Virus record (IMG/VR): IMGVR_UViG_3300009149_000014
Span: 1 to 64,000 of that record
Length of the DNA stretch: 64,000 nt
Reading direction: 5' to 3' (one strand)
DNA from: a virus
Shown here piece by piece: positions 1 through 64,000 of the stretch (position 1 is its first letter; every line of letters starts with the position of its first letter). Below the pieces are notes generated by a model. That model did not search any database. It saw only the letters and a list, made by a program, of their open reading frames with translations, and was not told the DNA's origin. The position numbers and the translations under genes were made by a program.

Positions 1-777
1 AAATCCCCAATCCGTGCACTCATCGTCGGTGAACGACATCCAGATCCAAAATCTGTCATCGATGATCCCGTTCAGATGTCACGTTGGTTTAGCCAACAAC
101 TTAATAATGCAACTCGTCAACAGTTGCGGGAAAATCCTATCATGACCACCACGAGGACTAACATAGTGACTGATTACGCCGATACACAGATTCTCCGATC
201 TGTTCAAAGCCTCTTGAACTCAGCCAAAGTCAGCAACCAGCTGGTCAAGACTGACCAAGGATCAAGTACAAATTACACCATCTTCTTCGATACACTTGCT
301 GTACCGGCGAAGGTCATTGGCCAATTGTCAATTCTTCGACAAGAAGCATTGGAACATGGAGTCATTTTACACTTGGACACCACCGGTATCAAAATCCAGC
401 GGGGTCTAAACTGTGTGAACGTGACCAAAATGGTTACAGAAAAGGTGAACGTCATCGTCCTGACCCCCAGCCAAGTCAAGACAGATGTACCAAGCCCAAT
501 CGAAGTACCTGATAAGAGCGAACAGGATCACGTCAATTCGATAATCTCAAACGATTTTATGAATCAAGTTGCCGAACGACTGCCGTCCGAGCATTGCCGG
601 GCTGCACGAGATATCCTCACTCAAGATGGTGAGTGGTATCACAAGTACGTTGATAGATTTGGCGATACCAAATGGACTTGGAAGAATATCGAGTTGCTGC
701 TCGGTCTCTCCAAGAAAGAAATGCTCGTTGTGCGAGAGCAGATTAAAGCAATTGCTTTGGATTTGCTGTCAGTCTAG
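1..777 (+). CDS. hypothetical protein, 5' end outside window
   Basis: The frame is open from base 1, so the gene probably begins upstream. If it begins inside the window, the candidates are ATG at 76 (233 aa) or ATG at 142. I do not recognise a family. The C-terminal third is rich in charged and aromatic residues (DTKWTWKNIELLLGL) and looks folded and soluble, and no membrane segment is visible. The stop overlaps the end of the convergent minus-strand gene by 4 bases, the tight packing typical of phage genes. The function is unknown. Confidence 0.6.
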   Translation, partial: KSPIRALIVGERHPDPKSVIDDPVQMSRWFSQQLNNATRQQLRENPIMTTTRTNIVTDYADTQILRSVQSLLNSAKVSNQLVKTDQGSSTNYTIFFDTLAVPAKVIGQLSILRQEALEHGVILHLDTTGIKIQRGLNCVNVTKMVTEKVNVIVLTPSQVKTDVPSPIEVPDKSEQDHVNSIISNDFMNQVAERLPSEHCRAARDILTQDGEWYHKYVDRFGDTKWTWKNIELLLGLSKKEMLVVREQIKAIALDLLSV

Positions 778-1301
778 CGATAAATATCGCTCGGCATTCC
801 GCCACCATGATGGTAGCCTGTCGAGAGCATTCCAAAATTCAGAACTTGATCGATACTACGCTCTGGGGAAACCCAGGGCACGTATCCTTCTTCATGCTTA
901 CCTAGAACACGGACGATAAAAGCAATAATTTGTTTCGGTTTCACACCGTATTCTATTCCATGTACACGATTAACAGCTTCACCTTGTCTGACTGAGTGAA
1001 GCGTGTTCATGATATCTTGGTGAGCAGTGCGGCCCAGGAACATTCTCTTAGTCCCAAGAACGAACAGATTCCATTCTAGGGTCAAAAAGTCATCTTGCAG
1101 TTTCATGTCCTTGGCATTAGGAACAATTTCCACCTTTGTGTGCAATGGCGGAATCTGGATCGTCAAATCCAATAATATACTAGGATCGACGACTTTATCC
1201 ATGTTATGCTTGCCAACTTTGTGTACAAAGTAATGCACAAGAAACTTCTGCACCTTGTGGCAATTCGCTGCTCTTCTGAGAGTGTCTTGATTAACTGGCA
1301 T
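774..1301 (-). CDS. conserved phage-type hypothetical protein (175 aa)
   Basis: A 175-aa reading frame whose ATG lies 3 bases after the gp46-like stop, so it is the third gene of a minus-strand operon (DinG-like helicase, gp46-like, this gene). The protein is a mix of hydrophobic and basic residues without signal peptide or membrane span, and ends in a GGGMPSDIYR motif. A short palindrome, AGCGAT/ATCGCT, at 776-791 lies inside its 3' end at the convergent junction. I do not recognise the family. The operon position suggests a recombination or DNA-processing accessory role, but this is inference only. Confidence 0.65.
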   Translation of the reverse strand: MPVNQDTLRRAANCHKVQKFLVHYFVHKVGKHNMDKVVDPSILLDLTIQIPPLHTKVEIVPNAKDMKLQDDFLTLEWNLFVLGTKRMFLGRTAHQDIMNTLHSVRQGEAVNRVHGIEYGVKPKQIIAFIVRVLGKHEEGYVPWVSPERSIDQVLNFGMLSTGYHHGGGMPSDIYR

Positions 1302-1304
1302 GGA

Positions 1305-3116
1305 TTATTGCTCTAAATACGATAGCTTCCCGCGTTTTCGCACTCTAATTTCGCTTCCAAATACACTCTGCATTGTATCCATGTGGGAAATTATGAATAT
1401 CGAACCCGCACGGTTGGATAAGTCATTCTTAATAATATGTATCAAGGAATCAATACCCTGACGATCCATCTGACCATCTACCTCGTCAAGGGCTAAAACA
1501 TTACATTGTCGCCCATAAAGTTGTTCGTGTAAATCGAAAGTGGAAAACATCATCGCCACATCTGTACGGCGTTTCTCACCATAACTTTGGAATTCATAAC
1601 CCCAATAATTACTTTCGATACCAAGACTATCTGTCAATTGGATTTTCACATCCAGATCAAGAATGTCTAGATAATAACGAAGTCTCTCATTGATAAAAGG
1701 AATATGCTCAACTACAATATCCCTTTTCACCTTGCTTCGATCACTGTAAGCCTTCCGAATATACTCCAGATGGATGATTCGTTCTTCGAGTTCTTCGGCT
1801 TTAGCCTTATGAATCTCGATTTCGCCTTTGATCCGCATCAATGAAGTCCGAAGATCGCTCATAGCTTGAATATTTGGCGGAGTTTCAGCCTTGATTGCCT
1901 CAATCTCAGCATCAATCATACTCATCTGATTTATCAAATTCTGCCGATAATCCATTTGGGATTTGGCGAAGTTATACTCATACTCAGGTTTATTCTTTTC
2001 CATAGCCTCATTAGCCGTCTGGATCATCTGATCCATTCTATCAATTTGTTGCTTCTGAGTCGGAAGTTGTTGCTCAAGGCCCCGTTTTTCTTCGGTTTTC
2101 GGATTCGTCTGGTCATGAATATGTCCATCTGCTACCGGTTGGCCACAAGACCGACACACAGTCCCCAGCTTGCTTTCCCAAGCATCGATCTCCCTTTGAA
2201 GATCCAAGGCTCGTCTGGAAGAATAATTATAGCAATTGGCGACTTCATTTCTTTTCACTTGAAGAGTATTGATCTTTTCGACCATTTTGTTCTTCATTGT
2301 ATTGTATTGAACCCAGTCACTCTCGATTCGTTCCAAATCATAACAAGCACAGCCCATTAGAGTCTGGTTAACTTGCTCTTTGTGAGCGATTTTGGTATTA
2401 ATCCGAGCTTGGCGATTAGCTTCGAATTGCTCGGCTGCAGCTTTTTGTGATTCTGTTTGAGTTTTTAAATCAGTCAAAAACTGGATTCTACTCTGAACGG
2501 CTTCTTTTTGGGCTTGCATTTCAGCACTATCAGTACCAGCCCGTCCTGCAGCACTTTTCGCATAATAAGCAAGTCTGTCTAATTTGAGCAATCGTTCAAG
2601 GACCTCTTTCCTTTTTTGGTCACTCATTTGCATCCATGGTTTATCAAAGCAAGAAAAGAAAACGCTTTTCGAAAAAATGTCCCAATCGAGATTAAATGCT
2701 TGGGACAATTTGGCTTGTTGGGCTTTTAGAGTACCAAGGGTATCAGCCATCATACATTGTTCTTCACCAGCATGATAGAAGACGACTTCTGTTGTGCCAT
2801 CTGCTTTTCTGGTTCGTAAAATGCTGTCACCATTTTCAAGTACGATTTTGCCCCAGGTGTCGCCTTTTGTAAAATGGTTGCGGATTTTATTGCCTGGATT
2901 GGACGCATGGGCTGTTCGTCCAAATAAAGTCCATTGTAGAGCTGCAATCACGTTGCTTTTACCTGCTCCGTTTGATCGCCCTTCAAGAACGTTGCCGTTT
3001 TCGTCTTCGATTGCTCCGGTGATTAAACATTCACGAAATGTGCTTAAGTCGATTGTCGAGACATAATCACCAAAGCTCAGAAAGTTACTCCACGAGAATT
3101 TTGATATTTCAAGCAT
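1305..3116 (-). CDS. gp46: SbcC/Rad50-type ATPase subunit of recombination nuclease (T4 gp46-like)
   Basis: 603 aa with the Rad50/SbcC architecture. A Walker A (GRSNGAGKS) lies at about 46-54. A long coiled-coil middle is broken by a zinc hook, CRSCGQP, at 321-327. The ABC signature region (YGEKRRTDV) is at about 512-520 and Walker B with the catalytic Glu (LALDEVD) at 541-547. At 603 aa it is close to T4 gp46 rather than to the roughly 1000-aa bacterial SbcC. With gp47 it would resect double-strand ends to feed RecA-driven recombination and replication. It overlaps the upstream helicase gene by 8 bases. Its partner gp47 is encoded on the opposite strand just beyond that helicase, whereas T4 keeps 46 and 47 adjacent on one strand. 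Confidence 0.93.
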   Translation of the reverse strand: MLEISKFSWSNFLSFGDYVSTIDLSTFRECLITGAIEDENGNVLEGRSNGAGKSNVIAALQWTLFGRTAHASNPGNKIRNHFTKGDTWGKIVLENGDSILRTRKADGTTEVVFYHAGEEQCMMADTLGTLKAQQAKLSQAFNLDWDIFSKSVFFSCFDKPWMQMSDQKRKEVLERLLKLDRLAYYAKSAAGRAGTDSAEMQAQKEAVQSRIQFLTDLKTQTESQKAAAEQFEANRQARINTKIAHKEQVNQTLMGCACYDLERIESDWVQYNTMKNKMVEKINTLQVKRNEVANCYNYSSRRALDLQREIDAWESKLGTVCRSCGQPVADGHIHDQTNPKTEEKRGLEQQLPTQKQQIDRMDQMIQTANEAMEKNKPEYEYNFAKSQMDYRQNLINQMSMIDAEIEAIKAETPPNIQAMSDLRTSLMRIKGEIEIHKAKAEELEERIIHLEYIRKAYSDRSKVKRDIVVEHIPFINERLRYYLDILDLDVKIQLTDSLGIESNYWGYEFQSYGEKRRTDVAMMFSTFDLHEQLYGRQCNVLALDEVDGQMDRQGIDSLIHIIKNDLSNRAGSIFIISHMDTMQSVFGSEIRVRKRGKLSYLEQ

Positions 3117-4833
3117 TGCTTACCAGTCTTGGTTGTGGAATGGACTTTGTGACGGCTTCCTTAAACCATTTTGGGAAGCTATTTTGGTTTTTGTAGTAGA
3201 CTCGTTCGAACGATTGATCGATAATAAACGTGTCGGCCCAGTCTGTTGCGCTTCTAACACTGCGACCAACTGATTGAACCATTTTCAGAATGGTAATATA
3301 ATCGTAATACTCAGCATCAAGCTCCATCCGAGCTTCAAGCTGCTTATTCTCGTAGAAATTAGCGAACGGCACTTTACAGAGGATTTGAAATCGGCTCAGA
3401 TCGTCTTTAAGGTCGACGCCTTCGTGCATTGCTGGGGCAATGATAATTGAGCCGGATTTGGCCGCATGGGCTTCAATCATCGCGGTTTTGGTCTGATAAT
3501 CAAATTGCTGGATGAATCGGTTAGTGATTCGTTTGGGCAATGTTTCAATCAGTTTCTTTTGGATGTTGAATGAATGAGTGTGAATAATTCCGCGATATTC
3601 TTTGTATCGGTCGGCGATCTCTGCGACTTTGGAAGCCATGTCCTTGATCCAAACGTCCATTTTGTCTTTGCCACCTGTAAATCGGCCAGCGAAATCGGTA
3701 ACAATTGGTCGATTGGCTATTGGGAACTGCGATGGGATTTGCAATGCTGCGTATTCACCTTCTTGAATACCGAGATTCTTGGCGAAAGTTTTAGCATTAA
3801 GAATGGTTGCACTCAAGAAAATCACAATGTCAGCTGCTTTGAATAAGTAATTCTTGGCTGCTTTATGGGCGAAGATCGGTTTGAGTGTTGCTTTGGTTGT
3901 GTCTGTCCTGGTATCTTCTTCCCATTCACAAACCCAACCTTTAGGGTCGTCACGAACTTCGAGAATCATTGTGACATATTTCTTGATCAATCCTTCATAG
4001 GTATTCATCATTTTAATATTCAAGGATTCTTGTGCTTCGAGAAGCTTCTCCTTAAGCACTCCGATAGCATCCATTTGGGTTAGCCATTTGACGTAATCTT
4101 CGGCACTATCGAGTTCTGGGACTCTACCGTCGATGTGGTGGCTATTGATAGTACATTCGAGAAATCCAAGCAATTTCTCTTCGGTATTGTGAGCTTCGTC
4201 AATGATGAGGATCTTGCGAGGTGTGAATTTAGTACCAAAATTCACGTGTAAGATAAAATTGTTGAAATTCATCGAGGCTGTTTGAGCGTTCATAGCTCCA
4301 TAGAGCTTTTCGAAATATGGGCAGAAGCTGAATTGCATTCCTTCCGGGAATTGGACTTTTCCAGACTCTTTTTCTTCAAGGGATGGCAAACAAAGTCTGC
4401 AGCTGCCTCGGCCTGTTTCGCTTTTGCAGTAGCCTTCATCACACCCAGGTTTGGCGGCTTTCAATTCATTGAATTTGTGGGGCAGATATGTTCGAAGTCG
4501 GGTTTCGAAATTGTCGTATGCTGTGCATGGGTAAGCGTTTCGCCCTTTGAGCGTTACGACGTCTGGGAAATCGAGTTCGATTTGGTCCTGTAGGTGTTTG
4601 GTGGTTGTGATGTAATAGGCTCTACCTTCACCGGCAAGCTTGGCTAACGTTACGGCAATGGGGCTTTTCCCAGCACCAGTCGGACATTCTGCTATGATGT
4701 ACTTATATCCAGCTTTTGCTTGCCGAACTATTGTTTGTATTACTTCTTTTTGAAGCGGGCGATATGATTCCATCGGGAAACATTCGTCGATCCGAGATTC
4801 ATCAATCATTTGAGCTGGAACGGTTTGAGACAT
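3109..4833 (-). CDS. DinG/XPD-type superfamily 2 DNA helicase
   Basis: 574 aa from ATG at 4833; a TTG two codons upstream is less likely. The start has a good ribosome site, AAGGA, about 7 bases upstream. Walker A (CPTGAGKS) lies near residue 50. Four cysteines in the CDEGYC...CRLC stretch, together with an earlier Cys, resemble the Fe-S cluster domain of XPD/DinG helicases. The DEAH box (IIDEAHN) follows, and a C-terminal SVGRSVRS matches the arginine-finger motif VI. These enzymes are 5'-3' helicases acting on forks, R-loops or recombination intermediates. It sits between gp46 and gp47, which suggests a joint role in end processing. Its start codon overlaps that of gp47 in the same CATG. 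Confidence 0.85.
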   Translation of the reverse strand: MSQTVPAQMIDESRIDECFPMESYRPLQKEVIQTIVRQAKAGYKYIIAECPTGAGKSPIAVTLAKLAGEGRAYYITTTKHLQDQIELDFPDVVTLKGRNAYPCTAYDNFETRLRTYLPHKFNELKAAKPGCDEGYCKSETGRGSCRLCLPSLEEKESGKVQFPEGMQFSFCPYFEKLYGAMNAQTASMNFNNFILHVNFGTKFTPRKILIIDEAHNTEEKLLGFLECTINSHHIDGRVPELDSAEDYVKWLTQMDAIGVLKEKLLEAQESLNIKMMNTYEGLIKKYVTMILEVRDDPKGWVCEWEEDTRTDTTKATLKPIFAHKAAKNYLFKAADIVIFLSATILNAKTFAKNLGIQEGEYAALQIPSQFPIANRPIVTDFAGRFTGGKDKMDVWIKDMASKVAEIADRYKEYRGIIHTHSFNIQKKLIETLPKRITNRFIQQFDYQTKTAMIEAHAAKSGSIIIAPAMHEGVDLKDDLSRFQILCKVPFANFYENKQLEARMELDAEYYDYITILKMVQSVGRSVRSATDWADTFIIDQSFERVYYKNQNSFPKWFKEAVTKSIPQPRLVSNA

Positions 4834-5935
4834 GAGCAAAGTCCTTTTAACGGCTGATTTTCACTTTGGGCTTCACGGCAAGACCCAAGACATTCTGATG
4901 GCTGCAAAATCAATTAGAAAATACGCACAAGAGAAGGGCATCAAACACGTTTTTCTTCTTGGCGACCTATTTCATGATCGTGAATCGACAAATGTTGAAG
5001 TCGGACATGTCGTGTACGAATTTCTTGCTGCCACAAAAAGAGAATACGGTCAAGAATGGTATGTCTTTCCAGGAAATCATGACATGTACTACAAGTACAG
5101 CTGGAAAATCACATCGCTTCGGTCTTATTCAGAAGTGTGTCATGTCCTTGAAGACATCCACAGGGTTGATGTCTTTGATCGTCGCTTCTGGATGATCCCA
5201 TTTATCGCTGTGGACAAAGCTTACATGGATGTTGTTGATGAAATCGACAAAGATTGCAAACAAAGCGATGTACTACTTACCCACATCGGATGTATCGGAG
5301 CCTCGTATAATCTATGCTTTTTGTTTCAAGAGCAAAAAGCGATTAATTTCGATCACCGAGCTGCTGGTCAAGTTTTCACAGGTCACTTTCACTGTTATCA
5401 TAGAGCTGGTGTCAAGACTCATTACACAGGTAGTCCTATCCCTTTCTCGTTCGACGAGGGTGTTGTTCCTCATGGGTTTATCGAATATGATTGTGACACT
5501 GGTAAGCATGAGTTCGTTGATCTGAGACCAATTATGCGACGTCATAATCCTGGTCGTCTATTGCCACCTGATATGATTACCATGAGTATCGACGATATCC
5601 CAAAGCTAGAAAGCGTCGATATAATGGGTAATTGTTTCAGAATCATTAGTGATCAGTATTTGCCAGAAGAATTGACGACCCAATATCGGAAAGAATTGCT
5701 TCAACAAGGAGCGAAAGTTGTCCGGTTTCTTCGGTTGAAAGATTCCCTTGAACCTGAAATTAATAGGGGATCGACCGGTGCTTCTCGAATGCAGGTCCAA
5801 GATTTGTTCACTCGTTTCTTTGAGCGGGATAAGCACGCAGATAAATATAATAAGGTCCTGATGAATCAGCTCAATAATGAAATCGTCTATGAAGGCGATT
5901 CTTTGTACACTGTCGATAACGTAGGCATTGATTAA
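4832..5935 (+). CDS. gp47: SbcD/Mre11-type nuclease subunit (T4 gp47-like)
   Basis: 367 aa metallophosphoesterase. The metal-binding motifs appear in order: ADFHFG (about residue 8), GDLFHDR (about 44), GNHDMYY (about 81), and GHFHCYH followed by TGSPIPFSF around 195-215. These are the Mre11/SbcD phosphodiesterase motifs, and the length fits T4 gp47 (339 aa). It is the nuclease partner of the gp46-like ATPase. The ATG is taken from CATG at 4831-4834, which also supplies the start of the divergent helicase gene. Its promoter and ribosome site must therefore lie inside that gene. The stop overlaps the next start (TAATG). Confidence 0.93.
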   Translation: MSKVLLTADFHFGLHGKTQDILMAAKSIRKYAQEKGIKHVFLLGDLFHDRESTNVEVGHVVYEFLAATKREYGQEWYVFPGNHDMYYKYSWKITSLRSYSEVCHVLEDIHRVDVFDRRFWMIPFIAVDKAYMDVVDEIDKDCKQSDVLLTHIGCIGASYNLCFLFQEQKAINFDHRAAGQVFTGHFHCYHRAGVKTHYTGSPIPFSFDEGVVPHGFIEYDCDTGKHEFVDLRPIMRRHNPGRLLPPDMITMSIDDIPKLESVDIMGNCFRIISDQYLPEELTTQYRKELLQQGAKVVRFLRLKDSLEPEINRGSTGASRMQVQDLFTRFFERDKHADKYNKVLMNQLNNEIVYEGDSLYTVDNVGID

Positions 5936-7443
5936 TGGTCGCTGTCACCAAATTCCCCAAGAATCCAACGCAAGATCAGTTGTATGTTGACCTGAATGGG
6001 GTAGAGTGGCGGTTTGATATTATTCGATCTAGATGGGTGCAGCAAAGCCTGTTTGAGAACATTCCTGTCGTTTCGGCTAGTCAAGACGGTTTAATCACAC
6101 CCGAAATTTATGATAGGCTCGAACAGCTTAAAATCTCGGCTGAACAATTAGATCTTTCGACGTTTAAAATCTTTCCCGGTATTGATGCGTATTATTACTA
6201 TTTTTACAGTCCAGATGGGCTAATTGATATTCGCCATCGTGGTGATGGAATTATTTCGATTGATGTCAATGAACAAAAATTAGTCGCCTATCTCTACCGC
6301 TACCTCTGCATCGGCGATCGAGGTATTCAAGGGGATAAGGGGATAGTTGGTAATCCTGGCTTACCAGCACCGAATGAACCGACGTTCTATCCGGATCGTG
6401 CCGAAAATGTGATTAGTGGTGAAGTTTATGTTCCAATCCCGATTGGGACTTATTATGATCATCCGACGATCACACCGATTAGCCTTCGGTTTTATGGTTT
6501 ATATACTGTTCCGACTTCTTTCACGCTCGGAGACCAGTTGGCATATTGGATTAATGTGATTGGTAATCCATTGTCTCAGCCTGAAGAAAAGGCGGTCTTT
6601 TCGCGTTTTCGACAGCGTATTATCGATCAATCCCTTGGTTTGTCGACTGGTCCTGTTGTTGATTTGTCGAATACTGTCAACAATGTGTTGCAATTAAATC
6701 CTGGGGCCATTCTTGAGCTTGATATTAATCCAGTCGATGGTTCTTTTACAATTGTCAACAATGGTATTAATGCTAATGCTGCGAATATTCAGGTCGAATT
6801 TGATCGTAATCTCGGGTATTTAAAATTCTCTATCGCCGCAGCTTGGCCTGATGATGTAGTGTTCAAATGTCGTCAGCGTGGTCCAAAAGGTGATCGTGGT
6901 GATATTCCAAACAGTTTCATTTCGCAATTTGATTGTGCATTCCCCGATAATTCTAATGTCCGCCCAGATACAGCTTTGATCCATTTTCGTCTTGACTGTG
7001 AAAATGATACTTTTTATGTCGCTTTTGATCGGTTGAACAGTCAAGATGCTTACCAATTGGTTTCTACTGATGTCCAAGCAGCCACCACCGCGACTAGGCC
7101 CATAATTGAGGGGCGTTATGCCGCTGTTGAAAGGGTCGCCGGTCCGGTTAAAATGACGGCTTTGTTGATTAATCAATTCGGAGATATTGATATTGATGAA
7201 CCTGATTTGCAAGATTGGGAACCGCAACCGGGCTGTCATACTAAGCGTTCTTTTGCCAATCATGAATTCGATTGGATAAGTGGTACCGATATTGGCGAAT
7301 GTGCTGATGAGCTTAAATGGTACGGTCCAGAGGGCGTTCGGCCTGGTAAATATCCGTATGAATTGGTCCGTCCTTCCGAACCACCTGGGGACCAATGTTG
7401 TCAAGATGACTATTTCATATTCCCCGAAACCGGGGATTGCTAA
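5935..7443 (+). CDS. fibre-like virion structural protein with short collagen-like segments
   Basis: 502 aa. The N-terminus (FPKNPTQDQLYVDLNGVEW) resembles the short attachment repeat at the start of many phage tail-fibre proteins. Collagen-like Gly-X-Y stretches occur twice: GDRGIQGDKGIVGNPG near residue 126 and GPKGDRGDIP near residue 320. Such triplets trimerise fibre proteins. The rest looks beta-rich, and the C-terminus is rich in Cys and Pro. Its start overlaps the gp47 stop, so it is probably co-transcribed with gp47 despite its structural character. The exact role (fibre, head fibre or decoration) is not resolved. Confidence 0.6.
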   Translation: MVAVTKFPKNPTQDQLYVDLNGVEWRFDIIRSRWVQQSLFENIPVVSASQDGLITPEIYDRLEQLKISAEQLDLSTFKIFPGIDAYYYYFYSPDGLIDIRHRGDGIISIDVNEQKLVAYLYRYLCIGDRGIQGDKGIVGNPGLPAPNEPTFYPDRAENVISGEVYVPIPIGTYYDHPTITPISLRFYGLYTVPTSFTLGDQLAYWINVIGNPLSQPEEKAVFSRFRQRIIDQSLGLSTGPVVDLSNTVNNVLQLNPGAILELDINPVDGSFTIVNNGINANAANIQVEFDRNLGYLKFSIAAAWPDDVVFKCRQRGPKGDRGDIPNSFISQFDCAFPDNSNVRPDTALIHFRLDCENDTFYVAFDRLNSQDAYQLVSTDVQAATTATRPIIEGRYAAVERVAGPVKMTALLINQFGDIDIDEPDLQDWEPQPGCHTKRSFANHEFDWISGTDIGECADELKWYGPEGVRPGKYPYELVRPSEPPGDQCCQDDYFIFPETGDC

Positions 7444-7478
7444 CGTTTTAATTCATTAGTCTCATATGCGGGTATCAA

Positions 7479-8603
7479 ATGAAGTATCAAGATCTGTATA
7501 GATTGAAGTTCTCGCCTACTTTCGATTTGTTGGAATTAGTCGATAAAATCCGAAAATCGCCTTCAGATTGGGTGATGCTTGCCGATATTACTTATAAGTG
7601 TATCGACAAGCCAGATTTGGATGATTCTATCAATTTCAAACAGGTATTTGTTCCCCAAATCTTGCCTTATAGTCACAAGATTAATAATCCATTCGGTCGT
7701 AAAATCCAACATGTTTCGTTACAAGCCAATTTGAAAATCCAAGCTGTAATGACAGGAATTGAAGTCCGACCCGACTTTATCCCTTTCGCTATGATTGCTC
7801 ATAAAGCTTTGTTATTACGTGTTCTCAGTCGGTGCAGCAGTTGTTCGGAAGTGTTTTTGGAATTGAGCTTATTGTTGGCTGATCCAACTTATCAAATTAG
7901 TGTTCATCCTGATTGGTTGGCCACTGTGCGTTTAAGAGATGCAGATCAAAAGCCTCGGGCTCGTTTGATAGCTAAATATTTTCCCAGTGGAAGTGATTAT
8001 CTTGCAAACACCGAACAAACTGTTGTTGAGCCCGCAAGACGTGCTTTGGTGCACAGTAATAATCTTTGTCGCGATGGCTTTGTCAGACTTTATAACATTC
8101 TTAATCAAAGAGATGTTCTTTTAACTCAAAGTTCGACGGCAGAATACGAACACTGTAGGTTCAACTACACGACCATTGCTATTGATTCCGATATCGATGC
8201 CGATTATTACTTTGCTCTTCCCGGAGCTTTGTTTTCTTCTTTTGATATGCGACGAACTTTTGCACAAGTCGTTTTACCTGATCATAACAGCCCGGCTCCT
8301 ATTTATACGCCCTATGCCGAGCCATTGGGGGTTTTTGCTGTTAAACAATTTTCTTCTTCTGTCAATTTTGCCCCGCCTTTTTCGACTAGTTCTAATAATT
8401 TGTTGACTGCTTTAGAAATAATAGTATCGTGTGCCCCGAAGTCCGTTTTGATTAATTCTGATTCTATATTAGGTGCTTTAGTCGCGTCTGGGGATACTGC
8501 TGAATCTATTAAACGGCAAACGTTCTTAACCAGGATTATTGAATATTCTGTGGAACGTGGCATTCAAATAAAGGTGTTGGGTGATTTGTGTCAGTTGAAT
8601 TAA
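7479..8603 (+). CDS. hypothetical protein (374 aa)
   Basis: 374 aa, ATG with upstream GCGGGTATCAA as a weak ribosome site. No signal peptide or membrane span is visible. Internal CSSCSE and scattered cysteines do not form an obvious zinc site. I do not recognise the family. It lies downstream of the fibre-like gene and overlaps the next small membrane-protein gene by 16 bases, which suggests translational coupling. A virion-associated role is possible but unsupported. Confidence 0.6.
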   Translation: MKYQDLYRLKFSPTFDLLELVDKIRKSPSDWVMLADITYKCIDKPDLDDSINFKQVFVPQILPYSHKINNPFGRKIQHVSLQANLKIQAVMTGIEVRPDFIPFAMIAHKALLLRVLSRCSSCSEVFLELSLLLADPTYQISVHPDWLATVRLRDADQKPRARLIAKYFPSGSDYLANTEQTVVEPARRALVHSNNLCRDGFVRLYNILNQRDVLLTQSSTAEYEHCRFNYTTIAIDSDIDADYYFALPGALFSSFDMRRTFAQVVLPDHNSPAPIYTPYAEPLGVFAVKQFSSSVNFAPPFSTSSNNLLTALEIIVSCAPKSVLINSDSILGALVASGDTAESIKRQTFLTRIIEYSVERGIQIKVLGDLCQLN

Positions 8604-8881
8604 CTCTTGTGATTGTTGGTTTGTTGATTATTATCTCTAATCAAGTCGTGATGGCTGTTTTGTTGTATAAAATCATCAAACAATCAGATCAGCATCGTCC
8701 AACTGGATATGTTTCTAAGCCAGTTGAATCTGGTGCAACTGAACAGATCGCTCCTCCTAAAGCTGTGTTCAAACCTTCACCTAAATCAGTTCCTTTGCCA
8801 GACCCGGCGTCGTTATTAAAAAATACTCCGTCTGCGTCGGGCTTCGGTTCAAGGACTAATTCTAGTGGCAAAGAATCCTAA
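8588..8881 (+). CDS. small single-pass membrane protein (97 aa)
   Basis: GTG start inside the 3' end of the preceding gene. Residues 4-26 are a strongly hydrophobic helix (LTLVIVGLLIIISNQVVMAVLLY) followed by a basic KIIKQ, so the protein is probably N-out/C-in with a roughly 70-residue cytoplasmic Pro/Ser-rich tail. There is no signal-peptidase site. The function is unknown. It overlaps the actin-like gene that follows, so it might tether that filament system to the membrane. That is inference from position only. Confidence 0.55.
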   Translation: MSVELTLVIVGLLIIISNQVVMAVLLYKIIKQSDQHRPTGYVSKPVESGATEQIAPPKAVFKPSPKSVPLPDPASLLKNTPSASGFGSRTNSSGKES

Positions 8882-10157
8882 CGAGATTTTATCGGACACA
8901 GCTAAACGTCCGTTGCCGCTTATCCATCAAACTAGGACGGGTCTTCCACCGAAGCCGGTGTCCGTTCCTCGTGTGAAAAAATTCGTTAAGCGTAAGCCGT
9001 CTGGTATTGTTAAAGTAGTACATAACTCGGTTAAACCTCCAAGAGTTTACCGATTAGGCCAAATTTGTCGTTGTGAGAGAATTATTATGAAAAATCTCGG
9101 ACTAGATCTGGGTACCCGCAATATAGTTCTTGCTTTTCAGGAAGAAGATGGTTCGACTGGATACTTGAGTGAAGTGAACGGCTATTGGCCTTTTGAACGA
9201 GTTACACCGTTCCTTAGAAATATGCTTGATGATCCAAACAAGATCAGATCTGACGGAACCAAACGTCCGGCTCGCTGGATTGAACTCGATGGTCAAGCTA
9301 TCATTCTTGGTAAAGATGCTGAAGAATTTGCATATGCCAAAAATGATTACCTTCGTCGTCCTATGGCTGAGGGTGGCGTTGCGGCTGATGAAGAAGCTAT
9401 GACTATTCTGTCAACCATCGTAACTGGTTTGTTAAAAACCGCTGAAGATGAAGTCGGCGTATTTGCCAAAGATCTCAAACTATGTTATTGCACCACGGCT
9501 CCTGCAATCAACAAAGACATCAATCTTGATTATCACACTAGAGTGGTAGAAATTATTCTGAATAATTATCCCACCAAGGCTAAGATCCAAAAAGATACAA
9601 TCAAAGAATCTCATGCTATCGTGCTTGACTCATCAGAGGATGGAACAGGAATCGGTATTAGTTGGGGTGCTGGCACTGTTACTGTCAGTTATGTCAAGTA
9701 TGGTCTTGAAATATTCAGTTTTTGCTGGGTCGGTTCTGGTGACTGGATCGATAATGAAACAGCCGTTCGTCATGGATTTAATCCTGATAATCGTAAAAAA
9801 TCGAAAGAAACTCCAACGACAGTTTCAAAACGCAAAATGTCCGTCGACCTGACCCCAGGTAAAGAACCCACAGATAGGTTGGGTATGGATATTGTGCTTC
9901 ATTATGAGATCCTGATTAACAATGTTATGGAAGGCATTGTTAATGGATTTGTAGAAAATGAAAATGAAGCCCGGATCGAAGAAGGCGTGAACATCTACAT
10001 GGCTGGTGGTACAGCGAGCCCAGCTGGATTTACTGATCGTGTTATTAAGTTAATGTCTGAACTCGAAGTTCCATTCGAGGTCAATAAAGTCATTCTGACT
10101 AAAGATCCTCTCTTAACAGTGGCCCGAGGCTGTTTAAAAGCTTCGACAATGTTTTAA
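8865..10157 (+). CDS. actin-like ATPase (ParM/MreB/Hsp70 superfamily)
   Basis: 430 aa from GTG 8865, or 356 aa from ATG 9087, which has GAGAG upstream. The actin-fold core begins right after Met 75 with GLDLGTRN, the phosphate-1 loop. A second phosphate loop region around GIGISWGAGTV, a GSGDWIDNE stretch, and an adenosine-type AGGTASPAG near residue 370 complete the signature. Actin-like proteins of phages and plasmids form filaments that position or segregate DNA. The roughly 74 residues before the core are basic and Pro-rich (VKKFVKRKPSG) and may be a DNA- or membrane-binding extension, or untranslated if 9087 is the true start. The downstream gene overlaps in TAATG and may encode a partner. 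Confidence 0.75.
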   Translation: MAKNPNEILSDTAKRPLPLIHQTRTGLPPKPVSVPRVKKFVKRKPSGIVKVVHNSVKPPRVYRLGQICRCERIIMKNLGLDLGTRNIVLAFQEEDGSTGYLSEVNGYWPFERVTPFLRNMLDDPNKIRSDGTKRPARWIELDGQAIILGKDAEEFAYAKNDYLRRPMAEGGVAADEEAMTILSTIVTGLLKTAEDEVGVFAKDLKLCYCTTAPAINKDINLDYHTRVVEIILNNYPTKAKIQKDTIKESHAIVLDSSEDGTGIGISWGAGTVTVSYVKYGLEIFSFCWVGSGDWIDNETAVRHGFNPDNRKKSKETPTTVSKRKMSVDLTPGKEPTDRLGMDIVLHYEILINNVMEGIVNGFVENENEARIEEGVNIYMAGGTASPAGFTDRVIKLMSELEVPFEVNKVILTKDPLLTVARGCLKASTMF

Positions 10158-10804
10158 TGGCAAAATTCGAACTGTTGTGTTCAAAAGATCAAGTAGCCGT
10201 TATCAAGATCGGCAACTCTATTTATTATGTCGATCTTGATAACCATTTTGATGTTCTGGTCTATGATTCTGAGTTTAACAAACAAAATATTATAGTTCCA
10301 GAATACTGGCTTCCCGAGGTCACTCGTGGTGAAGCTACTCTCGCCGTGCTTAAAGCCAGCATGACTGCGTATGAGAATGGGTTTAATGCTGGATACTCTA
10401 TTAAATCAAAGCGTCATTTCAAGCACTTTGCTGAGAAATTGGCTCAATCGATGATGAATCCTGAACTTGCCAAACGCATTGTTCAGCTTTTTTGGGTCGA
10501 GCTTCGCCCATTTGATGTTATCAAGGACATGGTGGCTAAAATTGTTTCGAACGAACAAATTCGTTCGAAAACGGCTCGTGCTTCGCGTATGACCCTTGAT
10601 CGATATATTCCTCGTGCTGCATTTGAAGGTGACAAAGAATATCGTGACAAAATATTCACAATTATACAAGACATGGAACCTGTAACATTTGATCCTACTG
10701 ATGAACTCCTCAACGTTTTAGATCTTGAGGACACAGATGTGCCACATCTGATACAAAATATCGACAAAATAGTGGGATTACGAACCAATGCCAGAACCGA
10801 GTGA
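10157..10804 (+). CDS. hypothetical protein coupled to the actin-like gene (215 aa)
   Basis: 215 aa beginning in the TAATG overlap with the actin-like ATPase, so it is translationally coupled to it. Mixed alpha/beta, with a basic middle (SIKSKRHFKHFAEK, RSKTARASRMTLDRY) that could bind nucleic acid. No known motif was recognised. Filament ATPases are often paired with a DNA-binding adaptor (ParR-like), and this gene is the positional candidate. No sequence similarity supports that. It overlaps the start of the polymerase gene by 17 bases. Confidence 0.6.
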   Translation: MAKFELLCSKDQVAVIKIGNSIYYVDLDNHFDVLVYDSEFNKQNIIVPEYWLPEVTRGEATLAVLKASMTAYENGFNAGYSIKSKRHFKHFAEKLAQSMMNPELAKRIVQLFWVELRPFDVIKDMVAKIVSNEQIRSKTARASRMTLDRYIPRAAFEGDKEYRDKIFTIIQDMEPVTFDPTDELLNVLDLEDTDVPHLIQNIDKIVGLRTNARTE

Positions 10805-13388
10805 GTATATAGGACCCTCTGGTTTTGCTCATCTTCACAGTCATTCGATTTATAGTGCTCTTGACGGTGTAGCAACTATTGATGAGTATGCTGAGAAATG
10901 CGTAGAACGTGGCTGGTCTGGTATGGCTCTCACCGAACATGGTCATATGGGTTCGTTGCCCGATTTCTACTTCAAATTCAAGGAACATGGGCTCAAGGCG
11001 ATACCAGGGTGTTTCTTGCCTCTACAGCCTGTTTTGACAGATTCTGGCGTAGTGGATATCGAGGATCTTGTTGATGGCCATCGCTTATTGACTCACAAGA
11101 ATGGTTTCCAACCAGTATTGAATTTGCAATCTAGAGCCTTTAAAGGCGACATGGTTGTATTAAAATCTTGGGGTGTTGAGGACATAACTTGCACATCTGA
11201 ACATCCTTTTTTAGTTAGAGAAGTCAAGCGTAGAAAGATCAAAAAAGGTGTTTGGGAGGATGATATAACGGTAGGATGGTATAAGGCTGGTGAGCTATTT
11301 AGGGAGAAATACCACCGGACGTATGATACCAAAAAGAGTAAAAATAGAGACAACAAAAGGCGATATCGTTTTTATTTGTGTGTCCCTAGGCCAAATGGCT
11401 CTGGAATTGATAATGTTCCTGTCGATTCTAATTGTTTCCTCGAAAATCATGATTTGACTTTCGAGGGCGATATTATTAGATCTGTGAAGTATCACGGGAA
11501 ATATCGTAATGAATATTCTGTCAATTTGCCTCGGAAACTTGAGCTTGATGAGGAACTTCTATGGATAATGGGTCTATGGTTAGCAGAAGGAACTGAGAAA
11601 AATGGTTTACATTTTCATCTCAGTTCTGACGAGTTCCATTTTTGCGAGAGAATAACAGAATATTTTGCACAATTTGGTATTAAAACATCTCACGCATTTA
11701 GAAATGGCGATGGCGAAAAAACACCCAGAGAAGCTTTAGATGTTTCTGTTTACTCAGTCTATTTTGGTCGCTTATTTGTCAATTTGTTCGGAGAATATTT
11801 CGATCGAAAATCTATACCATCAGATTGGTTGCTTGGATTGTCAAGAGATCAATCAAAATGGTTATTAGATGGCCTCTTCGATGGGGATGCTAAAGTTTGT
11901 AAAGATCAGAGTTATTTGAAACTATGTAATAGAACTTTAGTTTGGCAGGCCAGAGTCTTATTGTCTGCGATTGGTCAATATTCCGCTGTTTCAGAAATCC
12001 CAAACAATAATTCTGATAATATTGGTTATTGTATTCGTCGAAGAGAATCCGGGCATTTTTATTATGATCTAGATGACGATTTTATCTATTTGCCTGTCTA
12101 TGATATCGACAAGTTGGAATACGACGGCCTTGTTTATAATGCTCAAGTAAAAGATGACAATTCCTATAATGTTGGAGTTGCTTGTCATAATTGTGAGATT
12201 TATTTCAACGACTTCGAGCCTCAGCGACAGAAGTTGGTCGAGCAGGGCATTAAAATGAAGAGTCAGGCATGGCGTGTCGAGAATTTTGAACTTGCGACTC
12301 GTATCAATCGTAATCGTCACCTTACTGTATTGTGTAAGAATGAGATCGGATTACATAATCTTCTTAAGTTGACCACTGAAGCATATGATGATGGTTTGTT
12401 CGGTGCTGGAAGCCGCAAAATGAACCGCATCTGGTTCGATAAATTGTGTAAATATCGCGAAGGTCTTATTATCTTAAGTGGATGCTTAAATGGTCCAGTC
12501 GCCCATGAATTGAGATATAAGCAGCTCGTAGACAAAGAAGGCAATATTATCGTTGAGACTACTCGAAAAGAACGATTTATTGCAGCGGCTAATTATGTAA
12601 AGAAATTCAAGGATGTCTTCGGCGAGGATTATTATATTGAGCTTCAAATGCCTGGGATCGAAGACGATCATGAGGTGTTTTGGGATTTAGTGGGTTTAGC
12701 TGATTTCTTTAAATTGAAGCTGGTGCTTGCGAACGACTCGCACTATATTCAACGTAAAGACTTTCAAATTCAAAAGATCATGATGGCAACGGCTCAGGGG
12801 ACTACTGTTGATTCCCCTGATTTGTTTCATGTGAATAGCGATGAACAGTTTTTTAAGACCAGGGCTGAACTTTGGGCTTATTTTAACAATAATCGTTATT
12901 GCGAAAAGGTTAGTGGTAGCCAATTCGAAGCAATGTGTGATACCACTCTTGAGATTGTTGATAAATGTGAGAAAGTTGAGCTTGATGGTAATCCTAAATT
13001 CCCTAGGATTACTGATGATGCGACTAAATTGACTGAGATCGTCTTTAAGGCTTTGCGAACCAAAGGCTTGGACAAAATTGATCGTAAATTCATTATTGAC
13101 GGTCGTGAGGTAACGTATACCACACAAGCAACTATCGAATTAACACGGTTTATCTCAAAAGGGTTCGCAAGTTATTTCTTGATCACTCAAGATTTAATTA
13201 TGTACGGGAAATCCAGGGGCTGGATTTTCGGCCCCCGAGGTAGTGCTGGTGGCAGCTTAGTTTGTTATTTGCTTGGATTGTCATCCATCGACCCATTGAA
13301 ATGGGATTTGTCTTTCGACCGATTCTTGTCTGAGGCTCGTGGTGGATATCGTCTCAATGCTTCTATGCCTAAACCGGTTTCAACATGA
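10788..13388 (+). CDS. dnaE: DNA polymerase III alpha, N-terminal half (PHP domain and start of palm), intein-containing
   Basis: 866 aa precursor. Excising the 394-aa intein leaves 472 aa. The PHP domain begins HLHSHSIYSALDG at about 15-27 and continues ALTEHGHMG, so the metal-binding His and Glu residues look intact and it may be an active proofreading nuclease. After the intein, GCEIYFND continues the PHP fold. The last 60 residues carry the palm nucleotide-binding motif GPRGSAGGSLVCYLLG (consensus GRGSAAGSLVAY) and then RFLSE. The chain stops there, exactly where a normal DnaE would run into its PDFDIDF catalytic motif, which is supplied by the gene at 14349. The two products must associate, or be joined, to make an active polymerase. 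Confidence 0.93.
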   Translation: MPEPSEYIGPSGFAHLHSHSIYSALDGVATIDEYAEKCVERGWSGMALTEHGHMGSLPDFYFKFKEHGLKAIPGCFLPLQPVLTDSGVVDIEDLVDGHRLLTHKNGFQPVLNLQSRAFKGDMVVLKSWGVEDITCTSEHPFLVREVKRRKIKKGVWEDDITVGWYKAGELFREKYHRTYDTKKSKNRDNKRRYRFYLCVPRPNGSGIDNVPVDSNCFLENHDLTFEGDIIRSVKYHGKYRNEYSVNLPRKLELDEELLWIMGLWLAEGTEKNGLHFHLSSDEFHFCERITEYFAQFGIKTSHAFRNGDGEKTPREALDVSVYSVYFGRLFVNLFGEYFDRKSIPSDWLLGLSRDQSKWLLDGLFDGDAKVCKDQSYLKLCNRTLVWQARVLLSAIGQYSAVSEIPNNNSDNIGYCIRRRESGHFYYDLDDDFIYLPVYDIDKLEYDGLVYNAQVKDDNSYNVGVACHNCEIYFNDFEPQRQKLVEQGIKMKSQAWRVENFELATRINRNRHLTVLCKNEIGLHNLLKLTTEAYDDGLFGAGSRKMNRIWFDKLCKYREGLIILSGCLNGPVAHELRYKQLVDKEGNIIVETTRKERFIAAANYVKKFKDVFGEDYYIELQMPGIEDDHEVFWDLVGLADFFKLKLVLANDSHYIQRKDFQIQKIMMATAQGTTVDSPDLFHVNSDEQFFKTRAELWAYFNNNRYCEKVSGSQFEAMCDTTLEIVDKCEKVELDGNPKFPRITDDATKLTEIVFKALRTKGLDKIDRKFIIDGREVTYTTQATIELTRFISKGFASYFLITQDLIMYGKSRGWIFGPRGSAGGSLVCYLLGLSSIDPLKWDLSFDRFLSEARGGYRLNASMPKPVST
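11010..12191 (+). mobile_element. intein in the PHP domain of the DnaE N-half (394 aa, LAGLIDADG type)
   Basis: The intein begins at Cys 75 of the precursor (block A CFLPLQPVLTDSG) and ends VACHN, followed by Cys +1, so the extein is rejoined as AIPG-CEIYF, the normal PHP sequence. Block B is ITCTSEHPFLV with the conserved His. Two LAGLIDADG-like motifs of the homing endonuclease are IMGLWLAEG and WLLDGLFDGDA. Block F (NAQVKDDNSYNVGV) and block G (penultimate His, terminal Asn) are intact, so splicing should be functional. The endonuclease acidic residues (E, D) are present, so homing activity is plausible. Confidence 0.95.
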
Positions 13389-14371
13389 TTAGAATACAAT
13401 ACAAAGACGCAATTATCAATGGCCAATTATACTGTACTCTCCAAGTGCAGCGAGAAATGAATGAAGGCGAATACGCCATGTTATTCATGTCCCGATGGTT
13501 TGGCTCCGCCGAAGTTCTCCCACCAGGTGGCCGTGGCGAACTGCTCGCTCTAGCCGCTACCACCGGTTCTTATCGCCATGAGCTTTTATTGATTAGTCCA
13601 CCATTGGATCGCAATGCTGATAAAGTCCTTACAGATTGGCGAGCTAGATTTCAGCGTATTGAATATTGCGTCTGTGACGTTTCAGTCGAACAGATTTTGG
13701 CGGCTGAATGTCAAATACTTGCTGACTCTGACGAACGAGCTATTGTGGATGAAATCATGATCAAAAACTTGCCTCCCTCCGTCTTCTATGAATCTCATGA
13801 TGGCAAGCATAAAGCTAATCTCAGCGGTTCCCTAAACGATATTGAACCCAATGATTTTGTTTATGTTTTGGTTGAACCACCTGCCAAAATCATCGGATTC
13901 CGCCGTGCTTTTTCTAAAAAGCACCTTAGAGAGCTTGTGTCTCAAGCTAATGATCATGGACTCCTTATTTATTATAGTTCGTTCAAAATCGAAGGTCGTC
14001 ATACTGTCGCCGAAGGGCCTTGGGTATTATTACCAGCTTCCTTGCGAAATCTTGGTAAATCATCCGGTCCATCTGTCGATGTTGGTGATGTTGTGAGTAC
14101 ATCGGTCGATGTAGTAAATGATGACGAGACCAGCGACGATGGCGAGGTTAGCGATGAAAACAATGATCTCGAAACAACCAGCTCTGATGCCCCTGTTGTC
14201 TCGGTCGAGAATGTTATAACGTCTGATGATTCGGACAGTATTGTTCAAAATAAGGACGGTAAATTAATCTGTCCTTATTGTCAGAAAGAATTCAAAAAGG
14301 CGTTTGGTTTGTCAAACCACGTCAACTCAATTCACCCGGATCGCGTTGATGACTACAAGTCTCGCAAATAA
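13385..14371 (+). CDS. hypothetical protein with C-terminal C2H2 zinc finger, between the two polymerase halves
   Basis: 328 aa, starting in the ATGA overlap with the stop of the DnaE N-half. Residues 1-225 are a mixed alpha/beta region I do not recognise. Residues about 230-290 are an acidic, low-complexity linker rich in Asp, Glu and Ser. The last 35 residues are a classical C2H2 finger (CPYCQKEFKKAFGLSNH...H). C2H2 fingers are rare in bacterial proteins but occur in phage DNA-binding proteins. It is wedged between the two halves of the replicase and overlaps both, so coordinated expression, and perhaps a role in polymerase assembly or DNA binding, is likely (inference). Confidence 0.7.
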   Translation: MIRIQYKDAIINGQLYCTLQVQREMNEGEYAMLFMSRWFGSAEVLPPGGRGELLALAATTGSYRHELLLISPPLDRNADKVLTDWRARFQRIEYCVCDVSVEQILAAECQILADSDERAIVDEIMIKNLPPSVFYESHDGKHKANLSGSLNDIEPNDFVYVLVEPPAKIIGFRRAFSKKHLRELVSQANDHGLLIYYSSFKIEGRHTVAEGPWVLLPASLRNLGKSSGPSVDVGDVVSTSVDVVNDDETSDDGEVSDENNDLETTSSDAPVVSVENVITSDDSDSIVQNKDGKLICPYCQKEFKKAFGLSNHVNSIHPDRVDDYKSRK

Positions 14372-17300
14372 GATAGAAACATGGGCAGAATTCGAAGAAT
14401 TGGTCAGGACCTCTTCGTCTCATTTGCCTCAAGACTATCAAAAACGCATTGAATTCGAATTATACGAGCTTAACAAACAGGGTCTTAATGGTTTGTGGCT
14501 CGAATATATTGCTACTGATGCAAAATTCGATTCGAATCCCAACAATTTGCTGATCCCGTGGGTTCTACAAATGTTGACTGATATGACAGATCCGATGACC
14601 CTTCGGACGTCACCATGTCTGGTCAGTACAAGCTATGATGAAGTTGCCGCTTATGTTGAAGAACATGGCGAACCTCCCCATGATTTCCTTAAAGATTCCG
14701 ATGTTCCGGATATCGACATTGATTGTCTCCCAGCAGCTCGTGATCCAATCAAGGATTATGCTATTCGTCGCTATGGTGATGGCGATTCATTAAGTGATTT
14801 GCAAGTTTGTAGTGTAGGCACATGGCAGACATACAAATTCAAAATGGCTATTCAAGACGCGGCCACCGCTTTAGGGTACATGCATCGGAAAGAGGCTGAA
14901 AAGCTTACGTCCAATCTACCTGAAGATCTCGATAACCTAAAACCGGGTGGTTTCGCTACATGCAAAGGCATTATTACCAATGATGCTGGTGAACACAAAG
15001 AATGCGGACATAAGCATTACAAATATCAATGTCCCAAATGTGGTAGTGAAATCACTGATGCTCCTACTCTTGAGCGATTACTCAAAGAAAATGAAGAACT
15101 GAACAAGTTCGCGATTCAATATCCATCTGTGATTGCATATGCCGCCAAAATGGTCGGTCGAATCCGCAACATGGGTATGCACGCTGGTGCTCTGATTATT
15201 GCCAATTCTAAATTGCTCGGTAATATCCCATTAGGCAAGAACAAAGCAGACGGCCCATGGGTGTCCATGTGGTCCGAAGGCAGTAATCAACAATTGTCGA
15301 AATGCGGATATATCAAGTGGGACATTCTTGGACTCAAGACTCTTGAGTATATTTACGATTGTTGCCGCATGATTAGGGTTAATCGCGGTATTTCTTTTGG
15401 TATTCCACAAGAAATCGAAGGTTATGGTGGTTGTTATGAATTGTCAGGTCTAGATGAAGTAGATCCCGAAGCTGATTATTGTGGCAAGTTTTATGGTCCG
15501 GATGGTGTTGAACATGAGATCAGATATAATGATTCTCATACTTACAAGCTTATTAATACCCAACGTACTGACACGATCTTTCAATTCGATACGTCTCTGG
15601 CTAAATCGATTTTGGCCGATGCATCCGAAGGTGACGGTGTTAGTGATCCACACCAATTGACATTGCTCAATGCTCTTGGCCATCCTGGTCCAATGCAATC
15701 TATTCCAAAAATTTTGGCGAATCGCGATGATCCATCTCAGTCATGGAAAGAAGAATTAAAATCTCGTTCTCCGATTATGTACGATATTCTTAAGACGACT
15801 TACGGACACGTATGTTTCCACGAGACAACTAAGATTACCAAAAGCAATGGTCAAGAATGCTACATTACTGATATTAAAGCGGGAGACACAGTATTTTCTG
15901 TAGACGAAGACAGAAATATTAATATTAATGAGGTTGAATGTTGTGGTCCGACATATTTCGGCGATGGTCTTTGTATCACTTTAAGCAACGGTTATAAATT
16001 CATTGTTACCGACAATCATGATGTTCCCACATATGATGGTGTATTGGACGCTTGTGATTTGCGAGTTGGGGACTTGCTCGGCGTACCAAAATCACTATCG
16101 GTTGATGTTGATAAAAAATTTGAAAATTGCGTTGATTGGCTTGGTGACCCAGAGGATGCTGCTTATTTAATAGGATTCTTGGTTGGTGATGGTTCATTGT
16201 CTGGGTCTGGTGTTTCAATATGCTGTGGCAACGACCCAAATATCACTAATATCTTAGAAGATTTTATTTCAAAGTCGTTTAAGCCTATTAATATTCATAA
16301 ATATTGGCATTGTAGATCATGGTATCTACAGTTGTCTACAGGTGTCAAGAAAGAGAAAAATTTTGACATCAGAACCTTTGTTGATAACATGGATTGGTGG
16401 CAAGAAGCTTATTCATCTTACTCTGGTCAAGATATTTCTGAATTTATCGGGAAAAGTGCGTGGTGGACCTATAAGAGGATTAGAGAGTTAGGTATTGATG
16501 TTACCGGTTCTTCAAAAAATCCTTGGAAGTCAAAATTCATTGACACCATTGACTATCTTGGTCTACGATGTTCGGTTTATCACAAGAGAATTCCACATCA
16601 AATACTATCCGCTTCAAGACAGATTAGACAATATTTTTTAGCTGGTTTAATAGAATCGGATGGCCATCTTTCTGAGAACGATGAATCTTGCTATGTATCG
16701 TCTATTAATGATGATTTGTTGGATGATATTAGATGTCTTTGTACCTCTTTGGGTATTGGAACACATTTTTCCGAACATCATAGAATCTATATATGGGACA
16801 CCAAAGAATTAGAATCTGCGATTAATGATAAATTATTATTTAAATCATTTAATAAATCTTTAACCAGCGGCTCACACTCATATTACGTTTCTAAATATGA
16901 ATTCCATCGATTGTTTAAAGATTCTGGTTTGTCGCAACGAAAGTTTGCTTGTGTTTATGGTATTGCTAGAAGCCATTTCAGAAACAATTCTTCGTTAATT
17001 TCGAAGAATGTCGCTGATAAAATTGGAGTATCAACAGGAGATTTGAATTATGTTAAAGTGACTCGTATTGATAGAGTCACTGGTCAGTATTTTTGGAATT
17101 TATCTGTAAAGAATGATCATAGTGTAATCGCAAATGGTGTATATCTTAAACAGTGTTATCAAGAGCAATTAACTGCTCTATGGCAACGGCTGGCTGGCTT
17201 TTCGGCCACAGAAGCTCAAGCGGCTCGTAAGGATATTGCTAAAAAGAAGATTCACAAACTTCCAGCAATTAAGGAAAAATGGGTGCGTGGTGCCACAAAA

Positions 17301-18461
17301 ACTCTTGGTGCAGATTTTGCAAATGATTATTGGTCAGTTTTAGAGACGTTTGGACGTTACGCTTTCAATCGTAGTCACGGTGTTGCATACGCCGCTATTA
17401 TTGCATATCGTTGCACATGGTTCAAGGCCCACTTTTTCCCCGAGTGGATCGCATCTGTTCTTAGTACCTGTGATCCGAAGAAAGCTCCACGTTATATTTC
17501 GATGGCTCGGGCTGAAGGATGGAGACCTACTGATATTACAAATATTGGTCGACCACCAGCGGAAGGTTATGAAAAATTCGATATTATCCCAGTAGATATC
17601 AACAACCTGAGCCCGAACTTTAGTGTGATTGGGAATGTTGTTTCTGTTGGTATGCTGTCGATTAAGGGTATCGGAGAATCAGATCGTGCCGTTGCAGAAA
17701 TGGACGCACATTTCGAATCGCTCGATGATTTTGTTGCGAAAACTAATGCTGGTAAGACTTTGGTCGAACGATTGATTCGGCTTGGTGCGTTTGAGAAAAT
17801 ACCAGGACATTCTAATAGTCGTGCATTGTGGTATTACTATTCATACACGCATAAGAAATTGAGCACGGCTGAACGTCGTGAATTATACCCAAAGCTATTG
17901 CAAGCTAGTGGTTGGACACCTGAAAAGATCGAGGACGAACGTGATCGGCAAGTTGATGCTTATCGCGAATTATATCCTAAGAAAAAAGAGCAGAATTATC
18001 CTAAAAAGGTGACTGAATGGATGCCTGCGGATAAGCATGATTTGTCCACATTCTGCGAAATGTTCGAAGATTATAAAATCGCCGAGATTATTACATTCGA
18101 AGACGAGTATCTTGGTTATCATTTGTCCAATCCATTGTTGATGTACGATACGAGAGCAAATAGAGATATTGACGGTTGTATTGAAGATTGTATGGTCAAT
18201 AAACCAGCATTTCTCGAATGTATTATCGTCGAGGTCAATCGTGGTGCGACACAAAAAGGTGACCCATATTGTCGTTTAAATGTTGCTGATGGAAGACAAA
18301 CCACAACAGTCTTCATTTGGAGCAACAATCTTGATCGCATTAATCCTGCTCTATTAAGAAAGGGTGTCGCGGTTATGATTCCAGTCGGTTATCAACCTAA
18401 ACGTAAATCTTTCACTATGCTCAAAGACAACGTAATCATCCCGTTGAATCGAAAAGACTAA
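14349..18461 (+). CDS. dnaE: DNA polymerase III alpha, C-terminal half (catalytic palm, fingers, OB fold), intein-containing
   Basis: 1370 aa from ATG 14349, overlapping the previous gene by 23 bases; 923 aa after excision of the intein. About 105 unrecognised residues precede the catalytic palm motif PDIDIDC (two metal-binding Asp). The third Asp lies in KWDILGLKTL. HAGALII, QFDTSLA, LNALGHPGPMQ, CYQEQLTALWQRLAG and AFNRSHGVAYAAI follow in the family order. A CxxC pair (CPKCGSE, near residue 220) is an unusual addition. VGMLSIKGIGE and the (HhH)2 region come next, then an OB fold (LECIIVEVNRGATQKG). No epsilon, clamp or clamp-loader gene is visible in the window. It acts with the N-half product as the phage replicase. 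Confidence 0.93.
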   Translation: MTTSLANKIETWAEFEELVRTSSSHLPQDYQKRIEFELYELNKQGLNGLWLEYIATDAKFDSNPNNLLIPWVLQMLTDMTDPMTLRTSPCLVSTSYDEVAAYVEEHGEPPHDFLKDSDVPDIDIDCLPAARDPIKDYAIRRYGDGDSLSDLQVCSVGTWQTYKFKMAIQDAATALGYMHRKEAEKLTSNLPEDLDNLKPGGFATCKGIITNDAGEHKECGHKHYKYQCPKCGSEITDAPTLERLLKENEELNKFAIQYPSVIAYAAKMVGRIRNMGMHAGALIIANSKLLGNIPLGKNKADGPWVSMWSEGSNQQLSKCGYIKWDILGLKTLEYIYDCCRMIRVNRGISFGIPQEIEGYGGCYELSGLDEVDPEADYCGKFYGPDGVEHEIRYNDSHTYKLINTQRTDTIFQFDTSLAKSILADASEGDGVSDPHQLTLLNALGHPGPMQSIPKILANRDDPSQSWKEELKSRSPIMYDILKTTYGHVCFHETTKITKSNGQECYITDIKAGDTVFSVDEDRNININEVECCGPTYFGDGLCITLSNGYKFIVTDNHDVPTYDGVLDACDLRVGDLLGVPKSLSVDVDKKFENCVDWLGDPEDAAYLIGFLVGDGSLSGSGVSICCGNDPNITNILEDFISKSFKPINIHKYWHCRSWYLQLSTGVKKEKNFDIRTFVDNMDWWQEAYSSYSGQDISEFIGKSAWWTYKRIRELGIDVTGSSKNPWKSKFIDTIDYLGLRCSVYHKRIPHQILSASRQIRQYFLAGLIESDGHLSENDESCYVSSINDDLLDDIRCLCTSLGIGTHFSEHHRIYIWDTKELESAINDKLLFKSFNKSLTSGSHSYYVSKYEFHRLFKDSGLSQRKFACVYGIARSHFRNNSSLISKNVADKIGVSTGDLNYVKVTRIDRVTGQYFWNLSVKNDHSVIANGVYLKQCYQEQLTALWQRLAGFSATEAQAARKDIAKKKIHKLPAIKEKWVRGATKTLGADFANDYWSVLETFGRYAFNRSHGVAYAAIIAYRCTWFKAHFFPEWIASVLSTCDPKKAPRYISMARAEGWRPTDITNIGRPPAEGYEKFDIIPVDINNLSPNFSVIGNVVSVGMLSIKGIGESDRAVAEMDAHFESLDDFVAKTNAGKTLVERLIRLGAFEKIPGHSNSRALWYYYSYTHKKLSTAERRELYPKLLQASGWTPEKIEDERDRQVDAYRELYPKKKEQNYPKKVTEWMPADKHDLSTFCEMFEDYKIAEIITFEDEYLGYHLSNPLLMYDTRANRDIDGCIEDCMVNKPAFLECIIVEVNRGATQKGDPYCRLNVADGRQTTTVFIWSNNLDRINPALLRKGVAVMIPVGYQPKRKSFTMLKDNVIIPLNRKD
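15813..17153 (+). mobile_element. intein in the DnaE C-half at the YQEQ motif (447 aa, LAGLIDADG type, Gln-terminated)
   Basis: It starts at Cys in TYGHV-CFHETTKITK and ends NGVYLKQ before Cys +1, restoring TYGHV-CYQEQ. The host site matches the conserved polymerase YQEQ motif. Block B is FIVTDNHDV. The endonuclease motifs are YLIGFLVGDG and FLAGLIESDG, both with the acidic residue. An extra roughly 60-residue stretch before block F contains a helix-turn-helix-like segment (SQRKFACVYGIARSHFR). Block G is atypical: the usual penultimate His is Lys and the terminal Asn is Gln. Gln-terminated inteins exist, but the combination deserves a splicing test. Confidence 0.92.
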
Positions 18462-18919
18462 TGGCTCAACTTGAATCAAGAGACGGTGTTCGTTGTGATC
18501 TTTGTCACATGGTTCTTAAAACCAAATTCCAATATTACAGTTGTGATCTTAATCCTGTTCAAGTATTTCGCGGGATGGCTCCATCTACTTTGAAAGCGAA
18601 CCGGTCGAATCGGTTGCTATCTTTGGACTTATGTGGCAATTGCTATAACAAGTTCGCCAGTCGTATTATTGATGCTAATGCGAAATTACAATCTCACAAA
18701 CGACGCGGCAAAGCCGATTGCGAACTAACTGGTCAGCCAATTCCAGATGGCCCAGCTATTTTAGTATTTATCACCTTGATTGATGTTAATCTTGAGACGA
18801 AAAATGTAACGACCGATGCCAACCATCTGTCTTTTTTGATCTGCACTGATTTAAAATCTGAATTCGAGCCCAAGCCTTTACCGCCTTCTGCGGGCTCGTG
18901 GGAGACAAGCACAAAATGA
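18461..18919 (+). CDS. small zinc-binding phage protein (152 aa)
   Basis: Begins in TAATG with the polymerase stop. Four Cys (CDLC near residue 12, CGNC near 58) fit one split zinc-binding site, and a further CELTGQPIPDG follows. The N-terminal half is basic (KANRSNR, SHKRRGK), which suggests nucleic-acid contact. I do not recognise the family. It is part of the same dense operon as the polymerase and the following zinc protein. Confidence 0.6.
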   Translation: MAQLESRDGVRCDLCHMVLKTKFQYYSCDLNPVQVFRGMAPSTLKANRSNRLLSLDLCGNCYNKFASRIIDANAKLQSHKRRGKADCELTGQPIPDGPAILVFITLIDVNLETKNVTTDANHLSFLICTDLKSEFEPKPLPPSAGSWETSTK

Positions 18920-19503
18920 GCAATCCATTCGCAATGGTTTCTGGGGTTATCAAGGGAAACTTTGTGACTCTACGCCCTGTTCAATTTAATGATGACGATT
19001 ATGATAAAGAATATCGTCGTTCTAATGGCGAATTTATCCGTCCCACGATGGGAATGACTACATGTCCCATGTGTAGTGGATTAATCGAACAACACATACC
19101 TAGCGATGCTGACCTTACTAAACCAATTTCGGTATACTGCGACTCTTGTGAACCCTATATTCTAATTGCCCCGCCTCCGACATATCCTTTCCGTGATCCG
19201 ATCTCTTCCGAGACGTTGACTTTATTTCAAGTCAATCCTACAGCATTAAGCAATCTTGATGCCATGTTTTCTGATGATGGGGTCAAATCAGATGAACCAA
19301 TCGAAAACAGTATGGTCGAACGGAGAAGTGGGGGCCTTGGCCAATTTATTCGAAAACGACATCAATGGAAGAAGTTGACGCAGAAGATCGACACTGAATT
19401 GGGTCGAATGCTAGATACATCTGGTTCTGGCGGTGACGTATTCGATATAATGGGCGAATTGATGGACAATACGCCTACCCAATCAGAAGATTTTGATCAA
19501 TGA
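18916..19503 (+). CDS. hypothetical zinc-site protein (195 aa)
   Basis: ATG 18916 is chosen because it overlaps the previous stop in ATGA; an in-frame ATG six codons upstream is less consistent with this operon's pattern. Residues 45-75 contain CPMCSG and later CDSC, a likely zinc ribbon. A basic stretch (RKRHQWKKLTQK) precedes an acidic C-terminus. The family and function are unknown. Confidence 0.6.
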   Translation: MSNPFAMVSGVIKGNFVTLRPVQFNDDDYDKEYRRSNGEFIRPTMGMTTCPMCSGLIEQHIPSDADLTKPISVYCDSCEPYILIAPPPTYPFRDPISSETLTLFQVNPTALSNLDAMFSDDGVKSDEPIENSMVERRSGGLGQFIRKRHQWKKLTQKIDTELGRMLDTSGSGGDVFDIMGELMDNTPTQSEDFDQ

Positions 19504-20429
19504 ACATAATTCTTGGTTCTGGCTTAAATGCCTTTCTTGCCCGACACATTTTAGGTTCTGATTATAAAATTATCAGTGCCGGACCTAGCAGATTTTATGG
19601 AGTTAATCCGGCTTCAGCCGATAACTTCATCTTAGCAAGCCCGCTTCTGCGACCTCTAGAGAATCAACTAAAAGCTTTGAATATTGATACGACCAAGTAT
19701 AATTATAAATGTTGTTGGTCGGTGCAAGGTGAATTGGTCGATGGTTTTGACAAAGAACATTGTTCGTTCTGGCTTGCTAAAATCTTTGGATTTAAGACGC
19801 CTGCTCATTTAGAACTTGTTTATCGTCATCGTATGCAATTCGATGTTTATGGGACGAGAGTCAATCAACTTTATACTGCTCTTTATGATCGGTATTATCC
19901 GGAACTTCTCGCATCTCGTAACATTTCTAATATTGAATCGATCCGCCCTCACGAAATCCGCTTCAAAAATGGTGAGATTTTAGAATATGATCGATGTATT
20001 TCAACGATTCCATTGGATGATCTTTGTGGATTGTTGAATTATCAATTACCGCTTGATTCTGTCGATGTGAGTGTGGTGCTTGTAGAGACCACTCATTTGG
20101 ATTTCGAAGGTCGAAACCAGATGTTTATTGTAGATCCGCAAATCCAATTTTTCAAATCTGTTCAAGTCAAAGAAAATCAATATGTCTTTTTCTTTCTTGA
20201 TCGCATCGATAGTCCTGGTCTCTATTTGTCTCCCTATATTGCTGATTTTGATCTCATTTCTGGTTTCTATTACCCGAAATGTTTACCAGCTGGTGCAATT
20301 TGTGAAACCAATTGGTTACATCCTTATGGTATCATCCCATTAGGAATGGCAGCTCAATGGGACGCTGCTATGGATGTGTCCAGCTCTTTACACAGACTTT
20401 TGAAAATTGCGGAAGGTGAAATTGTATGA
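19500..20429 (+). CDS. FAD/NAD-binding oxidoreductase-like protein (amine oxidase / UDP-galactopyranose mutase type)
   Basis: 309 aa starting in ATGA overlap. The N-terminus IILGSGLNAFLARHIL is a dinucleotide-binding beta-alpha-beta loop. A central YDRCISTIPLDDL is the motif seen in UDP-galactopyranose mutases and protoporphyrinogen-oxidase-like flavoproteins, where VISTIP lies near the flavin. The C-terminal PYGIIPLGMAAQWDA resembles the region that closes the FAD site in these enzymes. It is shorter than classical mutases (about 370-390 aa). It precedes the KdsB-like gene by an ATGA overlap, so the pair probably works in making or rearranging an activated sugar. The exact reaction cannot be assigned. 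Confidence 0.55.
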   Translation: MNIILGSGLNAFLARHILGSDYKIISAGPSRFYGVNPASADNFILASPLLRPLENQLKALNIDTTKYNYKCCWSVQGELVDGFDKEHCSFWLAKIFGFKTPAHLELVYRHRMQFDVYGTRVNQLYTALYDRYYPELLASRNISNIESIRPHEIRFKNGEILEYDRCISTIPLDDLCGLLNYQLPLDSVDVSVVLVETTHLDFEGRNQMFIVDPQIQFFKSVQVKENQYVFFFLDRIDSPGLYLSPYIADFDLISGFYYPKCLPAGAICETNWLHPYGIIPLGMAAQWDAAMDVSSSLHRLLKIAEGEIV

Positions 20430-21142
20430 TTGCTTACATACCAGCTAGATTGGGATCAGTCCGTTTCCCACGTAAGGTACTCACCACAATCAACAATGAG
20501 TCTTTGATCAATATTGTTGTAAGGAATGCGGCTCGTTGTGATTATGTTAGCGAAGTCATTATTTTGACTGATAATCAAGAGATCGCGGATGAAGTCGCTA
20601 AAGTCGATTATACTAAAGTATCATGTGTGACTAATACTAGCGGTAAATGTGGTACTGATCGAGTCTTTAATTACCGCGAACGCTATAGCGAGTCTTCACC
20701 TTTTGTGGTGATTCAAGCTGATTGTCCAGATCTAACTTCGCTTCATCTAAATCATTTCTTGGCATCTATAATATGTGATCCGGCTGAAATGATTCACACA
20801 TTAGTTTGTCCTATGGGTAGTCTTCAAGCCCAGTGTGCTCAAAACGTCAAAGCTGTTTTCGATCATACTAAAAGAGTATTGTATTTTAGTCGTTTACCGA
20901 TTCCTTTTACCGGGCCTTATCATAAGCATATTGGGGTTTATGTTTTTACTAAGCCTGTGATTGATCGGTATATGCATTTGATTACCAAGAGCGTTGATCA
21001 CATGGCTAAGGCTGAAGATCTTGAGCAGCTTAATTGGATGATGCAGGGTGTCGACATGAAGGTGACTGTCCTTGATTCATATCTTCGAAGTATCGACACC
21101 CCTGCAGATTACATGCAATTTTCGTCAGCTACTAAGTTGTAA
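20426..21142 (+). CDS. kdsB: CMP-Kdo synthetase-like cytidylyltransferase (KdsB family)
   Basis: 238 aa, close to the roughly 245-250 aa of bacterial KdsB. Motifs are IPARLGSVRFPRKVL at 5-19 (nucleotide-binding loop), VVIQADCPDL (the Asp that binds metal), YFSRLPIPF, HIGVYVF, and SIDTPADYM near the C-terminus. KdsB activates 3-deoxy-sugars as CMP derivatives for outer-membrane glycans. Phage copies may activate Kdo-like or related sugars for glycan remodelling. It is coupled to the flavoenzyme-like gene upstream, and its 3' end overlaps the convergent gene by 11 bases. The family is clear; the sugar substrate is inferred. Confidence 0.85.
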   Translation: MIAYIPARLGSVRFPRKVLTTINNESLINIVVRNAARCDYVSEVIILTDNQEIADEVAKVDYTKVSCVTNTSGKCGTDRVFNYRERYSESSPFVVIQADCPDLTSLHLNHFLASIICDPAEMIHTLVCPMGSLQAQCAQNVKAVFDHTKRVLYFSRLPIPFTGPYHKHIGVYVFTKPVIDRYMHLITKSVDHMAKAEDLEQLNWMMQGVDMKVTVLDSYLRSIDTPADYMQFSSATKL

Positions 21143-21527
21143 TTTCGGCTTTGACGATCATGTATTTGTCTTTGGTCGTTTTGAGTTCATACCCGACCAA
21201 GTTGCTTGCCACCATAGCCTTGAGCTTTAAGGTTACCCCGGATGAGCTTTTTGCTGCTCCGATCTTGATCATTGTGGCTAATACTTCTTCTTTTGTGAGA
21301 CCGACCTCACCTTGTGCATGTAGGTGAGTAAATAGATTGTCGATTTCCTGAGTCTTTTGACGTGTTTTTTCCTGCAGTGAGTTTTTGGCCTTATCGACCA
21401 ATTTTTTCTCATGAATTACTTGTTCGATTCGCTGTTTGGTTTCTGCAGACTGTTTACCAAGATGTCTCTTGATGTATTCTTCAGGAGGCGTGGCCAAATC
21501 GATTTTTACAATTATCGCGTCTGACAT
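21132..21527 (-). CDS. hypothetical helical protein (131 aa)
   Basis: 131 aa on the minus strand. The central part (about residues 30-75) is highly charged and predicted helical or coiled coil (KKLVDKAKNSLQEKTRQK). The C-terminal part (LTKEEVLATMIKIGAAKSSSGVTLKLKAMV) resembles a winged-helix-like DNA-binding segment. Its start is 11 bases from the divergent start at 21539, so the two share a very short regulatory interval, containing the palindrome ATGGTGTACCAT. The function is unknown, and a regulator role is only a possibility. Confidence 0.5.
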   Translation of the reverse strand: MSDAIIVKIDLATPPEEYIKRHLGKQSAETKQRIEQVIHEKKLVDKAKNSLQEKTRQKTQEIDNLFTHLHAQGEVGLTKEEVLATMIKIGAAKSSSGVTLKLKAMVASNLVGYELKTTKDKYMIVKAEITT

Positions 21528-21538
21528 GGTGTACCATT

Positions 21539-22288
21539 ATGGCTAAAAAGTGTTTGTTCAGTAAAACAACCGAAAATGTGAATACTTCGGTTATTGTTAA
21601 TTGTGGTCTTGGTCCGGTGACTGTCCATGTCAGCGATAATGAGTTGACTAGAACATTGGTGGAAGTGACGCAGGCTGTTGAAACTTTGGTCGAACAAGCT
21701 CAAAGCTTGGCTGAGACATTTGGTTTTGACTTAGAAGAAGCGATTACTAAGGGTGGGATGATGTCGTTGGGGGCTCCGACCCCTGTTGCGTCTACACCTG
21801 TTCCTGTGGTTTCCCGTCCTTCCGGTGGTGTTCCGCAAATGACGATGCAGCCAATACCCAGCAAAACCCCAGAATTTCAGGAAAGCGAAGAGGAAGCCTC
21901 GGGAGTGGCTTCCATCGCCACACCCTCTGCTTCGAATGCCCGTCCTATTCAAGAATCTGTGGCAGTGGCTCCGGGGGAGAAGCTTGAAAAGAAATCATTG
22001 ATTCAAACTCCGCATGGTCGCCAATTGGTTCTTCCGGAAAGAATTATCGATGAGACGGGTGAAACTACCGTTGTTATCGATACCGAAAGTGAGAAGAATT
22101 TCAATCAGCAGTGGGAAAGACAGAAGGCCGATAAGTCTGGTGGACCTTCTTACAAGGATTCTTATGGAGTTGAATTTCGTCCGTGTAAGCTTTGTGTTGA
22201 TCCGAAGACTAAGACACCTACTGGGCGGGTTAATGGTCAACCCTGCCCGAAGTGTAAAGGTGCCGCTGAAGTGATGGTTAGACGTTAA
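21539..22288 (+). CDS. hypothetical protein with C-terminal DnaJ-like zinc ribbon (249 aa)
   Basis: Residues 1-75 form a compact domain with an acidic helix. Residues 80-150 are Pro/Ser/Thr/Glu-rich and disordered. The C-terminus has CKLC...CPKCKG, a zinc ribbon of the DnaJ cysteine-repeat kind. The linker-plus-ribbon layout suggests a protein-protein or nucleic-acid adaptor. No family is recognised. It ends 4 bases into the convergent gene at 22285. Confidence 0.55.
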   Translation: MAKKCLFSKTTENVNTSVIVNCGLGPVTVHVSDNELTRTLVEVTQAVETLVEQAQSLAETFGFDLEEAITKGGMMSLGAPTPVASTPVPVVSRPSGGVPQMTMQPIPSKTPEFQESEEEASGVASIATPSASNARPIQESVAVAPGEKLEKKSLIQTPHGRQLVLPERIIDETGETTVVIDTESEKNFNQQWERQKADKSGGPSYKDSYGVEFRPCKLCVDPKTKTPTGRVNGQPCPKCKGAAEVMVRR

Positions 22289-23178
22289 TAGTCTTCACGC
22301 ATCGATCGGCGTTTATGATCGTAGTAGTCTTGTTCGTCTGATTGATGTTTTTCGTAGAGATATTCACCAATTTCTTCGTCAAAGTGGCCACTTTCGATTT
22401 TGTCTGCTAGATCTCTTCTGACGAATTCCTGAATTTCCGGAGTAATTGTTACTCCGTCTGATTCGATGTTCGTTATCTTGAAATCTTGCATTTCTATTTC
22501 ACCACCTTCTTCTGGTGAGTCATAAGTAGCTCTGACGAGTTCGTAAGCTACAAATGTTAGCCGTGCTTCGACATAGATATCACCTTGTGGTAATTCTATA
22601 TCGTATCTTACATCGTAGGTGCCTTTGTGTCCACGACCCTCTTGGACCACCGATTCCATTACTGGCGGTTGTCTTTTTGGTGTGCCACCGCGATTAATTG
22701 GTAAATCGCTTTCTAGGTTGGCTTTTGGTTGTTTTAATTCGTTTTTGGTGATTAATTCGCCGTTGTCAGGCTGTTCTGGTTTGCTGACTTCTTCGATTTC
22801 ATCCCATTTTGGGTGAATTCCGCCATCTTTTTCTTGCTTTGAACCGAATTCTTTGAACACTTTGTCTAAGACAGAATCTACTGCATCGAGGGCGTCTTCG
22901 ATTTCTGGTTTGGCCATTCCACGTGCAGTCATCTCTTTCTTAAAAGTAGTAGAGAAGGCCGGGTCATCAAGGTACATGTTGTGATGGGTTTTAGTGAAAG
23001 CTGTTACGATTGCGTCGTGGTGAGGGAATTTTGCGGCTTTCAGACGGTACGCATCTTCTATATAACTACGAATGTGCTCAGACCCAAGGGCTAGGCGTTG
23101 CTCATCCTTCCTATCATGTGTATCGAGCCCTAGATAAGAACGAATTTCTTCAACAATTGATCGGTCTTGGCTGTTCAT
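22285..23178 (-). CDS. hypothetical acidic protein (297 aa)
   Basis: 297 aa. The N-terminal half is helical and the middle (about 115-170) is charged and Pro-rich. The C-terminal domain starts with a beta-rich YDVRYDIELPQGDIYVEARLT and ends in a very acidic, Tyr-rich helix. No known motif. It stands alone on the minus strand between plus-strand genes, with 41 bases to the divergent small gene at 23220. The function is unknown. Confidence 0.55.
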   Translation of the reverse strand: MNSQDRSIVEEIRSYLGLDTHDRKDEQRLALGSEHIRSYIEDAYRLKAAKFPHHDAIVTAFTKTHHNMYLDDPAFSTTFKKEMTARGMAKPEIEDALDAVDSVLDKVFKEFGSKQEKDGGIHPKWDEIEEVSKPEQPDNGELITKNELKQPKANLESDLPINRGGTPKRQPPVMESVVQEGRGHKGTYDVRYDIELPQGDIYVEARLTFVAYELVRATYDSPEEGGEIEMQDFKITNIESDGVTITPEIQEFVRRDLADKIESGHFDEEIGEYLYEKHQSDEQDYYDHKRRSMREDY

Positions 23179-23219
23179 GTTATGGTTTCCAATACTTTTG
23201 GTGCAAGATTATTTTTGAA

Positions 23220-23471
23220 ATGAAGAATATCCGTGCTTTCGACATTGTAATAATAACCAATCCCGCTGGTGTTCTTGGCCAAAAGGGAGGTTTCGACTCT
23301 AGTGGTAGATGGTCTGTAGTATCTAGCCACGACGAGTTTATTGTTTTATCACGTGGAGCACGTATCCTACGTGTTAAACCTGATGCTGTTGAAGTTTTTG
23401 GCCATTTCACTATGGATGTGAAAATGGATACCGGTATTGACTCTGATATAGGGGATGAAGTTGGTGGCTAA
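23220..23471 (+). CDS. small hypothetical protein upstream of recA (83 aa)
   Basis: The frame is open further upstream, but that part lies antisense to the 297-aa gene. ATG 23220 follows the intergenic gap and gives an 83-residue protein beginning MKNIRAFDIVIITN. It looks beta-rich, and the last residues overlap the recA start by 17 bases, implying translational coupling to RecA. No family recognised. Confidence 0.5.
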   Translation: MKNIRAFDIVIITNPAGVLGQKGGFDSSGRWSVVSSHDEFIVLSRGARILRVKPDAVEVFGHFTMDVKMDTGIDSDIGDEVGG

Positions 23472-25677
23472 AACTAAATCGAGTAATTTAGCAATTGAAG
23501 ATTTGTCTGATCTCAAAAACCATTTTGAGAAGAAGTATGGCGAAGGAACTGTCCGATTTGCGGGCGATAAGGCGATCGTCGAAGTCGATGTTGTTCCAAC
23601 CGGTGTGATTAGCATCGATGAAGCAATTGGGTGTAAAGGAATTCCCCGTGGTCGAATCATTGAAATTTATGGCCCTGAATCAAGTGGTAAGACGACCACA
23701 TGTCTCAAAATCGGAGCCGCATTCCAAAACACAATGTTCGATATTAAGGACGATAAAGGGGTTGTGATCGGTCAACGTAAAGGCCGAGTAGCTTTTGTTG
23801 ATGTTGAACATGCTTTTGATCCTAAATGGGCACAAGCTATCGGACTTGATGTCAATGAATTGATCTTCGCTCAACCCGACTATGGCGAACAAGCTTATGA
23901 TATTGTCGAAATGATCGCGAAATCTGGGAAAGTAGAATTGATCATTCTCGACTCTGTTGCTGCAATGGCTCCGAAAGCTGAAATCGAAGGAACGCTAGAA
24001 GATAGTAATGCCATTGGAGCCCAAGCTCGAATGAATAGTCAGGCATTCCGAAAGTTGAAGGGGATTGTATCTGACAATAATTGTACATTGATGTGCGTGA
24101 ATCAAATTCGTGAGAAAATTGGAGTTATGTTCGGGTGCTTGCATGCGGATACACTTATTCCGTTCGTTGATGGTCGGATCTTGCCTATCAGACAAGTTTG
24201 TGATGAAAAAGTCGAAGGCGAAGTTTGGTCTTTTAACGAAAAGACAAAAGAGTTCGAACCAAAGAAAATCACTGATTGGCATTACAATGGTGATGTTGAA
24301 TCTCCAGACGATTACTTGCATGTTTCATTACGTGGGCCAGGCACTAAAAATGGTTCCATGCAGATTACCGTGACGCCCAATCATGAAGTGTTGCATCGTG
24401 GCGAATTTGTGCGAATGGATACGTTGGATGTTGGCGATAAACTAACAACGAAACAAGAATGTTTTGTGGTTAATGATTCCACTGGGAAATTAAATGGTTC
24501 TCTTGGTCAATTTTTGTCTGGTGTTTTGTCTGGTGATTCCCATATCTCCAAAAACCCAAAAAGATTAGGAGCTTCTTTAAAAATCAGGGATAATATCGAT
24601 ACTGACTACATGAAATGGAAATCGGAAAAAATCAATGAGTTTTTGCAAATGACTCAATACAAATGTTCATCTGGTAGTTTTTTCTCTTCTGATGTATTTC
24701 AAGAATTCGCAAAGTTGAAAGATTTATATCCAAATCGTGACCCGATGCTTTTATTAAATGATTTTTCGTGGCTTGGATTTGCAATTTGGATTATGGATGA
24801 TGCCGTCTATGAAAGAGGGCGTTATCAATTATCCATAAAGAGATTCCGTGGAAATTTTGATAAACTCGACGAAATTAGTAATGCGTTGGATGAATTTGGA
24901 TTATATCACCATATGTCGAAAGGTGGTAAGGTCACATTTGATGCGTCTGTCTCAGAACATATCGCAGGGAATATTTGTGTTTTTGTTCCAGTTTGTATGG
25001 ATAGGAAGCTACCAGTTCACAAACGCGGACAGTATTCTGAATTTGAATTACTTCGAGACACAGAATTCACAACCGCTGATGTTGAAATAACCGGAATCAG
25101 ATATGCTAGTATGAGACAGATGAAACAAAAAGGCAAATATGACATTTCTGTGGAAGACAATTATAATTACATGGCTGGCGGGAATCCTCTAGGTGTCATT
25201 GTTCATAACTCGCCTGAAACAACTCCAGGTGGTCGTGCTCTGAAATTCTATGCTTCTGTTCGCATGGACATTCGTCGCACAGGTTCATTCAAGGTCGGTG
25301 ATACCATTGTTGGTAATGAAACCAAAGTGACATTCAAGAAGAATAAAGTCGCTCCGCCTTTTACTGTGGCTCATTACAACATCACTTTTGGCCTTCCAGA
25401 ATATCCAATTTCTGGTGTTGATCCTTATTCCAGTCTCATCGAATCTGCTAAAGCCAAGAAGATTGTTACGACGGCTGGTAGTCACTTGAAATATGGTGAC
25501 ATATCATTGGGCAATGGGCTGGCTGCTTCGGCTGCTACATTGTCCGTAGACCCAAATTTATTCCAGCAACTTTATCGTCATGTGGTTACTGGATCAGCAC
25601 AATGCCATACACAGCTCCCCTCTACGAACGAGGTAACACCGTCTACCTCCGAGAATCTGCCGCAGTCGGATTCCTAG
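23455..25677 (+). CDS. recA: RecA recombinase, intein-containing
   Basis: 740 aa precursor, about 382 aa after excision of the 358-aa intein, which is the usual RecA length. It is a bacterial-type RecA rather than a T4 UvsX. It has Walker A GPESSGKTTT at about 77-86, FVDVEHAFDP, the Walker B stretch LIILDSVAAM, the L1 region with EGTLEDSNAIGAQARMNSQ, the NQIREKIGVMFG motif, and SPETTPGGRALKFYASVRMDIRR at the rejoined junction. The last roughly 25 residues overlap the next gene by 76 bases. RecA would catalyse strand exchange using ends made by gp46/gp47. The start is preceded by TATAGGGG. Confidence 0.95.
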   Translation: MKLVAKTKSSNLAIEDLSDLKNHFEKKYGEGTVRFAGDKAIVEVDVVPTGVISIDEAIGCKGIPRGRIIEIYGPESSGKTTTCLKIGAAFQNTMFDIKDDKGVVIGQRKGRVAFVDVEHAFDPKWAQAIGLDVNELIFAQPDYGEQAYDIVEMIAKSGKVELIILDSVAAMAPKAEIEGTLEDSNAIGAQARMNSQAFRKLKGIVSDNNCTLMCVNQIREKIGVMFGCLHADTLIPFVDGRILPIRQVCDEKVEGEVWSFNEKTKEFEPKKITDWHYNGDVESPDDYLHVSLRGPGTKNGSMQITVTPNHEVLHRGEFVRMDTLDVGDKLTTKQECFVVNDSTGKLNGSLGQFLSGVLSGDSHISKNPKRLGASLKIRDNIDTDYMKWKSEKINEFLQMTQYKCSSGSFFSSDVFQEFAKLKDLYPNRDPMLLLNDFSWLGFAIWIMDDAVYERGRYQLSIKRFRGNFDKLDEISNALDEFGLYHHMSKGGKVTFDASVSEHIAGNICVFVPVCMDRKLPVHKRGQYSEFELLRDTEFTTADVEITGIRYASMRQMKQKGKYDISVEDNYNYMAGGNPLGVIVHNSPETTPGGRALKFYASVRMDIRRTGSFKVGDTIVGNETKVTFKKNKVAPPFTVAHYNITFGLPEYPISGVDPYSSLIESAKAKKIVTTAGSHLKYGDISLGNGLAASAATLSVDPNLFQQLYRHVVTGSAQCHTQLPSTNEVTPSTSENLPQSDS
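24136..25209 (+). mobile_element. intein in RecA at the MFG/SPETT site (358 aa, LAGLIDADG type)
   Basis: It begins at Cys after GVMFG (block A CLHADTLIPFVDG) and ends GVIVHN before Ser +1, restoring MFG-SPETTPGG. Block B is ITVTPNHEVL. The first endonuclease motif is LSGVLSGDSHIS. The second (AIWIMDDAVYERG) has diverged from LAGLIDADG but keeps its acidic pair. Block F is ISVEDNYNYMAGG. The insertion interrupts the DNA-binding L2 edge of RecA. Mycobacterial RecA inteins are known, and I recall that the M. leprae one uses this general position, but I cannot verify that here. Confidence 0.94.
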
Positions 25678-26012
25678 AGGCCCACACCATTCATGGTGTG
25701 AGCCGAGGAAGAGATGGTTGGGTCTATACAATTCTGACTAGGCCCAACCTCCCTGTCCATGCTCCCCATTACGGCGAGTGTCGCAGCTTAGTGAATGGGG
25801 CTATAATTACTTTCGAAGAATGCGAATTCATCGATTTATGCCAAGCCTTGACTTTAGCCGAGGCTTATCATTTAAACCAGCTTAATGTTATACAGACCCG
25901 ATTGGCGTCGTATTGTGGAACCGTTGGTACAACGGGTACCATTCCGCCTGGTACATCAGGAACATCAGGAACATCAGGAACATCAGGAACATCAGGAACA
26001 TCAGGACCATAA
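25602..26012 (+). CDS. small protein ending in (GTS)n collagen-like tail (136 aa)
   Basis: 136 aa. The N-terminal roughly 100 residues (PLYERGNTVYLRESAAVGFLEA) form a small beta-rich domain of a type I associate with phage virion accessory proteins. It ends in a Gly-Thr-Ser triplet run, the Gly-X-Y pattern used by phage fibres to trimerise. It overlaps the RecA 3' end by 76 bases. Such a long overlap is unusual here, and an internal start is possible, though no better ATG with a ribosome site is evident. Probably a minor structural protein, although it sits among replication genes. Confidence 0.55.
   Translation: MPYTAPLYERGNTVYLRESAAVGFLEAHTIHGVSRGRDGWVYTILTRPNLPVHAPHYGECRSLVNGAIITFEECEFIDLCQALTLAEAYHLNQLNVIQTRLASYCGTVGTTGTIPPGTSGTSGTSGTSGTSGTSGP
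25953..26006 (+). repeat. six perfect 9-bp tandem repeats (ACATCAGGA)
   Basis: Six identical in-frame copies of ACATCAGGA encode the Gly-Thr-Ser run. Identity at the nucleotide level, including third positions, points to recent expansion by slippage. In-frame copy number can change without breaking the gene. Confidence 0.95.
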
Positions 26013-26015
26013 ACA

Positions 26016-27356
26016 ATGTACGAAGATACTTCTAAATTCCTTACGGAGTCTCAACCAACCGAAAGCGAATTTGGGAAGTACGTTGAAAAGTCTCTGATCC
26101 CACTCGCTTTAGACCATCCTGATTTATTCTTATCAATCGGTCGATTTTTAACACCAGACTTGTTCGAAGCTCCCGAAGCCAAGTATATTATTGCTATTAT
26201 CCTGAATCATTTGGAGAAGCACCAGGTTGTACCAACTCGTGGTTTGCTCCGCGATTTTGTACTTCAACACCTCACACAAGACGATCCATACGAACCTGTT
26301 CTTGAACTGGTCGACGCGAAATCCAATCCTCGTGATGTTCCGATTCTTCGGGATAAAATGGTCGAATGGGCTAGGAAACGTGCATTTGGTTTGATCTATT
26401 CCGATGAGGCGATGCTCGCTTATCAGAATAATGATTTTGATGCAATTGAGAAGATTATCCAGGAAGCTCATAGGATCACTGATTTGCAGGTTCAGGGCCT
26501 GTGGCTTCTTGATAATTACGAAATTCTTTTTAATCCGTCCGTGCTTGAACATCGTACCACTGGATTTCCGCGTCTTGACGGATTTCTCAATGAAGGCGGT
26601 CCGGGGCCGAAAGAGGTGTTATGTTGGCTCGCTCCAACTAATGTTGGTAAGTCTATTGTTCTTTGCAACAATGCGATCACTTCTTGGCAAGGTCCTGGAT
26701 CTGGTGGTCGAATCGGCCAGGATGTGTTACTTGTCACATTCGAGCTTGATTATATTAAGACAGCTATGCGTTGTATGGGTGTGATGGGCGAGAATATCCC
26801 GATGGATAAGCTTATTAGTCGCCAAGATGAAGTGTCTTCAAAGATTGATTTTATGAAGACCACGTATGATGGTCGTATCTTCATTTCGGAATTGCCTCCT
26901 GAAGAATGTAGTGTCGACCATTTATATCATTTATTAGACAATCTTCGTCGTTCTCACGGTTGGCATCCTGATGTTGTTATTTTGGACTACCTCGATCTTA
27001 TGGTTAGTCGTAACAAATATGCCAATCGGGATGATTATAGTCGTCAAAAGGCTGTGGCGAATGAAGTACGTGGTTTTGCTAAAAATGAGAACGTCTTGGT
27101 GTTCACTGCGACTCAAACGAATCGCTCAGCTGGTAATGATGGTCATGAGATTGGCTTAAAGGATACTGCGGAATCTTATGCCAAACAATTCTCGATGGAT
27201 TATATCATTTCTATCAATCAAACTGCTGAAGAACGCGAAGCTAGTCCACCTCGTTTCCGATTCGTTATCGCAAAGAATCGAAACGGCCCTAAAGGCAAAA
27301 CAATAACTTGCGAAGTCAATTACAATACTATGAAGGTGCGAGAGGTTAACACGTAA
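26016..27356 (+). CDS. gp41: DnaB-type replicative helicase (T4 gp41-like)
   Basis: 446 aa RecA-fold hexameric helicase. The N-terminal helical domain (1-150) is followed by Walker A APTNVGKS at about 206-213, the LLVTFELD motif at 238, Walker B VVILDYLDLM at 320-329, and the sensor-like FTATQTNRS at 363-371. An arginine-finger region (FRFVIAKNRNGPKG) lies near 415-428. The length matches T4 gp41 (475 aa) better than bacterial DnaB. It unwinds the fork and recruits the toprim primase encoded at 59290. ATG 26016 has AGGA upstream, provided by the last GTS repeat. Confidence 0.92.
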   Translation: MYEDTSKFLTESQPTESEFGKYVEKSLIPLALDHPDLFLSIGRFLTPDLFEAPEAKYIIAIILNHLEKHQVVPTRGLLRDFVLQHLTQDDPYEPVLELVDAKSNPRDVPILRDKMVEWARKRAFGLIYSDEAMLAYQNNDFDAIEKIIQEAHRITDLQVQGLWLLDNYEILFNPSVLEHRTTGFPRLDGFLNEGGPGPKEVLCWLAPTNVGKSIVLCNNAITSWQGPGSGGRIGQDVLLVTFELDYIKTAMRCMGVMGENIPMDKLISRQDEVSSKIDFMKTTYDGRIFISELPPEECSVDHLYHLLDNLRRSHGWHPDVVILDYLDLMVSRNKYANRDDYSRQKAVANEVRGFAKNENVLVFTATQTNRSAGNDGHEIGLKDTAESYAKQFSMDYIISINQTAEEREASPPRFRFVIAKNRNGPKGKTITCEVNYNTMKVREVNT

Positions 27357-27357
27357 C

Positions 27358-27543
27358 ATGAAACTGAAAATCGAAATTGAGATCGAAGCGTCTGAGACGA
27401 TCATCGAAACAATCAAAAGAGGTCCTTTCGTTGTAGATAATGACGGATCAGGGCACAAGATCAAAGTCGGAGACAATATTGTAGTTCCGAATCGCAAGTG
27501 CAAGATTAAATACTATAGTCCATCACCCGTCAAAAAGGAATAA
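27358..27543 (+). CDS. small hypothetical protein (61 aa)
   Basis: 61 aa, beginning one base after the helicase stop and thus translated from the same message. The N-terminus is an amphipathic KLKIEIEIEASE strand or helix, and the rest is a small beta-rich fold with a KRGPFVV...VGDNIVVPN pattern like an SH3-type barrel. The family is unknown. Confidence 0.6.
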   Translation: MKLKIEIEIEASETIIETIKRGPFVVDNDGSGHKIKVGDNIVVPNRKCKIKYYSPSPVKKE

Positions 27544-27548
27544 TCTTA

Positions 27549-27974
27549 ATGGCAATGCCCAAGTCTCAAGCTCTTGAAGATCATGAGAGCAAGAACGCTG
27601 GAAATCCTAGTTCTGATGCTCGTGCTTCTCTTGAGAAGTCAAATCTTGTGTCGGAACCAGTTGCTGATTGTACAGTTCTACCAGAAGTCAGCGTCTTCAA
27701 TGATTATGTTGCTGTCTTGTTGACACCACGTGTTTCATCAATTGCTCTTCCGGGCAACAGCGAATGGTCCAATGTTGGAGTGATCGTTGGTGTTGGACCG
27801 AAATGCGAGAACAATTTTGTTCTTGGTCAGAACGTTGTTATCAACCCGAAGGGTGGTGCAATTGTGATGGTCGAAGAACAAGGTTCAGCATACGAGGGTA
27901 AAGTTGTCAATCTTTACCAAGAACGTAATGTTTTTTATGTCGCCAAAACTGGACCTTCAGTTAAAGTCCAGTAA
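27549..27974 (+). CDS. GroES-like co-chaperonin (T4 gp31-type)
   Basis: 141 aa. After a roughly 45-residue unstructured N-terminus, the sequence NDYVAVLLTPRVSSIALPG and GVIVGVGP...FVLGQNVVINP follows the GroES beta-barrel pattern: the first strand, a mobile loop (SSIALPG, in the place of GGIVL), then 'VGVGP' and 'GD-VI'. The C-terminal VFYVAK resembles GroES ILAIVE. Phages such as T4 encode their own co-chaperonin to fold the major capsid protein in host GroEL. It lies within the replication block. Confidence 0.6.
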   Translation: MAMPKSQALEDHESKNAGNPSSDARASLEKSNLVSEPVADCTVLPEVSVFNDYVAVLLTPRVSSIALPGNSEWSNVGVIVGVGPKCENNFVLGQNVVINPKGGAIVMVEEQGSAYEGKVVNLYQERNVFYVAKTGPSVKVQ

Positions 27975-27995
27975 ATCTTTTGGATCGAAATCGCT

Positions 27996-28412
27996 ATGCC
28001 AGTTTACATCTACCAGTGCAATGATTGTGCCTCGAAATACACTGAGGAACAATTGCATGAAATGAATGAAGATGAAGTCGCTGAGTCGATTTTATTTGAG
28101 ACTTATCATGGTATGGAGCCATCGGTAGATGAACTGGCAAAAGCTGTTATTTGTCCACGTTGTCAAGGGACGGAATGTACTAAATCATTCTTAGGTGTGA
28201 ATATTCGTGGTTATCTTCGTGGTTACGGTTGGAAAGATAAAGCTGGTGCTAAACGAGACATGCACGTTTATCATTTAGATAATCAAGATCCGTATTCTAA
28301 ACACAGAGTGCCCGGTGAAACAGACCACATTCGTCGTCAATTGAAAGACGGCGGAAAGCACCAAGCTAATTCCAAGATCTTTATAGCACCAAAATCGCCG
28401 GATGACAAATGA
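27996..28412 (+). CDS. FmdB-like zinc-ribbon protein (138 aa)
   Basis: The N-terminus MPVYIYQCNDCASKYTEEQ is the FmdB-type putative regulatory zinc ribbon, except that the second CxxC (CPRCQG) is displaced to about residue 52 by an acidic insert. The C-terminal half is basic, with RGYGWKDKAGAKRDMHVYHL. It may be a small DNA- or RNA-binding protein. It overlaps the polymerase-like gene in ATGA, so the two are coupled. Confidence 0.65.
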   Translation: MPVYIYQCNDCASKYTEEQLHEMNEDEVAESILFETYHGMEPSVDELAKAVICPRCQGTECTKSFLGVNIRGYLRGYGWKDKAGAKRDMHVYHLDNQDPYSKHRVPGETDHIRRQLKDGGKHQANSKIFIAPKSPDDK

Positions 28413-29593
28413 AATGTTATGCTGTAGCGACGATAGATAGTAAAGGTCGCCCAGCATTCTTTCATTACGAAAATCCAAACAAAACGATATCTTTCGAAAT
28501 CTTCCGCTCTGGAAGTGGTCGCACTCTTAATGAGACATTCAAGCGTTTCGACGGTGCAGCTGAGTTATTAAGCTGGGCCGCACAGGGTGATCTCAGGTCC
28601 CCAAATATTGGCGACTTGATACGGGTTTTTGAACTGGAAGAATTGCATGGTGAGACCCAAGCCCGTGATTATGCATTCAGTTCTATAAAGACTATTGGCG
28701 ATAGTACCAAAGACGCTATTCTGTGTCGAAAACTCATTGAACTGGTCAAAACCACTCCTGACCGCCCATATCAAACCATTCTTGCTAAAGCTCAGAGTGT
28801 TTATGCTGGTCTGGAACGAACTGGTTTAATGTTGAATTATACCAAAATGAATCCGAAGTGGTCTTGGGATACATATTCAGGTCGGTCTAAATGTTTCGAC
28901 TTTAATGTCCAAGGTTGGTCTGAACCCGACGCTATTTATCAACCTACTATACCATATGAATGTTTGCAAATTCATTTCGACTGGATTTGTGCTGACTTTC
29001 GTGTCGCGTCTATTTTATCTGGCGATCCAGCACTCATACATTCATTCGAGGATAGTGATCCTTATACTTTCTTATCCAAGCGTTTGTCTGGCAGTGCCCA
29101 TGAAATGCGTGATGATGCCAAGCTTTTACTTCTTAAGACGATCAATAGCCTTGATTATAATGATCAGATTATTAAAGGTGAATTTCCGAAATTGTGTGCG
29201 TGGTTAGAAAAGACTTTGGTCGGGTTGCGTGAATCAAAGAGTTCTTATAATATTGTTGGACGTGAATTCGTTATTAAGACTGATAGATCTGAGCGATCAG
29301 TCTTCAATGCTGTGTTGCAGGGATCTGTTGCTGCTGCAATGCAGAATTCATTGTGGCGAGTTAGGAGAATGTTCCCTAATTACTTAGTGACCGATATCCA
29401 CGATGGTTTGGTTTTGTCTGTGCCGAACGACAAGCAAGTCGCCATGCATGTTATTGATTCTGTTGGTAAGATGTTTTTACGTCCATTTCAGGGTGTATTT
29501 AATACAGATCTTGTTTTCCCATACAGAGTGTCAATCGGGAAACGTTGGAAAGAGTGGAAAGAAGCTCGTGTTGTGCGTTCTGATCAAAAATAA
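28409..29593 (+). CDS. highly divergent, minimal family A DNA polymerase-like protein (394 aa)
   Basis: Only the C-terminal half is recognisable. CADFRVASILSGDPALIHSF at about 194-214 matches motif A of Pol I (DYSQIELR...LSGD), with the catalytic Asp at 196. MRDDAKLLLLKTIN at about 233-246 keeps the Arg and Lys of motif B, but the following FG-YG is lost. FNAVLQGSVAAAMQNSL at about 299-315 matches the NxxIQGTAADL helix. DIHDGLVLSVPN at 329-340 matches motif C (VHDE), with the Asp kept and Glu changed to Gly. No 3'-5' exonuclease motifs are visible, and 394 aa is far below Klenow size. It could be a specialised gap-filling polymerase or an inactive accessory. I infer family membership from motif order. 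Confidence 0.6.
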   Translation: MKCYAVATIDSKGRPAFFHYENPNKTISFEIFRSGSGRTLNETFKRFDGAAELLSWAAQGDLRSPNIGDLIRVFELEELHGETQARDYAFSSIKTIGDSTKDAILCRKLIELVKTTPDRPYQTILAKAQSVYAGLERTGLMLNYTKMNPKWSWDTYSGRSKCFDFNVQGWSEPDAIYQPTIPYECLQIHFDWICADFRVASILSGDPALIHSFEDSDPYTFLSKRLSGSAHEMRDDAKLLLLKTINSLDYNDQIIKGEFPKLCAWLEKTLVGLRESKSSYNIVGREFVIKTDRSERSVFNAVLQGSVAAAMQNSLWRVRRMFPNYLVTDIHDGLVLSVPNDKQVAMHVIDSVGKMFLRPFQGVFNTDLVFPYRVSIGKRWKEWKEARVVRSDQK

Positions 29594-29632
29594 ATGTACT
29601 GAGTAATGAGTTATGAGCGTGTTGATTGAGCC

Positions 29633-30208
29633 ATGAGCAAAAAGTTTTTTGATACATTGCCGCAAGAGATTTTGGACTCCAGACTTTTCAAGTTTGAGGT
29701 TGTCCTCCCTTCTGTGTATGAACACTTTTGCCCTGCATGCCATATTGTCTTTGACACTTCTACTATTCAGTGTCCGCAGTGCAACACCAATCAATTGGTA
29801 TCTCGAAACCGCACCATTTTAGTCGATATCGCAGCCAATGTCGGCTTAGATTATGACAATGTTGAGCGTTCTCTCGACGATATACCATCTCAGTTCGCAT
29901 TTTGGACCGCTGTTTATGCGGAAGCCAAATATCGAACCAATATCCTCGAACGTGTAGTCAAAACGGCTAGAGCTACTGCACATGATGAGGTTATCCAAGC
30001 AGCCATGAAGGAAGGTACACGTCTTGCCCAAGACTCTATTAAGATTCTTGTTGAAAAGGATGAGCGTGTTAATCGTGCAGAAGGTATGCTAGCTCAGGCT
30101 AATATGATCGCAGCCAAGCTATACTACATGCACGAAGCCGTCAAGATGAAGGCAGATCTTGGTCGTACTTTAACAAGTCTGAAACGTTCTGAATCGAATG
30201 GGAGTTAG
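29633..30208 (+). CDS. zinc-ribbon plus long-helix protein next to SSB (191 aa)
   Basis: Residues 30-55 hold two CxxC knuckles (CPACHIVF and CPQCNTN). The remaining 130 residues are alpha-helical and charged (KYRTNILERVVKTARATAH...). It is immediately upstream of the gp32-like gene and downstream of a polymerase-like gene. T4 UvsY, a helical mediator that loads the recombinase onto SSB-coated DNA, is the functional analogue by position and helical character. I see no convincing sequence match, so the role is a hypothesis. Confidence 0.55.
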   Translation: MSKKFFDTLPQEILDSRLFKFEVVLPSVYEHFCPACHIVFDTSTIQCPQCNTNQLVSRNRTILVDIAANVGLDYDNVERSLDDIPSQFAFWTAVYAEAKYRTNILERVVKTARATAHDEVIQAAMKEGTRLAQDSIKILVEKDERVNRAEGMLAQANMIAAKLYYMHEAVKMKADLGRTLTSLKRSESNGS

Positions 30209-30210
30209 CA

Positions 30211-31407
30211 ATGAGTTATGACATTGATGCAATGAGGAAAAAAGTCCGTACCCAGATGTCTGGTAAGCGGAACGATCCTGACGAATTTAAGCCCGCCAAG
30301 GCTGAAACCGGAAAAGAATTGAAATATCGATTCTTCATCCTTCCGCCCTATGGTGAAAATGATCCTCTTCGAACTGGGCCAGCTTCCCACTCGATGGACA
30401 CATTTTTCATTCCATACGGTATTCACTTTGGTGTTTGTCGGCCTCCACAGCCTTGCCCTCGCGTTTGCAATGGTGAGCCTTGTGAGATCTGTCAACATGG
30501 TTTCGATCTGATGAAGGAAGCGGGAGAAGACCGTGATGCTAAGCGTGTCATTTCCAGCGATTGGATGGCAGCGACTTATCACGTCGTTAATGTCTATTTC
30601 CCGGTTGGTAACGGTAACCCAAGCGATCTTGAAGGTCGTGTGATGTATTACAAAGCACCCAAAACGTGCTTTGACATTTGGGTCGCGGCCCTTGAACGCA
30701 CCGGCCCCGGCGATAAGCTTGATCCTCAGGCTTATGGGGCGTTTTTTGACGAGAATGCTGCGTTCTTGTTCCAATTGTCGTGCAAGTATAAGGGTCAAAA
30801 CAATACGTATGAATCTTCTGGCTTCCTGTCAAACGGCGGTGCCCCAATGGCTATCTCCGATCAAGCCGGTATCCAGCAGATCATGGCTGCTCGATTCGAT
30901 TTGAGCACCAAACTGGAGCAACCAAATCTGACGACTCTCCATAGTGTTGCTCAGAATTTGATCCATGGTGTTGCTCAAGATGACGGCTTCTCCACTCCTG
31001 TGACCGCTGCTGCTCCTGTGGCTGCTACTGCTCCGGTTCAACCAGTAGCTCCTGTGGCTCCTGCTCCGGTTCAACCTGTAGCTCCTGTAGCTCCTGTAGT
31101 TCCTGTTCAACCAGTAATGGCCGCTCCGGTGGCTCCTACTCCAGATCCTGTGGCTGCTGCTCAGGCCGCTCTTGCTGCTGCTCAAGCTCAAGTCGCCGCT
31201 GCTGCCCAAGCTGCTGCTCAGGCTCAAGTCGCTGCCACCCCAGTTCAACAGGTTGCTCCTGCTCCGGTTGCTCCTGCTCCGGTTGCTCCTGCTCCGGTTG
31301 CTCCTGCTGCGGCTGTCGTCGAAACGGTTCAGCCACCGGCTGGAGGTGGTGGTGGCGATGATGTGATGAACGAAATTGAAAGCATGTTAGAAGGATTTAA
31401 GAATTAG
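30211..31407 (+). CDS. gp32: single-stranded DNA-binding protein, gp32-like, with long Ala/Pro linker
   Basis: 398 aa. The N-terminal basic segment (RKKVRTQMSGKR) matches the cooperativity region of gp32. The core contains the zinc site (HFGVCRPPQPCPRVCNGEPCEIC), more Cys-rich than T4's, followed by VVNVYFP and MYYKAPKTCFDIW typical of the OB fold. From about residue 255 there is a roughly 120-residue low-complexity stretch of APV, AAAQAQ and VAPAP repeats. The protein ends with an acidic tip (DDVMNEIESMLEGF), the usual protein-interaction tail. Its role is to coat ssDNA and coordinate polymerase, helicase and recombinase. Confidence 0.85.
   Translation: MSYDIDAMRKKVRTQMSGKRNDPDEFKPAKAETGKELKYRFFILPPYGENDPLRTGPASHSMDTFFIPYGIHFGVCRPPQPCPRVCNGEPCEICQHGFDLMKEAGEDRDAKRVISSDWMAATYHVVNVYFPVGNGNPSDLEGRVMYYKAPKTCFDIWVAALERTGPGDKLDPQAYGAFFDENAAFLFQLSCKYKGQNNTYESSGFLSNGGAPMAISDQAGIQQIMAARFDLSTKLEQPNLTTLHSVAQNLIHGVAQDDGFSTPVTAAAPVAATAPVQPVAPVAPAPVQPVAPVAPVVPVQPVMAAPVAPTPDPVAAAQAALAAAQAQVAAAAQAAAQAQVAATPVQQVAPAPVAPAPVAPAPVAPAAAVVETVQPPAGGGGGDDVMNEIESMLEGFKN
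31251..31310 (+). repeat. four 15-bp tandem repeats in the SSB linker
   Basis: Three perfect copies and one near-perfect copy of GGTTGCTCCTGCTCC encode (VAPAP)n. Nearby stretches repeat the same codons more loosely, consistent with expansion by slippage of a flexible linker. Confidence 0.9.
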
Positions 31408-31408
31408 T

Positions 31409-32212
31409 ATGCTTCCAGGAACCCATCTATTAATTGATGGCAAGAATATCCTCTACCGGGCGATCTTCGTTAAATCGAAGGATAGCCCGGTAGAGGTTTT
31501 CTTTAGAATAATCCAAAAGTCGATAAGAACAGCCAATGCTACTTCTTTCCACGTCTTTTGGGACTGCCCAAGGAATGAAACTTGGCGTAGAAAACTATAC
31601 CCACCGTATAAGGCAAATCGCAAAGAAAGCGACCCCGAAATCGGTGAGGCCATCGGTATCAATTTGCAAGTCTTGAAAAAAGTGATACCAGTATTGGGAT
31701 TCCGCCAATATTACTGCGACAAACTTGAAGCAGATGATTTGGTTTATGCTTTCACCTCGTTATTCCATCCAACTGATATTGTAGTATTATCATCTGATCA
31801 TGATTTATTACAGATCCCATTTCGGTTTCTCAATGCTCGCCAACTTAAACCAGCTGGTGAATTTTACGAAAAACCAACAGTCAATCCTGTTTTGCAAAAA
31901 TGCTTAATGGGTGACAAATCAGATAATATCGCTGGATATAATGGAATTGGTCCAGTCAAAGCAACAAAATTGTTGCAATCTCCGACCAAATTGCATGAAT
32001 TTGTGTCGGCTAGCCCGCGAACTTTTCTATTTAATATGAACATTGTCGATTTGTCATTGTGTCCTTACCAAATGAGGGCACAATACACCATCCTGAATGG
32101 TATCCAAGAGGAAACTAAATTCGATCTTAACTCTGCGAGAGGCATTTTAAGCCAATATAATATGTATCCGGCTTTGCACGAGTTAGATTGGTCAGCTTCT
32201 CACGAGGAATAA
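31409..32212 (+). CDS. 5'-3' exonuclease / RNase H (FEN-like, T4 rnh type)
   Basis: 267 aa. The N-terminal LLIDGKNILYRAIF holds the first metal-binding Asp. FWDCPRNETWRRKLYPPYKANR contains the second acidic residue and the basic arch. LEADDLVYAF and LSSDHDLLQ carry the central acidic cluster. MGDKSDNIAGYNGIGPVKATKLL is the helix-3-turn DNA-binding motif with its terminal Asp. The order is that of phage FEN-family enzymes (T4 RNase H is 305 aa). It removes Okazaki RNA primers before ligation. It begins 1 base after the SSB stop. A strong hairpin lies inside its 5' coding end. Confidence 0.9.
   Translation: MLPGTHLLIDGKNILYRAIFVKSKDSPVEVFFRIIQKSIRTANATSFHVFWDCPRNETWRRKLYPPYKANRKESDPEIGEAIGINLQVLKKVIPVLGFRQYYCDKLEADDLVYAFTSLFHPTDIVVLSSDHDLLQIPFRFLNARQLKPAGEFYEKPTVNPVLQKCLMGDKSDNIAGYNGIGPVKATKLLQSPTKLHEFVSASPRTFLFNMNIVDLSLCPYQMRAQYTILNGIQEETKFDLNSARGILSQYNMYPALHELDWSASHEE
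31451..31495 (+). promoter_or_regulatory. strong intragenic hairpin, terminator- or attenuator-like
   Basis: CTCTACCGGGC (31451-31461) is perfectly complementary to GCCCGGTAGAG (31485-31495). Inside, CTTCG pairs with CGAAG around a TTAAAT loop. The stem is followed by GTTTTCTTT. It lies 42 bases after the ATG of the exonuclease gene, in coding sequence. It could attenuate transcription or be an RNA-processing site separating abundant SSB message from the nuclease. Confidence 0.6.
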
Positions 32213-32213
32213 T

Positions 32214-32465
32214 ATGGCAGTCCACACTGTTTATGTCAAACCAACTCTTATCGACTCGAATGGTAACATTGTCGATAAAGATGGCCCACAAACTACCATC
32301 CAACAAGTAGCTCAAGCGATGGCTACTGAGATCAGAGTCATTCCTGATTCAAGTATCCCAAGTTCTTTGAATTGGCCAACCATCGAACAATATCTTCAAT
32401 TAGAAGATGCTGCTGGATTCTCGCCAAGAACAGTCACCGCTACTTTAATCGTTACCGAGAACTAA
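32214..32465 (+). CDS. small hypothetical protein (83 aa)
   Basis: Starts 1 base after the exonuclease stop with GAGG upstream. 83 aa, beta-rich N-terminus (HTVYVKPTLIDSNGNIV) and an amphipathic middle, no motif recognised. It is part of the replication operon between exonuclease and endonuclease VII. Confidence 0.55.
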   Translation: MAVHTVYVKPTLIDSNGNIVDKDGPQTTIQQVAQAMATEIRVIPDSSIPSSLNWPTIEQYLQLEDAAGFSPRTVTATLIVTEN

Positions 32466-32470
32466 CGTCG

Positions 32471-32914
32471 ATGGTAAAGCACGAAGACTATATTCCACAG
32501 TCAAAGCTGGCGGAGTATCGTAGAGCAAATACTCCTGTATACTGTCCATTATTGGGTCATGAAGAAATTCTACCAGTCGTAGATCACGACCACAAATCAG
32601 GCAGAATTCGCGGAGTTGTGTCTTCGGAAGGTAATGCTTTAGTTGGTAAAATCGAGAATTTCCACAAATCTCGCTGTATTCACGGCAAGTGGGATCTCCC
32701 AACTGTTCTTCGTGCTATCGCCGACTATCTCGAACAAGAACAAGGACCACTTCATCCTGTCGGTACTCGTCAATTAACTAAACGATTTGGACGTGCTAAA
32801 AAAGACGAACAGATCGAACTGCTTTCTTCTGTCGGAGCCACAACAGAAGAAATCGACGGATGCACGAATAGCAAAGATCGAACAAATCTTTATCGTTCCA
32901 AAATCGTTAAATGA
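32471..32914 (+). CDS. gp49: recombination endonuclease VII (T4 gp49-like)
   Basis: 147 aa from ATG 32471; T4 gp49 is 157 aa. A longer in-frame start at 32372 would overlap the previous gene by about 90 bases and is not preferred. VVDHDHKSGRIRG at about 36-48 is the His-Me finger catalytic motif. The following conserved Asn position, CN in typical members, is EGNALVGKIENF here. The zinc-binding cysteines typical of gp49 are mostly missing: only YCPLLGHE and RCIHGK remain. The enzyme resolves Holliday junctions and branches before packaging. Confidence 0.8.
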   Translation: MVKHEDYIPQSKLAEYRRANTPVYCPLLGHEEILPVVDHDHKSGRIRGVVSSEGNALVGKIENFHKSRCIHGKWDLPTVLRAIADYLEQEQGPLHPVGTRQLTKRFGRAKKDEQIELLSSVGATTEEIDGCTNSKDRTNLYRSKIVK

Positions 32915-32961
32915 TTTTCTCCCAAAAGATAAAGATGTCGTTCTACTAATTAGGTGATGTT

Positions 32962-33246
32962 ATGGCTTGTTGCGGTGGAAGTAAAAAAGCTTTAAGAGTG
33001 CAAATCGCACCCCAATCTAATCAAGGCCAAACTCTCCAGGCCCAAAAAGTAACACTTACGCCACCCTCTACTATGCGTGTCTTTGTAAATAATCAAAGAA
33101 CGGGTGAAAGAACTGTTGTTCAGGCTGTTAGAAAACCGGACAATGAACCATGTCCGCTATGCCATCACCCAATTATGATGACACGTGTTGGTGGAAGGCC
33201 CCGCAAGCAATGCACGAATTTTTCCTGTCGGCATATTATACAATAA
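32962..33246 (+). CDS. small zinc-ribbon protein (94 aa)
   Basis: ATG 32962 with a weak AGGTGATG upstream. The N-terminus is Cys-rich (MACCGGSKK). The middle is polar, and the C-terminus has CPLCHHPIMM...CTNFSC, a complete four-Cys zinc ribbon. The final 37 bases overlap the next gene. The function is unknown. Confidence 0.6.
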   Translation: MACCGGSKKALRVQIAPQSNQGQTLQAQKVTLTPPSTMRVFVNNQRTGERTVVQAVRKPDNEPCPLCHHPIMMTRVGGRPRKQCTNFSCRHIIQ

Positions 33247-34079
33247 TCTTCTTCTGTATTGCATTAGCCACAGAAGCTTTCATCGAAATCATCAAAGAAT
33301 CAGATATTAGTTTAGCTCTGATTCATGCTAAGATTATCCCAAGATACAATCAAAATCCAACCACTTTTAATTGGGTTTTGTTCAAATGGATCACATGCGG
33401 GCAATGCATGAGTGTGATCTATAGTATCCCAGGTGCTGTTTTCATGAGCACTTTGGTTCCATGGTATTATCTTCCATTTTCTTTCTTTGCATTCTTATTT
33501 GCATTACAACGTACGGCCAATTGGCTAAATACTTCATACAAATTGCTGGCCCGTGGTCGTGTCACAGCAATCGAACTAGTGTCACCATTAGTAACAATCG
33601 GATCAGAAATGGCAGAATATAATCCAGAAGCCTTATTAAGTCAAGCCAAAGAACGAGAATTTCGTCGTGGTACTGAACAAAGAGTGATTATCAATTCAGT
33701 CCAAGACATCATTCGAATGATCAAATTGCTCAAAGACAAAAAACCCGGTTCTGGGCGTGTTGTTAGTGTAAACATCGGTAAAAGTGAATTCCATGTGAAT
33801 ACTTCCACCGATCATCCACCATACATGCAGATTATTCAAGACGCATTTGTTGGGGTCAATCAAGACGAGTCGCCTGCTCCCGTTATCGAAATCAATGAAG
33901 GCGAACGGTTGGTACCATTGAACATCGGCTCCAATCATGCTATTGACGGTTTTATCACCAAGTGCACCGGTGGTGTTCGTGATGGTAATAGAATTAAATG
34001 GTCACTCTCCGAGGGTGATTATTTTTATGACCCAGTTACCGATAAACTCACAATGACTGATCGGGTTGATCATACTTGA
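33210..34079 (+). CDS. membrane protein with cytoplasmic or virion domain (289 aa)
   Basis: ATG 33210 is preferred (GGAAGG 12 bases upstream); an in-frame ATG at 33150 would add 20 polar residues. There are two or three hydrophobic helices: FFLSAYYTIIFFCIALATEA at 4-23, the CGQCMSVIYSIPGAVFMSTL region, and LPFSFFAFLFALQ at about 95-107. A soluble C-terminal domain of about 180 residues follows. A CxxC lies at the membrane edge. It is unlike known holins in size. No family was recognised. Confidence 0.55.
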   Translation: MHEFFLSAYYTIIFFCIALATEAFIEIIKESDISLALIHAKIIPRYNQNPTTFNWVLFKWITCGQCMSVIYSIPGAVFMSTLVPWYYLPFSFFAFLFALQRTANWLNTSYKLLARGRVTAIELVSPLVTIGSEMAEYNPEALLSQAKEREFRRGTEQRVIINSVQDIIRMIKLLKDKKPGSGRVVSVNIGKSEFHVNTSTDHPPYMQIIQDAFVGVNQDESPAPVIEINEGERLVPLNIGSNHAIDGFITKCTGGVRDGNRIKWSLSEGDYFYDPVTDKLTMTDRVDHT

Positions 34080-34098
34080 GTGAAACTCGTATTGCGTA

Positions 34099-34398
34099 AT
34101 GAATGATTTCAAACCAGCATGTCATACTTCTACGATTCTCACGTATCAACCGCTTTACGGCGATCACCTAATTTGGTCTCGTTGGTTTAGTACGTGGCAC
34201 GGATTCCTCATAGATTTCAAAAATCCAGATGATTGTACATTCGTTGTTGCGGGTTTGCCTTTATTTCTCGTGAATCAAGACGGACTGGGAAAATCGATCA
34301 AAAGAATTAGCCTCAATCAAATTCGTAATTCTAAAGGCGGCAAATTCGCCATCATAAGGCATTTAAATGAGCATAGTCTCCCAATCTGGTACGTATAA
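34099..34398 (+). CDS. small hypothetical protein (99 aa)
   Basis: 99 aa, aromatic-rich (HLIWSRWFSTWHGFLIDF), predicted beta-rich, with a C-terminal basic segment. It overlaps the next gene by 32 bases. No motif was recognised. It lies at the head of the sugar-transfer cluster. Confidence 0.5.
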   Translation: MNDFKPACHTSTILTYQPLYGDHLIWSRWFSTWHGFLIDFKNPDDCTFVVAGLPLFLVNQDGLGKSIKRISLNQIRNSKGGKFAIIRHLNEHSLPIWYV

Positions 34399-34915
34399 AG
34401 CACCAGTAATCCAAGATCTTGAACCAAATTGCCCCTTGTATGGCAAAAACATCTATTTCATTAAACCATATCAGCCTGGGTTTTCCATCTTCGCTTTGCT
34501 TGGCAATGATGTCGATGTGACGTTACAATTGCTTACTTGGGACGGAGTAATCATCACCGAATTAGATGAATTACATATGAAAGCATTATCGCTGAACGAA
34601 GCATTCATTCCGGTTGCTTCAGCTTCAGGGATTAATAGGTATCAAATATTCTTTAGCTCTGATCTAATTGTCACAGATTTTGTCGAACCTCAAGGTCAAT
34701 TTGTGAGTCCGGGGATGTTGGCTCAACTCTTCGAACAATCCTTTAGCGTTCAACAAATCGTTGCTAAAGGTGTATTGGATGCCAATTCGGTAAATAATAT
34801 GCTTAATGAGCATCAGGAACTAATCCTCAAGCCCTCTGTGAAAACAGTAGTAGGCAATAATAAAACAAGGCCGTTGTATGCCAGAATATATCAATCCATG
34901 GCCACACACAGTTGA
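34367..34915 (+). CDS. hypothetical protein (182 aa)
   Basis: ATG with AAGG 7 bases upstream. The N-terminal two thirds look like a beta-sandwich domain and the C-terminus is helical. It resembles virion accessory proteins in composition, but I cannot place it in a family. It overlaps the following two-domain glycosyltransferase by 38 bases, so the two are co-expressed. Confidence 0.5.
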   Translation: MSIVSQSGTYKAPVIQDLEPNCPLYGKNIYFIKPYQPGFSIFALLGNDVDVTLQLLTWDGVIITELDELHMKALSLNEAFIPVASASGINRYQIFFSSDLIVTDFVEPQGQFVSPGMLAQLFEQSFSVQQIVAKGVLDANSVNNMLNEHQELILKPSVKTVVGNNKTRPLYARIYQSMATHS

Positions 34916-36935
34916 ATTAATCGGCCCAGCCGGTGAGAGAATTCGACTAAAAAGCAAATCGCGAAAACAGCTTGATGCCTATTACGATCGTTATGCTGAT
35001 CGTGGATATATCGAACGAGTGGGTGATGCTGCACCCGCTAGTCCAGAAATAGTCACTCAGAAAACAAATCACTCAATCAATATACCAGTAAACCATCTTA
35101 GACTTGGCGTTAAACCTCGTATTCAACAAACGACAACTTCCAGAACAGCACGTGCCCAACGCACCACTCCAATTAACGCTCCCCAATCAGCTCAACCACA
35201 AGCACAACAAATCCTTCCACTAGCACCCGTTACTAAATCAAGACAATACGAAAAACCAGTTACAGAAGTCCTTCCGACCGCCAAGGGGATCAGAAGACAG
35301 GCTGTGGTTCCAGACGATAGACCGCAATTACGACCAAGCATCGCTGGAGTCACCACAAAACGAGACAAAACCAAACAAATTGTTGGTCGCGTTATTTCAG
35401 GCGATGCATTACAAATTCACCAAGATAATAGTGCAAAAGCTCCATACCGGATCAGCAATGGAGTCGGAATTGGAGTATTATCCTACAATAGAGGTGCATC
35501 ACTCAATCGATTTGTCGAATCTGTCAAACGCACCTCAGATCTAAACAGATCGACTCTCTTTATTTCCGACGATGCAAGTACGGATCAATATACCCTCAAT
35601 GTCCTAGCCCAATTGGAAAAAGATCCGCGTATCGTTGTCATTAGAAATACTCAAAATATCGGTATTTCTGGTAATTCAAATCGGCTATTACGTTGTTTGT
35701 CCAGATTCGAACACATGTTCATTTGCAATGATGATGTAGAATTCACTCAACCAGGATGGGCAGAATTCTACATTAGAGGTGCTCTGGCTTCAGGATTCCA
35801 TCATTTTTGTTATCGCCAGCCCAAGATTTACAACGCTAAAATCGGTGAAGAAAAAACGTTTAAAAACATCCGCATGAACTATGTGAATGATAAACCACAT
35901 GGTGCCATGTTGTATATGTCTAATCAATGTTTCAAAACAATCGGATATTTCGACCCACAATATAAATTCTACGGAATGGAACACGTAGATTGGTCCATGA
36001 GACCAGCGGAATTCAATCTTCAACCACCTGGGTTTTATGATCTTGTCGGTTCAACAGATTATGTCAAGATTTATCCAGAGGCTACTTCTGTTGAAAACAA
36101 AACACAATTTTATAATCAAAATCGTGCCAAGTTCGAGAAACGTGAAGCCAAGAAATATGTTCATCCGTGCCCAGAATCGGAAGTACCAAAAATTTCCTAC
36201 GTCATTCCGTGTCGAGACATAGATCGATCATCAAGTATCAAATCGGTAGTGATGGGTGTTATCGGCCAATCGTTCCCAGAAATCGAAATTTGGCTGGTTG
36301 AACAAGATCTGAGTCAAAAGATCGACCGTGCTACAATGCCATCGATTAATCATCTGTTCGCAGATGGTAAAGGACGAGCTTTATTCAATAAATCATTGGC
36401 GTTTAATGCGGCTGTCCATAAATGCACAACCGATTCAGTGATTCTTCATGATGCAGATATGCTCTCTCGTGTCGATTATACAAAACGCTCTTATGATTTA
36501 CTTCAAACCCACGAATCAATCCATATTTGTGGTCGCGTGATATATCTCAACATGGAATCAACCAATCGCGTAAATCAGTGCGGGTATGTTCCCGGAGATG
36601 TTCAATTTGAAAGAATAGTCGGCTATTTTGAAGGTGGATCACTAGCAGCTAGAATATCAACATACTGGCATTTAGGCGGCTTTAATGAAGACTATTGGGG
36701 TTATGGTTGTGAAGACTGCGACTTCTACACCAGAATATCAAGTGCTTCATCTTGGCTTTGTGATACTGAATTCGATCTGATACACCTCTGGCACGGGCGT
36801 GCAGAAGGGTGGAATGATCACCATAAACAAAACAAGCAAATAGAAGAGCAATTAGGTCGTATGTCAGCATATCAACGTGTCAGACTACAACATGAACAAT
36901 TGTTCGCCTTGGGCTATGGGTCACATCTAGCATGA
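34878..36935 (+). CDS. tandem two-domain GT-A (family 2) glycosyltransferase with N-terminal extension
   Basis: 685 aa. Residues 1-50 (NPWPHTVELIGPAGERIRL...) form a small domain I would not expect in a glycosyltransferase. Residues 50-190 are Pro/Gln/Thr-rich and disordered. The first GT-A domain starts IGVLSYNRGASLNRFV near 196 and has the NDDVEF metal motif and a GYFDPQYKFYGMEHVDW acceptor-site segment. The second starts ISYVIPCRDIDRSS near 436 and has HDADML and GGFNEDYWGYGCEDCDF, the galactosyltransferase-type ED motif. Such bifunctional enzymes build disaccharide repeats. The context of CgeB-like, sulfotransferase and other GT2 genes supports a phage glycosylation island. Confidence 0.8.
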   Translation: MPEYINPWPHTVELIGPAGERIRLKSKSRKQLDAYYDRYADRGYIERVGDAAPASPEIVTQKTNHSINIPVNHLRLGVKPRIQQTTTSRTARAQRTTPINAPQSAQPQAQQILPLAPVTKSRQYEKPVTEVLPTAKGIRRQAVVPDDRPQLRPSIAGVTTKRDKTKQIVGRVISGDALQIHQDNSAKAPYRISNGVGIGVLSYNRGASLNRFVESVKRTSDLNRSTLFISDDASTDQYTLNVLAQLEKDPRIVVIRNTQNIGISGNSNRLLRCLSRFEHMFICNDDVEFTQPGWAEFYIRGALASGFHHFCYRQPKIYNAKIGEEKTFKNIRMNYVNDKPHGAMLYMSNQCFKTIGYFDPQYKFYGMEHVDWSMRPAEFNLQPPGFYDLVGSTDYVKIYPEATSVENKTQFYNQNRAKFEKREAKKYVHPCPESEVPKISYVIPCRDIDRSSSIKSVVMGVIGQSFPEIEIWLVEQDLSQKIDRATMPSINHLFADGKGRALFNKSLAFNAAVHKCTTDSVILHDADMLSRVDYTKRSYDLLQTHESIHICGRVIYLNMESTNRVNQCGYVPGDVQFERIVGYFEGGSLAARISTYWHLGGFNEDYWGYGCEDCDFYTRISSASSWLCDTEFDLIHLWHGRAEGWNDHHKQNKQIEEQLGRMSAYQRVRLQHEQLFALGYGSHLA

Positions 36936-37180
36936 TTGTTGTTGAAGCCAAACTAATTCCATTCGGTGATTTTACAGCACCAAGCACAACATTGTGCCGT
37001 CTTGAAATTATTAATGATGGCACTGGTACTTCAACTCATGGCAATTATCGTTTGCGGCTCTATTCAAAAGGTGTATCACCCCGATTGCTCAAAAAAGGCC
37101 GTATTGACAATTGGCCTAGAAAAAGTAAGGCTGCTTGGCGATTAATCGCCGAAGCATTTAAAATTATGGAATTATCATGA
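36932..37180 (+). CDS. small hypothetical protein (82 aa)
   Basis: Starts in ATGA overlap with the two-domain glycosyltransferase and ends in ATGA overlap with the CgeB-like gene, so it belongs to the glycan operon. Compact beta-rich protein with a basic C-terminal helix (LLKKGRIDNWPRKSKAAW). No family recognised. Confidence 0.55.
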   Translation: MIVVEAKLIPFGDFTAPSTTLCRLEIINDGTGTSTHGNYRLRLYSKGVSPRLLKKGRIDNWPRKSKAAWRLIAEAFKIMELS

Positions 37181-38136
37181 AAAAGATACTTGTTGTTCAT
37201 CGTCCAGGCGGTGCTTTTGGTTATATTACTGACGGTTGGATCAACGCTCTGCGTGATCGTGGTCATACTGTTCAACGATGGGATGGCACACTTGACTCGT
37301 GGCGTGCTTTCCGACCTGATCTGTATATTGGATCATCAGGACATCGCCAACCTTTGCCGAAAGACCCAAATTGTGCTTTCGCCATGCACGTCAATCCATA
37401 TGGCCCAATTGATTGTGGTGGTATTAATGAACCGATCCAATCAATTGATTATATCATAGATCTTCGTCCTAATGTCGTCTTTGGTTACGGATTTGATGAA
37501 GATCGCATCTACTGGCAATATTGGCAAGAAGAAATGGGTATTCCATGGGTACCAATGCCAACTGGTGCTGATGCAACAGTATTCAAAAGTCGAGTTCCAT
37601 TGGACCAACGTTCATTAGATGCGGTTTATATTGGTGGACGTTGGGCTTATAAGGCCCAAAGCATTGATTCATACTTGATCCCAATGGTTCGTCATATTCA
37701 AGGTAACGGTCGATCGATGGAGATTTATGGTTGGGGAGATTGGCCACCTAATCAAAGCCGTGGTATAATTCCAGATGATCAAGTTACATCGACTTTCAAT
37801 AAAGCGAAAATCGGCCCTTGCATCTCTGAGCCTCATACACATCAATGGGGTTTCGATCTTCCAGAACGAGTCTGGAAAGTCGCAGCTTGTGGCTGTTTGC
37901 CAATCCACGATCCAGTGCCTACACTTCGTCAAGTGTTACCATCTTTACCAATGGCCAAAGATGCAAATGAGTATGCTCATCTTCATTTGCACTATATGAT
38001 TCATGATGATGAACGCAGACGACTCGCAACCGAATTGCATACTACCGTTATGACTGGACATACTTACCACCATCGATTGGCTCGCATGTTCACAGCCTTA
38101 AATTGGTCCGAAGATGCTCAACACATGGTCGCATAA
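37177..38136 (+). CDS. GT-B glycosyltransferase, CgeB-like
   Basis: 319 aa. The N-terminal Rossmann half starts KILVVHRPGGAFGYITDGW and has FRPDLYIGSSGH. The C-terminal half contains DAVYIGGRWAYK, an IYGWGDWP strand, and then GFDLPERVWKVAACGCLPIHD, the acidic/ACGC nucleotide-sugar-binding motif of the CgeB/spore maturation glycosyltransferase family. A DDERRRLATELH helix follows. It sits between coupled small and sulfotransferase genes. Confidence 0.75.
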   Translation: MKKILVVHRPGGAFGYITDGWINALRDRGHTVQRWDGTLDSWRAFRPDLYIGSSGHRQPLPKDPNCAFAMHVNPYGPIDCGGINEPIQSIDYIIDLRPNVVFGYGFDEDRIYWQYWQEEMGIPWVPMPTGADATVFKSRVPLDQRSLDAVYIGGRWAYKAQSIDSYLIPMVRHIQGNGRSMEIYGWGDWPPNQSRGIIPDDQVTSTFNKAKIGPCISEPHTHQWGFDLPERVWKVAACGCLPIHDPVPTLRQVLPSLPMAKDANEYAHLHLHYMIHDDERRRLATELHTTVMTGHTYHHRLARMFTALNWSEDAQHMVA

Positions 38137-38771
38137 TGGCCTTAGTAACTGACAAATTCATCTATGCCCACCTCCCAAAAACAGGTGGGCAATTTGTTAG
38201 ACATGTGATTGACGAGTGTGGTATCGAATATAGAGAAGAAGAATCATATCACGCTGCTCCGTCTGCTCTAGTACGGAATGGCTTCGATCTTCCGATTCTC
38301 ATCACAATCCGTCACCCTGTAACATGGTATCAATCTAGATGGCATCACCGCCTCCGTCATGGTTGGTCTGCACATCATCCTGTAGATTGGGCATGTGCTT
38401 CAAACGATTTTAATCAATTCGTTCTTAATGTGATCGACTATGATCCTAATGGTCGATTTACTTCTCTCGTTCAATTATTCCACCGTCGCAAAAAACCGGG
38501 TTCGACTGTTGATTTTGTTCTCAAGAATGAGACTTTGACCGATGAATTATACCATTGTTTAGTAGGTCTTGGATATACGATTGATCGGGATTTTTATAAT
38601 AATCTCCGCAAGATCAATGTCTCTGGCAAAAAAGGTGTTTCTTCAGCAGATGTAGCCGTTTATCGGCCTGAAGTATTAGAAAAATTGCTGGAACATGAAA
38701 AATGGGTCATTGACACATTTTATGATGGGATCACCGATCCCAATGCCCTGACAAATCAACTTGTTGTGTAG
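38136..38771 (+). CDS. sulfotransferase family protein
   Basis: 211 aa from ATG 38136, in TAATG overlap; an upstream alternative start would run inside the CgeB-like gene. HLPKTGGQFV at about 12-21 is the 5'-phosphosulfate loop (PKTGG-like) of PAPS-dependent sulfotransferases. TIRHPVTWYQSRWHH at about 57-71 is the 3'-phosphate loop (RxPxxRxxS-like). The C-terminal region lacks other landmarks. It could sulfate a sugar made by the neighbouring transferases. Sulfotransferases are uncommon in phage genomes. Its 3' end overlaps the convergent GT2 gene by 41 bases. Confidence 0.75.
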   Translation: MALVTDKFIYAHLPKTGGQFVRHVIDECGIEYREEESYHAAPSALVRNGFDLPILITIRHPVTWYQSRWHHRLRHGWSAHHPVDWACASNDFNQFVLNVIDYDPNGRFTSLVQLFHRRKKPGSTVDFVLKNETLTDELYHCLVGLGYTIDRDFYNNLRKINVSGKKGVSSADVAVYRPEVLEKLLEHEKWVIDTFYDGITDPNALTNQLVV

Positions 38772-39498
38772 CATTGCGATCTTTCCAAGATCGATACTCC
38801 GGGCTTTCTTCTGATAAGTCATGTTCGCAGATTACTCTGCTATTCAAAACATTCATTAAACCTGACTTTATTGATTGATTACACAACCATCCATCATCGT
38901 CATTGTAAAGTCTGGTTCCTGGAAATCCACCAATCTCGTTGAAAAAGAGATTGTTGACGAGCATTAGGCATCCGGCTAGTGTTGAATTACAAAATATTCC
39001 ATTTTCTATTTTCCTCATCTCGGTCCAATTGTGCATTACGAGATTTCTCGTCTGCATTTGATGTTCCCAAGTTCGATTGTGTTGAGTTAAAGCTGGGGTC
39101 ATTACCCCAACTTGATAACCATTTTCACACAATTTATTGGCACTATTGATGAGATTCTGAATACCGTTGGGCGGAATGATGACATCAGGGTCCATGGTGA
39201 TAAACCATTGGCCTTGTGGTATCATTCCCCAATGTTCTCTAATTGAAGATGGTTTCCCGATGTTTTTGGGATTTTGGATTACTAGAACATTGGAATGCGT
39301 AGAAGCTTTCGCCAATTCTTTGTCGAGCCCGCCCTCGGAATTGTCGATGATGTAAATAGGGTGCCTAGTTGCTTTCACCAAGCTTTCTAAGCACCGTTGG
39401 AATGTTTTTGGACGGTGATAACTGGTGAGGATGATCGGGACTGGTCTATGCGTAAGTGATTTGTCCCAAGTTTCGCAAATTGTCAAGTTGACCCACAC
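38731..39498 (-). CDS. GT-A (family 2) glycosyltransferase
   Basis: 255 aa with a GTG start; GGAG lies 13 bases upstream, so the start is uncertain. PIILTSYHRPKTFQRCLESL near residue 20, IIDNSEG, NPKNIGKPSSIREHWG and the metal-binding FITMDPDVIIPPNG identify a GT-A fold. The later GGFPGTRLYNDDDGWLCN matches the GG...D..W acceptor region. It is transcribed opposite to the rest of the glycan operon together with the small gene at 39446, whose 3' end it overlaps by 53 bases. Confidence 0.8.
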   Translation of the reverse strand: MWVNLTICETWDKSLTHRPVPIILTSYHRPKTFQRCLESLVKATRHPIYIIDNSEGGLDKELAKASTHSNVLVIQNPKNIGKPSSIREHWGMIPQGQWFITMDPDVIIPPNGIQNLINSANKLCENGYQVGVMTPALTQHNRTWEHQMQTRNLVMHNWTEMRKIENGIFCNSTLAGCLMLVNNLFFNEIGGFPGTRLYNDDDGWLCNQSIKSGLMNVLNSRVICEHDLSEESPEYRSWKDRNATQQVDLSGHWDR

Positions 39499-39673
39499 TG
39501 ATTCGCTGTAGCTCCACAGTTAGTGAACTGCCGCCGACCATTTGATAAACACCGTCTTCACTTGGACGAATGCTACTTTTTGGATTAGCTTTTGCAGCTT
39601 CGATTGAATTAACCATGATCGTAACGACTTGGTTAGTTATATTTGTGATTCGGACGACAGTTGTATTTGCCAT
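39446..39673 (-). CDS. small hypothetical protein (75 aa)
   Basis: 75 aa from ATG 39673; the frame extends upstream, but this ATG has GAGG seven bases before it. Beta-strand-rich (MANTTVVRITNITNQVVTIMVN) and similar in feel to small virion proteins. The ATG shares the palindrome CATG (39671-39674) with the divergent glycosyltransferase start. Its end runs into the GT2 gene, so the two form a minus-strand pair. Confidence 0.55.
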   Translation of the reverse strand: MANTTVVRITNITNQVVTIMVNSIEAAKANPKSSIRPSEDGVYQMVGGSSLTVELQRISVGQLDNLRNLGQITYA

Positions 39674-40499
39674 GATTAAACCTCGATTGACTATTGCGAG
39701 TTGTGTCTCTAACCTCGAAGCCTTTGAGGCTTGTCTGCTTGAGTCTATTTCATCTTTGCGTTCAGACCTCGAAATAAATATTCTCCCGATATACAACCCA
39801 AATAATATCTATTCCGCTTCAGTAGCCGCCAACTTGGCTATGGAAGTGTGCCGGGACAGATTTCTTCTTTATGTCCATCAAGACGTCAAGTTTCTCCCTG
39901 ATGCCGCTGAAATGATCGCCACAATCTTAAAACACTGGCCCAAAAACACAGCCGTCGTTGGAGCCGCTGGAGTCAAGGACTACGTAACAATTGATATCGC
40001 CGGTCCATGGGGACTCGGCCTTCGCAAAGACAATTTAATTGGTTCAGTTTATGATAATAATGAATTAATATGGGATGGTGATATCGGCTTTCATCCCACT
40101 CAATCAGTCGATGAAGTCTTCATGCTCCTTGACACTCATTCGGGAATCCGATTTGACCCGTCATGGCCCGGTTATCATCTCTACGGCCTGGACTTCTGTC
40201 TTCAAGCTCGTTCGGCTGCTTTCGGCGTCATGTGTGCCAACATCCCAATAGAGCATGTCGGTAGATATTCAGCTAGTTTATATCGAGACAACAATTTCAT
40301 GGGACGATTGATCGCATTGTATAAAAAATGGGGCTCACGATTTTCCCATCTTTTTGCACCTTATTGTCATTGGGATAATAATCGAATTGCTAGTTATATC
40401 CCGTTTGCTCTTAAAGATCAATTCAACCAACGTATCGACATTCCTAGACTATCGGTGACAGTATCAAATGAATTGTGTATTTCTCCACCACCAAAATAG
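39672..40499 (+). CDS. GT-A-like glycosyltransferase (275 aa)
   Basis: Starts at ATG 39672; the longer frame upstream encodes hydrophobic residues antisense to the 75-aa gene and is not credible. RLTIASCVSNLEAFEACLLESI is a typical GT2 start, YVHQDVKFLPDAAEMI carries the HQDV metal motif found in a phage/bacterial GT2 subgroup, and IPIEHVGRYSA matches its C-terminal region. No strong ribosome site is visible, since its leader is the coding sequence of the divergent gene. It overlaps the following gene by 32 bases. Confidence 0.65.
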   Translation: MIKPRLTIASCVSNLEAFEACLLESISSLRSDLEINILPIYNPNNIYSASVAANLAMEVCRDRFLLYVHQDVKFLPDAAEMIATILKHWPKNTAVVGAAGVKDYVTIDIAGPWGLGLRKDNLIGSVYDNNELIWDGDIGFHPTQSVDEVFMLLDTHSGIRFDPSWPGYHLYGLDFCLQARSAAFGVMCANIPIEHVGRYSASLYRDNNFMGRLIALYKKWGSRFSHLFAPYCHWDNNRIASYIPFALKDQFNQRIDIPRLSVTVSNELCISPPPK

Positions 40500-41271
40500 T
40501 GTCAAAACATTTCGTCTTAAAGACTTCCGGAGTCGTCGTATCGATGTGACACATATCAATTGTGGTCTGACTAACAGTTATAAGCCCGGCCACCGTGAAT
40601 CCGATTTCTTTCCAGGTTATGCTAGCTATAATTCAATTTTATTCGAAAGCAGTTGTATCTTAACAATATGGGAGCACATGAATGAGCTTTTTGATGATTC
40701 CCCCATTATGATCTTGCATACCGACATCACACCATTGTTTCGCGTAGCCGATACTCTCGACTATTTGGAACAATTCGATTCATTTGCTTGTGGACTCACC
40801 GTGCCGAGTTATCATGCTAATGATTACGATCAATTGGTAATTGAAGACACTGATAAATATCGATGCAGTGTCGATCCTTGGCAAGTCATGAAATTCGACG
40901 GTGTTGTGGATATCTGGGATCTAATTCGTGTGATCGATCCTGAAGCTTGGGAATTCGGCATGGACACCGATCCGATTATGATCTATTCTCACCAATTCGT
41001 TGCATCCAAGGACATTTTCAACAAGCTTGGTTACAAATTGTGCCAATTGGTCACACAATTGAAACTGGGACAATGTGGTCTTTGGACACCACATGTTTTC
41101 GAACGCATCATTGCCCTCCGTCTCGCCATGGAAACTGAACCGAGGCTCCTCGCAGCCTTTAGTCATCAGAGTTCGTCCGGACCTAAAGGAGACGGTGCTT
41201 TGACTTTATACGGCCCAAGGCCGCACAAATACTTGCGTCTCAAGTCAAGAGTATTAGATCCAATCGATTAA
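40468..41271 (+). CDS. hypothetical protein in glycan operon, possibly glycosyltransferase-like
   Basis: 267 aa, overlapping the GT gene upstream by 32 bases. An IMILHTDITPLFR strand and DYLEQFDSFACGL in the first half resemble the nucleotide-sugar half of GT-A folds, and WTPHVFERIIALRLA near the C-terminus resembles the ER helix of DUF4422-type glycosyltransferases. These are weak resemblances. The metal-binding triad is not clear. The context supports a role in glycan synthesis. Confidence 0.5.
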   Translation: MNCVFLHHQNSVKTFRLKDFRSRRIDVTHINCGLTNSYKPGHRESDFFPGYASYNSILFESSCILTIWEHMNELFDDSPIMILHTDITPLFRVADTLDYLEQFDSFACGLTVPSYHANDYDQLVIEDTDKYRCSVDPWQVMKFDGVVDIWDLIRVIDPEAWEFGMDTDPIMIYSHQFVASKDIFNKLGYKLCQLVTQLKLGQCGLWTPHVFERIIALRLAMETEPRLLAAFSHQSSSGPKGDGALTLYGPRPHKYLRLKSRVLDPID

Positions 41272-41471
41272 GAATTGTGCAACATCGTTACGATTGCACA
41301 TAATGCCGGATCGGCTTCTTCGAAATTATCGCTTGCCACAAGCCCGGTTTCGACGTCAAGAGAATGCTCAATTATTGCTTGGTCGAAGATAGTGATACAT
41401 TCTACTTTAACAACATTCTTTAATGAGCTGCTGCTTGACAATAGATCACTCGATGCTCTTAGTTCTTCCAT
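41268..41471 (-). CDS. small hypothetical protein (67 aa)
   Basis: ATG at 41471 with a near-perfect ribosome site (GGAGG five bases upstream) on the minus strand; a TTG four codons upstream is less likely. 67 aa, Ser-rich N-terminus (SSDLLSSSSSLKN), then a small alpha/beta fold ending in AIVTMLHNS. It overlaps the convergent gene stop by 4 bases, as other convergent pairs here do. The family is unknown. Confidence 0.6.
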   Translation of the reverse strand: MEELRASSDLLSSSSSLKNVVKVECITIFDQAIIEHSLDVETGLVASDNFEEADPALCAIVTMLHNS

Positions 41472-41519
41472 CAGTTCCTCCAATTTATGTAGCTAATTCA
41501 CGTCGTATTGTAAGGGCAT

Positions 41520-41640
41520 AGTGAGGAAGTTCAGGGTCGCACGCAGGGGCACCCTGACCGGCATAGTTTAATTCAGAATCTACTCTTGAAATACAGAGTA
41601 AGGTCCAGGTGACTTAATCCTGGTGTCGGCCTCACTTTTT
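41520..41640 (+). ncRNA. candidate structured RNA with tRNA-like core and T-tract end
   Basis: A gene-free stretch with nested pairing. The closing stem is AGTGAGG (41520-41526) with CCTCACT (41630-41636), followed by T's to 41640. Hairpin one is TCAGGGT/ACCCTGA (41531-41537, 41551-41557). Inside, a tRNA-sized block has CCGGCA/TGTCGG (41558-41563, 41624-41629), TACTCT/AGAGTA (41581-41586, 41595-41600) and CCAGG/CCTGG (41605-41609, 41619-41623). The loop sizes (8 and 9 bases), the absence of a T-loop sequence and the absence of a CCA end argue against a working tRNA. It may be a regulatory or decoy RNA. Strand is inferred from the T-tract. Confidence 0.4.
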
Positions 41641-41652
41641 ACACGTGACAAT

Positions 41653-41708
41653 CGGTAATTAACAAAAATCCGCCTGATGCAACACTCAGTAGACGGACAC
41701 AATAACCG
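41653..41708 (+). promoter_or_regulatory. structured leader of ligA
   Basis: Between the T-tract and the ligA start. CGGTAATT (41653-41660) pairs at 7 of 8 positions with AATAACCG (41701-41708). Within it TCCG/CGGA and CTGA/TCAG stack around a TGCAACAC loop (41669-41697). The leader may control ligA translation. No promoter is obvious. Confidence 0.4.
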
Positions 41709-41726
41709 AATTTGGGAAAGCTACCA

Positions 41727-43763
41727 ATGACTGCAATTGATGATCTAAGACAAAAAATCGACGAAGCCGCTTCTGCCTATTACAATCGCGGTGTTTCAAT
41801 CGTCAGCGATGATGAATTCGACACAATGCTCGACATGCTGCGACGTCTTGACCATAAAGACGAACGTCTCACCCGAATTGGTTTTGAGCCAACTCTCGAA
41901 AAGGTGGAACATGCTCATCCAATGGGTTCGCTCGATAACATCGATGCCAATAAACCAAATGAGCTTCAGACCTACATTAAGCGTAACAAAGATTACACTC
42001 TTGCTGATTCGCTTTATCACGTTACTCCCAAGATCGACGGATCATCGATCGCGTTGACCTACAAGGGTGGAGTGTTGACCCAAGTGCTAACCCGTGGCAA
42101 TGGCGAAGTGGGTCAAGATATCACAGCTAAAGCATCATTTTTCAAAGGTGTGCCGACCAAGCTACCAGAACCAGTGGATATTACCGTCCGTGGTGAAGCA
42201 GTTATGCACCGGGACGTTTTCATCAAGTATATTGAGTCCGCTCAACTCGAAGGTGTGCGAAATCCGCGAAACGTCGGCAATGGAATTATCGTCCGAAAAG
42301 ACGCCTGCGGAGCCGGGTTGATCAATTTCTATTCTTTCAATGTCGAATCGGACACGCCAATTAAGATCTTGGATTCGGTTCATCGGTGCTACCAGTTCTT
42401 GCAAGAAATGGGTTTCACTACGCCGGATTATCAAATTGTTGCAGCTGATGGGATCACCACACTGGTCGATACGATGATCCAACGTGATTATCCTTTCGAT
42501 ATCGATGGCCTCGTGATCCGTGTTGACGATATGCGACAACGCGAAATCATCAACGAAGGTGGCGACGATCTTCGTCCCCGCAGTGACCAAGCGATCAAGT
42601 TCAACAGCAAGAAAGCTGAGACTACCATTACTGGTGTCACTGTGACTGTCGGTTCAACTGGCAAGATCACACCGACATTGACTGTTGAACCGGTCGAAAT
42701 TGGTGGGATTGTCAATAGCAATGTTTTGATCTACAATTATGATGAACCAGAACGATTGAAGATTGGTATTGGCGATAAGATTCGTGTAGTCCTTGCTGGG
42801 GATATTATCCCCAAGGTCTTGTGCGTGGTCGATAAGGCTAGTCCGCCGACTGTAATCACTGCTCCCAAGACTTGCCCATCGTGTGACCATCCGATTTCTC
42901 GCAAGCAATTGTTGAAGGGCGAATCGGTCGATTTGTATTGCACGAACCAAAAATGCCCCGGTATTCAATTTGAGAAGATCCAAGGGTTTATTGGTTCATC
43001 CAAAAGAGGAATGGGGATTCTTGGGATCGGTGAGCATTTGATCAACCATTTGATCACTTCTGGCCATGTCAAGAGTATTCCAGATCTCTATGATCTAACC
43101 GAAGATCAACTTCGAATCATGTCGCTTGGTAATGGTGTTGTTGGTGCCAAACGTGCCAAGACGATCGTTAACAACATTCAAGAATCCAAGGGGTTCACTG
43201 TTCAAAAAGTGGTGGGATCTCTTGGGATTGATGGTCTTGGCGAGCATCGTGCCGAGATCATGATGGAAGTCGCCGATGGCGGTTTGGCTACTCTTGATGA
43301 TTGGATTGCTTGTGCTAATGGTTCAGAATTGATTCTGAATTTGAAGCATCCCCATTTGCCCGCTAATGTCATGGCATCTGTTCAAAGCCAATTGGTCGCT
43401 ATGAAGGATGATTTGCTACGCTTGCGTGAGCTTGGCGTTGGTGTTCATGTGGCTCCGGTTGTAACTGAGGATGGTGGTCCGAAGCCTTTTGCTGGTAAGA
43501 CGTTTTGTTTTACTGGTACACGAATCCATTTGGATATCGTCGAGAAGCTTGGGGGTGAGGTTAAAAGTGGTGTGAGTAAGACTCTTGATTTTCTGGTCCA
43601 GCGTGATAAGTCAGAGCGTACGTCGAAGGCGAAAAAGGCTGAGGCTTATGGGACTACTGTGATTGGTGTTCCTGAGCTTGAGACGATGATTAAGGAGGCT
43701 GATCCTACGATTCTTGGGACGGCTTCGTCTGGTTTGGCTGCTGTTTTTGAAATGCTTGATTAA
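41727..43763 (+). CDS. ligA: NAD-dependent DNA ligase (LigA), full length with BRCT domain
   Basis: 678 aa from ATG 41727 (an upstream TTG is rejected); bacterial LigA is about 670 aa. The N-terminal Ia domain has AYYNRGVSIVSDDEFD. The catalytic Lys is in PKIDGSS at about residue 102, followed by TRGNGEVGQDIT. The OB fold precedes the four-Cys zinc finger (CPSCDHPI...CTNQKCPG) near 390-415. Tandem helix-hairpin-helix motifs (LGIGEHLI, LGNGVVGAKRAK, LGIDGLGEHRAE) follow, and the BRCT domain (FAGKTFCFTGTR...LGGEVKSGVSKTLDFLV) ends the protein. It seals Okazaki fragments. Many phages use ATP ligases or shortened LigA, so a full bacterial-type enzyme is notable. Confidence 0.95.
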   Translation: MTAIDDLRQKIDEAASAYYNRGVSIVSDDEFDTMLDMLRRLDHKDERLTRIGFEPTLEKVEHAHPMGSLDNIDANKPNELQTYIKRNKDYTLADSLYHVTPKIDGSSIALTYKGGVLTQVLTRGNGEVGQDITAKASFFKGVPTKLPEPVDITVRGEAVMHRDVFIKYIESAQLEGVRNPRNVGNGIIVRKDACGAGLINFYSFNVESDTPIKILDSVHRCYQFLQEMGFTTPDYQIVAADGITTLVDTMIQRDYPFDIDGLVIRVDDMRQREIINEGGDDLRPRSDQAIKFNSKKAETTITGVTVTVGSTGKITPTLTVEPVEIGGIVNSNVLIYNYDEPERLKIGIGDKIRVVLAGDIIPKVLCVVDKASPPTVITAPKTCPSCDHPISRKQLLKGESVDLYCTNQKCPGIQFEKIQGFIGSSKRGMGILGIGEHLINHLITSGHVKSIPDLYDLTEDQLRIMSLGNGVVGAKRAKTIVNNIQESKGFTVQKVVGSLGIDGLGEHRAEIMMEVADGGLATLDDWIACANGSELILNLKHPHLPANVMASVQSQLVAMKDDLLRLRELGVGVHVAPVVTEDGGPKPFAGKTFCFTGTRIHLDIVEKLGGEVKSGVSKTLDFLVQRDKSERTSKAKKAEAYGTTVIGVPELETMIKEADPTILGTASSGLAAVFEMLD

Positions 43764-43772
43764 TCAAATGAT

Positions 43773-43816
43773 ACCAATGAGTAAATAAAGGAACGATTCT
43801 TCCTTTTCCCATTGGT
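43773..43816 (+). promoter_or_regulatory. long hairpin in the ligA-gmd gap, terminator-like or translation-controlling
   Basis: ACCAATG (43773-43779) pairs with CATTGGT (43810-43816). Inside it, AAAGGAA (43787-43793) pairs with TTCCTTT (43800-43806) around CGATTC. The stem ends 7 bases before the gmd ATG, so it covers the ribosome-binding region, and it may act as a weak terminator for ligA. Confidence 0.5.
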
Positions 43817-43823
43817 GTTGTTT

Positions 43824-44801
43824 ATGTCAAATCAGCCTAAAGCTTTGATTACTGGTATTACTGGTCAGACGGGAAGTTATCTGGCTGAATTGTTGCTGTC
43901 GAAGGGTTATGAGGTTCATGGGATCACGAGGCGGACGAGCACTCCAAATACTGGTCGTATTGATCATATTCTTAATCTCATTACTATGCATCCTGCTGAT
44001 TTGCATGATGAGTCTTCTCTTATCCGCGTTATTGATGCCGTAAGGCCCCAAGAGGTCTATAATCTTGCTGCTCAATCGTTTGTGAAGGTGAGTTGGGATG
44101 CTCCCGTTCATACTGGTGAGGTGACGGGGTTGGGTGTTGCTCGTCTTTTAGAGGCTATTCGGACTGTTGATAAGAGTATTCGGTTTTATCAGGCATCTAG
44201 TTCAGAGCTTTTTGGGCAGGTGGTTGAGGTTCCTCAGAGGGAGACTACTCCTTTTTATCCTCGTAGTCCGTATGGTGTTGCGAAATTGTATGGTCATTGG
44301 ATGACCATTAATTATCGTGAGTCTTATGACATGTTCGCTTGTTGTGGGATCATTTTTAATCATGAGTCTCCGAGGCGTGGTCTTGAGTTTGTGACTCGGA
44401 AGATTACGCATACTGCTGCGATGATTAATTATGGGAAGGCTACTGAGTTGCGGCTTGGTAATCTTGATTCACAGCGGGATTGGTCGCATGCGTCTGATAT
44501 GGCTGAGGCGATGTGGTTGATGCTTCAGCAGGATAAGCCGAAGGATTATGTCTTTTCTTCGGGGGAGACTCATACTGTTCGTGAGTTTGTTGAGTTGACT
44601 TTCTCGCGATTGGGTATGGATTATCAAAAATATGTTAAGGTCGATCCCCAGTTCTTCCGCCCTGCTGAGGTGGATATTCTTCTCGGCGATTCATCGCTTG
44701 CACGTGAAGAATTGGGGTGGAAACCAAAAATAAGTTTCGAACAGTTGGTTCATGATATGGTTGATGCGGATATGAGGCTTGTCGAGAAGACATTTGTTTA
44801 A
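43824..44801 (+). CDS. gmd: GDP-mannose 4,6-dehydratase
   Basis: 325 aa from ATG 43824; an in-frame TTG four codons earlier is inside the hairpin and is rejected. Short-chain dehydratase: [12 protein letters not shown] at about 11-22 (NADP loop), [33 protein letters not shown] (catalytic Ser/Glu), and YGVAK at 150-154 (catalytic Tyr and Lys), then FNHESPRRG and the GNLDSQRDW motif typical of GMD. It converts GDP-mannose to GDP-4-keto-6-deoxymannose, the precursor of fucose, rhamnose or perosamine derivatives. It probably feeds the glycosyltransferases at 34.9-41.3 kb. Confidence 0.95.
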
Positions 44802-44873
44802 ATCTCATAGTCCACTCAAAATTATGATAACCACTTTCACAGTCGTTTAACAAACTTTTTCGGAGGGTTCCAA

Positions 44874-45278
44874 ATGGCATCACAGCCTGCGAACACACAG
44901 ATCAGAGTTTTCCGGACGCTCCGGTCCTATCGCAGGGCTGATCGTCAGGAGTCCATTGCAGCTCTTACCAAGAGACTTCGCCCACAGGTCATGAGCATTC
45001 CAGGTCGTGAAGACTTGGTTGAAGTCAAGACCCGTGACACGAGCGTTTCCGACTTTAGCTCCTACATGGGAGAAGCTCGGGTTACTGCTACTCGCGGTTA
45101 TCCAATCGTTGTCGGTCTTCGCGATCAGGTCAGCTTGGCGAATGCTCAGGGCAACATGCCTGGTATCGGCTTTGCGTTCAAGATCGGTCAAGACAGTTTC
45201 ATCACCAACACTGATGCTGGCTTGGTCCGTGACTTGCACCAAGATGGTCGCAAACTTGCTCCAGACGTCCAAGTCTAA
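44874..45278 (+). CDS. hypothetical, probably abundant protein (134 aa)
   Basis: 134 aa. The ribosome site CGGAGGG is one of the strongest in the window, 7 bases before ATG, and the gene has its own strong terminator, so high expression is likely. The N-terminal half is basic (RVFRTLRSYRRADRQ), the rest Gly-rich and beta-like. I do not recognise it. A small DNA-binding or capsid-decorating virion protein would fit this expression pattern (inference). No membrane span or signal peptide. Confidence 0.6.
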   Translation: MASQPANTQIRVFRTLRSYRRADRQESIAALTKRLRPQVMSIPGREDLVEVKTRDTSVSDFSSYMGEARVTATRGYPIVVGLRDQVSLANAQGNMPGIGFAFKIGQDSFITNTDAGLVRDLHQDGRKLAPDVQV

Positions 45279-45304
45279 GCTTGGTCCTGGTAAGTCGAGA
45301 TCCA

Positions 45305-45340
45305 AAAGAAGCCGGGTTGCTAAAGCTGTCCGGCTTCTTT
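45305..45340 (+). terminator. rho-independent terminator
   Basis: AAAGAAGCCGG (45305-45315) and CCGGCTTCTTT (45330-45340) form a perfect 11-bp stem around a 14-base loop ending in TTCTTT. It ends the single-gene unit at 44874. Confidence 0.85.
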
Positions 45341-45365
45341 CGTATACAAATTAATTACTTGTTAT

Positions 45366-45427
45366 GACCCTTGTTCACTTTCTCCAGGTGTTCAAGGGTC
45401 TTTGCGTATCCGGGCAAAATTTATAAT
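45366..45427 (+). promoter_or_regulatory. hairpin followed by a candidate promoter -10
   Basis: GACCCTTG (45366-45373) pairs with CAAGGGTC (45393-45400), a second hairpin behind the terminator with only a short TTT after it. Downstream, a perfect TATAAT (45422-45427) lies 31 bases before the small ORF at 45458. A -35 is poor (TTTGCG at 45401, spacer 15), so the promoter call is weak. Confidence 0.35.
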
Positions 45428-45457
45428 GCTGAACATTTGTGCCTGGAGAAGAGATAA

Positions 45458-45547
45458 ATGGCTGCTACAGTTTTAATTCAGCGATATAATGGTGCCTGTG
45501 CAACTGGTACTACCATCACCGGTGTGGGAATAAAAGATGGCCGTTAG
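45458..45547 (+). CDS. 29-codon ORF with good ribosome site, possible remnant of a virion gene
   Basis: ATG 45458 follows CTGGAGAAGAGATAA. It encodes 29 residues starting MAATVLIQRYNGA and stops in TAG at 45545-45547, overlapping the next gene's ATG by 11 bases in another frame. The VLIQRYNGA start resembles, from memory, the N-terminus of longer phage virion proteins, which suggests a truncated copy, or else a leader peptide coupling translation to the next gene. Confidence 0.4.
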   Translation: MAATVLIQRYNGACATGTTITGVGIKDGR

Positions 45548-46100
45548 CCCCAAAACATTTGCAGTAAACCCAAAAGAATGGCGAGTCTTTAAACTCTGGG
45601 TCACTTTGACACCATTGTCTACGACTCTTGAAGCGGAGCCTCCTCGGCTTACTGTATATCGTGAGATGGGGCGATTAGCCGCTGCTGCTTATAATCAGCT
45701 CAAGAATCACCCGTTGATTAAATTACCAGAACCTCCAACTTCTGCTGTTACATCTGGTTCTATAATCAGTGGTATTGTTGGATCTTTCAATTATACTCCA
45801 CAGATTGGCAATAATGAGCCTTACATTTTTGTAATGGGCCATTTTCATTCGACTCGGGACATCAAGAATCCCTATTCGATGAGGCCAGTATATAGCGGTG
45901 GAGTTTTGTACGACATACCTAACGGTTATCCTTCTTTGCGGGCTCCTAACCCAAACGTGTTAGAGGACGTCAAAGATTTAAAGGGGATCATCGGCACTGA
46001 AATGTCTGCTTCCCTACCGGTTAGCGTCGATTATAACATCGATAAGATCGATTATCTGGGTCTAATCTTTGGCACGGGTGGGCTTCATTTCCCACGTTAA
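45537..46100 (+). CDS. hypothetical protein, probably virion-associated (187 aa)
   Basis: 187 aa with GGGAATAAAAG just before ATG. N-terminal MAVSPKTFAVNPKEWRVFKLWVTLTP looks beta-rich. The middle has a helix (MGRLAAAAYNQLKN) and a GSIISGIVG segment. No family recognised. It lies directly before the neck/sheath block, so a virion role is plausible. Confidence 0.5.
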   Translation: MAVSPKTFAVNPKEWRVFKLWVTLTPLSTTLEAEPPRLTVYREMGRLAAAAYNQLKNHPLIKLPEPPTSAVTSGSIISGIVGSFNYTPQIGNNEPYIFVMGHFHSTRDIKNPYSMRPVYSGGVLYDIPNGYPSLRAPNPNVLEDVKDLKGIIGTEMSASLPVSVDYNIDKIDYLGLIFGTGGLHFPR

Positions 46101-46168
46101 TCTTCGCTACCATCAGGACCAACCCTTCGACGGATTGTCTCTTAGATGGTTTTATAGCGAGTTAACAC

Positions 46169-47518
46169 ATGCCAAAGAAGTCTCGTCTTGATAAACGACT
46201 AGTATACAGCACTATCAAGAAACATAAAGGCAACATGTCCAGAGCAGCGGAAGAATTGGGTATTGCCCGTTCTACTTTGTTGCACAGATATCGCAGCCTT
46301 GAATCTGGAACAGCTCTTGATTCCAATGAACACTCCGACGAAGTGTTAACGACTCTGAAAGAATCTGATTCCGAACAGATCTCTTATTCATCTAAGAACG
46401 AAAACGAACTCGATTTTGTTTGTTTGATGCGTAAGAAAGTCTCAGCCGATGAGATCGCCAAGCAAGCCGGGTACGACTTGCGACAATGGCGAGTTACTGA
46501 AGTAAAAATCAACCAATGGCAAGTTGCCGGTAAGAAAAAGAACGGCCAAGAAGAAGGAACAAAACGATGGCTTGCGGAAGACCTATGGAAAGAACAACTC
46601 TACCAAATCAAATTCAAGCTCGAACGCAGAGCACCCAAGTTTGTCCAAGACGGCGTAACCGCATTAATGGAAAACTGGACTGGAGCCCAGAAGGTTCCAA
46701 AGATCGAGCGTCGAGCAACGATGGCAAAGCCGCATTTGCTCGAAATCAGCCTGTTCGACGCCCACTTTGGCAAATTGGCTTGGGCCGAAGAGACTGGTGA
46801 AGATTATAATCTGAAGATAGCTGAAAACATCTATTTGAATGCAGTAGATGATCTCATCGATCGTACATCCGTTTTTGATGTTGAACGAATTGTTTATCCA
46901 ATCGGCCAAGATTTCTTTAATGTCGATAATTGGAAGGGTGAAACTTCCAATGGCACATTGGTCGAATCAACAGATGATCGATTTACTAAAATCTTCACAG
47001 TTGGTGTCGAATCTATTAAATGGTCGATGATGAGGTGCCGAGAAATCGCACCAGTTCATATCATTTGGTCTCCCGGCAACCACGATCGATCGACCTCTTG
47101 GTACCTTTGCAAAGCGATCCAACAATATTGTGAAGGTGCCGGAATCACCGATGTCACTTTCGACCTTGGGCCGAACCAACGTAAGTACGAGCTTTTCGGT
47201 AACACTCTTCTTGGTTTCACCCATGCCTGTGATGAAAGGATGGCCGATCTTCCACTCATCATGGCTAAAGAAGAGAAGCATCTTTGGGCTCAAGCTGACT
47301 ATCACCAGTGGCACGTTGGTCACTTCCATCGTAAGAAAGAAATGCGATTCATTGCCGGTGACACCTTTAATGGTGTATCGGTAACGATCCTCCCGAGTCT
47401 TACTGCGACCGATTCTTACCATTATCGAAATGGTTGGGTCTGCCCTAGTAGAGCAGCTGAGGCTTACCTTTGGTCCAAGGATAAAGGATTGTCCAACTTC
47501 ATGGTCCACAGCCTCTAA
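46169..47518 (+). CDS. Fis-type helix-turn-helix fused to calcineurin-like phosphoesterase
   Basis: 449 aa. Residues 10-45 (IKKHKGNMSRAAEELGIARSTLLHRYRSL) are a Fis/NtrC-type helix-turn-helix. A roughly 140-residue linker region follows. The C-terminal 250 residues are a metallophosphoesterase: SLFDAHFGKL (D-x-H), GQDFFNVDN, SPGNHDRS, FTHACDE and VGHFHRKKE. The motifs are complete, so it is probably an active metal-dependent phosphohydrolase or nuclease. DNA-binding plus phosphoesterase suggests a sequence-targeted nuclease or a repair enzyme. It stands among virion genes. It is not the gp47 paralogue at 4832, which lacks the helix-turn-helix. Confidence 0.8.
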   Translation: MPKKSRLDKRLVYSTIKKHKGNMSRAAEELGIARSTLLHRYRSLESGTALDSNEHSDEVLTTLKESDSEQISYSSKNENELDFVCLMRKKVSADEIAKQAGYDLRQWRVTEVKINQWQVAGKKKNGQEEGTKRWLAEDLWKEQLYQIKFKLERRAPKFVQDGVTALMENWTGAQKVPKIERRATMAKPHLLEISLFDAHFGKLAWAEETGEDYNLKIAENIYLNAVDDLIDRTSVFDVERIVYPIGQDFFNVDNWKGETSNGTLVESTDDRFTKIFTVGVESIKWSMMRCREIAPVHIIWSPGNHDRSTSWYLCKAIQQYCEGAGITDVTFDLGPNQRKYELFGNTLLGFTHACDERMADLPLIMAKEEKHLWAQADYHQWHVGHFHRKKEMRFIAGDTFNGVSVTILPSLTATDSYHYRNGWVCPSRAAEAYLWSKDKGLSNFMVHSL

Positions 47519-47553
47519 TTAAACCTACAAGGGATTTTACTCGGAGAATTAAA

Positions 47554-48351
47554 ATGAGCTGTGCAGGATCAATAGTAGGCCCAAGTGGAATTGGACCAAG
47601 CGTTCTCAAAGTCAATACTGAGCCTTTGAAACGTTACGTTCTGCATAAGCTCGGTTATCCGAATATTAATGTTGAATTAACCGAGGCACAGCTTGAGGAT
47701 ATTATTCGAGTGGCTGGTGATTTCATCGCCATGTACTTTCCACGGGAGCAGAAAATTGCCACTTTTTACACTGTACCTCTGCAACCGACTTATCCGATGC
47801 CGGATGATGCGTGGTGGATCGAAGAAGTAAGCTGGGACCCCTACACAGCTAAAGTCGATGATATCTTCGGAGCCGATTACTACTTATTGAACTACGGTAA
47901 TTTCGTCGGCCCGAACTCTATGGTCTTAGACTATCACATGCTCCAGGCTTACCGAAAACATAGTGCTAAGATTCTTGGCGTCGAAGGACGTTGGGAAGTC
48001 ATGGGCGAAGTCGAAGGCCCTGTCACTGATGATCAATTGGATGCCAAATTCCAACGCATTCGATTAATCCCCACTCCGAAAGCATCTTTCCCGGTCGTTG
48101 TAGTATATCTTCCTTGCATCAACCACTTCAGAAGCCCTCAGGCCCGCAAACTGGCTTACGATTACGTGGAAGCTGAAGCGAGAATTGCTCTCGGCATGGC
48201 GAGACGTAAGATCCAGGGTGTGCCTACTCCAGATGGTGGCACATTGACTTACGATGGTGAGGCTTTGGTCAAAGAAGGCGAAGAGTTGAAAGATAAAATC
48301 TTAGAGCAAGCAATGCTCCAAGGTGAGCCTCTTGGGATTATAGCAATCTAA
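47554..48351 (+). CDS. putative neck or head-tail connector protein (265 aa)
   Basis: 265 aa, ribosome site CGGAGAA before ATG. LKRYVLHKLGYPNINVELTEAQLEDIIRVAGDFI near residue 25 is the pattern (small helix, then 'LG-P---VE-T--Q----') that I associate with T4-like virion neck and structural proteins of this size. The C-terminal helical region (KEGEELKDKILEQAML) is polar. The position just upstream of the tail genes fits a connector. The assignment is from memory of the pattern and is uncertain. Confidence 0.5.
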   Translation: MSCAGSIVGPSGIGPSVLKVNTEPLKRYVLHKLGYPNINVELTEAQLEDIIRVAGDFIAMYFPREQKIATFYTVPLQPTYPMPDDAWWIEEVSWDPYTAKVDDIFGADYYLLNYGNFVGPNSMVLDYHMLQAYRKHSAKILGVEGRWEVMGEVEGPVTDDQLDAKFQRIRLIPTPKASFPVVVVYLPCINHFRSPQARKLAYDYVEAEARIALGMARRKIQGVPTPDGGTLTYDGEALVKEGEELKDKILEQAMLQGEPLGIIAI

Positions 48352-48460
48352 GAAGGTGAAATATCACGCTTCCGACGAAAACACCAATTCCCAGCATTAC
48401 AATCGCTTGCATCTCATCGATGGATTCATAAACTCCGCAATAAGTATGGTTTCTTGCCAT
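48338..48460 (-). CDS. possible 40-aa single-span membrane protein
   Basis: The only minus-strand candidate in the tail block. From ATG 48460 it gives 40 residues ending in a clear transmembrane segment (IVMLGIGVFVGSVIFHLLRLL). It fills the 145-base gap and overlaps the connector-like gene end by 14 bases. No convincing ribosome site. It could be chance. Confidence 0.3.
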   Translation of the reverse strand: MARNHTYCGVYESIDEMQAIVMLGIGVFVGSVIFHLLRLL

Positions 48461-48496
48461 TGTATATTTATTCAAACCTATTATAGAGGTGAAAAC

Positions 48497-48973
48497 ATGG
48501 AACCCATTGAAATCGGTAATTTGTTGCAAGTGTTGCCCGGTGGGTTGATTCGGGTCCCTACTTGTGAACCGCCGAGTGCTGTGAGCACTTTGCGGTTTTC
48601 TGCATATTATGCAGAGAGCAATTGTGATGGGGCTCTTGTTAGTCTTGCTGACGCTTTGGCGGCATTACCGGGGTCTGAGGTTATTTATGGGTTCAATTTT
48701 GGTCCACCTAATTTCCGACAACGATGGCTTAGATTACCGCCGACTCAGCTTGTTTGTCCTTGCCCTGGTAATACAGATTGGTATGGTATTTTAAGGGATC
48801 TTCCTAAGATTCAGACTGAAGAAGAGCCTGGTCCTTGTGGTCTTGAGACTGCTGAGTGGTGCCAAGAGCAGGATTATAATATTCCGCCTGCACCTGACAC
48901 TTATTTTGAAGCTGGTGAGTATCCGGCTGGGGTTGGGTTTTTGCCTCCTATTACACCCAACCAAAGGGATTAA
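48497..48973 (+). CDS. hypothetical virion protein (158 aa)
   Basis: ATG 48497 is chosen over an upstream in-frame ATG because it has AGAGGTG 6 bases before it. 158 aa, Cys- and Pro-rich (VPTCEPPSA, LVCPCPGNTDW, GPCGLE), beta-like. It is followed by two genes with 1-base spacing or overlap. Probably a structural protein of neck or tail; family unknown. Confidence 0.55.
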   Translation: MEPIEIGNLLQVLPGGLIRVPTCEPPSAVSTLRFSAYYAESNCDGALVSLADALAALPGSEVIYGFNFGPPNFRQRWLRLPPTQLVCPCPGNTDWYGILRDLPKIQTEEEPGPCGLETAEWCQEQDYNIPPAPDTYFEAGEYPAGVGFLPPITPNQRD

Positions 48974-48974
48974 G

Positions 48975-49604
48975 ATGCCTCTTTACGATTTCGGTAATCG
49001 TGATGAGCTTCCGGGACCTTCACAATTTTTGCAACAGTCTCAGGATAATCGGACTGAGCAAGAAAAAGTGAATGGTGCATTGTCGGTGTATAATCCTGAA
49101 TCGCCTGAAGTGCTTTTGGCTCGTACAAATGCCGATGAGATGATTAACACTTCGGGTGCTGAAGTGAAGATTTATCCTCGTACTGATAATGCGGATTTTG
49201 ATCTTGTTTGGGAAGAAGATCCGGACCCGACGTACTTAAATCATTACAAGATTAAGGCTTTTTTCAAGCCTGCGAATTTGAAAATTGAATTGAAGAAGTG
49301 GGGTATTGATACTGCTGCTCCGACTGAGGTTATTTTCAGTCATCGTCAGTTGTTTGAAGTGCTCGGTGAACGAATGCTTCGGGCAGGCGATGTTATCTAT
49401 TTGCCGTATAATGCAGCTGCGATCAATCCGACTCATTATAAAGTAACTAATGGTGCTCCGTCTGGAAATTATCGTTACATGTGGCTTTACTTCACTTGTC
49501 AAGCGGTGATTCTAAAGGCTGATACTACTGTTCGAGTTCAGGATGATTTGCAGGAACGTTTTCAGGCTGATCCTGGTGGTGCTGGTTTCAGGGAGTCTTA
49601 TTAA
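48975..49604 (+). CDS. hypothetical tail/neck structural protein (209 aa)
   Basis: ATG 48975 lies 1 base after the previous stop (TAAGATG); the longer frame upstream is a shadow of the preceding gene. 209 aa starting MPLYDFGNRDELPGPS, with WEEDPDPTYLNHYKIKAFFKPANLKIEL and a GDVIYLPYN strand. It resembles a beta-rich tail-terminator or completion protein in size and place. The MxxYDF start echoes the gene at 50564. Function inferred from position only. Confidence 0.55.
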   Translation: MPLYDFGNRDELPGPSQFLQQSQDNRTEQEKVNGALSVYNPESPEVLLARTNADEMINTSGAEVKIYPRTDNADFDLVWEEDPDPTYLNHYKIKAFFKPANLKIELKKWGIDTAAPTEVIFSHRQLFEVLGERMLRAGDVIYLPYNAAAINPTHYKVTNGAPSGNYRYMWLYFTCQAVILKADTTVRVQDDLQERFQADPGGAGFRESY

Positions 49605-49858
49605 TGGCTGAAGGCTTTAAAAATCTGCGTCGTGGCTTAGAAATTAAGATGCACGAAATTGTGAATGATGCCGCCCGTGATATTACCGATCGTGTGAATC
49701 GCTTTGAACCTGCATTTAAGGCTAAACCTTCTCAGACTGGTTCTGGGCCTGAGATGGCTGAGGTTACTGTGACTGGGGCTGCTGAGTTGTCGAAGGAGAA
49801 GCAGGCTTTGGTTAGGAAATCGATTGATGAAGCGATCGAAAAGACTTTGGGAAGATAA
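49604..49858 (+). CDS. small helical protein (84 aa)
   Basis: Starts in TAATG. 84 aa, basic N-terminal helix (FKNLRRGLEIKMHEIVNDAARDITDRVN), a Pro/Gly linker, then a second helix (KEKQALVRKSIDEAIEKTL). It looks like a small structural or assembly protein. No family. Confidence 0.55.
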   Translation: MAEGFKNLRRGLEIKMHEIVNDAARDITDRVNRFEPAFKAKPSQTGSGPEMAEVTVTGAAELSKEKQALVRKSIDEAIEKTLGR

Positions 49859-49860
49859 TA

Positions 49861-50562
49861 ATGAATAAAAAGTGTGCTGGTTGTTATCAGCTTAAACCGC
49901 TGAACGAATTTTCTCCGGACCGAAGAACCAAGAACCGTATGAAAGATTGTTGTGATAAGTGTATTCGAGAAAAATCGAAGATGAGATCGAAAAAACATTA
50001 TCACAACAATCGAAGAGAAATAATCAAAAAGAACGGTGAATACCAGAAAACAAATCGATCAATTAGTAACGCGGCTTGCAGAAAACATTATATTAGTCTT
50101 AAAAACGAGTGTTTTTCTGTTTTAGGTGATAGATGTTCTATTTGTGGTTGTAACCAAACAGAATGTTTGCAATTTGATCACAAACGAGATAATGGAACTC
50201 AAGAGAGAAGAATTCTAAAACCAGCACAGGTTTTTCGTCGAATTATAGAGAACCCTGATGAGTATCAAGTATTGTGTGCTAATTGTAATTGGCTGAAAAG
50301 AGAATCTTGGAAAACTAGAACGGAACTTGTGACAGAACTTAGAAATCAAGCAATTGCCAAATTTGGATCAGTTTGTTCACAATGCTCTGAAACGAATCGA
50401 GAAGTTTTACAATTTGATCATATCAACAATGATGGAGTGAATGGTGTTAATTATGGGGTCGCCAGTGCTAGGTATAAGAAATATATCAAGGAAGATGTTG
50501 ATTTGCAGCTTTTATGTTGCAATTGCCATCAGATTAAGTCCATCAATCAGTTGAGAATCTAA
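49861..50562 (+). CDS. free-standing homing-type endonuclease with two HNH motifs
   Basis: 233 aa. An N-terminal CxxC...CxxC finger (CAGC at 5-8, CDKC near 31-34) precedes a basic Arg/Lys-rich region. The first HNH has CSIC (92), LQFDHKRDNG (104-112) and CANCNWLKR (139). The second has CSQC (172), LQFDHINNDG (184-192) and CCNCHQIK (about 219). Each repeat has the FDH core and trailing Cys pair of phage HNH homing endonucleases. Codon use is visibly more AT-rich than in the flanking tail genes, suggesting recent transfer. It is inserted between two short virion genes without damaging either. Confidence 0.85.
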   Translation: MNKKCAGCYQLKPLNEFSPDRRTKNRMKDCCDKCIREKSKMRSKKHYHNNRREIIKKNGEYQKTNRSISNAACRKHYISLKNECFSVLGDRCSICGCNQTECLQFDHKRDNGTQERRILKPAQVFRRIIENPDEYQVLCANCNWLKRESWKTRTELVTELRNQAIAKFGSVCSQCSETNREVLQFDHINNDGVNGVNYGVASARYKKYIKEDVDLQLLCCNCHQIKSINQLRI

Positions 50563-50563
50563 A

Positions 50564-51388
50564 GTGAGTATTTACGATTTTAATGCTGATCTTCGTCAGT
50601 CTCCTAGTCCTGAGATGTTGGGTCCGCATGTTCGTAAGATTCCTGGTATTGAGCAGCTCGATGATATTAAAGGTCAACGAGTTGAGAATTTAGGCGAGTT
50701 TAATTCTCAATATTCTGCTTATGTCCGTGAGGATGTGCCGGTTGCTTTTTATGGTCTTGAGCGGTCGTTGAAGCATTATTTTAGTGATATTCCGGTTCCT
50801 GCTAAGGATCACGTTCGGTTTATGCGGGTGCGGATTGCTGGTGCTGAGCTTGCGACTTTGTTTCATACTCAGAGTCAACAGGAGGGTAAGACGATTCTTC
50901 CGATTGCTGCTCTTGAGGGCGGGAAGGATTATGAATTTAATCCACTTAAATATAGTCTACCTTATTATCCGATGACTGTTCGTTATTTGAATAATTGTCG
51001 TAATAAGGTGGCGAAGGTTTTTCGACCTGTTCCTGTGCTTGTGAATTATACTCTCACTGTGATTACGCAGTCTAAGCGTGACATGGGTATTGTTCAGACG
51101 CATTTGTTGCGTCGTTTCAATCCTTATGCTGAATTGATGGTTGATGATGGTAGAATTAGCGGTGCAGTTCAATTGTACTATAAAGGTGCAAATACAACTA
51201 CACAGCTTGAAGTGCCTTTTGACCAGGATCAGATCCAAACGTGGGAATTGTCATTTCAGGCTGATACTTGGATTCCTTTGCCTGAGTTGATTACTCCTAC
51301 TGTTCGTGGTACTGTTGCGGTTTGGCGGGAAAGTTGCGGCAGTAGTATTAACCTTAAGATCCCTTCATTTTTAGACGCTGGAGTGTAG
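50564..51388 (+). CDS. hypothetical tail structural protein (274 aa)
   Basis: GTG start (AAAGTGAGTATT) directly after the homing endonuclease; its ribosome site may have been rebuilt by that insertion. 274 aa. VLVNYTLTVITQSKRDMGIVQTHLLRRFNPYA in the middle is the pattern of a tail-completion or baseplate-associated protein. The surrounding beta strands fit that, but I cannot name the family. The MSIYDF start echoes the gene at 48975. Confidence 0.55.
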   Translation: MSIYDFNADLRQSPSPEMLGPHVRKIPGIEQLDDIKGQRVENLGEFNSQYSAYVREDVPVAFYGLERSLKHYFSDIPVPAKDHVRFMRVRIAGAELATLFHTQSQQEGKTILPIAALEGGKDYEFNPLKYSLPYYPMTVRYLNNCRNKVAKVFRPVPVLVNYTLTVITQSKRDMGIVQTHLLRRFNPYAELMVDDGRISGAVQLYYKGANTTTQLEVPFDQDQIQTWELSFQADTWIPLPELITPTVRGTVAVWRESCGSSINLKIPSFLDAGV

Positions 51389-51389
51389 T

Positions 51390-51638
51390 ATGGTTAAGGC
51401 CGTTAAGACCGCTCGAACCAAAGAGCGAAATCCTGTTCGTATCATTAATGTTTCGCGACAAATGATTCCAATTCAGTTAACTGCTGAAGGCGAAGATTTT
51501 TTCAGAGGCCAACAGCAAATTCAGCTTCATGCTGGTCAAGATGTTTTGGTGGATGAGAAGTATCTCATTAAGGGACAGACTGAGAACCTTGCACAACGTG
51601 GTTTGTTAAAACTTATTAGGCAAACCAAGAGTGAGTGA
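51390..51638 (+). CDS. small hypothetical protein upstream of sheath (82 aa)
   Basis: 82 aa, starts 1 base after the previous stop. Basic N-terminus (VKAVKTARTKER), then a beta-rich small domain ending LLKLIRQTKSE. Possibly a minor tail component. Between it and the sheath start, 77 bases contain a 6-bp inverted pair GCTCCG/CGGAGC but no clear promoter. Confidence 0.5.
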   Translation: MVKAVKTARTKERNPVRIINVSRQMIPIQLTAEGEDFFRGQQQIQLHAGQDVLVDEKYLIKGQTENLAQRGLLKLIRQTKSE

Positions 51639-51715
51639 TATTCGCCTTCAATAGAATACGCTCCGTCCGGCAAAATTACCTTTGAACAATCTAATAATTG
51701 CGGAGCTTTGATACA

Positions 51716-54571
51716 ATGCCAACTTACTTGAGCCCCGGCGTTTACTCAAGAGTGGTCGAAATTGCCACGTTGCCAAATGCGACTGGTCCACTTCGTCCTG
51801 GCTTTATTGGTACTGCCAATAAAGGTCCTGTGAATACGCCTGTATTGATCACCAATGCTCAGCAATTCATCGACGTTTTCGGCGAGCCCTTCCCAGATAG
51901 CTATCTCGGATACGCTGTTTTGGCTTTCCTTGAAGAAGGGAATCAAGCATACGTCCTTCGAGTTGCTGTTGAATGCGAAGAGGGACAACCACAAGAATTG
52001 CGTGACGTCTGTATCGACACCAGTGGTTCCAGAATCGAAGGTTGGGGTCGTGTCCCAGTCTTTTCTGGAATCGATGTCGGTCGTATTCCATTCCGAGCAA
52101 TCGGTGACGGAAACAATGCCAATCCAGGGCCTGTTTCATTTCACCCAGCCAGCATTTTCAATAGCAACTATGTTGATGCTAGCCTGAGTAGCACTAATGG
52201 TGCTACCGCTGCCACTCTTGGTTTTCTGGGCAATTACACAGGCGATATCGACGATTCATTCACTTTGGTAATTCGAAGTGAGCCAGATCTTTCTTCCGGA
52301 GCCGGAATCGGCGGTGCAGAATTTCAAATCATTCGTAATAGCGATGGTGAAGTTCTGGTCGATGATGTGCTCGTTGATCAAAGTGCTAATAACATCAGTG
52401 ATTGGATTCCAGTACCGGATGCTGGTTTCAGTGTTCGGGTCGAACTGACTTCGGGCGAGCTTGATATCGGTGACACTTTCACTTGGAATGTTGAGCCTGA
52501 CAACCGATCTTTTGCGATCGCAGTTGAAGGTGATGCGACTCCAAACGTGTATCAAATGCCAACCGCAACTTTCACAAGTGTCAATGATTTTGTGGTCGCT
52601 GCTAATGCTTTGTTGGTTGGTGAAGACTACATTTTCGCCCCTAACATCGTTGATGGTGTTACAATCGCGGAAGTACAATCGATCACTGAAGGTGACAGAA
52701 TTCAGTTGATGGCTACCAATGCGTTTGCTCTTGAATTGAATACCCGGCAATATGCTTGGGATATTCCACGAGCTTACTTGCTTGGTCTCGATCCAGGTCC
52801 TTACACTTTCAGTTCACAAAACAATCGTGTGATCTTGAACGTGATCGGCGAGAACGACACACAACAAATCTCTGTGTCAGTCGCTACCGGAACGAATATC
52901 ACCACTACTTCTATCGTTGGTACAATCGACGGTGCTGGTTCAATCAATGGTGAAAATTTCTACGAAGCGATCGAGTTGACCGTACCAGGTGGCACGACTC
53001 ACTTGGCAATCATTACTCATCCAGATCATCAAAACGATACACTTGAATTGTTGGCTAACTTCAGCAATATCAAAGTTCTTCGATTCGCTGACGAAGTGGA
53101 TATCATCAATCCTTACCGCCGAAGCTACCGAGGTTTCTTCGATAGCCGAACTTCTCTTCCAGAGCCTGGACAAAACGATCCGTCCGTACCACTTTCTTGT
53201 GAAATGAATCCACTCAGTGCTGCATGCATCGCTGATTCGAATTACTTCCAGAATATTGTTGGTTGGTTCGTTGCTCCAAGTGCTGGAACTTGGGCTGATA
53301 ACATCACGATTCAACTCTCGCTCTTCACTGAAGGTGTGGGTGATATCGCTGGTCGCTTCAAACTGATCGTCCTTGGTTCACAAGGTGAAATCCTGGAACG
53401 AGTTGAAGACTTTACCTTCGATAGACGAGACACCAACTACATCGCCAATTTGATCAATCCTGGCACAAGTGGTGGCGGTCTTCGTGGCAATCTTTTCGTC
53501 CATTGGGAAGATCGTCCAGGTTTCTTGGGCAATGATCCAAACTTGAGCACCTACGAACTACGTCAACCTTCACAATTTGCTGCTCGTCAGTACACTGGTG
53601 GTGCCAATGGTATCCCAACTGACCCAAGCTTTTCGAACTTGCTTGATGCTGCTGTTATCGGTAGCCCACAGCTTGCGACTGGTTTGTATGCTTTCGAAAA
53701 TCCAGAAGGACTTGAAATCGATGTGCTCGCTACTCCTGGTTTCAGCTCTGGAGCTGTTATTGGTACTGCGATTCAGATCGTTTCCAGCCGTGGTGATGCA
53801 GTTTACCTTGTTGATCCTCCGTTCGGTCTCCGACCACAACAAACGGTTGATTGGCACAATGGTATGCTTTTGAGCGATTTGCAACAAGCGATCAATACGA
53901 GTTATGCCGGTCTTTACACTGGTTGGCTGTTGGTCTTCGATCAGTTCAGTGGTCAGAACGTTTGGATTCCACCATCCGGTCACATTTCCGCAGTGTTCAG
54001 CCGATCCGCTCGTGATGCTGAACCTTGGTCAGCTCCTGCTGGTTTGCGTCGTGGTCGTTTGTTGAGCCCAATTGCGGTTGAATACTCGCCGACTCAAGGT
54101 GAACGCGATCTGCTTTACGGTTCTGGCAACAGTGTCAACCCGATCGTGAATTTCACTCAAGAAGGCTTGACAGTTTGGGGTAATCGCACCCTGCAACGTG
54201 GTGAAGCTCCTTTGAGCCGAATGGACGTTCGATTGCTTGTTAACCGAATTCGTCGTGGTCTTGCTCAGTTGCTTCGCAACTTTGTCTTCGAGCCAAATGA
54301 TCGGATTTTGTGGTCACAAGTTCGAGCTTCGATCAATCCGTTCTTGGCTGATATTCAGTCACGTCGTGGTTTGGTTGAGTACGTTCTGATTGTCGATGAG
54401 AATAACAACACGGCTGAACGAATCGACCGTGGTGAGCTTTGGGTATCTGTGATCTTGGTTCCGCAACGTGCTGCTGAGATCGTTGTACTCAACATTGGTG
54501 TTACTCGCCAAAGTGTGAGTTTGACTTCGGAAGAGGTCTTGTCAGCTGTTGGCGTTGTGAATGGTGGTTAA
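51716..54571 (+). CDS. gp18: contractile tail sheath protein (gp18-like), enlarged
   Basis: 951 aa from ATG 51716; the TTG six codons upstream is rejected. The N-terminus YLSPGVYSRVVEIATLPNATGPLRPGFIGTANKGPVNTPVLI is the classic sheath start. The C-terminal LSRMDVRLLVNRIRRGLAQLLRNFVFEPND...LWSQVRASINPFLADIQSRRGLVEYVLIVDE is the sheath core that forms the contractile mesh. T4 gp18 is 659 aa, so the extra roughly 290 residues are protruding insert domains in the middle (about 120-700). They are beta-rich and highly variable in such phages. Two terminators follow. Confidence 0.95.
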   Translation: MPTYLSPGVYSRVVEIATLPNATGPLRPGFIGTANKGPVNTPVLITNAQQFIDVFGEPFPDSYLGYAVLAFLEEGNQAYVLRVAVECEEGQPQELRDVCIDTSGSRIEGWGRVPVFSGIDVGRIPFRAIGDGNNANPGPVSFHPASIFNSNYVDASLSSTNGATAATLGFLGNYTGDIDDSFTLVIRSEPDLSSGAGIGGAEFQIIRNSDGEVLVDDVLVDQSANNISDWIPVPDAGFSVRVELTSGELDIGDTFTWNVEPDNRSFAIAVEGDATPNVYQMPTATFTSVNDFVVAANALLVGEDYIFAPNIVDGVTIAEVQSITEGDRIQLMATNAFALELNTRQYAWDIPRAYLLGLDPGPYTFSSQNNRVILNVIGENDTQQISVSVATGTNITTTSIVGTIDGAGSINGENFYEAIELTVPGGTTHLAIITHPDHQNDTLELLANFSNIKVLRFADEVDIINPYRRSYRGFFDSRTSLPEPGQNDPSVPLSCEMNPLSAACIADSNYFQNIVGWFVAPSAGTWADNITIQLSLFTEGVGDIAGRFKLIVLGSQGEILERVEDFTFDRRDTNYIANLINPGTSGGGLRGNLFVHWEDRPGFLGNDPNLSTYELRQPSQFAARQYTGGANGIPTDPSFSNLLDAAVIGSPQLATGLYAFENPEGLEIDVLATPGFSSGAVIGTAIQIVSSRGDAVYLVDPPFGLRPQQTVDWHNGMLLSDLQQAINTSYAGLYTGWLLVFDQFSGQNVWIPPSGHISAVFSRSARDAEPWSAPAGLRRGRLLSPIAVEYSPTQGERDLLYGSGNSVNPIVNFTQEGLTVWGNRTLQRGEAPLSRMDVRLLVNRIRRGLAQLLRNFVFEPNDRILWSQVRASINPFLADIQSRRGLVEYVLIVDENNNTAERIDRGELWVSVILVPQRAAEIVVLNIGVTRQSVSLTSEEVLSAVGVVNGG

Positions 54572-54573
54572 GT

Positions 54574-54605
54574 AATGGGGAGCCCTTGAACCGGGTTCCC
54601 CATTT
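54574..54605 (+). terminator. rho-independent terminator after the sheath gene
   Basis: AATGGGGAGCCC (54574-54585) pairs with GGGTTCCCCATT (54593-54604), with one G-T pair, loop TTGAACC, then a T-run (ATTTTC). Confidence 0.85.
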
Positions 54606-54634
54606 TCAAACAATCGGGGCAACCCGTTCACATA

Positions 54635-54670
54635 GGGGCGTGATTCTCGGTGGAATCACGCCCCATTTTT
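54635..54670 (+). terminator. second, perfect 12-bp rho-independent terminator
   Basis: GGGGCGTGATTC (54635-54646) and GAATCACGCCCC (54653-54664) with a 6-base TCGGTG loop, followed by ATTTTT. Tandem terminators insulate the sheath message from the tube operon. Confidence 0.9.
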
Positions 54671-54718
54671 ATAGCCCCGTCCCCAAAGATACTTTGTCTT
54701 ATCTCGGGGGATAATACC

Positions 54719-55213
54719 ATGAGTGATCTTTTTATGACTGTGGAGTCTTTGGACTCCAAACATCGGGAAAAGTTCGTTCCGATTCTTCGATCTTGCATTG
54801 ATGAGACCAAGGTTGACCTTGAGGAAAGCATTCCTCATTATTTGTATAATCTTGGTCAGAACGCTGGGATAATGGGATTTAACATTTACGGCGATCCTAT
54901 TGCATATGTCTTGTATAATAAGACGCAAAATCATCCTATTCTTTTGATGCATTTTTGGGTTCATCCGAGATACAGACGGCAGAAAGTGGGGGCAAGAATG
55001 CTTGCTCATATTAGTCGTACTGAAAAACCCAGTTTGATTATGACGATTTTGAATGAAACATTGGTGACGGCTCAATTGTTTTTGAGATCTTTGGGATTCT
55101 TTTGCACGCAAATTATACGTAGTAGCGAATTTACTAATGATCAATATCGTTTCGTTGCGAATGTTTACAATCCCATGAACAGATTAGCGGTTTATAATCC
55201 GCAGATGTTCTAA
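54719..55213 (+). CDS. GNAT family N-acetyltransferase
   Basis: 164 aa from ATG 54719, ribosome site GGGGGA 8 bases upstream; an upstream in-frame ATG lies in the terminator and is rejected. FWVHPRYRRQKVGARMLAHI at about 80-99 is the acetyl-CoA pyrophosphate loop (R-R-x-x-V-G-A). TAQLFLRSLGFF is the C-terminal motif B helix. It acetylates an amine or a protein N-terminus, target unknown. It sits alone between the sheath terminators and the tube genes. Confidence 0.8.
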   Translation: MSDLFMTVESLDSKHREKFVPILRSCIDETKVDLEESIPHYLYNLGQNAGIMGFNIYGDPIAYVLYNKTQNHPILLMHFWVHPRYRRQKVGARMLAHISRTEKPSLIMTILNETLVTAQLFLRSLGFFCTQIIRSSEFTNDQYRFVANVYNPMNRLAVYNPQMF

Positions 55214-55257
55214 GAAAAACTAGAATAGTCGGATTCATCGAATTAGAGGACTAACTA

Positions 55258-55854
55258 ATGCCTGGCTTCAATGTTGCACCTTTTGGTGGTTCACTTCCTG
55301 GTGGCCCCTCGAATAATATCGAAACACGTCGCCAAAACCGTTGGGTTTTCGAATCCTTGGGTAGAGGTGCAAGTGCCTGGACTAACACTGAGTTGTTGCT
55401 CCTCGAATCGGCTTCTCGACCGAAATTCGAGTTCGAAGAAGTCGAGATGCACCACAACCAAGAAACTGCATACTTCGCTGGTAAGCACAAGTTCCAGCCA
55501 GTGAAAATGCGATGGTATGATGCCGAGCAAGATCCTGACATTTCGAAGGGTGTCTACCACTGGATTGAAACCGTGCTAGATATTGGTGACCAGCTGGTCG
55601 CCCACCCACGTTTTTACAAGCGTGAAGCTTCTTTGCGGATGTTGGATGGTACTGGTCAACCAAACGAAGTCTGGTCAATGATGGGCTGCTGGCCTAAAGA
55701 TTGTGACTGGGGCGATTTGGATTACACCTCTTCCAAGATCTGTATGATCGAATGCACAATGCGTTATGACCGTGCGGTTCGACAATTCTTGGACGGAAGC
55801 TGCCCAACTCCAATTGCACCACAACCAATCACGCCAAGCTGCCCAGTCGTTTAA
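55258..55854 (+). CDS. gp19: tail tube protein (gp19-like), copy 1
   Basis: 198 aa, ribosome site AGAGGA before ATG. MPGFNV start. WVFESLGRGASAWT, AYFAGKHKFQPVKMRWYDAE, ASLRMLDGTGQPNEVWSMMGCWPKDCDWGDLDYTSS and IECTMRYDRA follow the tube-protein pattern of beta strands ending in the 'L-Y-SS-I--I--TMRYD' edge. T4 gp19 is 163 aa. It is the best candidate for the main inner tube inside the sheath, as it is the first and shows the most canonical motifs. Two paralogues follow. Confidence 0.8.
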   Translation: MPGFNVAPFGGSLPGGPSNNIETRRQNRWVFESLGRGASAWTNTELLLLESASRPKFEFEEVEMHHNQETAYFAGKHKFQPVKMRWYDAEQDPDISKGVYHWIETVLDIGDQLVAHPRFYKREASLRMLDGTGQPNEVWSMMGCWPKDCDWGDLDYTSSKICMIECTMRYDRAVRQFLDGSCPTPIAPQPITPSCPVV

Positions 55855-55869
55855 TAACACTGGTGGTTT

Positions 55870-56481
55870 ATGCCTGGATTTAATGTTGGTCACTTTTTTG
55901 GTGAATGCGAAGATGGTGCACCGGGACTTAACGGTGCACCATCAATTGTTCCCAATGTTACTGAAACAGCTCGTAGACATCGTTACGAGCTGATTTTAAG
56001 CTCATTGCCCGGTAATCGTGCTGCAGATAGTATTTTCTTTCCCCTGATAGTTCCCTTGGCTTGTGAATCTCTCGACAGGCCAACGATGCGTATTCAAAAA
56101 GAAAGAGTGTGGAATGGAGCAGACTATGCTAACGTTCCACTTCGAGGCGAATACGATCCTATTAATGTGACTCTTTATGAAGTTCTCCGTGATGATGACA
56201 GTGCTCCAATTGCGAATTGGACATTAGAATCAGTTCTTTCATGGTGGACAAACAGCTCATTTAGTGTTATCCATTCCCGCCCTGGGTTTGCTACTTCTCG
56301 TCGAGTTACCGCTACTATCAAAATGTTGAATGGTCTTGGTAATCCGATCTGGGCATATAGATTGCATCGTTGCTGGCCGGAAGTTATCAGTCCGGATTCT
56401 CTGACATACAAAAATTCAGAAATAGCAACAGTCGCACTCACTTTGAATTTCGACAAAGTGGAAGAAGCAATCGATTTATAG
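55870..56481 (+). CDS. tail-tube-like protein, copy 2
   Basis: 203 aa, MPGFNVGHFFGE start, 15 bases after copy 1. RHRYELILSSLPGN, MRIQKERVWNGADY, TATIKMLNGLGNPIWAYRLHRCWPEVISPDSLTYKNSEIATVALTLNFDKV align with the strands of copy 1 (MLDGTGQP, GCWPKD, LDYTSS, TMRYDRA), so it is a diverged paralogue. In T4 gp48 and gp54 are tube-like baseplate proteins that start the tube, so this copy may be such an initiator or cap (inference). Confidence 0.7.
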   Translation: MPGFNVGHFFGECEDGAPGLNGAPSIVPNVTETARRHRYELILSSLPGNRAADSIFFPLIVPLACESLDRPTMRIQKERVWNGADYANVPLRGEYDPINVTLYEVLRDDDSAPIANWTLESVLSWWTNSSFSVIHSRPGFATSRRVTATIKMLNGLGNPIWAYRLHRCWPEVISPDSLTYKNSEIATVALTLNFDKVEEAIDL

Positions 56482-56489
56482 GTAACATA

Positions 56490-57068
56490 ATGCCCGGATT
56501 TATTATTAATCAATTGGGTGGTAACAATGGCGGGTTCTCTCCAGAACAACGTTACTATGCCTCATTTTCATGGGAGATTGTTGATATTAGTAACAAGCTT
56601 CCCACTTTTGCTCGATTTCTGAATAATACCCTACTTCTTCGCACTGCTACTCTCCCTCACGTTACCTTTCAAAAAATCGAAACAGAAGGAGGGACAATTA
56701 AATACAAGTTCGCTGGTAAACCCGCTTACGAAGATGTTCGAATTTCATGGTACGACACTGAAAATTTAGCAACCGTCTATAAAGAATGGTATAATATCAT
56801 TTATACCAATGATCTCGGCATTCAAGCTCCAAATGCATATAAAGGTGACGCTGTTCTGCGTAAATACTTATCGGACAGACCTGATAGTCAAGCCAGTCCG
56901 GTTACAGAACCAGCCTCCCAACCTAGTGGTACAGTAAGATATCAATTGTTTGGGTCGTGGCCTACGTCATTTAAGGAAAGTGAACTCACCTACCTTGAAG
57001 CGTCCATAAAAAGTGTCGAAGTTACCCTAACATACGATTATTTCGAATCGGAAATAACAGATGCCTAA
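56490..57068 (+). CDS. tail-tube-like protein, copy 3
   Basis: 192 aa from ATG 56490; the longer frame upstream is a shadow of copy 2. MPGFIINQLGG start. YYASFSWEIVD, YKFAGKPAYEDVRISWYDTEN, VRYQLFGSWPTSFKESELTYLEASIKSVEVTLTYDYFE share the tube edge pattern with copies 1 and 2. An extra Pro/Ser-rich loop (DSQASPVTEPASQPSG) precedes it. It overlaps the next gene by 8 bases. Confidence 0.7.
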   Translation: MPGFIINQLGGNNGGFSPEQRYYASFSWEIVDISNKLPTFARFLNNTLLLRTATLPHVTFQKIETEGGTIKYKFAGKPAYEDVRISWYDTENLATVYKEWYNIIYTNDLGIQAPNAYKGDAVLRKYLSDRPDSQASPVTEPASQPSGTVRYQLFGSWPTSFKESELTYLEASIKSVEVTLTYDYFESEITDA

Positions 57069-58107
57069 CGAAGAACGCGAAATCGATTTGGAAGGAAATA
57101 ACACTCCAGCCAAATCTTCCCCTAACCCAGCCAACGAGAAAACTGTTCACGTTGACGAAAAAGAACAACTGAATCCGCAAATTGCCGCACTTGGCAAAGA
57201 CATGACGGACGACGAGTTCTTGTATGCGATTGCCAATGCTCCGGATGAAATGCTCATCCCTTGGGAAGAAGTTCCAATCCCAAGTGGCGGTCTTTATTAC
57301 GAAGGTTGGACAAATGGCACAGTTCGCGTTCGTGCTATGACACAAAGTGTCGAAAAAGCCTTTGCCAACCGACGATTAGTCCAAAGTGGTGGAGCAATCG
57401 ATAAAATGTTCAACACCTGTGCAGAACTCCCAGGTGCAATGGACCCCCAACAATTGTTGATTGGTGATCGAACATTTTTGTTGTACTATATTCGCGGTTT
57501 GACCTACGGTAATTTGTACAAGTTCGTTGTGACTTGTCCTCATTGCAAAGCTGAATCAAGCCACGTTTACGACATGAATGAGCTTTACTCAACTGTCATT
57601 CCGGCAAATCAACAGATTGGCAACGAACCGTTCAAAGTCATTTTACCTCATTTGTCAGCCATTAGTGGTCGTGAAATCTGGGTTGGTGTACGATTCTTAC
57701 GCCAAGCAGATATCACAAACATCATGGCTTCACGTCGATTCAATAAGCGACTCGAAGGAAATAGTGTTCGAGCCGGTAATGTTCGAAATCGTGGACGTCG
57801 AGGCCAAGCACCTCAATCTGGCGTTGATGAACAGCAATCACAAGCAGACATGCTACTAGACGGTTCGGTCGAAAAGACCATTGTTTCCGTCAATGGTAAT
57901 CGCGAACCAGCTTTAATCCAGCAAATCGTTTCACGGCTGCATTCTCGTGATAATGCGGCCATCCGGGACTTCCTGATGGAGAATACCCCCGGAATCGATA
58001 CTACCGTCAATGTAACATGTCCGGAGTGCAGTAATGAGGCAATGATGGAATTGCCCATTACTGACGGGTTTTTTCGTTCGGCTGAGCGATCAGGAACTAG
58101 AAAATAG
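57061..58107 (+). CDS. tail/baseplate assembly protein (T4 gp26-like), short form
   Basis: 348 aa. The N-terminal 60 residues are charged. VPIPSGGLYYEGWTNGTVRVRAMTQSVEKAFANRRLVQ at about 77-114 and GDRTFLLYYIRGLTYGNLYKF are the pattern of T4-type gp26 baseplate assembly proteins. CPHCKAES (near 160) and CPECSNEA (near 322) form a split zinc site. A basic, disordered stretch (NRGRRGQAPQSG) sits before the second Cys pair. It lies between tube and tape-measure genes, where tail assembly chaperones with a frameshift are normally found. A +1 slip at T6 near its 3' end would add 73 residues (next entry). Confidence 0.65.
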   Translation: MPNEEREIDLEGNNTPAKSSPNPANEKTVHVDEKEQLNPQIAALGKDMTDDEFLYAIANAPDEMLIPWEEVPIPSGGLYYEGWTNGTVRVRAMTQSVEKAFANRRLVQSGGAIDKMFNTCAELPGAMDPQQLLIGDRTFLLYYIRGLTYGNLYKFVVTCPHCKAESSHVYDMNELYSTVIPANQQIGNEPFKVILPHLSAISGREIWVGVRFLRQADITNIMASRRFNKRLEGNSVRAGNVRNRGRRGQAPQSGVDEQQSQADMLLDGSVEKTIVSVNGNREPALIQQIVSRLHSRDNAAIRDFLMENTPGIDTTVNVTCPECSNEAMMELPITDGFFRSAERSGTRK

Positions 58108-58297
58108 ATACGAATCGCTCTTAGAAGAACAGTATCTATTGAAAAAACACGCTAATCTTTCATTGTTCGAACAAGAACAGATCCCAGCTGAAGATCGCCG
58201 ATGGTGGCTCGAAAGGATCAAAAAAGACAACGAAGAAGCAGAAAACCAATCTCGACGAGCCCAAGGCCCATCGAGAGCACCCGGTAGCCGTTCCTAA
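58073..58297 (+). CDS. probable +1 frameshift extension of the tail-assembly protein
   Basis: The +1 frame is open from 58046 to TAA at 58295-58297 and has no ATG, GTG or TTG start before its core, so independent initiation is unlikely. At GGG TTT TTT CGT (58066-58077) a +1 slip of Phe-tRNA from TTT to TTC gives FFVRLSDQELENRYESL. The extension is helical, charged and contains IPAEDRRWWLERIKKDNEE, the Pro-x-x-x-R-x-W helix typical of the end of T4-like tail chaperones. The fused product would be about 411 aa. An artefactual extra T in the T6 run is the alternative explanation. Confidence 0.6.
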   Translation, partial: FVRLSDQELENRYESLLEEQYLLKKHANLSLFEQEQIPAEDRRWWLERIKKDNEEAENQSRRAQGPSRAPGSRS

Positions 58298-58299
58298 AT

Positions 58300-58324
58300 G
58301 CTAAATTATCAAAACTAATTTAGC
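58300..58324 (+). promoter_or_regulatory. small AT-rich hairpin before the next virion gene
   Basis: GCTAAATT (58300-58307) and AATTTAGC (58317-58324) form a perfect 8-bp stem in the 45-base gap. There is no T-tract, so termination is unlikely. The ribosome site AAAAGGAAC follows it. Confidence 0.45.
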
Positions 58325-58342
58325 AACAAAAGGAACAATCTT

Positions 58343-59257
58343 ATGGCTGCATGTGACTGTCTAATTGAAAACGCCTATCCACGAATCAGCGGTCGAACAG
58401 GCAATCTGATCGATCTCAACGTGGATTTCTACAACAATGGTAAACTCGATGATCCATTTTGGATTCAAAGAGTCGAGATTTACCGTTGTTCTGTTTCACC
58501 AGCAAATCTCGAAGCAGTTATCTCCTTCGCAGATCCCACAGATCTCATCTACCCTGCACCAGCTTGCCAAGAGACCATCCCAGTAGATGTGGGCCAATGT
58601 GGAACAGCACCCCCTGCTAACCCAACCCCCATCCCAGGCAAATACCACCTACCATTCTTGATTCCATCAGACTTCAAAGCACCTGATGTATACATCGACG
58701 TTTGGTACTTCTACCCAAAGAACCCATGCCTGGGCGATCAATATCCAGACGTTTGCGACCCATCAGACATCACATCAGGATTCCAAGTCGATCCTCTATG
58801 TGACCCAACCGATCCAATCTTCTACGATCAACTCGTCACCTGCTGCCACCGATTCTGGGTATACCCAGACTCTTGGATGTGTGACGATAAACTCCAAACT
58901 GTCAATTTCGGTTTCGAACCACTCAACACCAGATTTAACAGCCCAGAAACCAAACCACTCGAAGTGGGCTTGATTCCACTGCCAGTATACAGCTACAACA
59001 AGTCACTCGTCGACTCATTGATCCCATTCATCAAAGGATCAATCACAGTTGGTACTCAATACTGTGACGTTTTGGTTCAAGATGCTCCAATGGATTTGGG
59101 ATTCCGTCAAGGAAATTACCGATCCAATCCATGGGTCGTTAAATGGAACCTCGACACCACGACCTTCATCCGAGGATCTTACTGGTACCAAGTCAAATTG
59201 ACTCTTCCAGATGGATCGACACGTGTTAGCCAGAAATTCTGGTTCGAGATTCGGTAA
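58343..59257 (+). CDS. Cys-rich virion structural protein (304 aa)
   Basis: 304 aa with a good ribosome site. Beta-rich, with about fifteen Cys mostly in pairs (CDC, CQE, CGT, CCHR, CDDK), rich in Pro, Asp and Tyr, with no membrane span or signal. VKWNLDTTTFIRGSYWYQVKLTLPDGSTRVSQKFWFEIR at the end looks like an Ig-like domain. Probably a tail-side or baseplate protein. Family not recognised. Confidence 0.6.
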   Translation: MAACDCLIENAYPRISGRTGNLIDLNVDFYNNGKLDDPFWIQRVEIYRCSVSPANLEAVISFADPTDLIYPAPACQETIPVDVGQCGTAPPANPTPIPGKYHLPFLIPSDFKAPDVYIDVWYFYPKNPCLGDQYPDVCDPSDITSGFQVDPLCDPTDPIFYDQLVTCCHRFWVYPDSWMCDDKLQTVNFGFEPLNTRFNSPETKPLEVGLIPLPVYSYNKSLVDSLIPFIKGSITVGTQYCDVLVQDAPMDLGFRQGNYRSNPWVVKWNLDTTTFIRGSYWYQVKLTLPDGSTRVSQKFWFEIR

Positions 59258-59289
59258 TATCCGAACAGTCGAAATCGTGTTATACTTGT

Positions 59290-60417
59290 ATGAAGTATAA
59301 AATCCCGCCCGATAAAATTCGCAAATGGATCGAGGCGAACTTTGATTATAAAGTTCGCAAAAGCGGACGTGAATATCTAATTTGCAATCCCCTGTATGAC
59401 ACTGATAAAAAACGATTCAATATCAACATTGAAACGGGGGGTTGCCACGATTGGAACGGCGACGAATGGGCCGGTGATCCTAATCCCAAAACCGGCAAAC
59501 GCCCTTGCCATATTGTTCGTTTTGTTCAACTTTATCGCGGTGTAAGCTTCCGCGATGCTCTCCGTGAACTCATCGGCGACGGAGCCCTGATACACGCTTA
59601 TCAGCGTTCAGAGCCCGCCGAAGTCAAAGAAGACACCACGGAGACCATGGCGATTCAGATTCCGAAGGGCTTTAAGCCCCTCGATAATCCGGATTCCCTC
59701 ATGAAACGGCCTCTATGGAATTATCTTCTGTACAGAGGATACACACCAGAAGAAATAATTGAACAAAATATCCACTATCGTGGTTCTGATATTCTATGGC
59801 TTTATACCGAGTTCGGCGAATTGGTTTATATGCAAAGTCGGAACATCTATACCAAAAGGTTCTGGTTCCCTTCGACTGATGTTCTGGATGATCAAAATGA
59901 GAAGATCGGAGAATTAGAAGTCACTCGGGACCACGTGTTGTACGGCTTTGATGAAATCCCCAGAGCCGAATATATTATCCTCACGGAATCGATTTTCGAC
60001 AAAAACACTCTCGGTATACACACTCTTGGTACTGGTGGAGTTATTCTGTCTGAAGGACAATTGAAGAGAATTAAGCTTATTGGCCCCAAACAGGGGATAG
60101 TATTAGCTCCCGATAATGACAAACCAGCCATCGAAAGTATTCTTACTAATGCTCCTCGATTGGCAAATATGGGGTATAAAGTCTTTTTCTCTATTCCTCC
60201 TAGTCTTCCCTACACCAACGCTAAAGGTGAAGAGGAATTTACGAAGGATTGGAATGAGATGTTGACGGGATTAAAATTAACGAGACCCCAGATCGTTGAA
60301 ACAATGAATCAGAGATTGGTTCCTTTCAACGAAATAACCAGGCTCCGATTGAGACAATTATTGGTATCGGATAAAAAGGCACTTAACAATGGCAAATCAA
60401 GATCATTCCTCGCCTAA
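59290..60417 (+). CDS. gp61: DnaG-type DNA primase (toprim; T4 gp61-like)
   Basis: 375 aa. The N-terminal 80 residues (REYLICNPLYDTDKKRFNINIETGGCHDWN...GKRPCHIVRF) are a zinc-ribbon primase start resembling CHC2 domains, with the Cys/His spaced out. The toprim core starts EYIILTESIFDKNTLGI near 231 (catalytic Glu) and continues GIVLAPDNDKPA near 278 (DxD). No helicase domain, so it works with the separate gp41-like helicase. It is encoded in the tail operon, far from the other replication genes. Confidence 0.8.
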   Translation: MKYKIPPDKIRKWIEANFDYKVRKSGREYLICNPLYDTDKKRFNINIETGGCHDWNGDEWAGDPNPKTGKRPCHIVRFVQLYRGVSFRDALRELIGDGALIHAYQRSEPAEVKEDTTETMAIQIPKGFKPLDNPDSLMKRPLWNYLLYRGYTPEEIIEQNIHYRGSDILWLYTEFGELVYMQSRNIYTKRFWFPSTDVLDDQNEKIGELEVTRDHVLYGFDEIPRAEYIILTESIFDKNTLGIHTLGTGGVILSEGQLKRIKLIGPKQGIVLAPDNDKPAIESILTNAPRLANMGYKVFFSIPPSLPYTNAKGEEEFTKDWNEMLTGLKLTRPQIVETMNQRLVPFNEITRLRLRQLLVSDKKALNNGKSRSFLA

Positions 60418-60976
60418 GCCTCGCGTCTGGACCCGTGATGAAATTTCCGATTGGTTAGAATCACAACCTCCGGAATTTCAGGAAGTTCTGAAAGGAATGG
60501 GCCGTCTGATGTTGAAGTCTCATGCCGTTCGCGATCTTGCTGATGGATATAGTACGGTTCGCCGTTATCTTGAAAATGGATGGGTTATTCCGAGTGATTT
60601 GACAGCTGACACCTCTTTGATTAATCTCGGTATGATTGCACTTAAAAGAATGAGTAACCGTGGTATTCGACCTTTAGTTGCTCAACAAGCTCCGGCTATG
60701 CAGGTTTCTAGTCCAGGTGGATGGTTTGGAATGTTCAAGGACATGATGTTGGGTGCTCAAGAAGCCAGGATTTATGGAAATCTTGCTAATTTGGGTAATA
60801 ATCATCGTGAACAGATGAATTTTAACCATGAGGCTGAACGACGCCGACAAGAAGCTGATTATGCGGCGGACCGATATCGCAATGAGATGCTTCAAATAGA
60901 GCGTAGCCGAGCACAAGCTGAAGAACGCGAACGTCGATGTACTATTGATGGTCAAGGTAATAAATTATATTACTAA
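60389..60976 (+). CDS. hypothetical protein with C-terminal coiled coil (195 aa)
   Basis: 195 aa, overlaps the primase by 29 bases. N-terminal helix-rich part (TRDEISDWLESQPPEFQEVLKGM). SSPGGWFGMFKDMMLG in the middle looks like a membrane-proximal or amphipathic segment. Residues 140-185 are a charged coiled coil (NHEAERRRQEADYAADRYRNE). It sits just before the tape-measure gene. Function unknown; a tape-measure chaperone or baseplate protein is possible. Confidence 0.55.
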   Translation: MANQDHSSPKPRVWTRDEISDWLESQPPEFQEVLKGMGRLMLKSHAVRDLADGYSTVRRYLENGWVIPSDLTADTSLINLGMIALKRMSNRGIRPLVAQQAPAMQVSSPGGWFGMFKDMMLGAQEARIYGNLANLGNNHREQMNFNHEAERRRQEADYAADRYRNEMLQIERSRAQAEERERRCTIDGQGNKLYY

Positions 60977-61058
60977 TCCGACGTTTGTTTCAGTACCATT
61001 ATCAGTAAATATAGATGGAGTCTTTTTCCATTGATTGTTAGCTTACTGGTACTTCTCT

Positions 61059-64000
61059 ATGGCGTTCGATCCGAATCTCTACGCTATTCAAATTGCATTG
61101 AGCATTGACGCTGGTGAAGCGTTTAAGACTGTCAGTGATTTGGAAGGAAGAGTAAACAGTATCGAGGATGCCTTCTCAAAGGCAATGACTCAGACTTTGG
61201 GTCATGTGGCTACTGTTACTAGTGAGATTAATTCTCAGCTAGAAGGTATGACCGGACTTGTTACCGATATTAATGCTCAATATGCTGTTCAATTCGATCA
61301 GATAAGTGATACCTTAAATCGCGAATTGGAGCAAGTTAACAATATCGAACGAATCCAAGAAATCGAAGAAGAGCTATATGATCTTCGTCAAGAAATGTTC
61401 GAGAGTCTACAAGAATTCCGACTTATCAATGAACAATTGGTCGTTCTTTTTGAGAATCAACGAGTAACAACAACTGGTCTGAGCGATGTTTATGATGAAA
61501 TGCTTGATCAGTTAGAAGAAATGGGTGTTGATACTGATAACATCCGTAAATCTCTTGCAGGTTCAATTAATCAAGCGAGAGCATTTCGCACAGAATTCCA
61601 AGATATTCTACGAACGATTCAGCAATCCGCCACTGCGATGTATGCGAATGCAACAGCTATGGCTGAGATTACTAAGATGACCGAAAGATTCGTTACGGCG
61701 AATTATCGGGCATATGGCACACAACATCAACTTATGGAAGCTGTGACTGATACAGCTTCTGAATTTGGTGTTTTGCATGACGCAACAGCTGAAGCATATG
61801 AACAATTAATGGGTATTAGAGTTCCAATCGAATTGTTGGAACAATATGCCGGAATGGTCACTCAAACGTCTCGAATTTCAGGTGCTGGAACCCGCCAACT
61901 AGCAGACTATACTCGGACAATGGCAGGTAGCGGTCTAGAAGCTGGTGATACAGCTTACGTTTTATCCACATTGACGGCGGCTCAAGAACAATTCGGATTG
62001 ACCACCGATGAAGTAAACAAGATCCTTGCTGAGAATCTTGAAAAACTGGGTATGATGACTACTATTTATGGTAGTGATATTCCTAGAGATATGGCAATCG
62101 CACAAGCGGCTTTTGCTGGACTTATCAAACAAACTGGAGCAAGTGCACAAGCTGGCAATAAGCTTAACGAAATGTTGTACGCTACGGGTCAAGAAGCCAT
62201 TATTTTAAGGGCCAAACTTGGTGCTGCATTTAATGATGATACTGCCAGTCGATTTGATGTCATCAATGATAAATTTGGCGATATGGGCAAACAACTTTAT
62301 GAAGCTCAAGTAAGATCGAAACAAACTGGTGAATCAATCGATGGTCTTGTAATTGCTCTCGGTGCTCAAGCTAAAGCAATGGGTGGTAGTTATGAAATGG
62401 TCGATATGTATGCTAGAGCCATTAGAGATGCTGGTGGTGACTTAAACGCTGCTGTCAAACCATTTGCTGAATATGAACGCCAAATTGGTGCAGCTCAAGA
62501 CCGGCAACGCCAATTCACACAAAGCATTAACACTCTCTATTTCTCTGTTCAAAGTCTAACGGCTTCATTGTTTGCTTTGGTGCAACCAGTTATCCAATTT
62601 ATCGCCAGAGGGATGATTCCTCTGATTCAGATCGCCACATTTGTTGTCGACTCTTTCGTCAGCATCATTGACGTCTTCACAGGAACTTGGACAGCCTTAG
62701 AAGGTCTCATTCCACCATTGGCTTGGGTCCGCCAAGGTTTAGAAATGTTGGTCGCGGCTGGAATTCTTCTTGGTCCAGTAATCGGCGGTCTGATCGGATT
62801 GTTCTCCGCTGCTGCTGGTATGGTAGGTTTATTCGCTGGATCATTAGCTGCTATTGGCACGATATTTAGCCAATTTACTGGACTAGTCCAAGCCGGGCTT
62901 GCGAATCTTGGGCAATTGTTTATTTCATTTATGACCACCATCGGTACTGGTCTTGCAAGACTTGGTAGTGCAGTTGCTCCAGTAATGTTACCATTATTGG
63001 CCTTGGGTGGTGCTCTCTTAATGGTCGGTGCTTCGGCTTACTTGTTCGCTCAAGCTACTGTAATGATCGCTCAAGAAGGTTGGGCGGCTGTTGGTGTGAT
63101 GTTCGGACTTGTGGCTGCTATCGGTTTATTAGGACTTGCACTAGTTGGCCTCGGTATGCTTGCTCAAGGGCCTGTTGCATTGGGTTTGCTTGCTGTTGGT
63201 GCTGCTTTACTAATGGTTGGTGGTGCGGTCTATTTGGTTGGTGCTGGAATCGGTTTAGCGGCTAACGGTATGGCAGCACTTGTTGCAGCTGTGCCACCTG
63301 ATATTGGTGTTCGATTCGTGAGTTTGGCTGCTGGGCTGACCGCTTTGAGTCTAAGTGCTTGGATTATCACTCCCGGATTGCTTGTACTTGGTGTTGGGCT
63401 AGCTGCCATTGCTATTCCAGCGTATGTGGCTGGAATCGGTTTGACATCATTAGCATCGGCAATGGAATCATTGCAAGATATTACATTCCCAGATATTGGT
63501 GGGAAAATGCTCCTGTTCGCTCTCGATCTAGCTGCTGGAGCCTTGATCCTTGGTGCAGCTCTTATCCCATTAACTATTGCTGGTGCTGGGCTTTACATGT
63601 TCGCTCAAGGACTTCAAGCTCTACAGGGGTTTGAGGTTCCAGATCTTGGCGGCAAATTGATTATAATGGCTGGGAGCCTCGTTATCGGTGCTTATTTATT
63701 AGGAGCTGCTATTGCTCCATTAATAATTGCTGGTGCGGGTCTTTGGGCTTTTGCTCAAGGATTGAAACAGATGCAGGGGCTTGAGGTTCCTGATATTGGT
63801 CCTAAATTGATTGTGATGGCTGGAAGCCTTGCTCTTGGTGCTTATCTTCTTGGTGCTGCTGTTTGGCCTTTAATTATCGCTGGTGCTGGGCTTTACGCTT
63901 TTGCTACTGGTTTGCAACAATTGCAGGGGCTTGAGGTTCCAGATCTTGGTGGTAAGTTAATTGTGATGGCCGGGAGCCTTGCTCTTGGTGCTTATCTTCT
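61059..64000 (+). CDS. tape measure protein, 3' end outside window
   Basis: At least 980 aa without a stop, running off the window. ATG 61059 is the first good start; a TTG at 61035 is in frame. Residues about 20-250 are coiled coil (DLEGRVNSIEDAFSK, IEEELYDLRQEMFESLQEF). Around 260-480 lies the conserved phage tape-measure region (DTAYVLSTLTAAQEQFG...). From about residue 515 it is strongly hydrophobic, Gly/Ala/Leu-rich (LLALGGALLMVGASAYLFAQ), with 50-residue tandem repeats. Tape measures set tail length and enter the host membrane on ejection. The gene is the longest in the tail block and follows the chaperone-like genes, the expected order. Confidence 0.88.
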   Translation, partial: MAFDPNLYAIQIALSIDAGEAFKTVSDLEGRVNSIEDAFSKAMTQTLGHVATVTSEINSQLEGMTGLVTDINAQYAVQFDQISDTLNRELEQVNNIERIQEIEEELYDLRQEMFESLQEFRLINEQLVVLFENQRVTTTGLSDVYDEMLDQLEEMGVDTDNIRKSLAGSINQARAFRTEFQDILRTIQQSATAMYANATAMAEITKMTERFVTANYRAYGTQHQLMEAVTDTASEFGVLHDATAEAYEQLMGIRVPIELLEQYAGMVTQTSRISGAGTRQLADYTRTMAGSGLEAGDTAYVLSTLTAAQEQFGLTTDEVNKILAENLEKLGMMTTIYGSDIPRDMAIAQAAFAGLIKQTGASAQAGNKLNEMLYATGQEAIILRAKLGAAFNDDTASRFDVINDKFGDMGKQLYEAQVRSKQTGESIDGLVIALGAQAKAMGGSYEMVDMYARAIRDAGGDLNAAVKPFAEYERQIGAAQDRQRQFTQSINTLYFSVQSLTASLFALVQPVIQFIARGMIPLIQIATFVVDSFVSIIDVFTGTWTALEGLIPPLAWVRQGLEMLVAAGILLGPVIGGLIGLFSAAAGMVGLFAGSLAAIGTIFSQFTGLVQAGLANLGQLFISFMTTIGTGLARLGSAVAPVMLPLLALGGALLMVGASAYLFAQATVMIAQEGWAAVGVMFGLVAAIGLLGLALVGLGMLAQGPVALGLLAVGAALLMVGGAVYLVGAGIGLAANGMAALVAAVPPDIGVRFVSLAAGLTALSLSAWIITPGLLVLGVGLAAIAIPAYVAGIGLTSLASAMESLQDITFPDIGGKMLLFALDLAAGALILGAALIPLTIAGAGLYMFAQGLQALQGFEVPDLGGKLIIMAGSLVIGAYLLGAAIAPLIIAGAGLWAFAQGLKQMQGLEVPDIGPKLIVMAGSLALGAYLLGAAVWPLIIAGAGLYAFATGLQQLQGLEVPDLGGKLIVMAGSLALGAYL
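63474..64000 (+). repeat. 150-bp tandem repeats in the tape measure gene, continuing past the window
   Basis: In-frame copies begin at about 63474, 63624, 63774 and 63924, exactly 150 bases apart. Each encodes a 50-residue unit of the form LQGLEVPDIGGKLI...GAYLLGAA...IAGAGL. The copies at 63774 and 63924 are nearly identical at the DNA level; the first is degenerate. This is a graded, recently expanded array. Confidence 0.93.

What the first reader, a model, noticed from the sequence alone, without database searches (positions are those of the whole stretch)
28409..29593. Minimal, highly divergent family A polymerase-like protein in a phage that uses Pol III alpha
Motifs A, B (R and K only), the QGT helix and motif C appear in order over 140 residues, but motif C has Gly in place of Glu and the motif B FG-YG is missing. 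There is no exonuclease. A second, non-replicative polymerase-like gene next to SSB, zinc-ribbon and GroES-like genes suggests a dedicated gap-filling, primer-extending or lesion-bypass role, or an evolved inactive scaffold.
Basis: partly seen in the sequence, partly recalled or inferred. Interest (0 to 1): 0.75.

Follow-up and report, generated by a model that had tools for sequence, protein, structure and literature searches.

The report
Thumbless mini DNA polymerase of phages
A group of large, uncultured phages that copy their DNA with a bacterial-type replicase also carry a pared-down relative of DNA polymerase I that has lost its thumb and its proofreading sites but kept its catalytic residues, probably as a helper polymerase for short patches of DNA; similar stripped-down enzymes were first described in 2024, so this is a new branch of a barely studied kind.

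Summary
The ORF (28409-29593, 394 aa) is real and is a family A polymerase relative (Pfam DNA_pol_A above cutoff). AlphaFold2 with 46 relatives gives a confident model (pLDDT 95.6, pTM 0.93) whose best PDB matches are KlenTaq and Pol theta. R159, D191, D196, R234, K238, N300, Q304 and D332 are invariant in 46/46 relatives. The non-acidic residue after motif C's Asp is the family rule (S 40, G 3, C 3), and an active Thermus phage polymerase also has Ser there. The thumb (~100 aa) is gone in all members, the fingers are shortened, and no exonuclease residues remain. dN/dS is 0.03-0.10. The gene sits in a conserved RecA-DnaB-zinc ribbon-[PolA]-UvsY-like-gp32-FEN block. 17 of 20 large contigs also encode Pol III alpha, always split; none encodes PolB. 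Closest published kind: divPolA1 (Yutin et al. 2024), with the same loss pattern and similar gene partners but different active-site motifs; kinship is unresolved. Most likely an active, distributive accessory polymerase for gap filling or primer extension. The scaffold reading is disfavoured but not excluded.

The parts
28409..29593 (+). mini-PolA: thumbless family A polymerase-like protein, 394 aa
   Evidence: its ATG overlaps the stop codon of the zinc-ribbon gene (ATGA)
28409..28753 (+). N-terminal domain (aa 1-115), modelled strand/helix order as in a 3'-5' exonuclease domain, without the Klenow catalytic residues
   Evidence: secondary structure of the model; no sequence-level match found, so inferred
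28823..28885 (+). G139 to R159: 20 residues where E. coli Pol I has 124 (the thumb)
   Evidence: 18-21 residues in all members
28871..28912 (+). TYSGRSK..FNVQ motif (aa 155-168), counterpart of TATGRLSS..NLQ; R159 = R668 of Klenow
28979..29002 (+). motif A, D191-WICAD196-F-R198; D191 = D705, D196 = E710
29108..29146 (+). motif B / O helix remnant, R234-K238-L242-N246 = R754-K758-F762-Y766
29306..29341 (+). Q helix N300..Q304-G305-S306 (= N845..Q849)
29399..29407 (+). motif C, H331-D332-G333 (= H881-D882-E883)
23455..25677 (+). RecA/UvsX recombinase, intein-bearing
   Evidence: Pfam RecA 2.7e-90; same block in relatives
26016..27356 (+). DnaB-like replicative helicase
   Evidence: phrog_19 2e-64
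27358..27543 (+). conserved 61-aa gene of unknown function
27549..27974 (+). GroES-like protein (weak match)
   Evidence: phrog_3188 E=0.016
27996..28412 (+). zinc-ribbon protein directly upstream
   Evidence: Pfam Zn_ribbon_8 1.4e-5, below cutoff
29633..30208 (+). UvsY-like protein (weak match) directly downstream
   Evidence: phrog_2058 1.1e-7, unknown function; phrog_231 UvsY-like 0.015; present in all 46 loci
30211..31407 (+). gp32-like single-strand DNA-binding protein
   Evidence: Pfam gp32 1.4e-7
31409..32212 (+). FEN-type 5'-3' exonuclease
   Evidence: Pfam 5_3_exonuc_N 2.3e-21
10788..13388 (+). Pol III alpha, N-terminal half (PHP plus first part of palm), with intein
14304..18461 (+). 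Pol III alpha, C-terminal half (rest of palm, fingers, HHH), with intein
41712..43763 (+). NAD-dependent DNA ligase
59290..60417 (+). DnaG-type primase
   Evidence: phrog_47 1.5e-19

Best explanation
The gene encodes an active, non-replicative family A DNA polymerase reduced to palm and shortened fingers. Bulk synthesis is left to the phage's split Pol III alpha. This enzyme, with no thumb to hold the duplex and no proofreading, would add a few nucleotides per binding event, tethered by its operon partners (gp32 SSB, UvsY-like mediator, RecA). It would fill gaps left after the FEN removes primers or flaps, or extend 3' ends in recombination intermediates, before ligase seals. Shown: homology, invariant catalytic residues, thumb and fingers shortening, purifying selection, conserved gene block and co-occurrence with Pol III alpha. 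Inferred: catalysis, low processivity, tethering, and which substrate is used.
For: All 46 non-redundant relatives keep R159, D191, D196, R234, K238, N300, Q304 and D332, the counterparts of Klenow R668, D705, E710, R754, K758, N845, Q849 and D882. dN/dS is 0.03-0.10 in the pairs that could be computed; about 0.1 in the window pair, whose dS is near saturation. Model pLDDT 95.6, pTM 0.93, best PDB match KlenTaq E 6.6e-15, probability 1.00. Ser at the E883 position is compatible with activity: Tt72 polymerase has Ser there and S616A keeps 76% activity, while mutants of the D705 and D882 counterparts drop to 4% (PMC9324360). Thumb absent: 18-21 residues against 124. Gene block RecA-DnaB-(orf61)-(GroES-like)-ZnR-[PolA]-UvsY-like-SSB-FEN, with UvsY-like and SSB in 46/46. 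Pol III alpha in 17/20 records, PolB in 0/20, DNA_pol_A gene in 20/20. The phage has its own primase and ligase.
Against: No activity has been shown. The O-helix aromatics that contact the dNTP are mostly replaced (F762 to L in 35/46, Y766 to N in 28/46), and E710 is Asp throughout. A polymerase without a thumb may bind DNA too weakly to work alone. The same conservation could serve nucleotide binding without synthesis. FEN was not found in some loci, most but not all of them cut by contig ends; NAD ligase was found in only 8/20 records.
Confidence: 0.55

Rival explanations
1. Catalytically dead scaffold or adaptor: the palm is kept as a binding platform for FEN, gp32 or Pol III, without polymerisation.
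For: Loss of thumb, of part of the fingers, of the O-helix Phe/Tyr and of the motif C Glu; invariant residues not typical of Pol I (W192, A195, DPY at 217-219, His at 309 in 42/46) suggest a specialised surface.
Against: Both catalytic Asp, both triphosphate-binding residues, R159 and Q304 are invariant in 46/46; dead scaffolds normally lose some of these. The Glu-to-Ser change is tolerated in an active enzyme.
Confidence: 0.15
2. Specialised error-prone, lesion-bypass or end-joining polymerase (Pol theta/nu-like use of the family A palm) acting on recombination intermediates.
For: Pol theta structures are among the profile and fold matches; no proofreading residues; a more open active site expected without thumb and aromatics; neighbours are recombination genes.
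Against: The match to Pol theta is weaker than to KlenTaq; no helicase domain on the protein; no direct evidence on lesions or end joining.
Confidence: 0.15
3. Ribonucleotide-using enzyme: a small RNA polymerase or primer-making enzyme like single-subunit RNA polymerases.
For: Motif C HDS is the form found in T7-type RNA polymerases (own knowledge); Yutin et al. raise an RNA polymerase reading for divPolA2.
Against: A carboxylate is kept at the steric-gate position (D196, 46/46); the TGR..NxQ motif matches DNA polymerases; the phage encodes a DnaG-type primase; the sequence and fold matches listed in PDB are DNA polymerases.
Confidence: 0.1
4. On identity rather than mechanism: it is simply divPolA1, the published accessory PolA, with nothing further to add.
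For: Same set of losses (truncated thumb, dead exonuclease, intact palm), regular DNAP elsewhere in the genome, SSB/RecA/FEN/DnaB nearby; profile match E 6e-7 over 276 columns; common ancestry not rejected (AU p = 0.22).
Against: The divPolA1 examples read have YDA at motif C, DxDxxH[LI][RK] at motif A and keep the FxxIYG helix; the family profile scores divPolA1 lower (11.6 bits) than E. coli Pol I (47 bits); the mini family is a 100/100 clade apart from it. Two other divPolA1 genomes named in the paper are not held here.
Confidence: 0.35

Closest known systems
divPolA1 (Yutin et al. 2024, PMC11348598; e.g. [quoted passage not shown]
   Same: Small family A protein additional to a regular DNAP; truncated thumb; inactivated exonuclease domain; shortened fingers; conserved neighbourhood with SSB, RecA, FEN and DnaB; found in large phages
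   Different: Motif A DxDxxH[LI][RK] instead of DWxxADxR, motif C YDA instead of HD[SGC], O helix FxxIYG kept, no QGSVAHAM helix, order PolA-x-x-SSB-RecA-FEN-DnaB; published in 14 phages with PolA, B or C, whereas here Pol III alpha is the only other replicase found
Bacterial DNA polymerase I, Klenow/KlenTaq part
   Same: Palm fold, TGR motif, motif A Asp, R/K of motif B, N..Q of the Q helix, motif C HD
   Different: No thumb, fingers about 25 residues shorter, E710 to Asp, E883 to Ser/Gly/Cys, F762 and Y766 mostly replaced, no exonuclease residues, FEN on a separate gene
divPolA2 (barbaviruses and others; AUR84708)
   Same: Accessory PolA-like palm without a usual thumb, beside another replicase
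   Different: Unrelated N-terminal domain, variable gene context, PolB phages; family profile score only 7.3 bits
Thermus phage Tt72 DNA polymerase (PMC9324360)
   Same: Divergent phage family A enzyme with Ser at the E883 position
   Different: 703 aa, full thumb and strong 3'-5' exonuclease
Split minimal Pol III alpha of group 2.2 jumbo phages (PMC7824862), compared with the companion replicase here
   Same: Pol III alpha on two separate genes
   Different: Those halves are minimal and accompany PolB; here the halves keep PHP and HHH domains and there is no PolB

Membership tests
Family A DNA polymerases (Pfam DNA_pol_A) | Profile match above curated cutoff | tested here: met
   37.2 bits against 34.3; 17/17 members of the first set match at E<=1
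Family A DNA polymerases (Pfam DNA_pol_A) | Palm with motif A Asp and motif C Asp | tested here: met
   D191 and D332 in 46/46, aligned to D705 and D882, confident palm-type model
Family A DNA polymerases (Pfam DNA_pol_A) | Motif B RxxxKxxxFGxxYG | tested here: not met
   R and K invariant; FG and YG lost in the window protein; Tyr kept in 18/46 and Phe in 6/46 relatives
Family A DNA polymerases (Pfam DNA_pol_A) | Thumb subdomain | tested here: not met
   18-21 residues in place of 124
Family A DNA polymerases (Pfam DNA_pol_A) | Template-directed DNA synthesis | not testable with these tools
   needs biochemistry
divPolA1 | Encoded in addition to a regular DNAP | tested here: met
   Pol III alpha in the same record
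divPolA1 | Truncated thumb, exonuclease residues lost, palm catalytic residues kept | tested here: met
divPolA1 | Conserved replication neighbourhood | tested here: met
   SSB, FEN, RecA, DnaB within about 6 kb; same partners, other order, in divPolA1 phages
divPolA1 | Sequence kinship with the published members | tested here: inconclusive
   hhalign E 6e-7 but profile score below that of E. coli Pol I; common ancestry neither supported nor rejected; of the genomes named in the paper only the immuto phage was read, LR796625 and MK892584 are not held
divPolA1 | Motif forms YDA, DxDxxH[LI][RK], FxxIYG of the three members read (one published, two found here) | tested here: not met
Single-subunit RNA polymerases (T7 type) | RNAP-specific domains and NTP preference | not tested
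   only the HDS motif is shared; the listed PDB matches are DNA polymerases

The most novel reading that the evidence does not exclude
A third, independently reduced lineage of family A polymerase, widespread in uncultured large phages, that works without any thumb by borrowing DNA-holding capacity from its UvsY-like and gp32 partners, and that is an obligate companion of a split Pol III alpha replicase.
Probability: 0.25. Interest if true: 0.75.

Novelty: new variant of a known kind. Interest (0 to 1): 0.5.

Why it matters
The right-hand polymerase is taught as palm, fingers and thumb. Here a sizeable natural family, under strong purifying selection and in a fixed gene block, keeps the catalytic residues while dispensing with the thumb, part of the fingers and most of the nucleotide-contacting aromatics. 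If active, it would be among the smallest natural family A polymerases and would show what the thumb is really needed for. It would also show how phages that adopted a bacterial-type Pol III replicase cover primer removal and gap repair with Pol I functions spread over separate genes (FEN, mini polymerase, ligase). The two Asp predictions make this directly testable.

Tried and rejected
Single-sequence search of viral contigs found nothing; neighbours used as bait (FEN, then SSB) found the family. AlphaFold2 with five near-identical sequences failed (pLDDT 40.6) and was replaced by the 46-sequence run. Search of 84,980 bacterial and archaeal genomes: no relatives. No close relative in 50,697 GenBank phage records with three different queries. 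N-terminal domain against exonuclease domains by profile: no match, so its descent from an exonuclease domain remains a reading of the model only. First tree run failed for a thread setting. divPolA1 genomes LR796625 and MK892584 are not held. A family-profile search of the three divPolA1 records gave no match. No literature found on 'thumbless' family A polymerases under that wording. Beta clamp: none found in 20 records.

Full report
WHAT WAS CHECKED. The ORF at 28409-29593 (+) encodes 394 aa; its ATG overlaps the stop codon of the zinc-ribbon gene before it (ATGA). The window is part of a 116,185-base IMG/VR virus record. Pfam DNA_pol_A matches above its cutoff (2.2e-9, 37.2 bits), Taq polymerase is the best PDB sequence match (5.8e-6), and PHROG 17 'DNA polymerase' matches at 2.8e-6. 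A family profile built without the window protein and its two closest kin scores it at 1e-112, while the other window ORFs and 1,000 shuffles reach at most 4.6 bits. It is the only family A gene in the record.

CORRECTED MOTIF REGISTER. Alignments to Taq, Klenow and phage Pol I proteins put the motif A aspartate at D191 (FDWICADFR = ALDYSQIELR), so D196 is the E710 position. Motif B is R234/K238 (R754/K758) with L242 and N246 in place of F762 and Y766. N300 and Q304 are N845 and Q849; H331-D332-G333 are H881-D882-E883.

A LARGE FAMILY. A direct search of viral contigs failed, but the neighbouring FEN and SSB led to relatives, and a family alignment then brought 72 loci, 46 of them below 90% identity to each other. 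The alignment used for the model and the counts below holds the window and 45 of these (one, L094, with an uncertain start, was left out). Contigs reach 408 kb. No relative was found in 84,980 bacterial and archaeal genomes, and only ordinary Pol I matches appeared in 50,697 GenBank phage records.

CONSERVATION. In 46/46 aligned members R159, D191, W192, A195, D196, D217-P218-Y219, R234, K238, N300, Q304, G305 and D332 are invariant. The residue after D332 is S (40), G (3) or C (3), never E. The F762 position is L in 35 and F in 6; the Y766 position is N in 28 and Y in 18, which supports the helix register and suggests stepwise loss. Pairwise dN/dS is 0.03-0.10; the window pair gives about 0.10 with dS near saturation.

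ARCHITECTURE. From the Gly of the helix before the thumb (G139) to R159 there are 18-21 residues in the family and 124 in E. coli Pol I, so the thumb is missing; K238 to Q304 is 62-71 residues against 91, so the fingers are shortened. AlphaFold2 with the 46-sequence alignment gives pLDDT 95.6 and pTM 0.93 (an earlier run with five near-identical sequences failed). Foldseek's best PDB matches are KlenTaq structures (6.6e-15, probability 1.00) and Pol theta; full-length TM-scores are modest (0.42-0.65), as may be expected for a protein lacking a subdomain. D191 lies in strand 186-192 and D332 in the turn between strands 326-330 and 333-338, as in a palm. The first ~115 residues are modelled with an exonuclease-like order of strands and helices, but no sequence relation to exonuclease domains was found; that part is inference.

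GENE BLOCK AND REPLICATION SYSTEM. The order RecA - DnaB - (61-aa gene) - (GroES-like) - zinc ribbon - [mini-PolA] - UvsY-like - gp32 SSB - FEN holds across the family; UvsY-like and SSB follow in all 46 non-redundant loci, and the remaining gaps are partly due to contig ends. The UvsY-like and GroES-like labels rest on weak matches. Of 20 large records, 20 have a DNA_pol_A gene, 17 have Pol III alpha, on two separate ORFs, none has PolB and none a beta clamp; 8 have an NAD ligase. The window phage has a DnaG-type primase.

MECHANISM. The residues needed for two-metal catalysis and triphosphate binding are all present and invariant, which speaks for an active enzyme. The missing motif C Glu is not evidence of death: Tt72 polymerase has Ser there naturally and keeps 76% activity as S616A, whereas mutants of the two catalytic Asp fall to 4% (PMC9324360). 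Without thumb and proofreading the enzyme should be distributive and exposed, suited to short synthesis on DNA held by other proteins. Beside FEN, gp32, a UvsY-like protein and RecA, gap filling after primer removal or extension of recombination intermediates is the most likely task. The choice of substrate is inferred.

WHAT IS KNOWN. Yutin et al. 2024 (PMC11348598) described divPolA1: an extra, divergent PolA in 14 phages with truncated thumb, inactivated exonuclease domain and conserved palm, in a replication gene neighbourhood, alongside a regular PolA, B or C. The immuto phage example was read. It shares losses and partners with our family but has other motif forms (YDA; DxDxxH[LI][RK]; FxxIYG kept). 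Profile comparison gives E 6e-7 over 276 columns, yet the family profile scores it lower than E. coli Pol I. The tree makes the mini family a 100/100 clade and leaves its sister group open. Other divPolA1 genomes named in the paper (LR796625, MK892584) are not held, so some published members could belong here. The finding is therefore a new variant of a kind described two years ago, not a new kind.

VERDICT. Interest 0.5.

Noticed in passing
window 10788-13388 and 14304-18461; also most of 20 related records: Pol III alpha is split into two ORFs within the PF07733 region (profile positions ~98/99), with PHP in the first half and HHH in the second in the window; a split of this kind appears in 17/20 related large phage records. 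Both halves carry inteins in the window.
   Followed up: partly
window 23455-25677; L006-L011 dnaB: RecA of the window carries an intein with LAGLIDADG endonuclease; in the 73%-identity relatives DnaB is interrupted near its P-loop (after aa ~223), which looks like another intein, while the window's DnaB is uninterrupted.
   Followed up: partly
L132:25469-26761 (-), MG592441: divPolA2 of a Vibrio phage, a published palm without the usual thumb, scores only 7.3 bits with this family's profile, so it appears to be a separate case.
   Followed up: partly
L130:7947-9173, Microcystis phage Mel-JY01; L129:8001-9356, LR756508: Unlabelled relatives of divPolA1 in a Microcystis phage (annotated hypothetical) and a 484-kb uncultured phage, with RecA, FEN and DnaB downstream.
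   Followed up: partly
window 25602-26012: 136-aa ORF ending in a GTSGTSGTSG repeat, overlapping the end of RecA.
   Followed up: no
window 34878-41271: Run of glycosyltransferase-like and related genes downstream of the replication block; a counterpart of the 34878 gene lies near FEN in L019.
   Followed up: no
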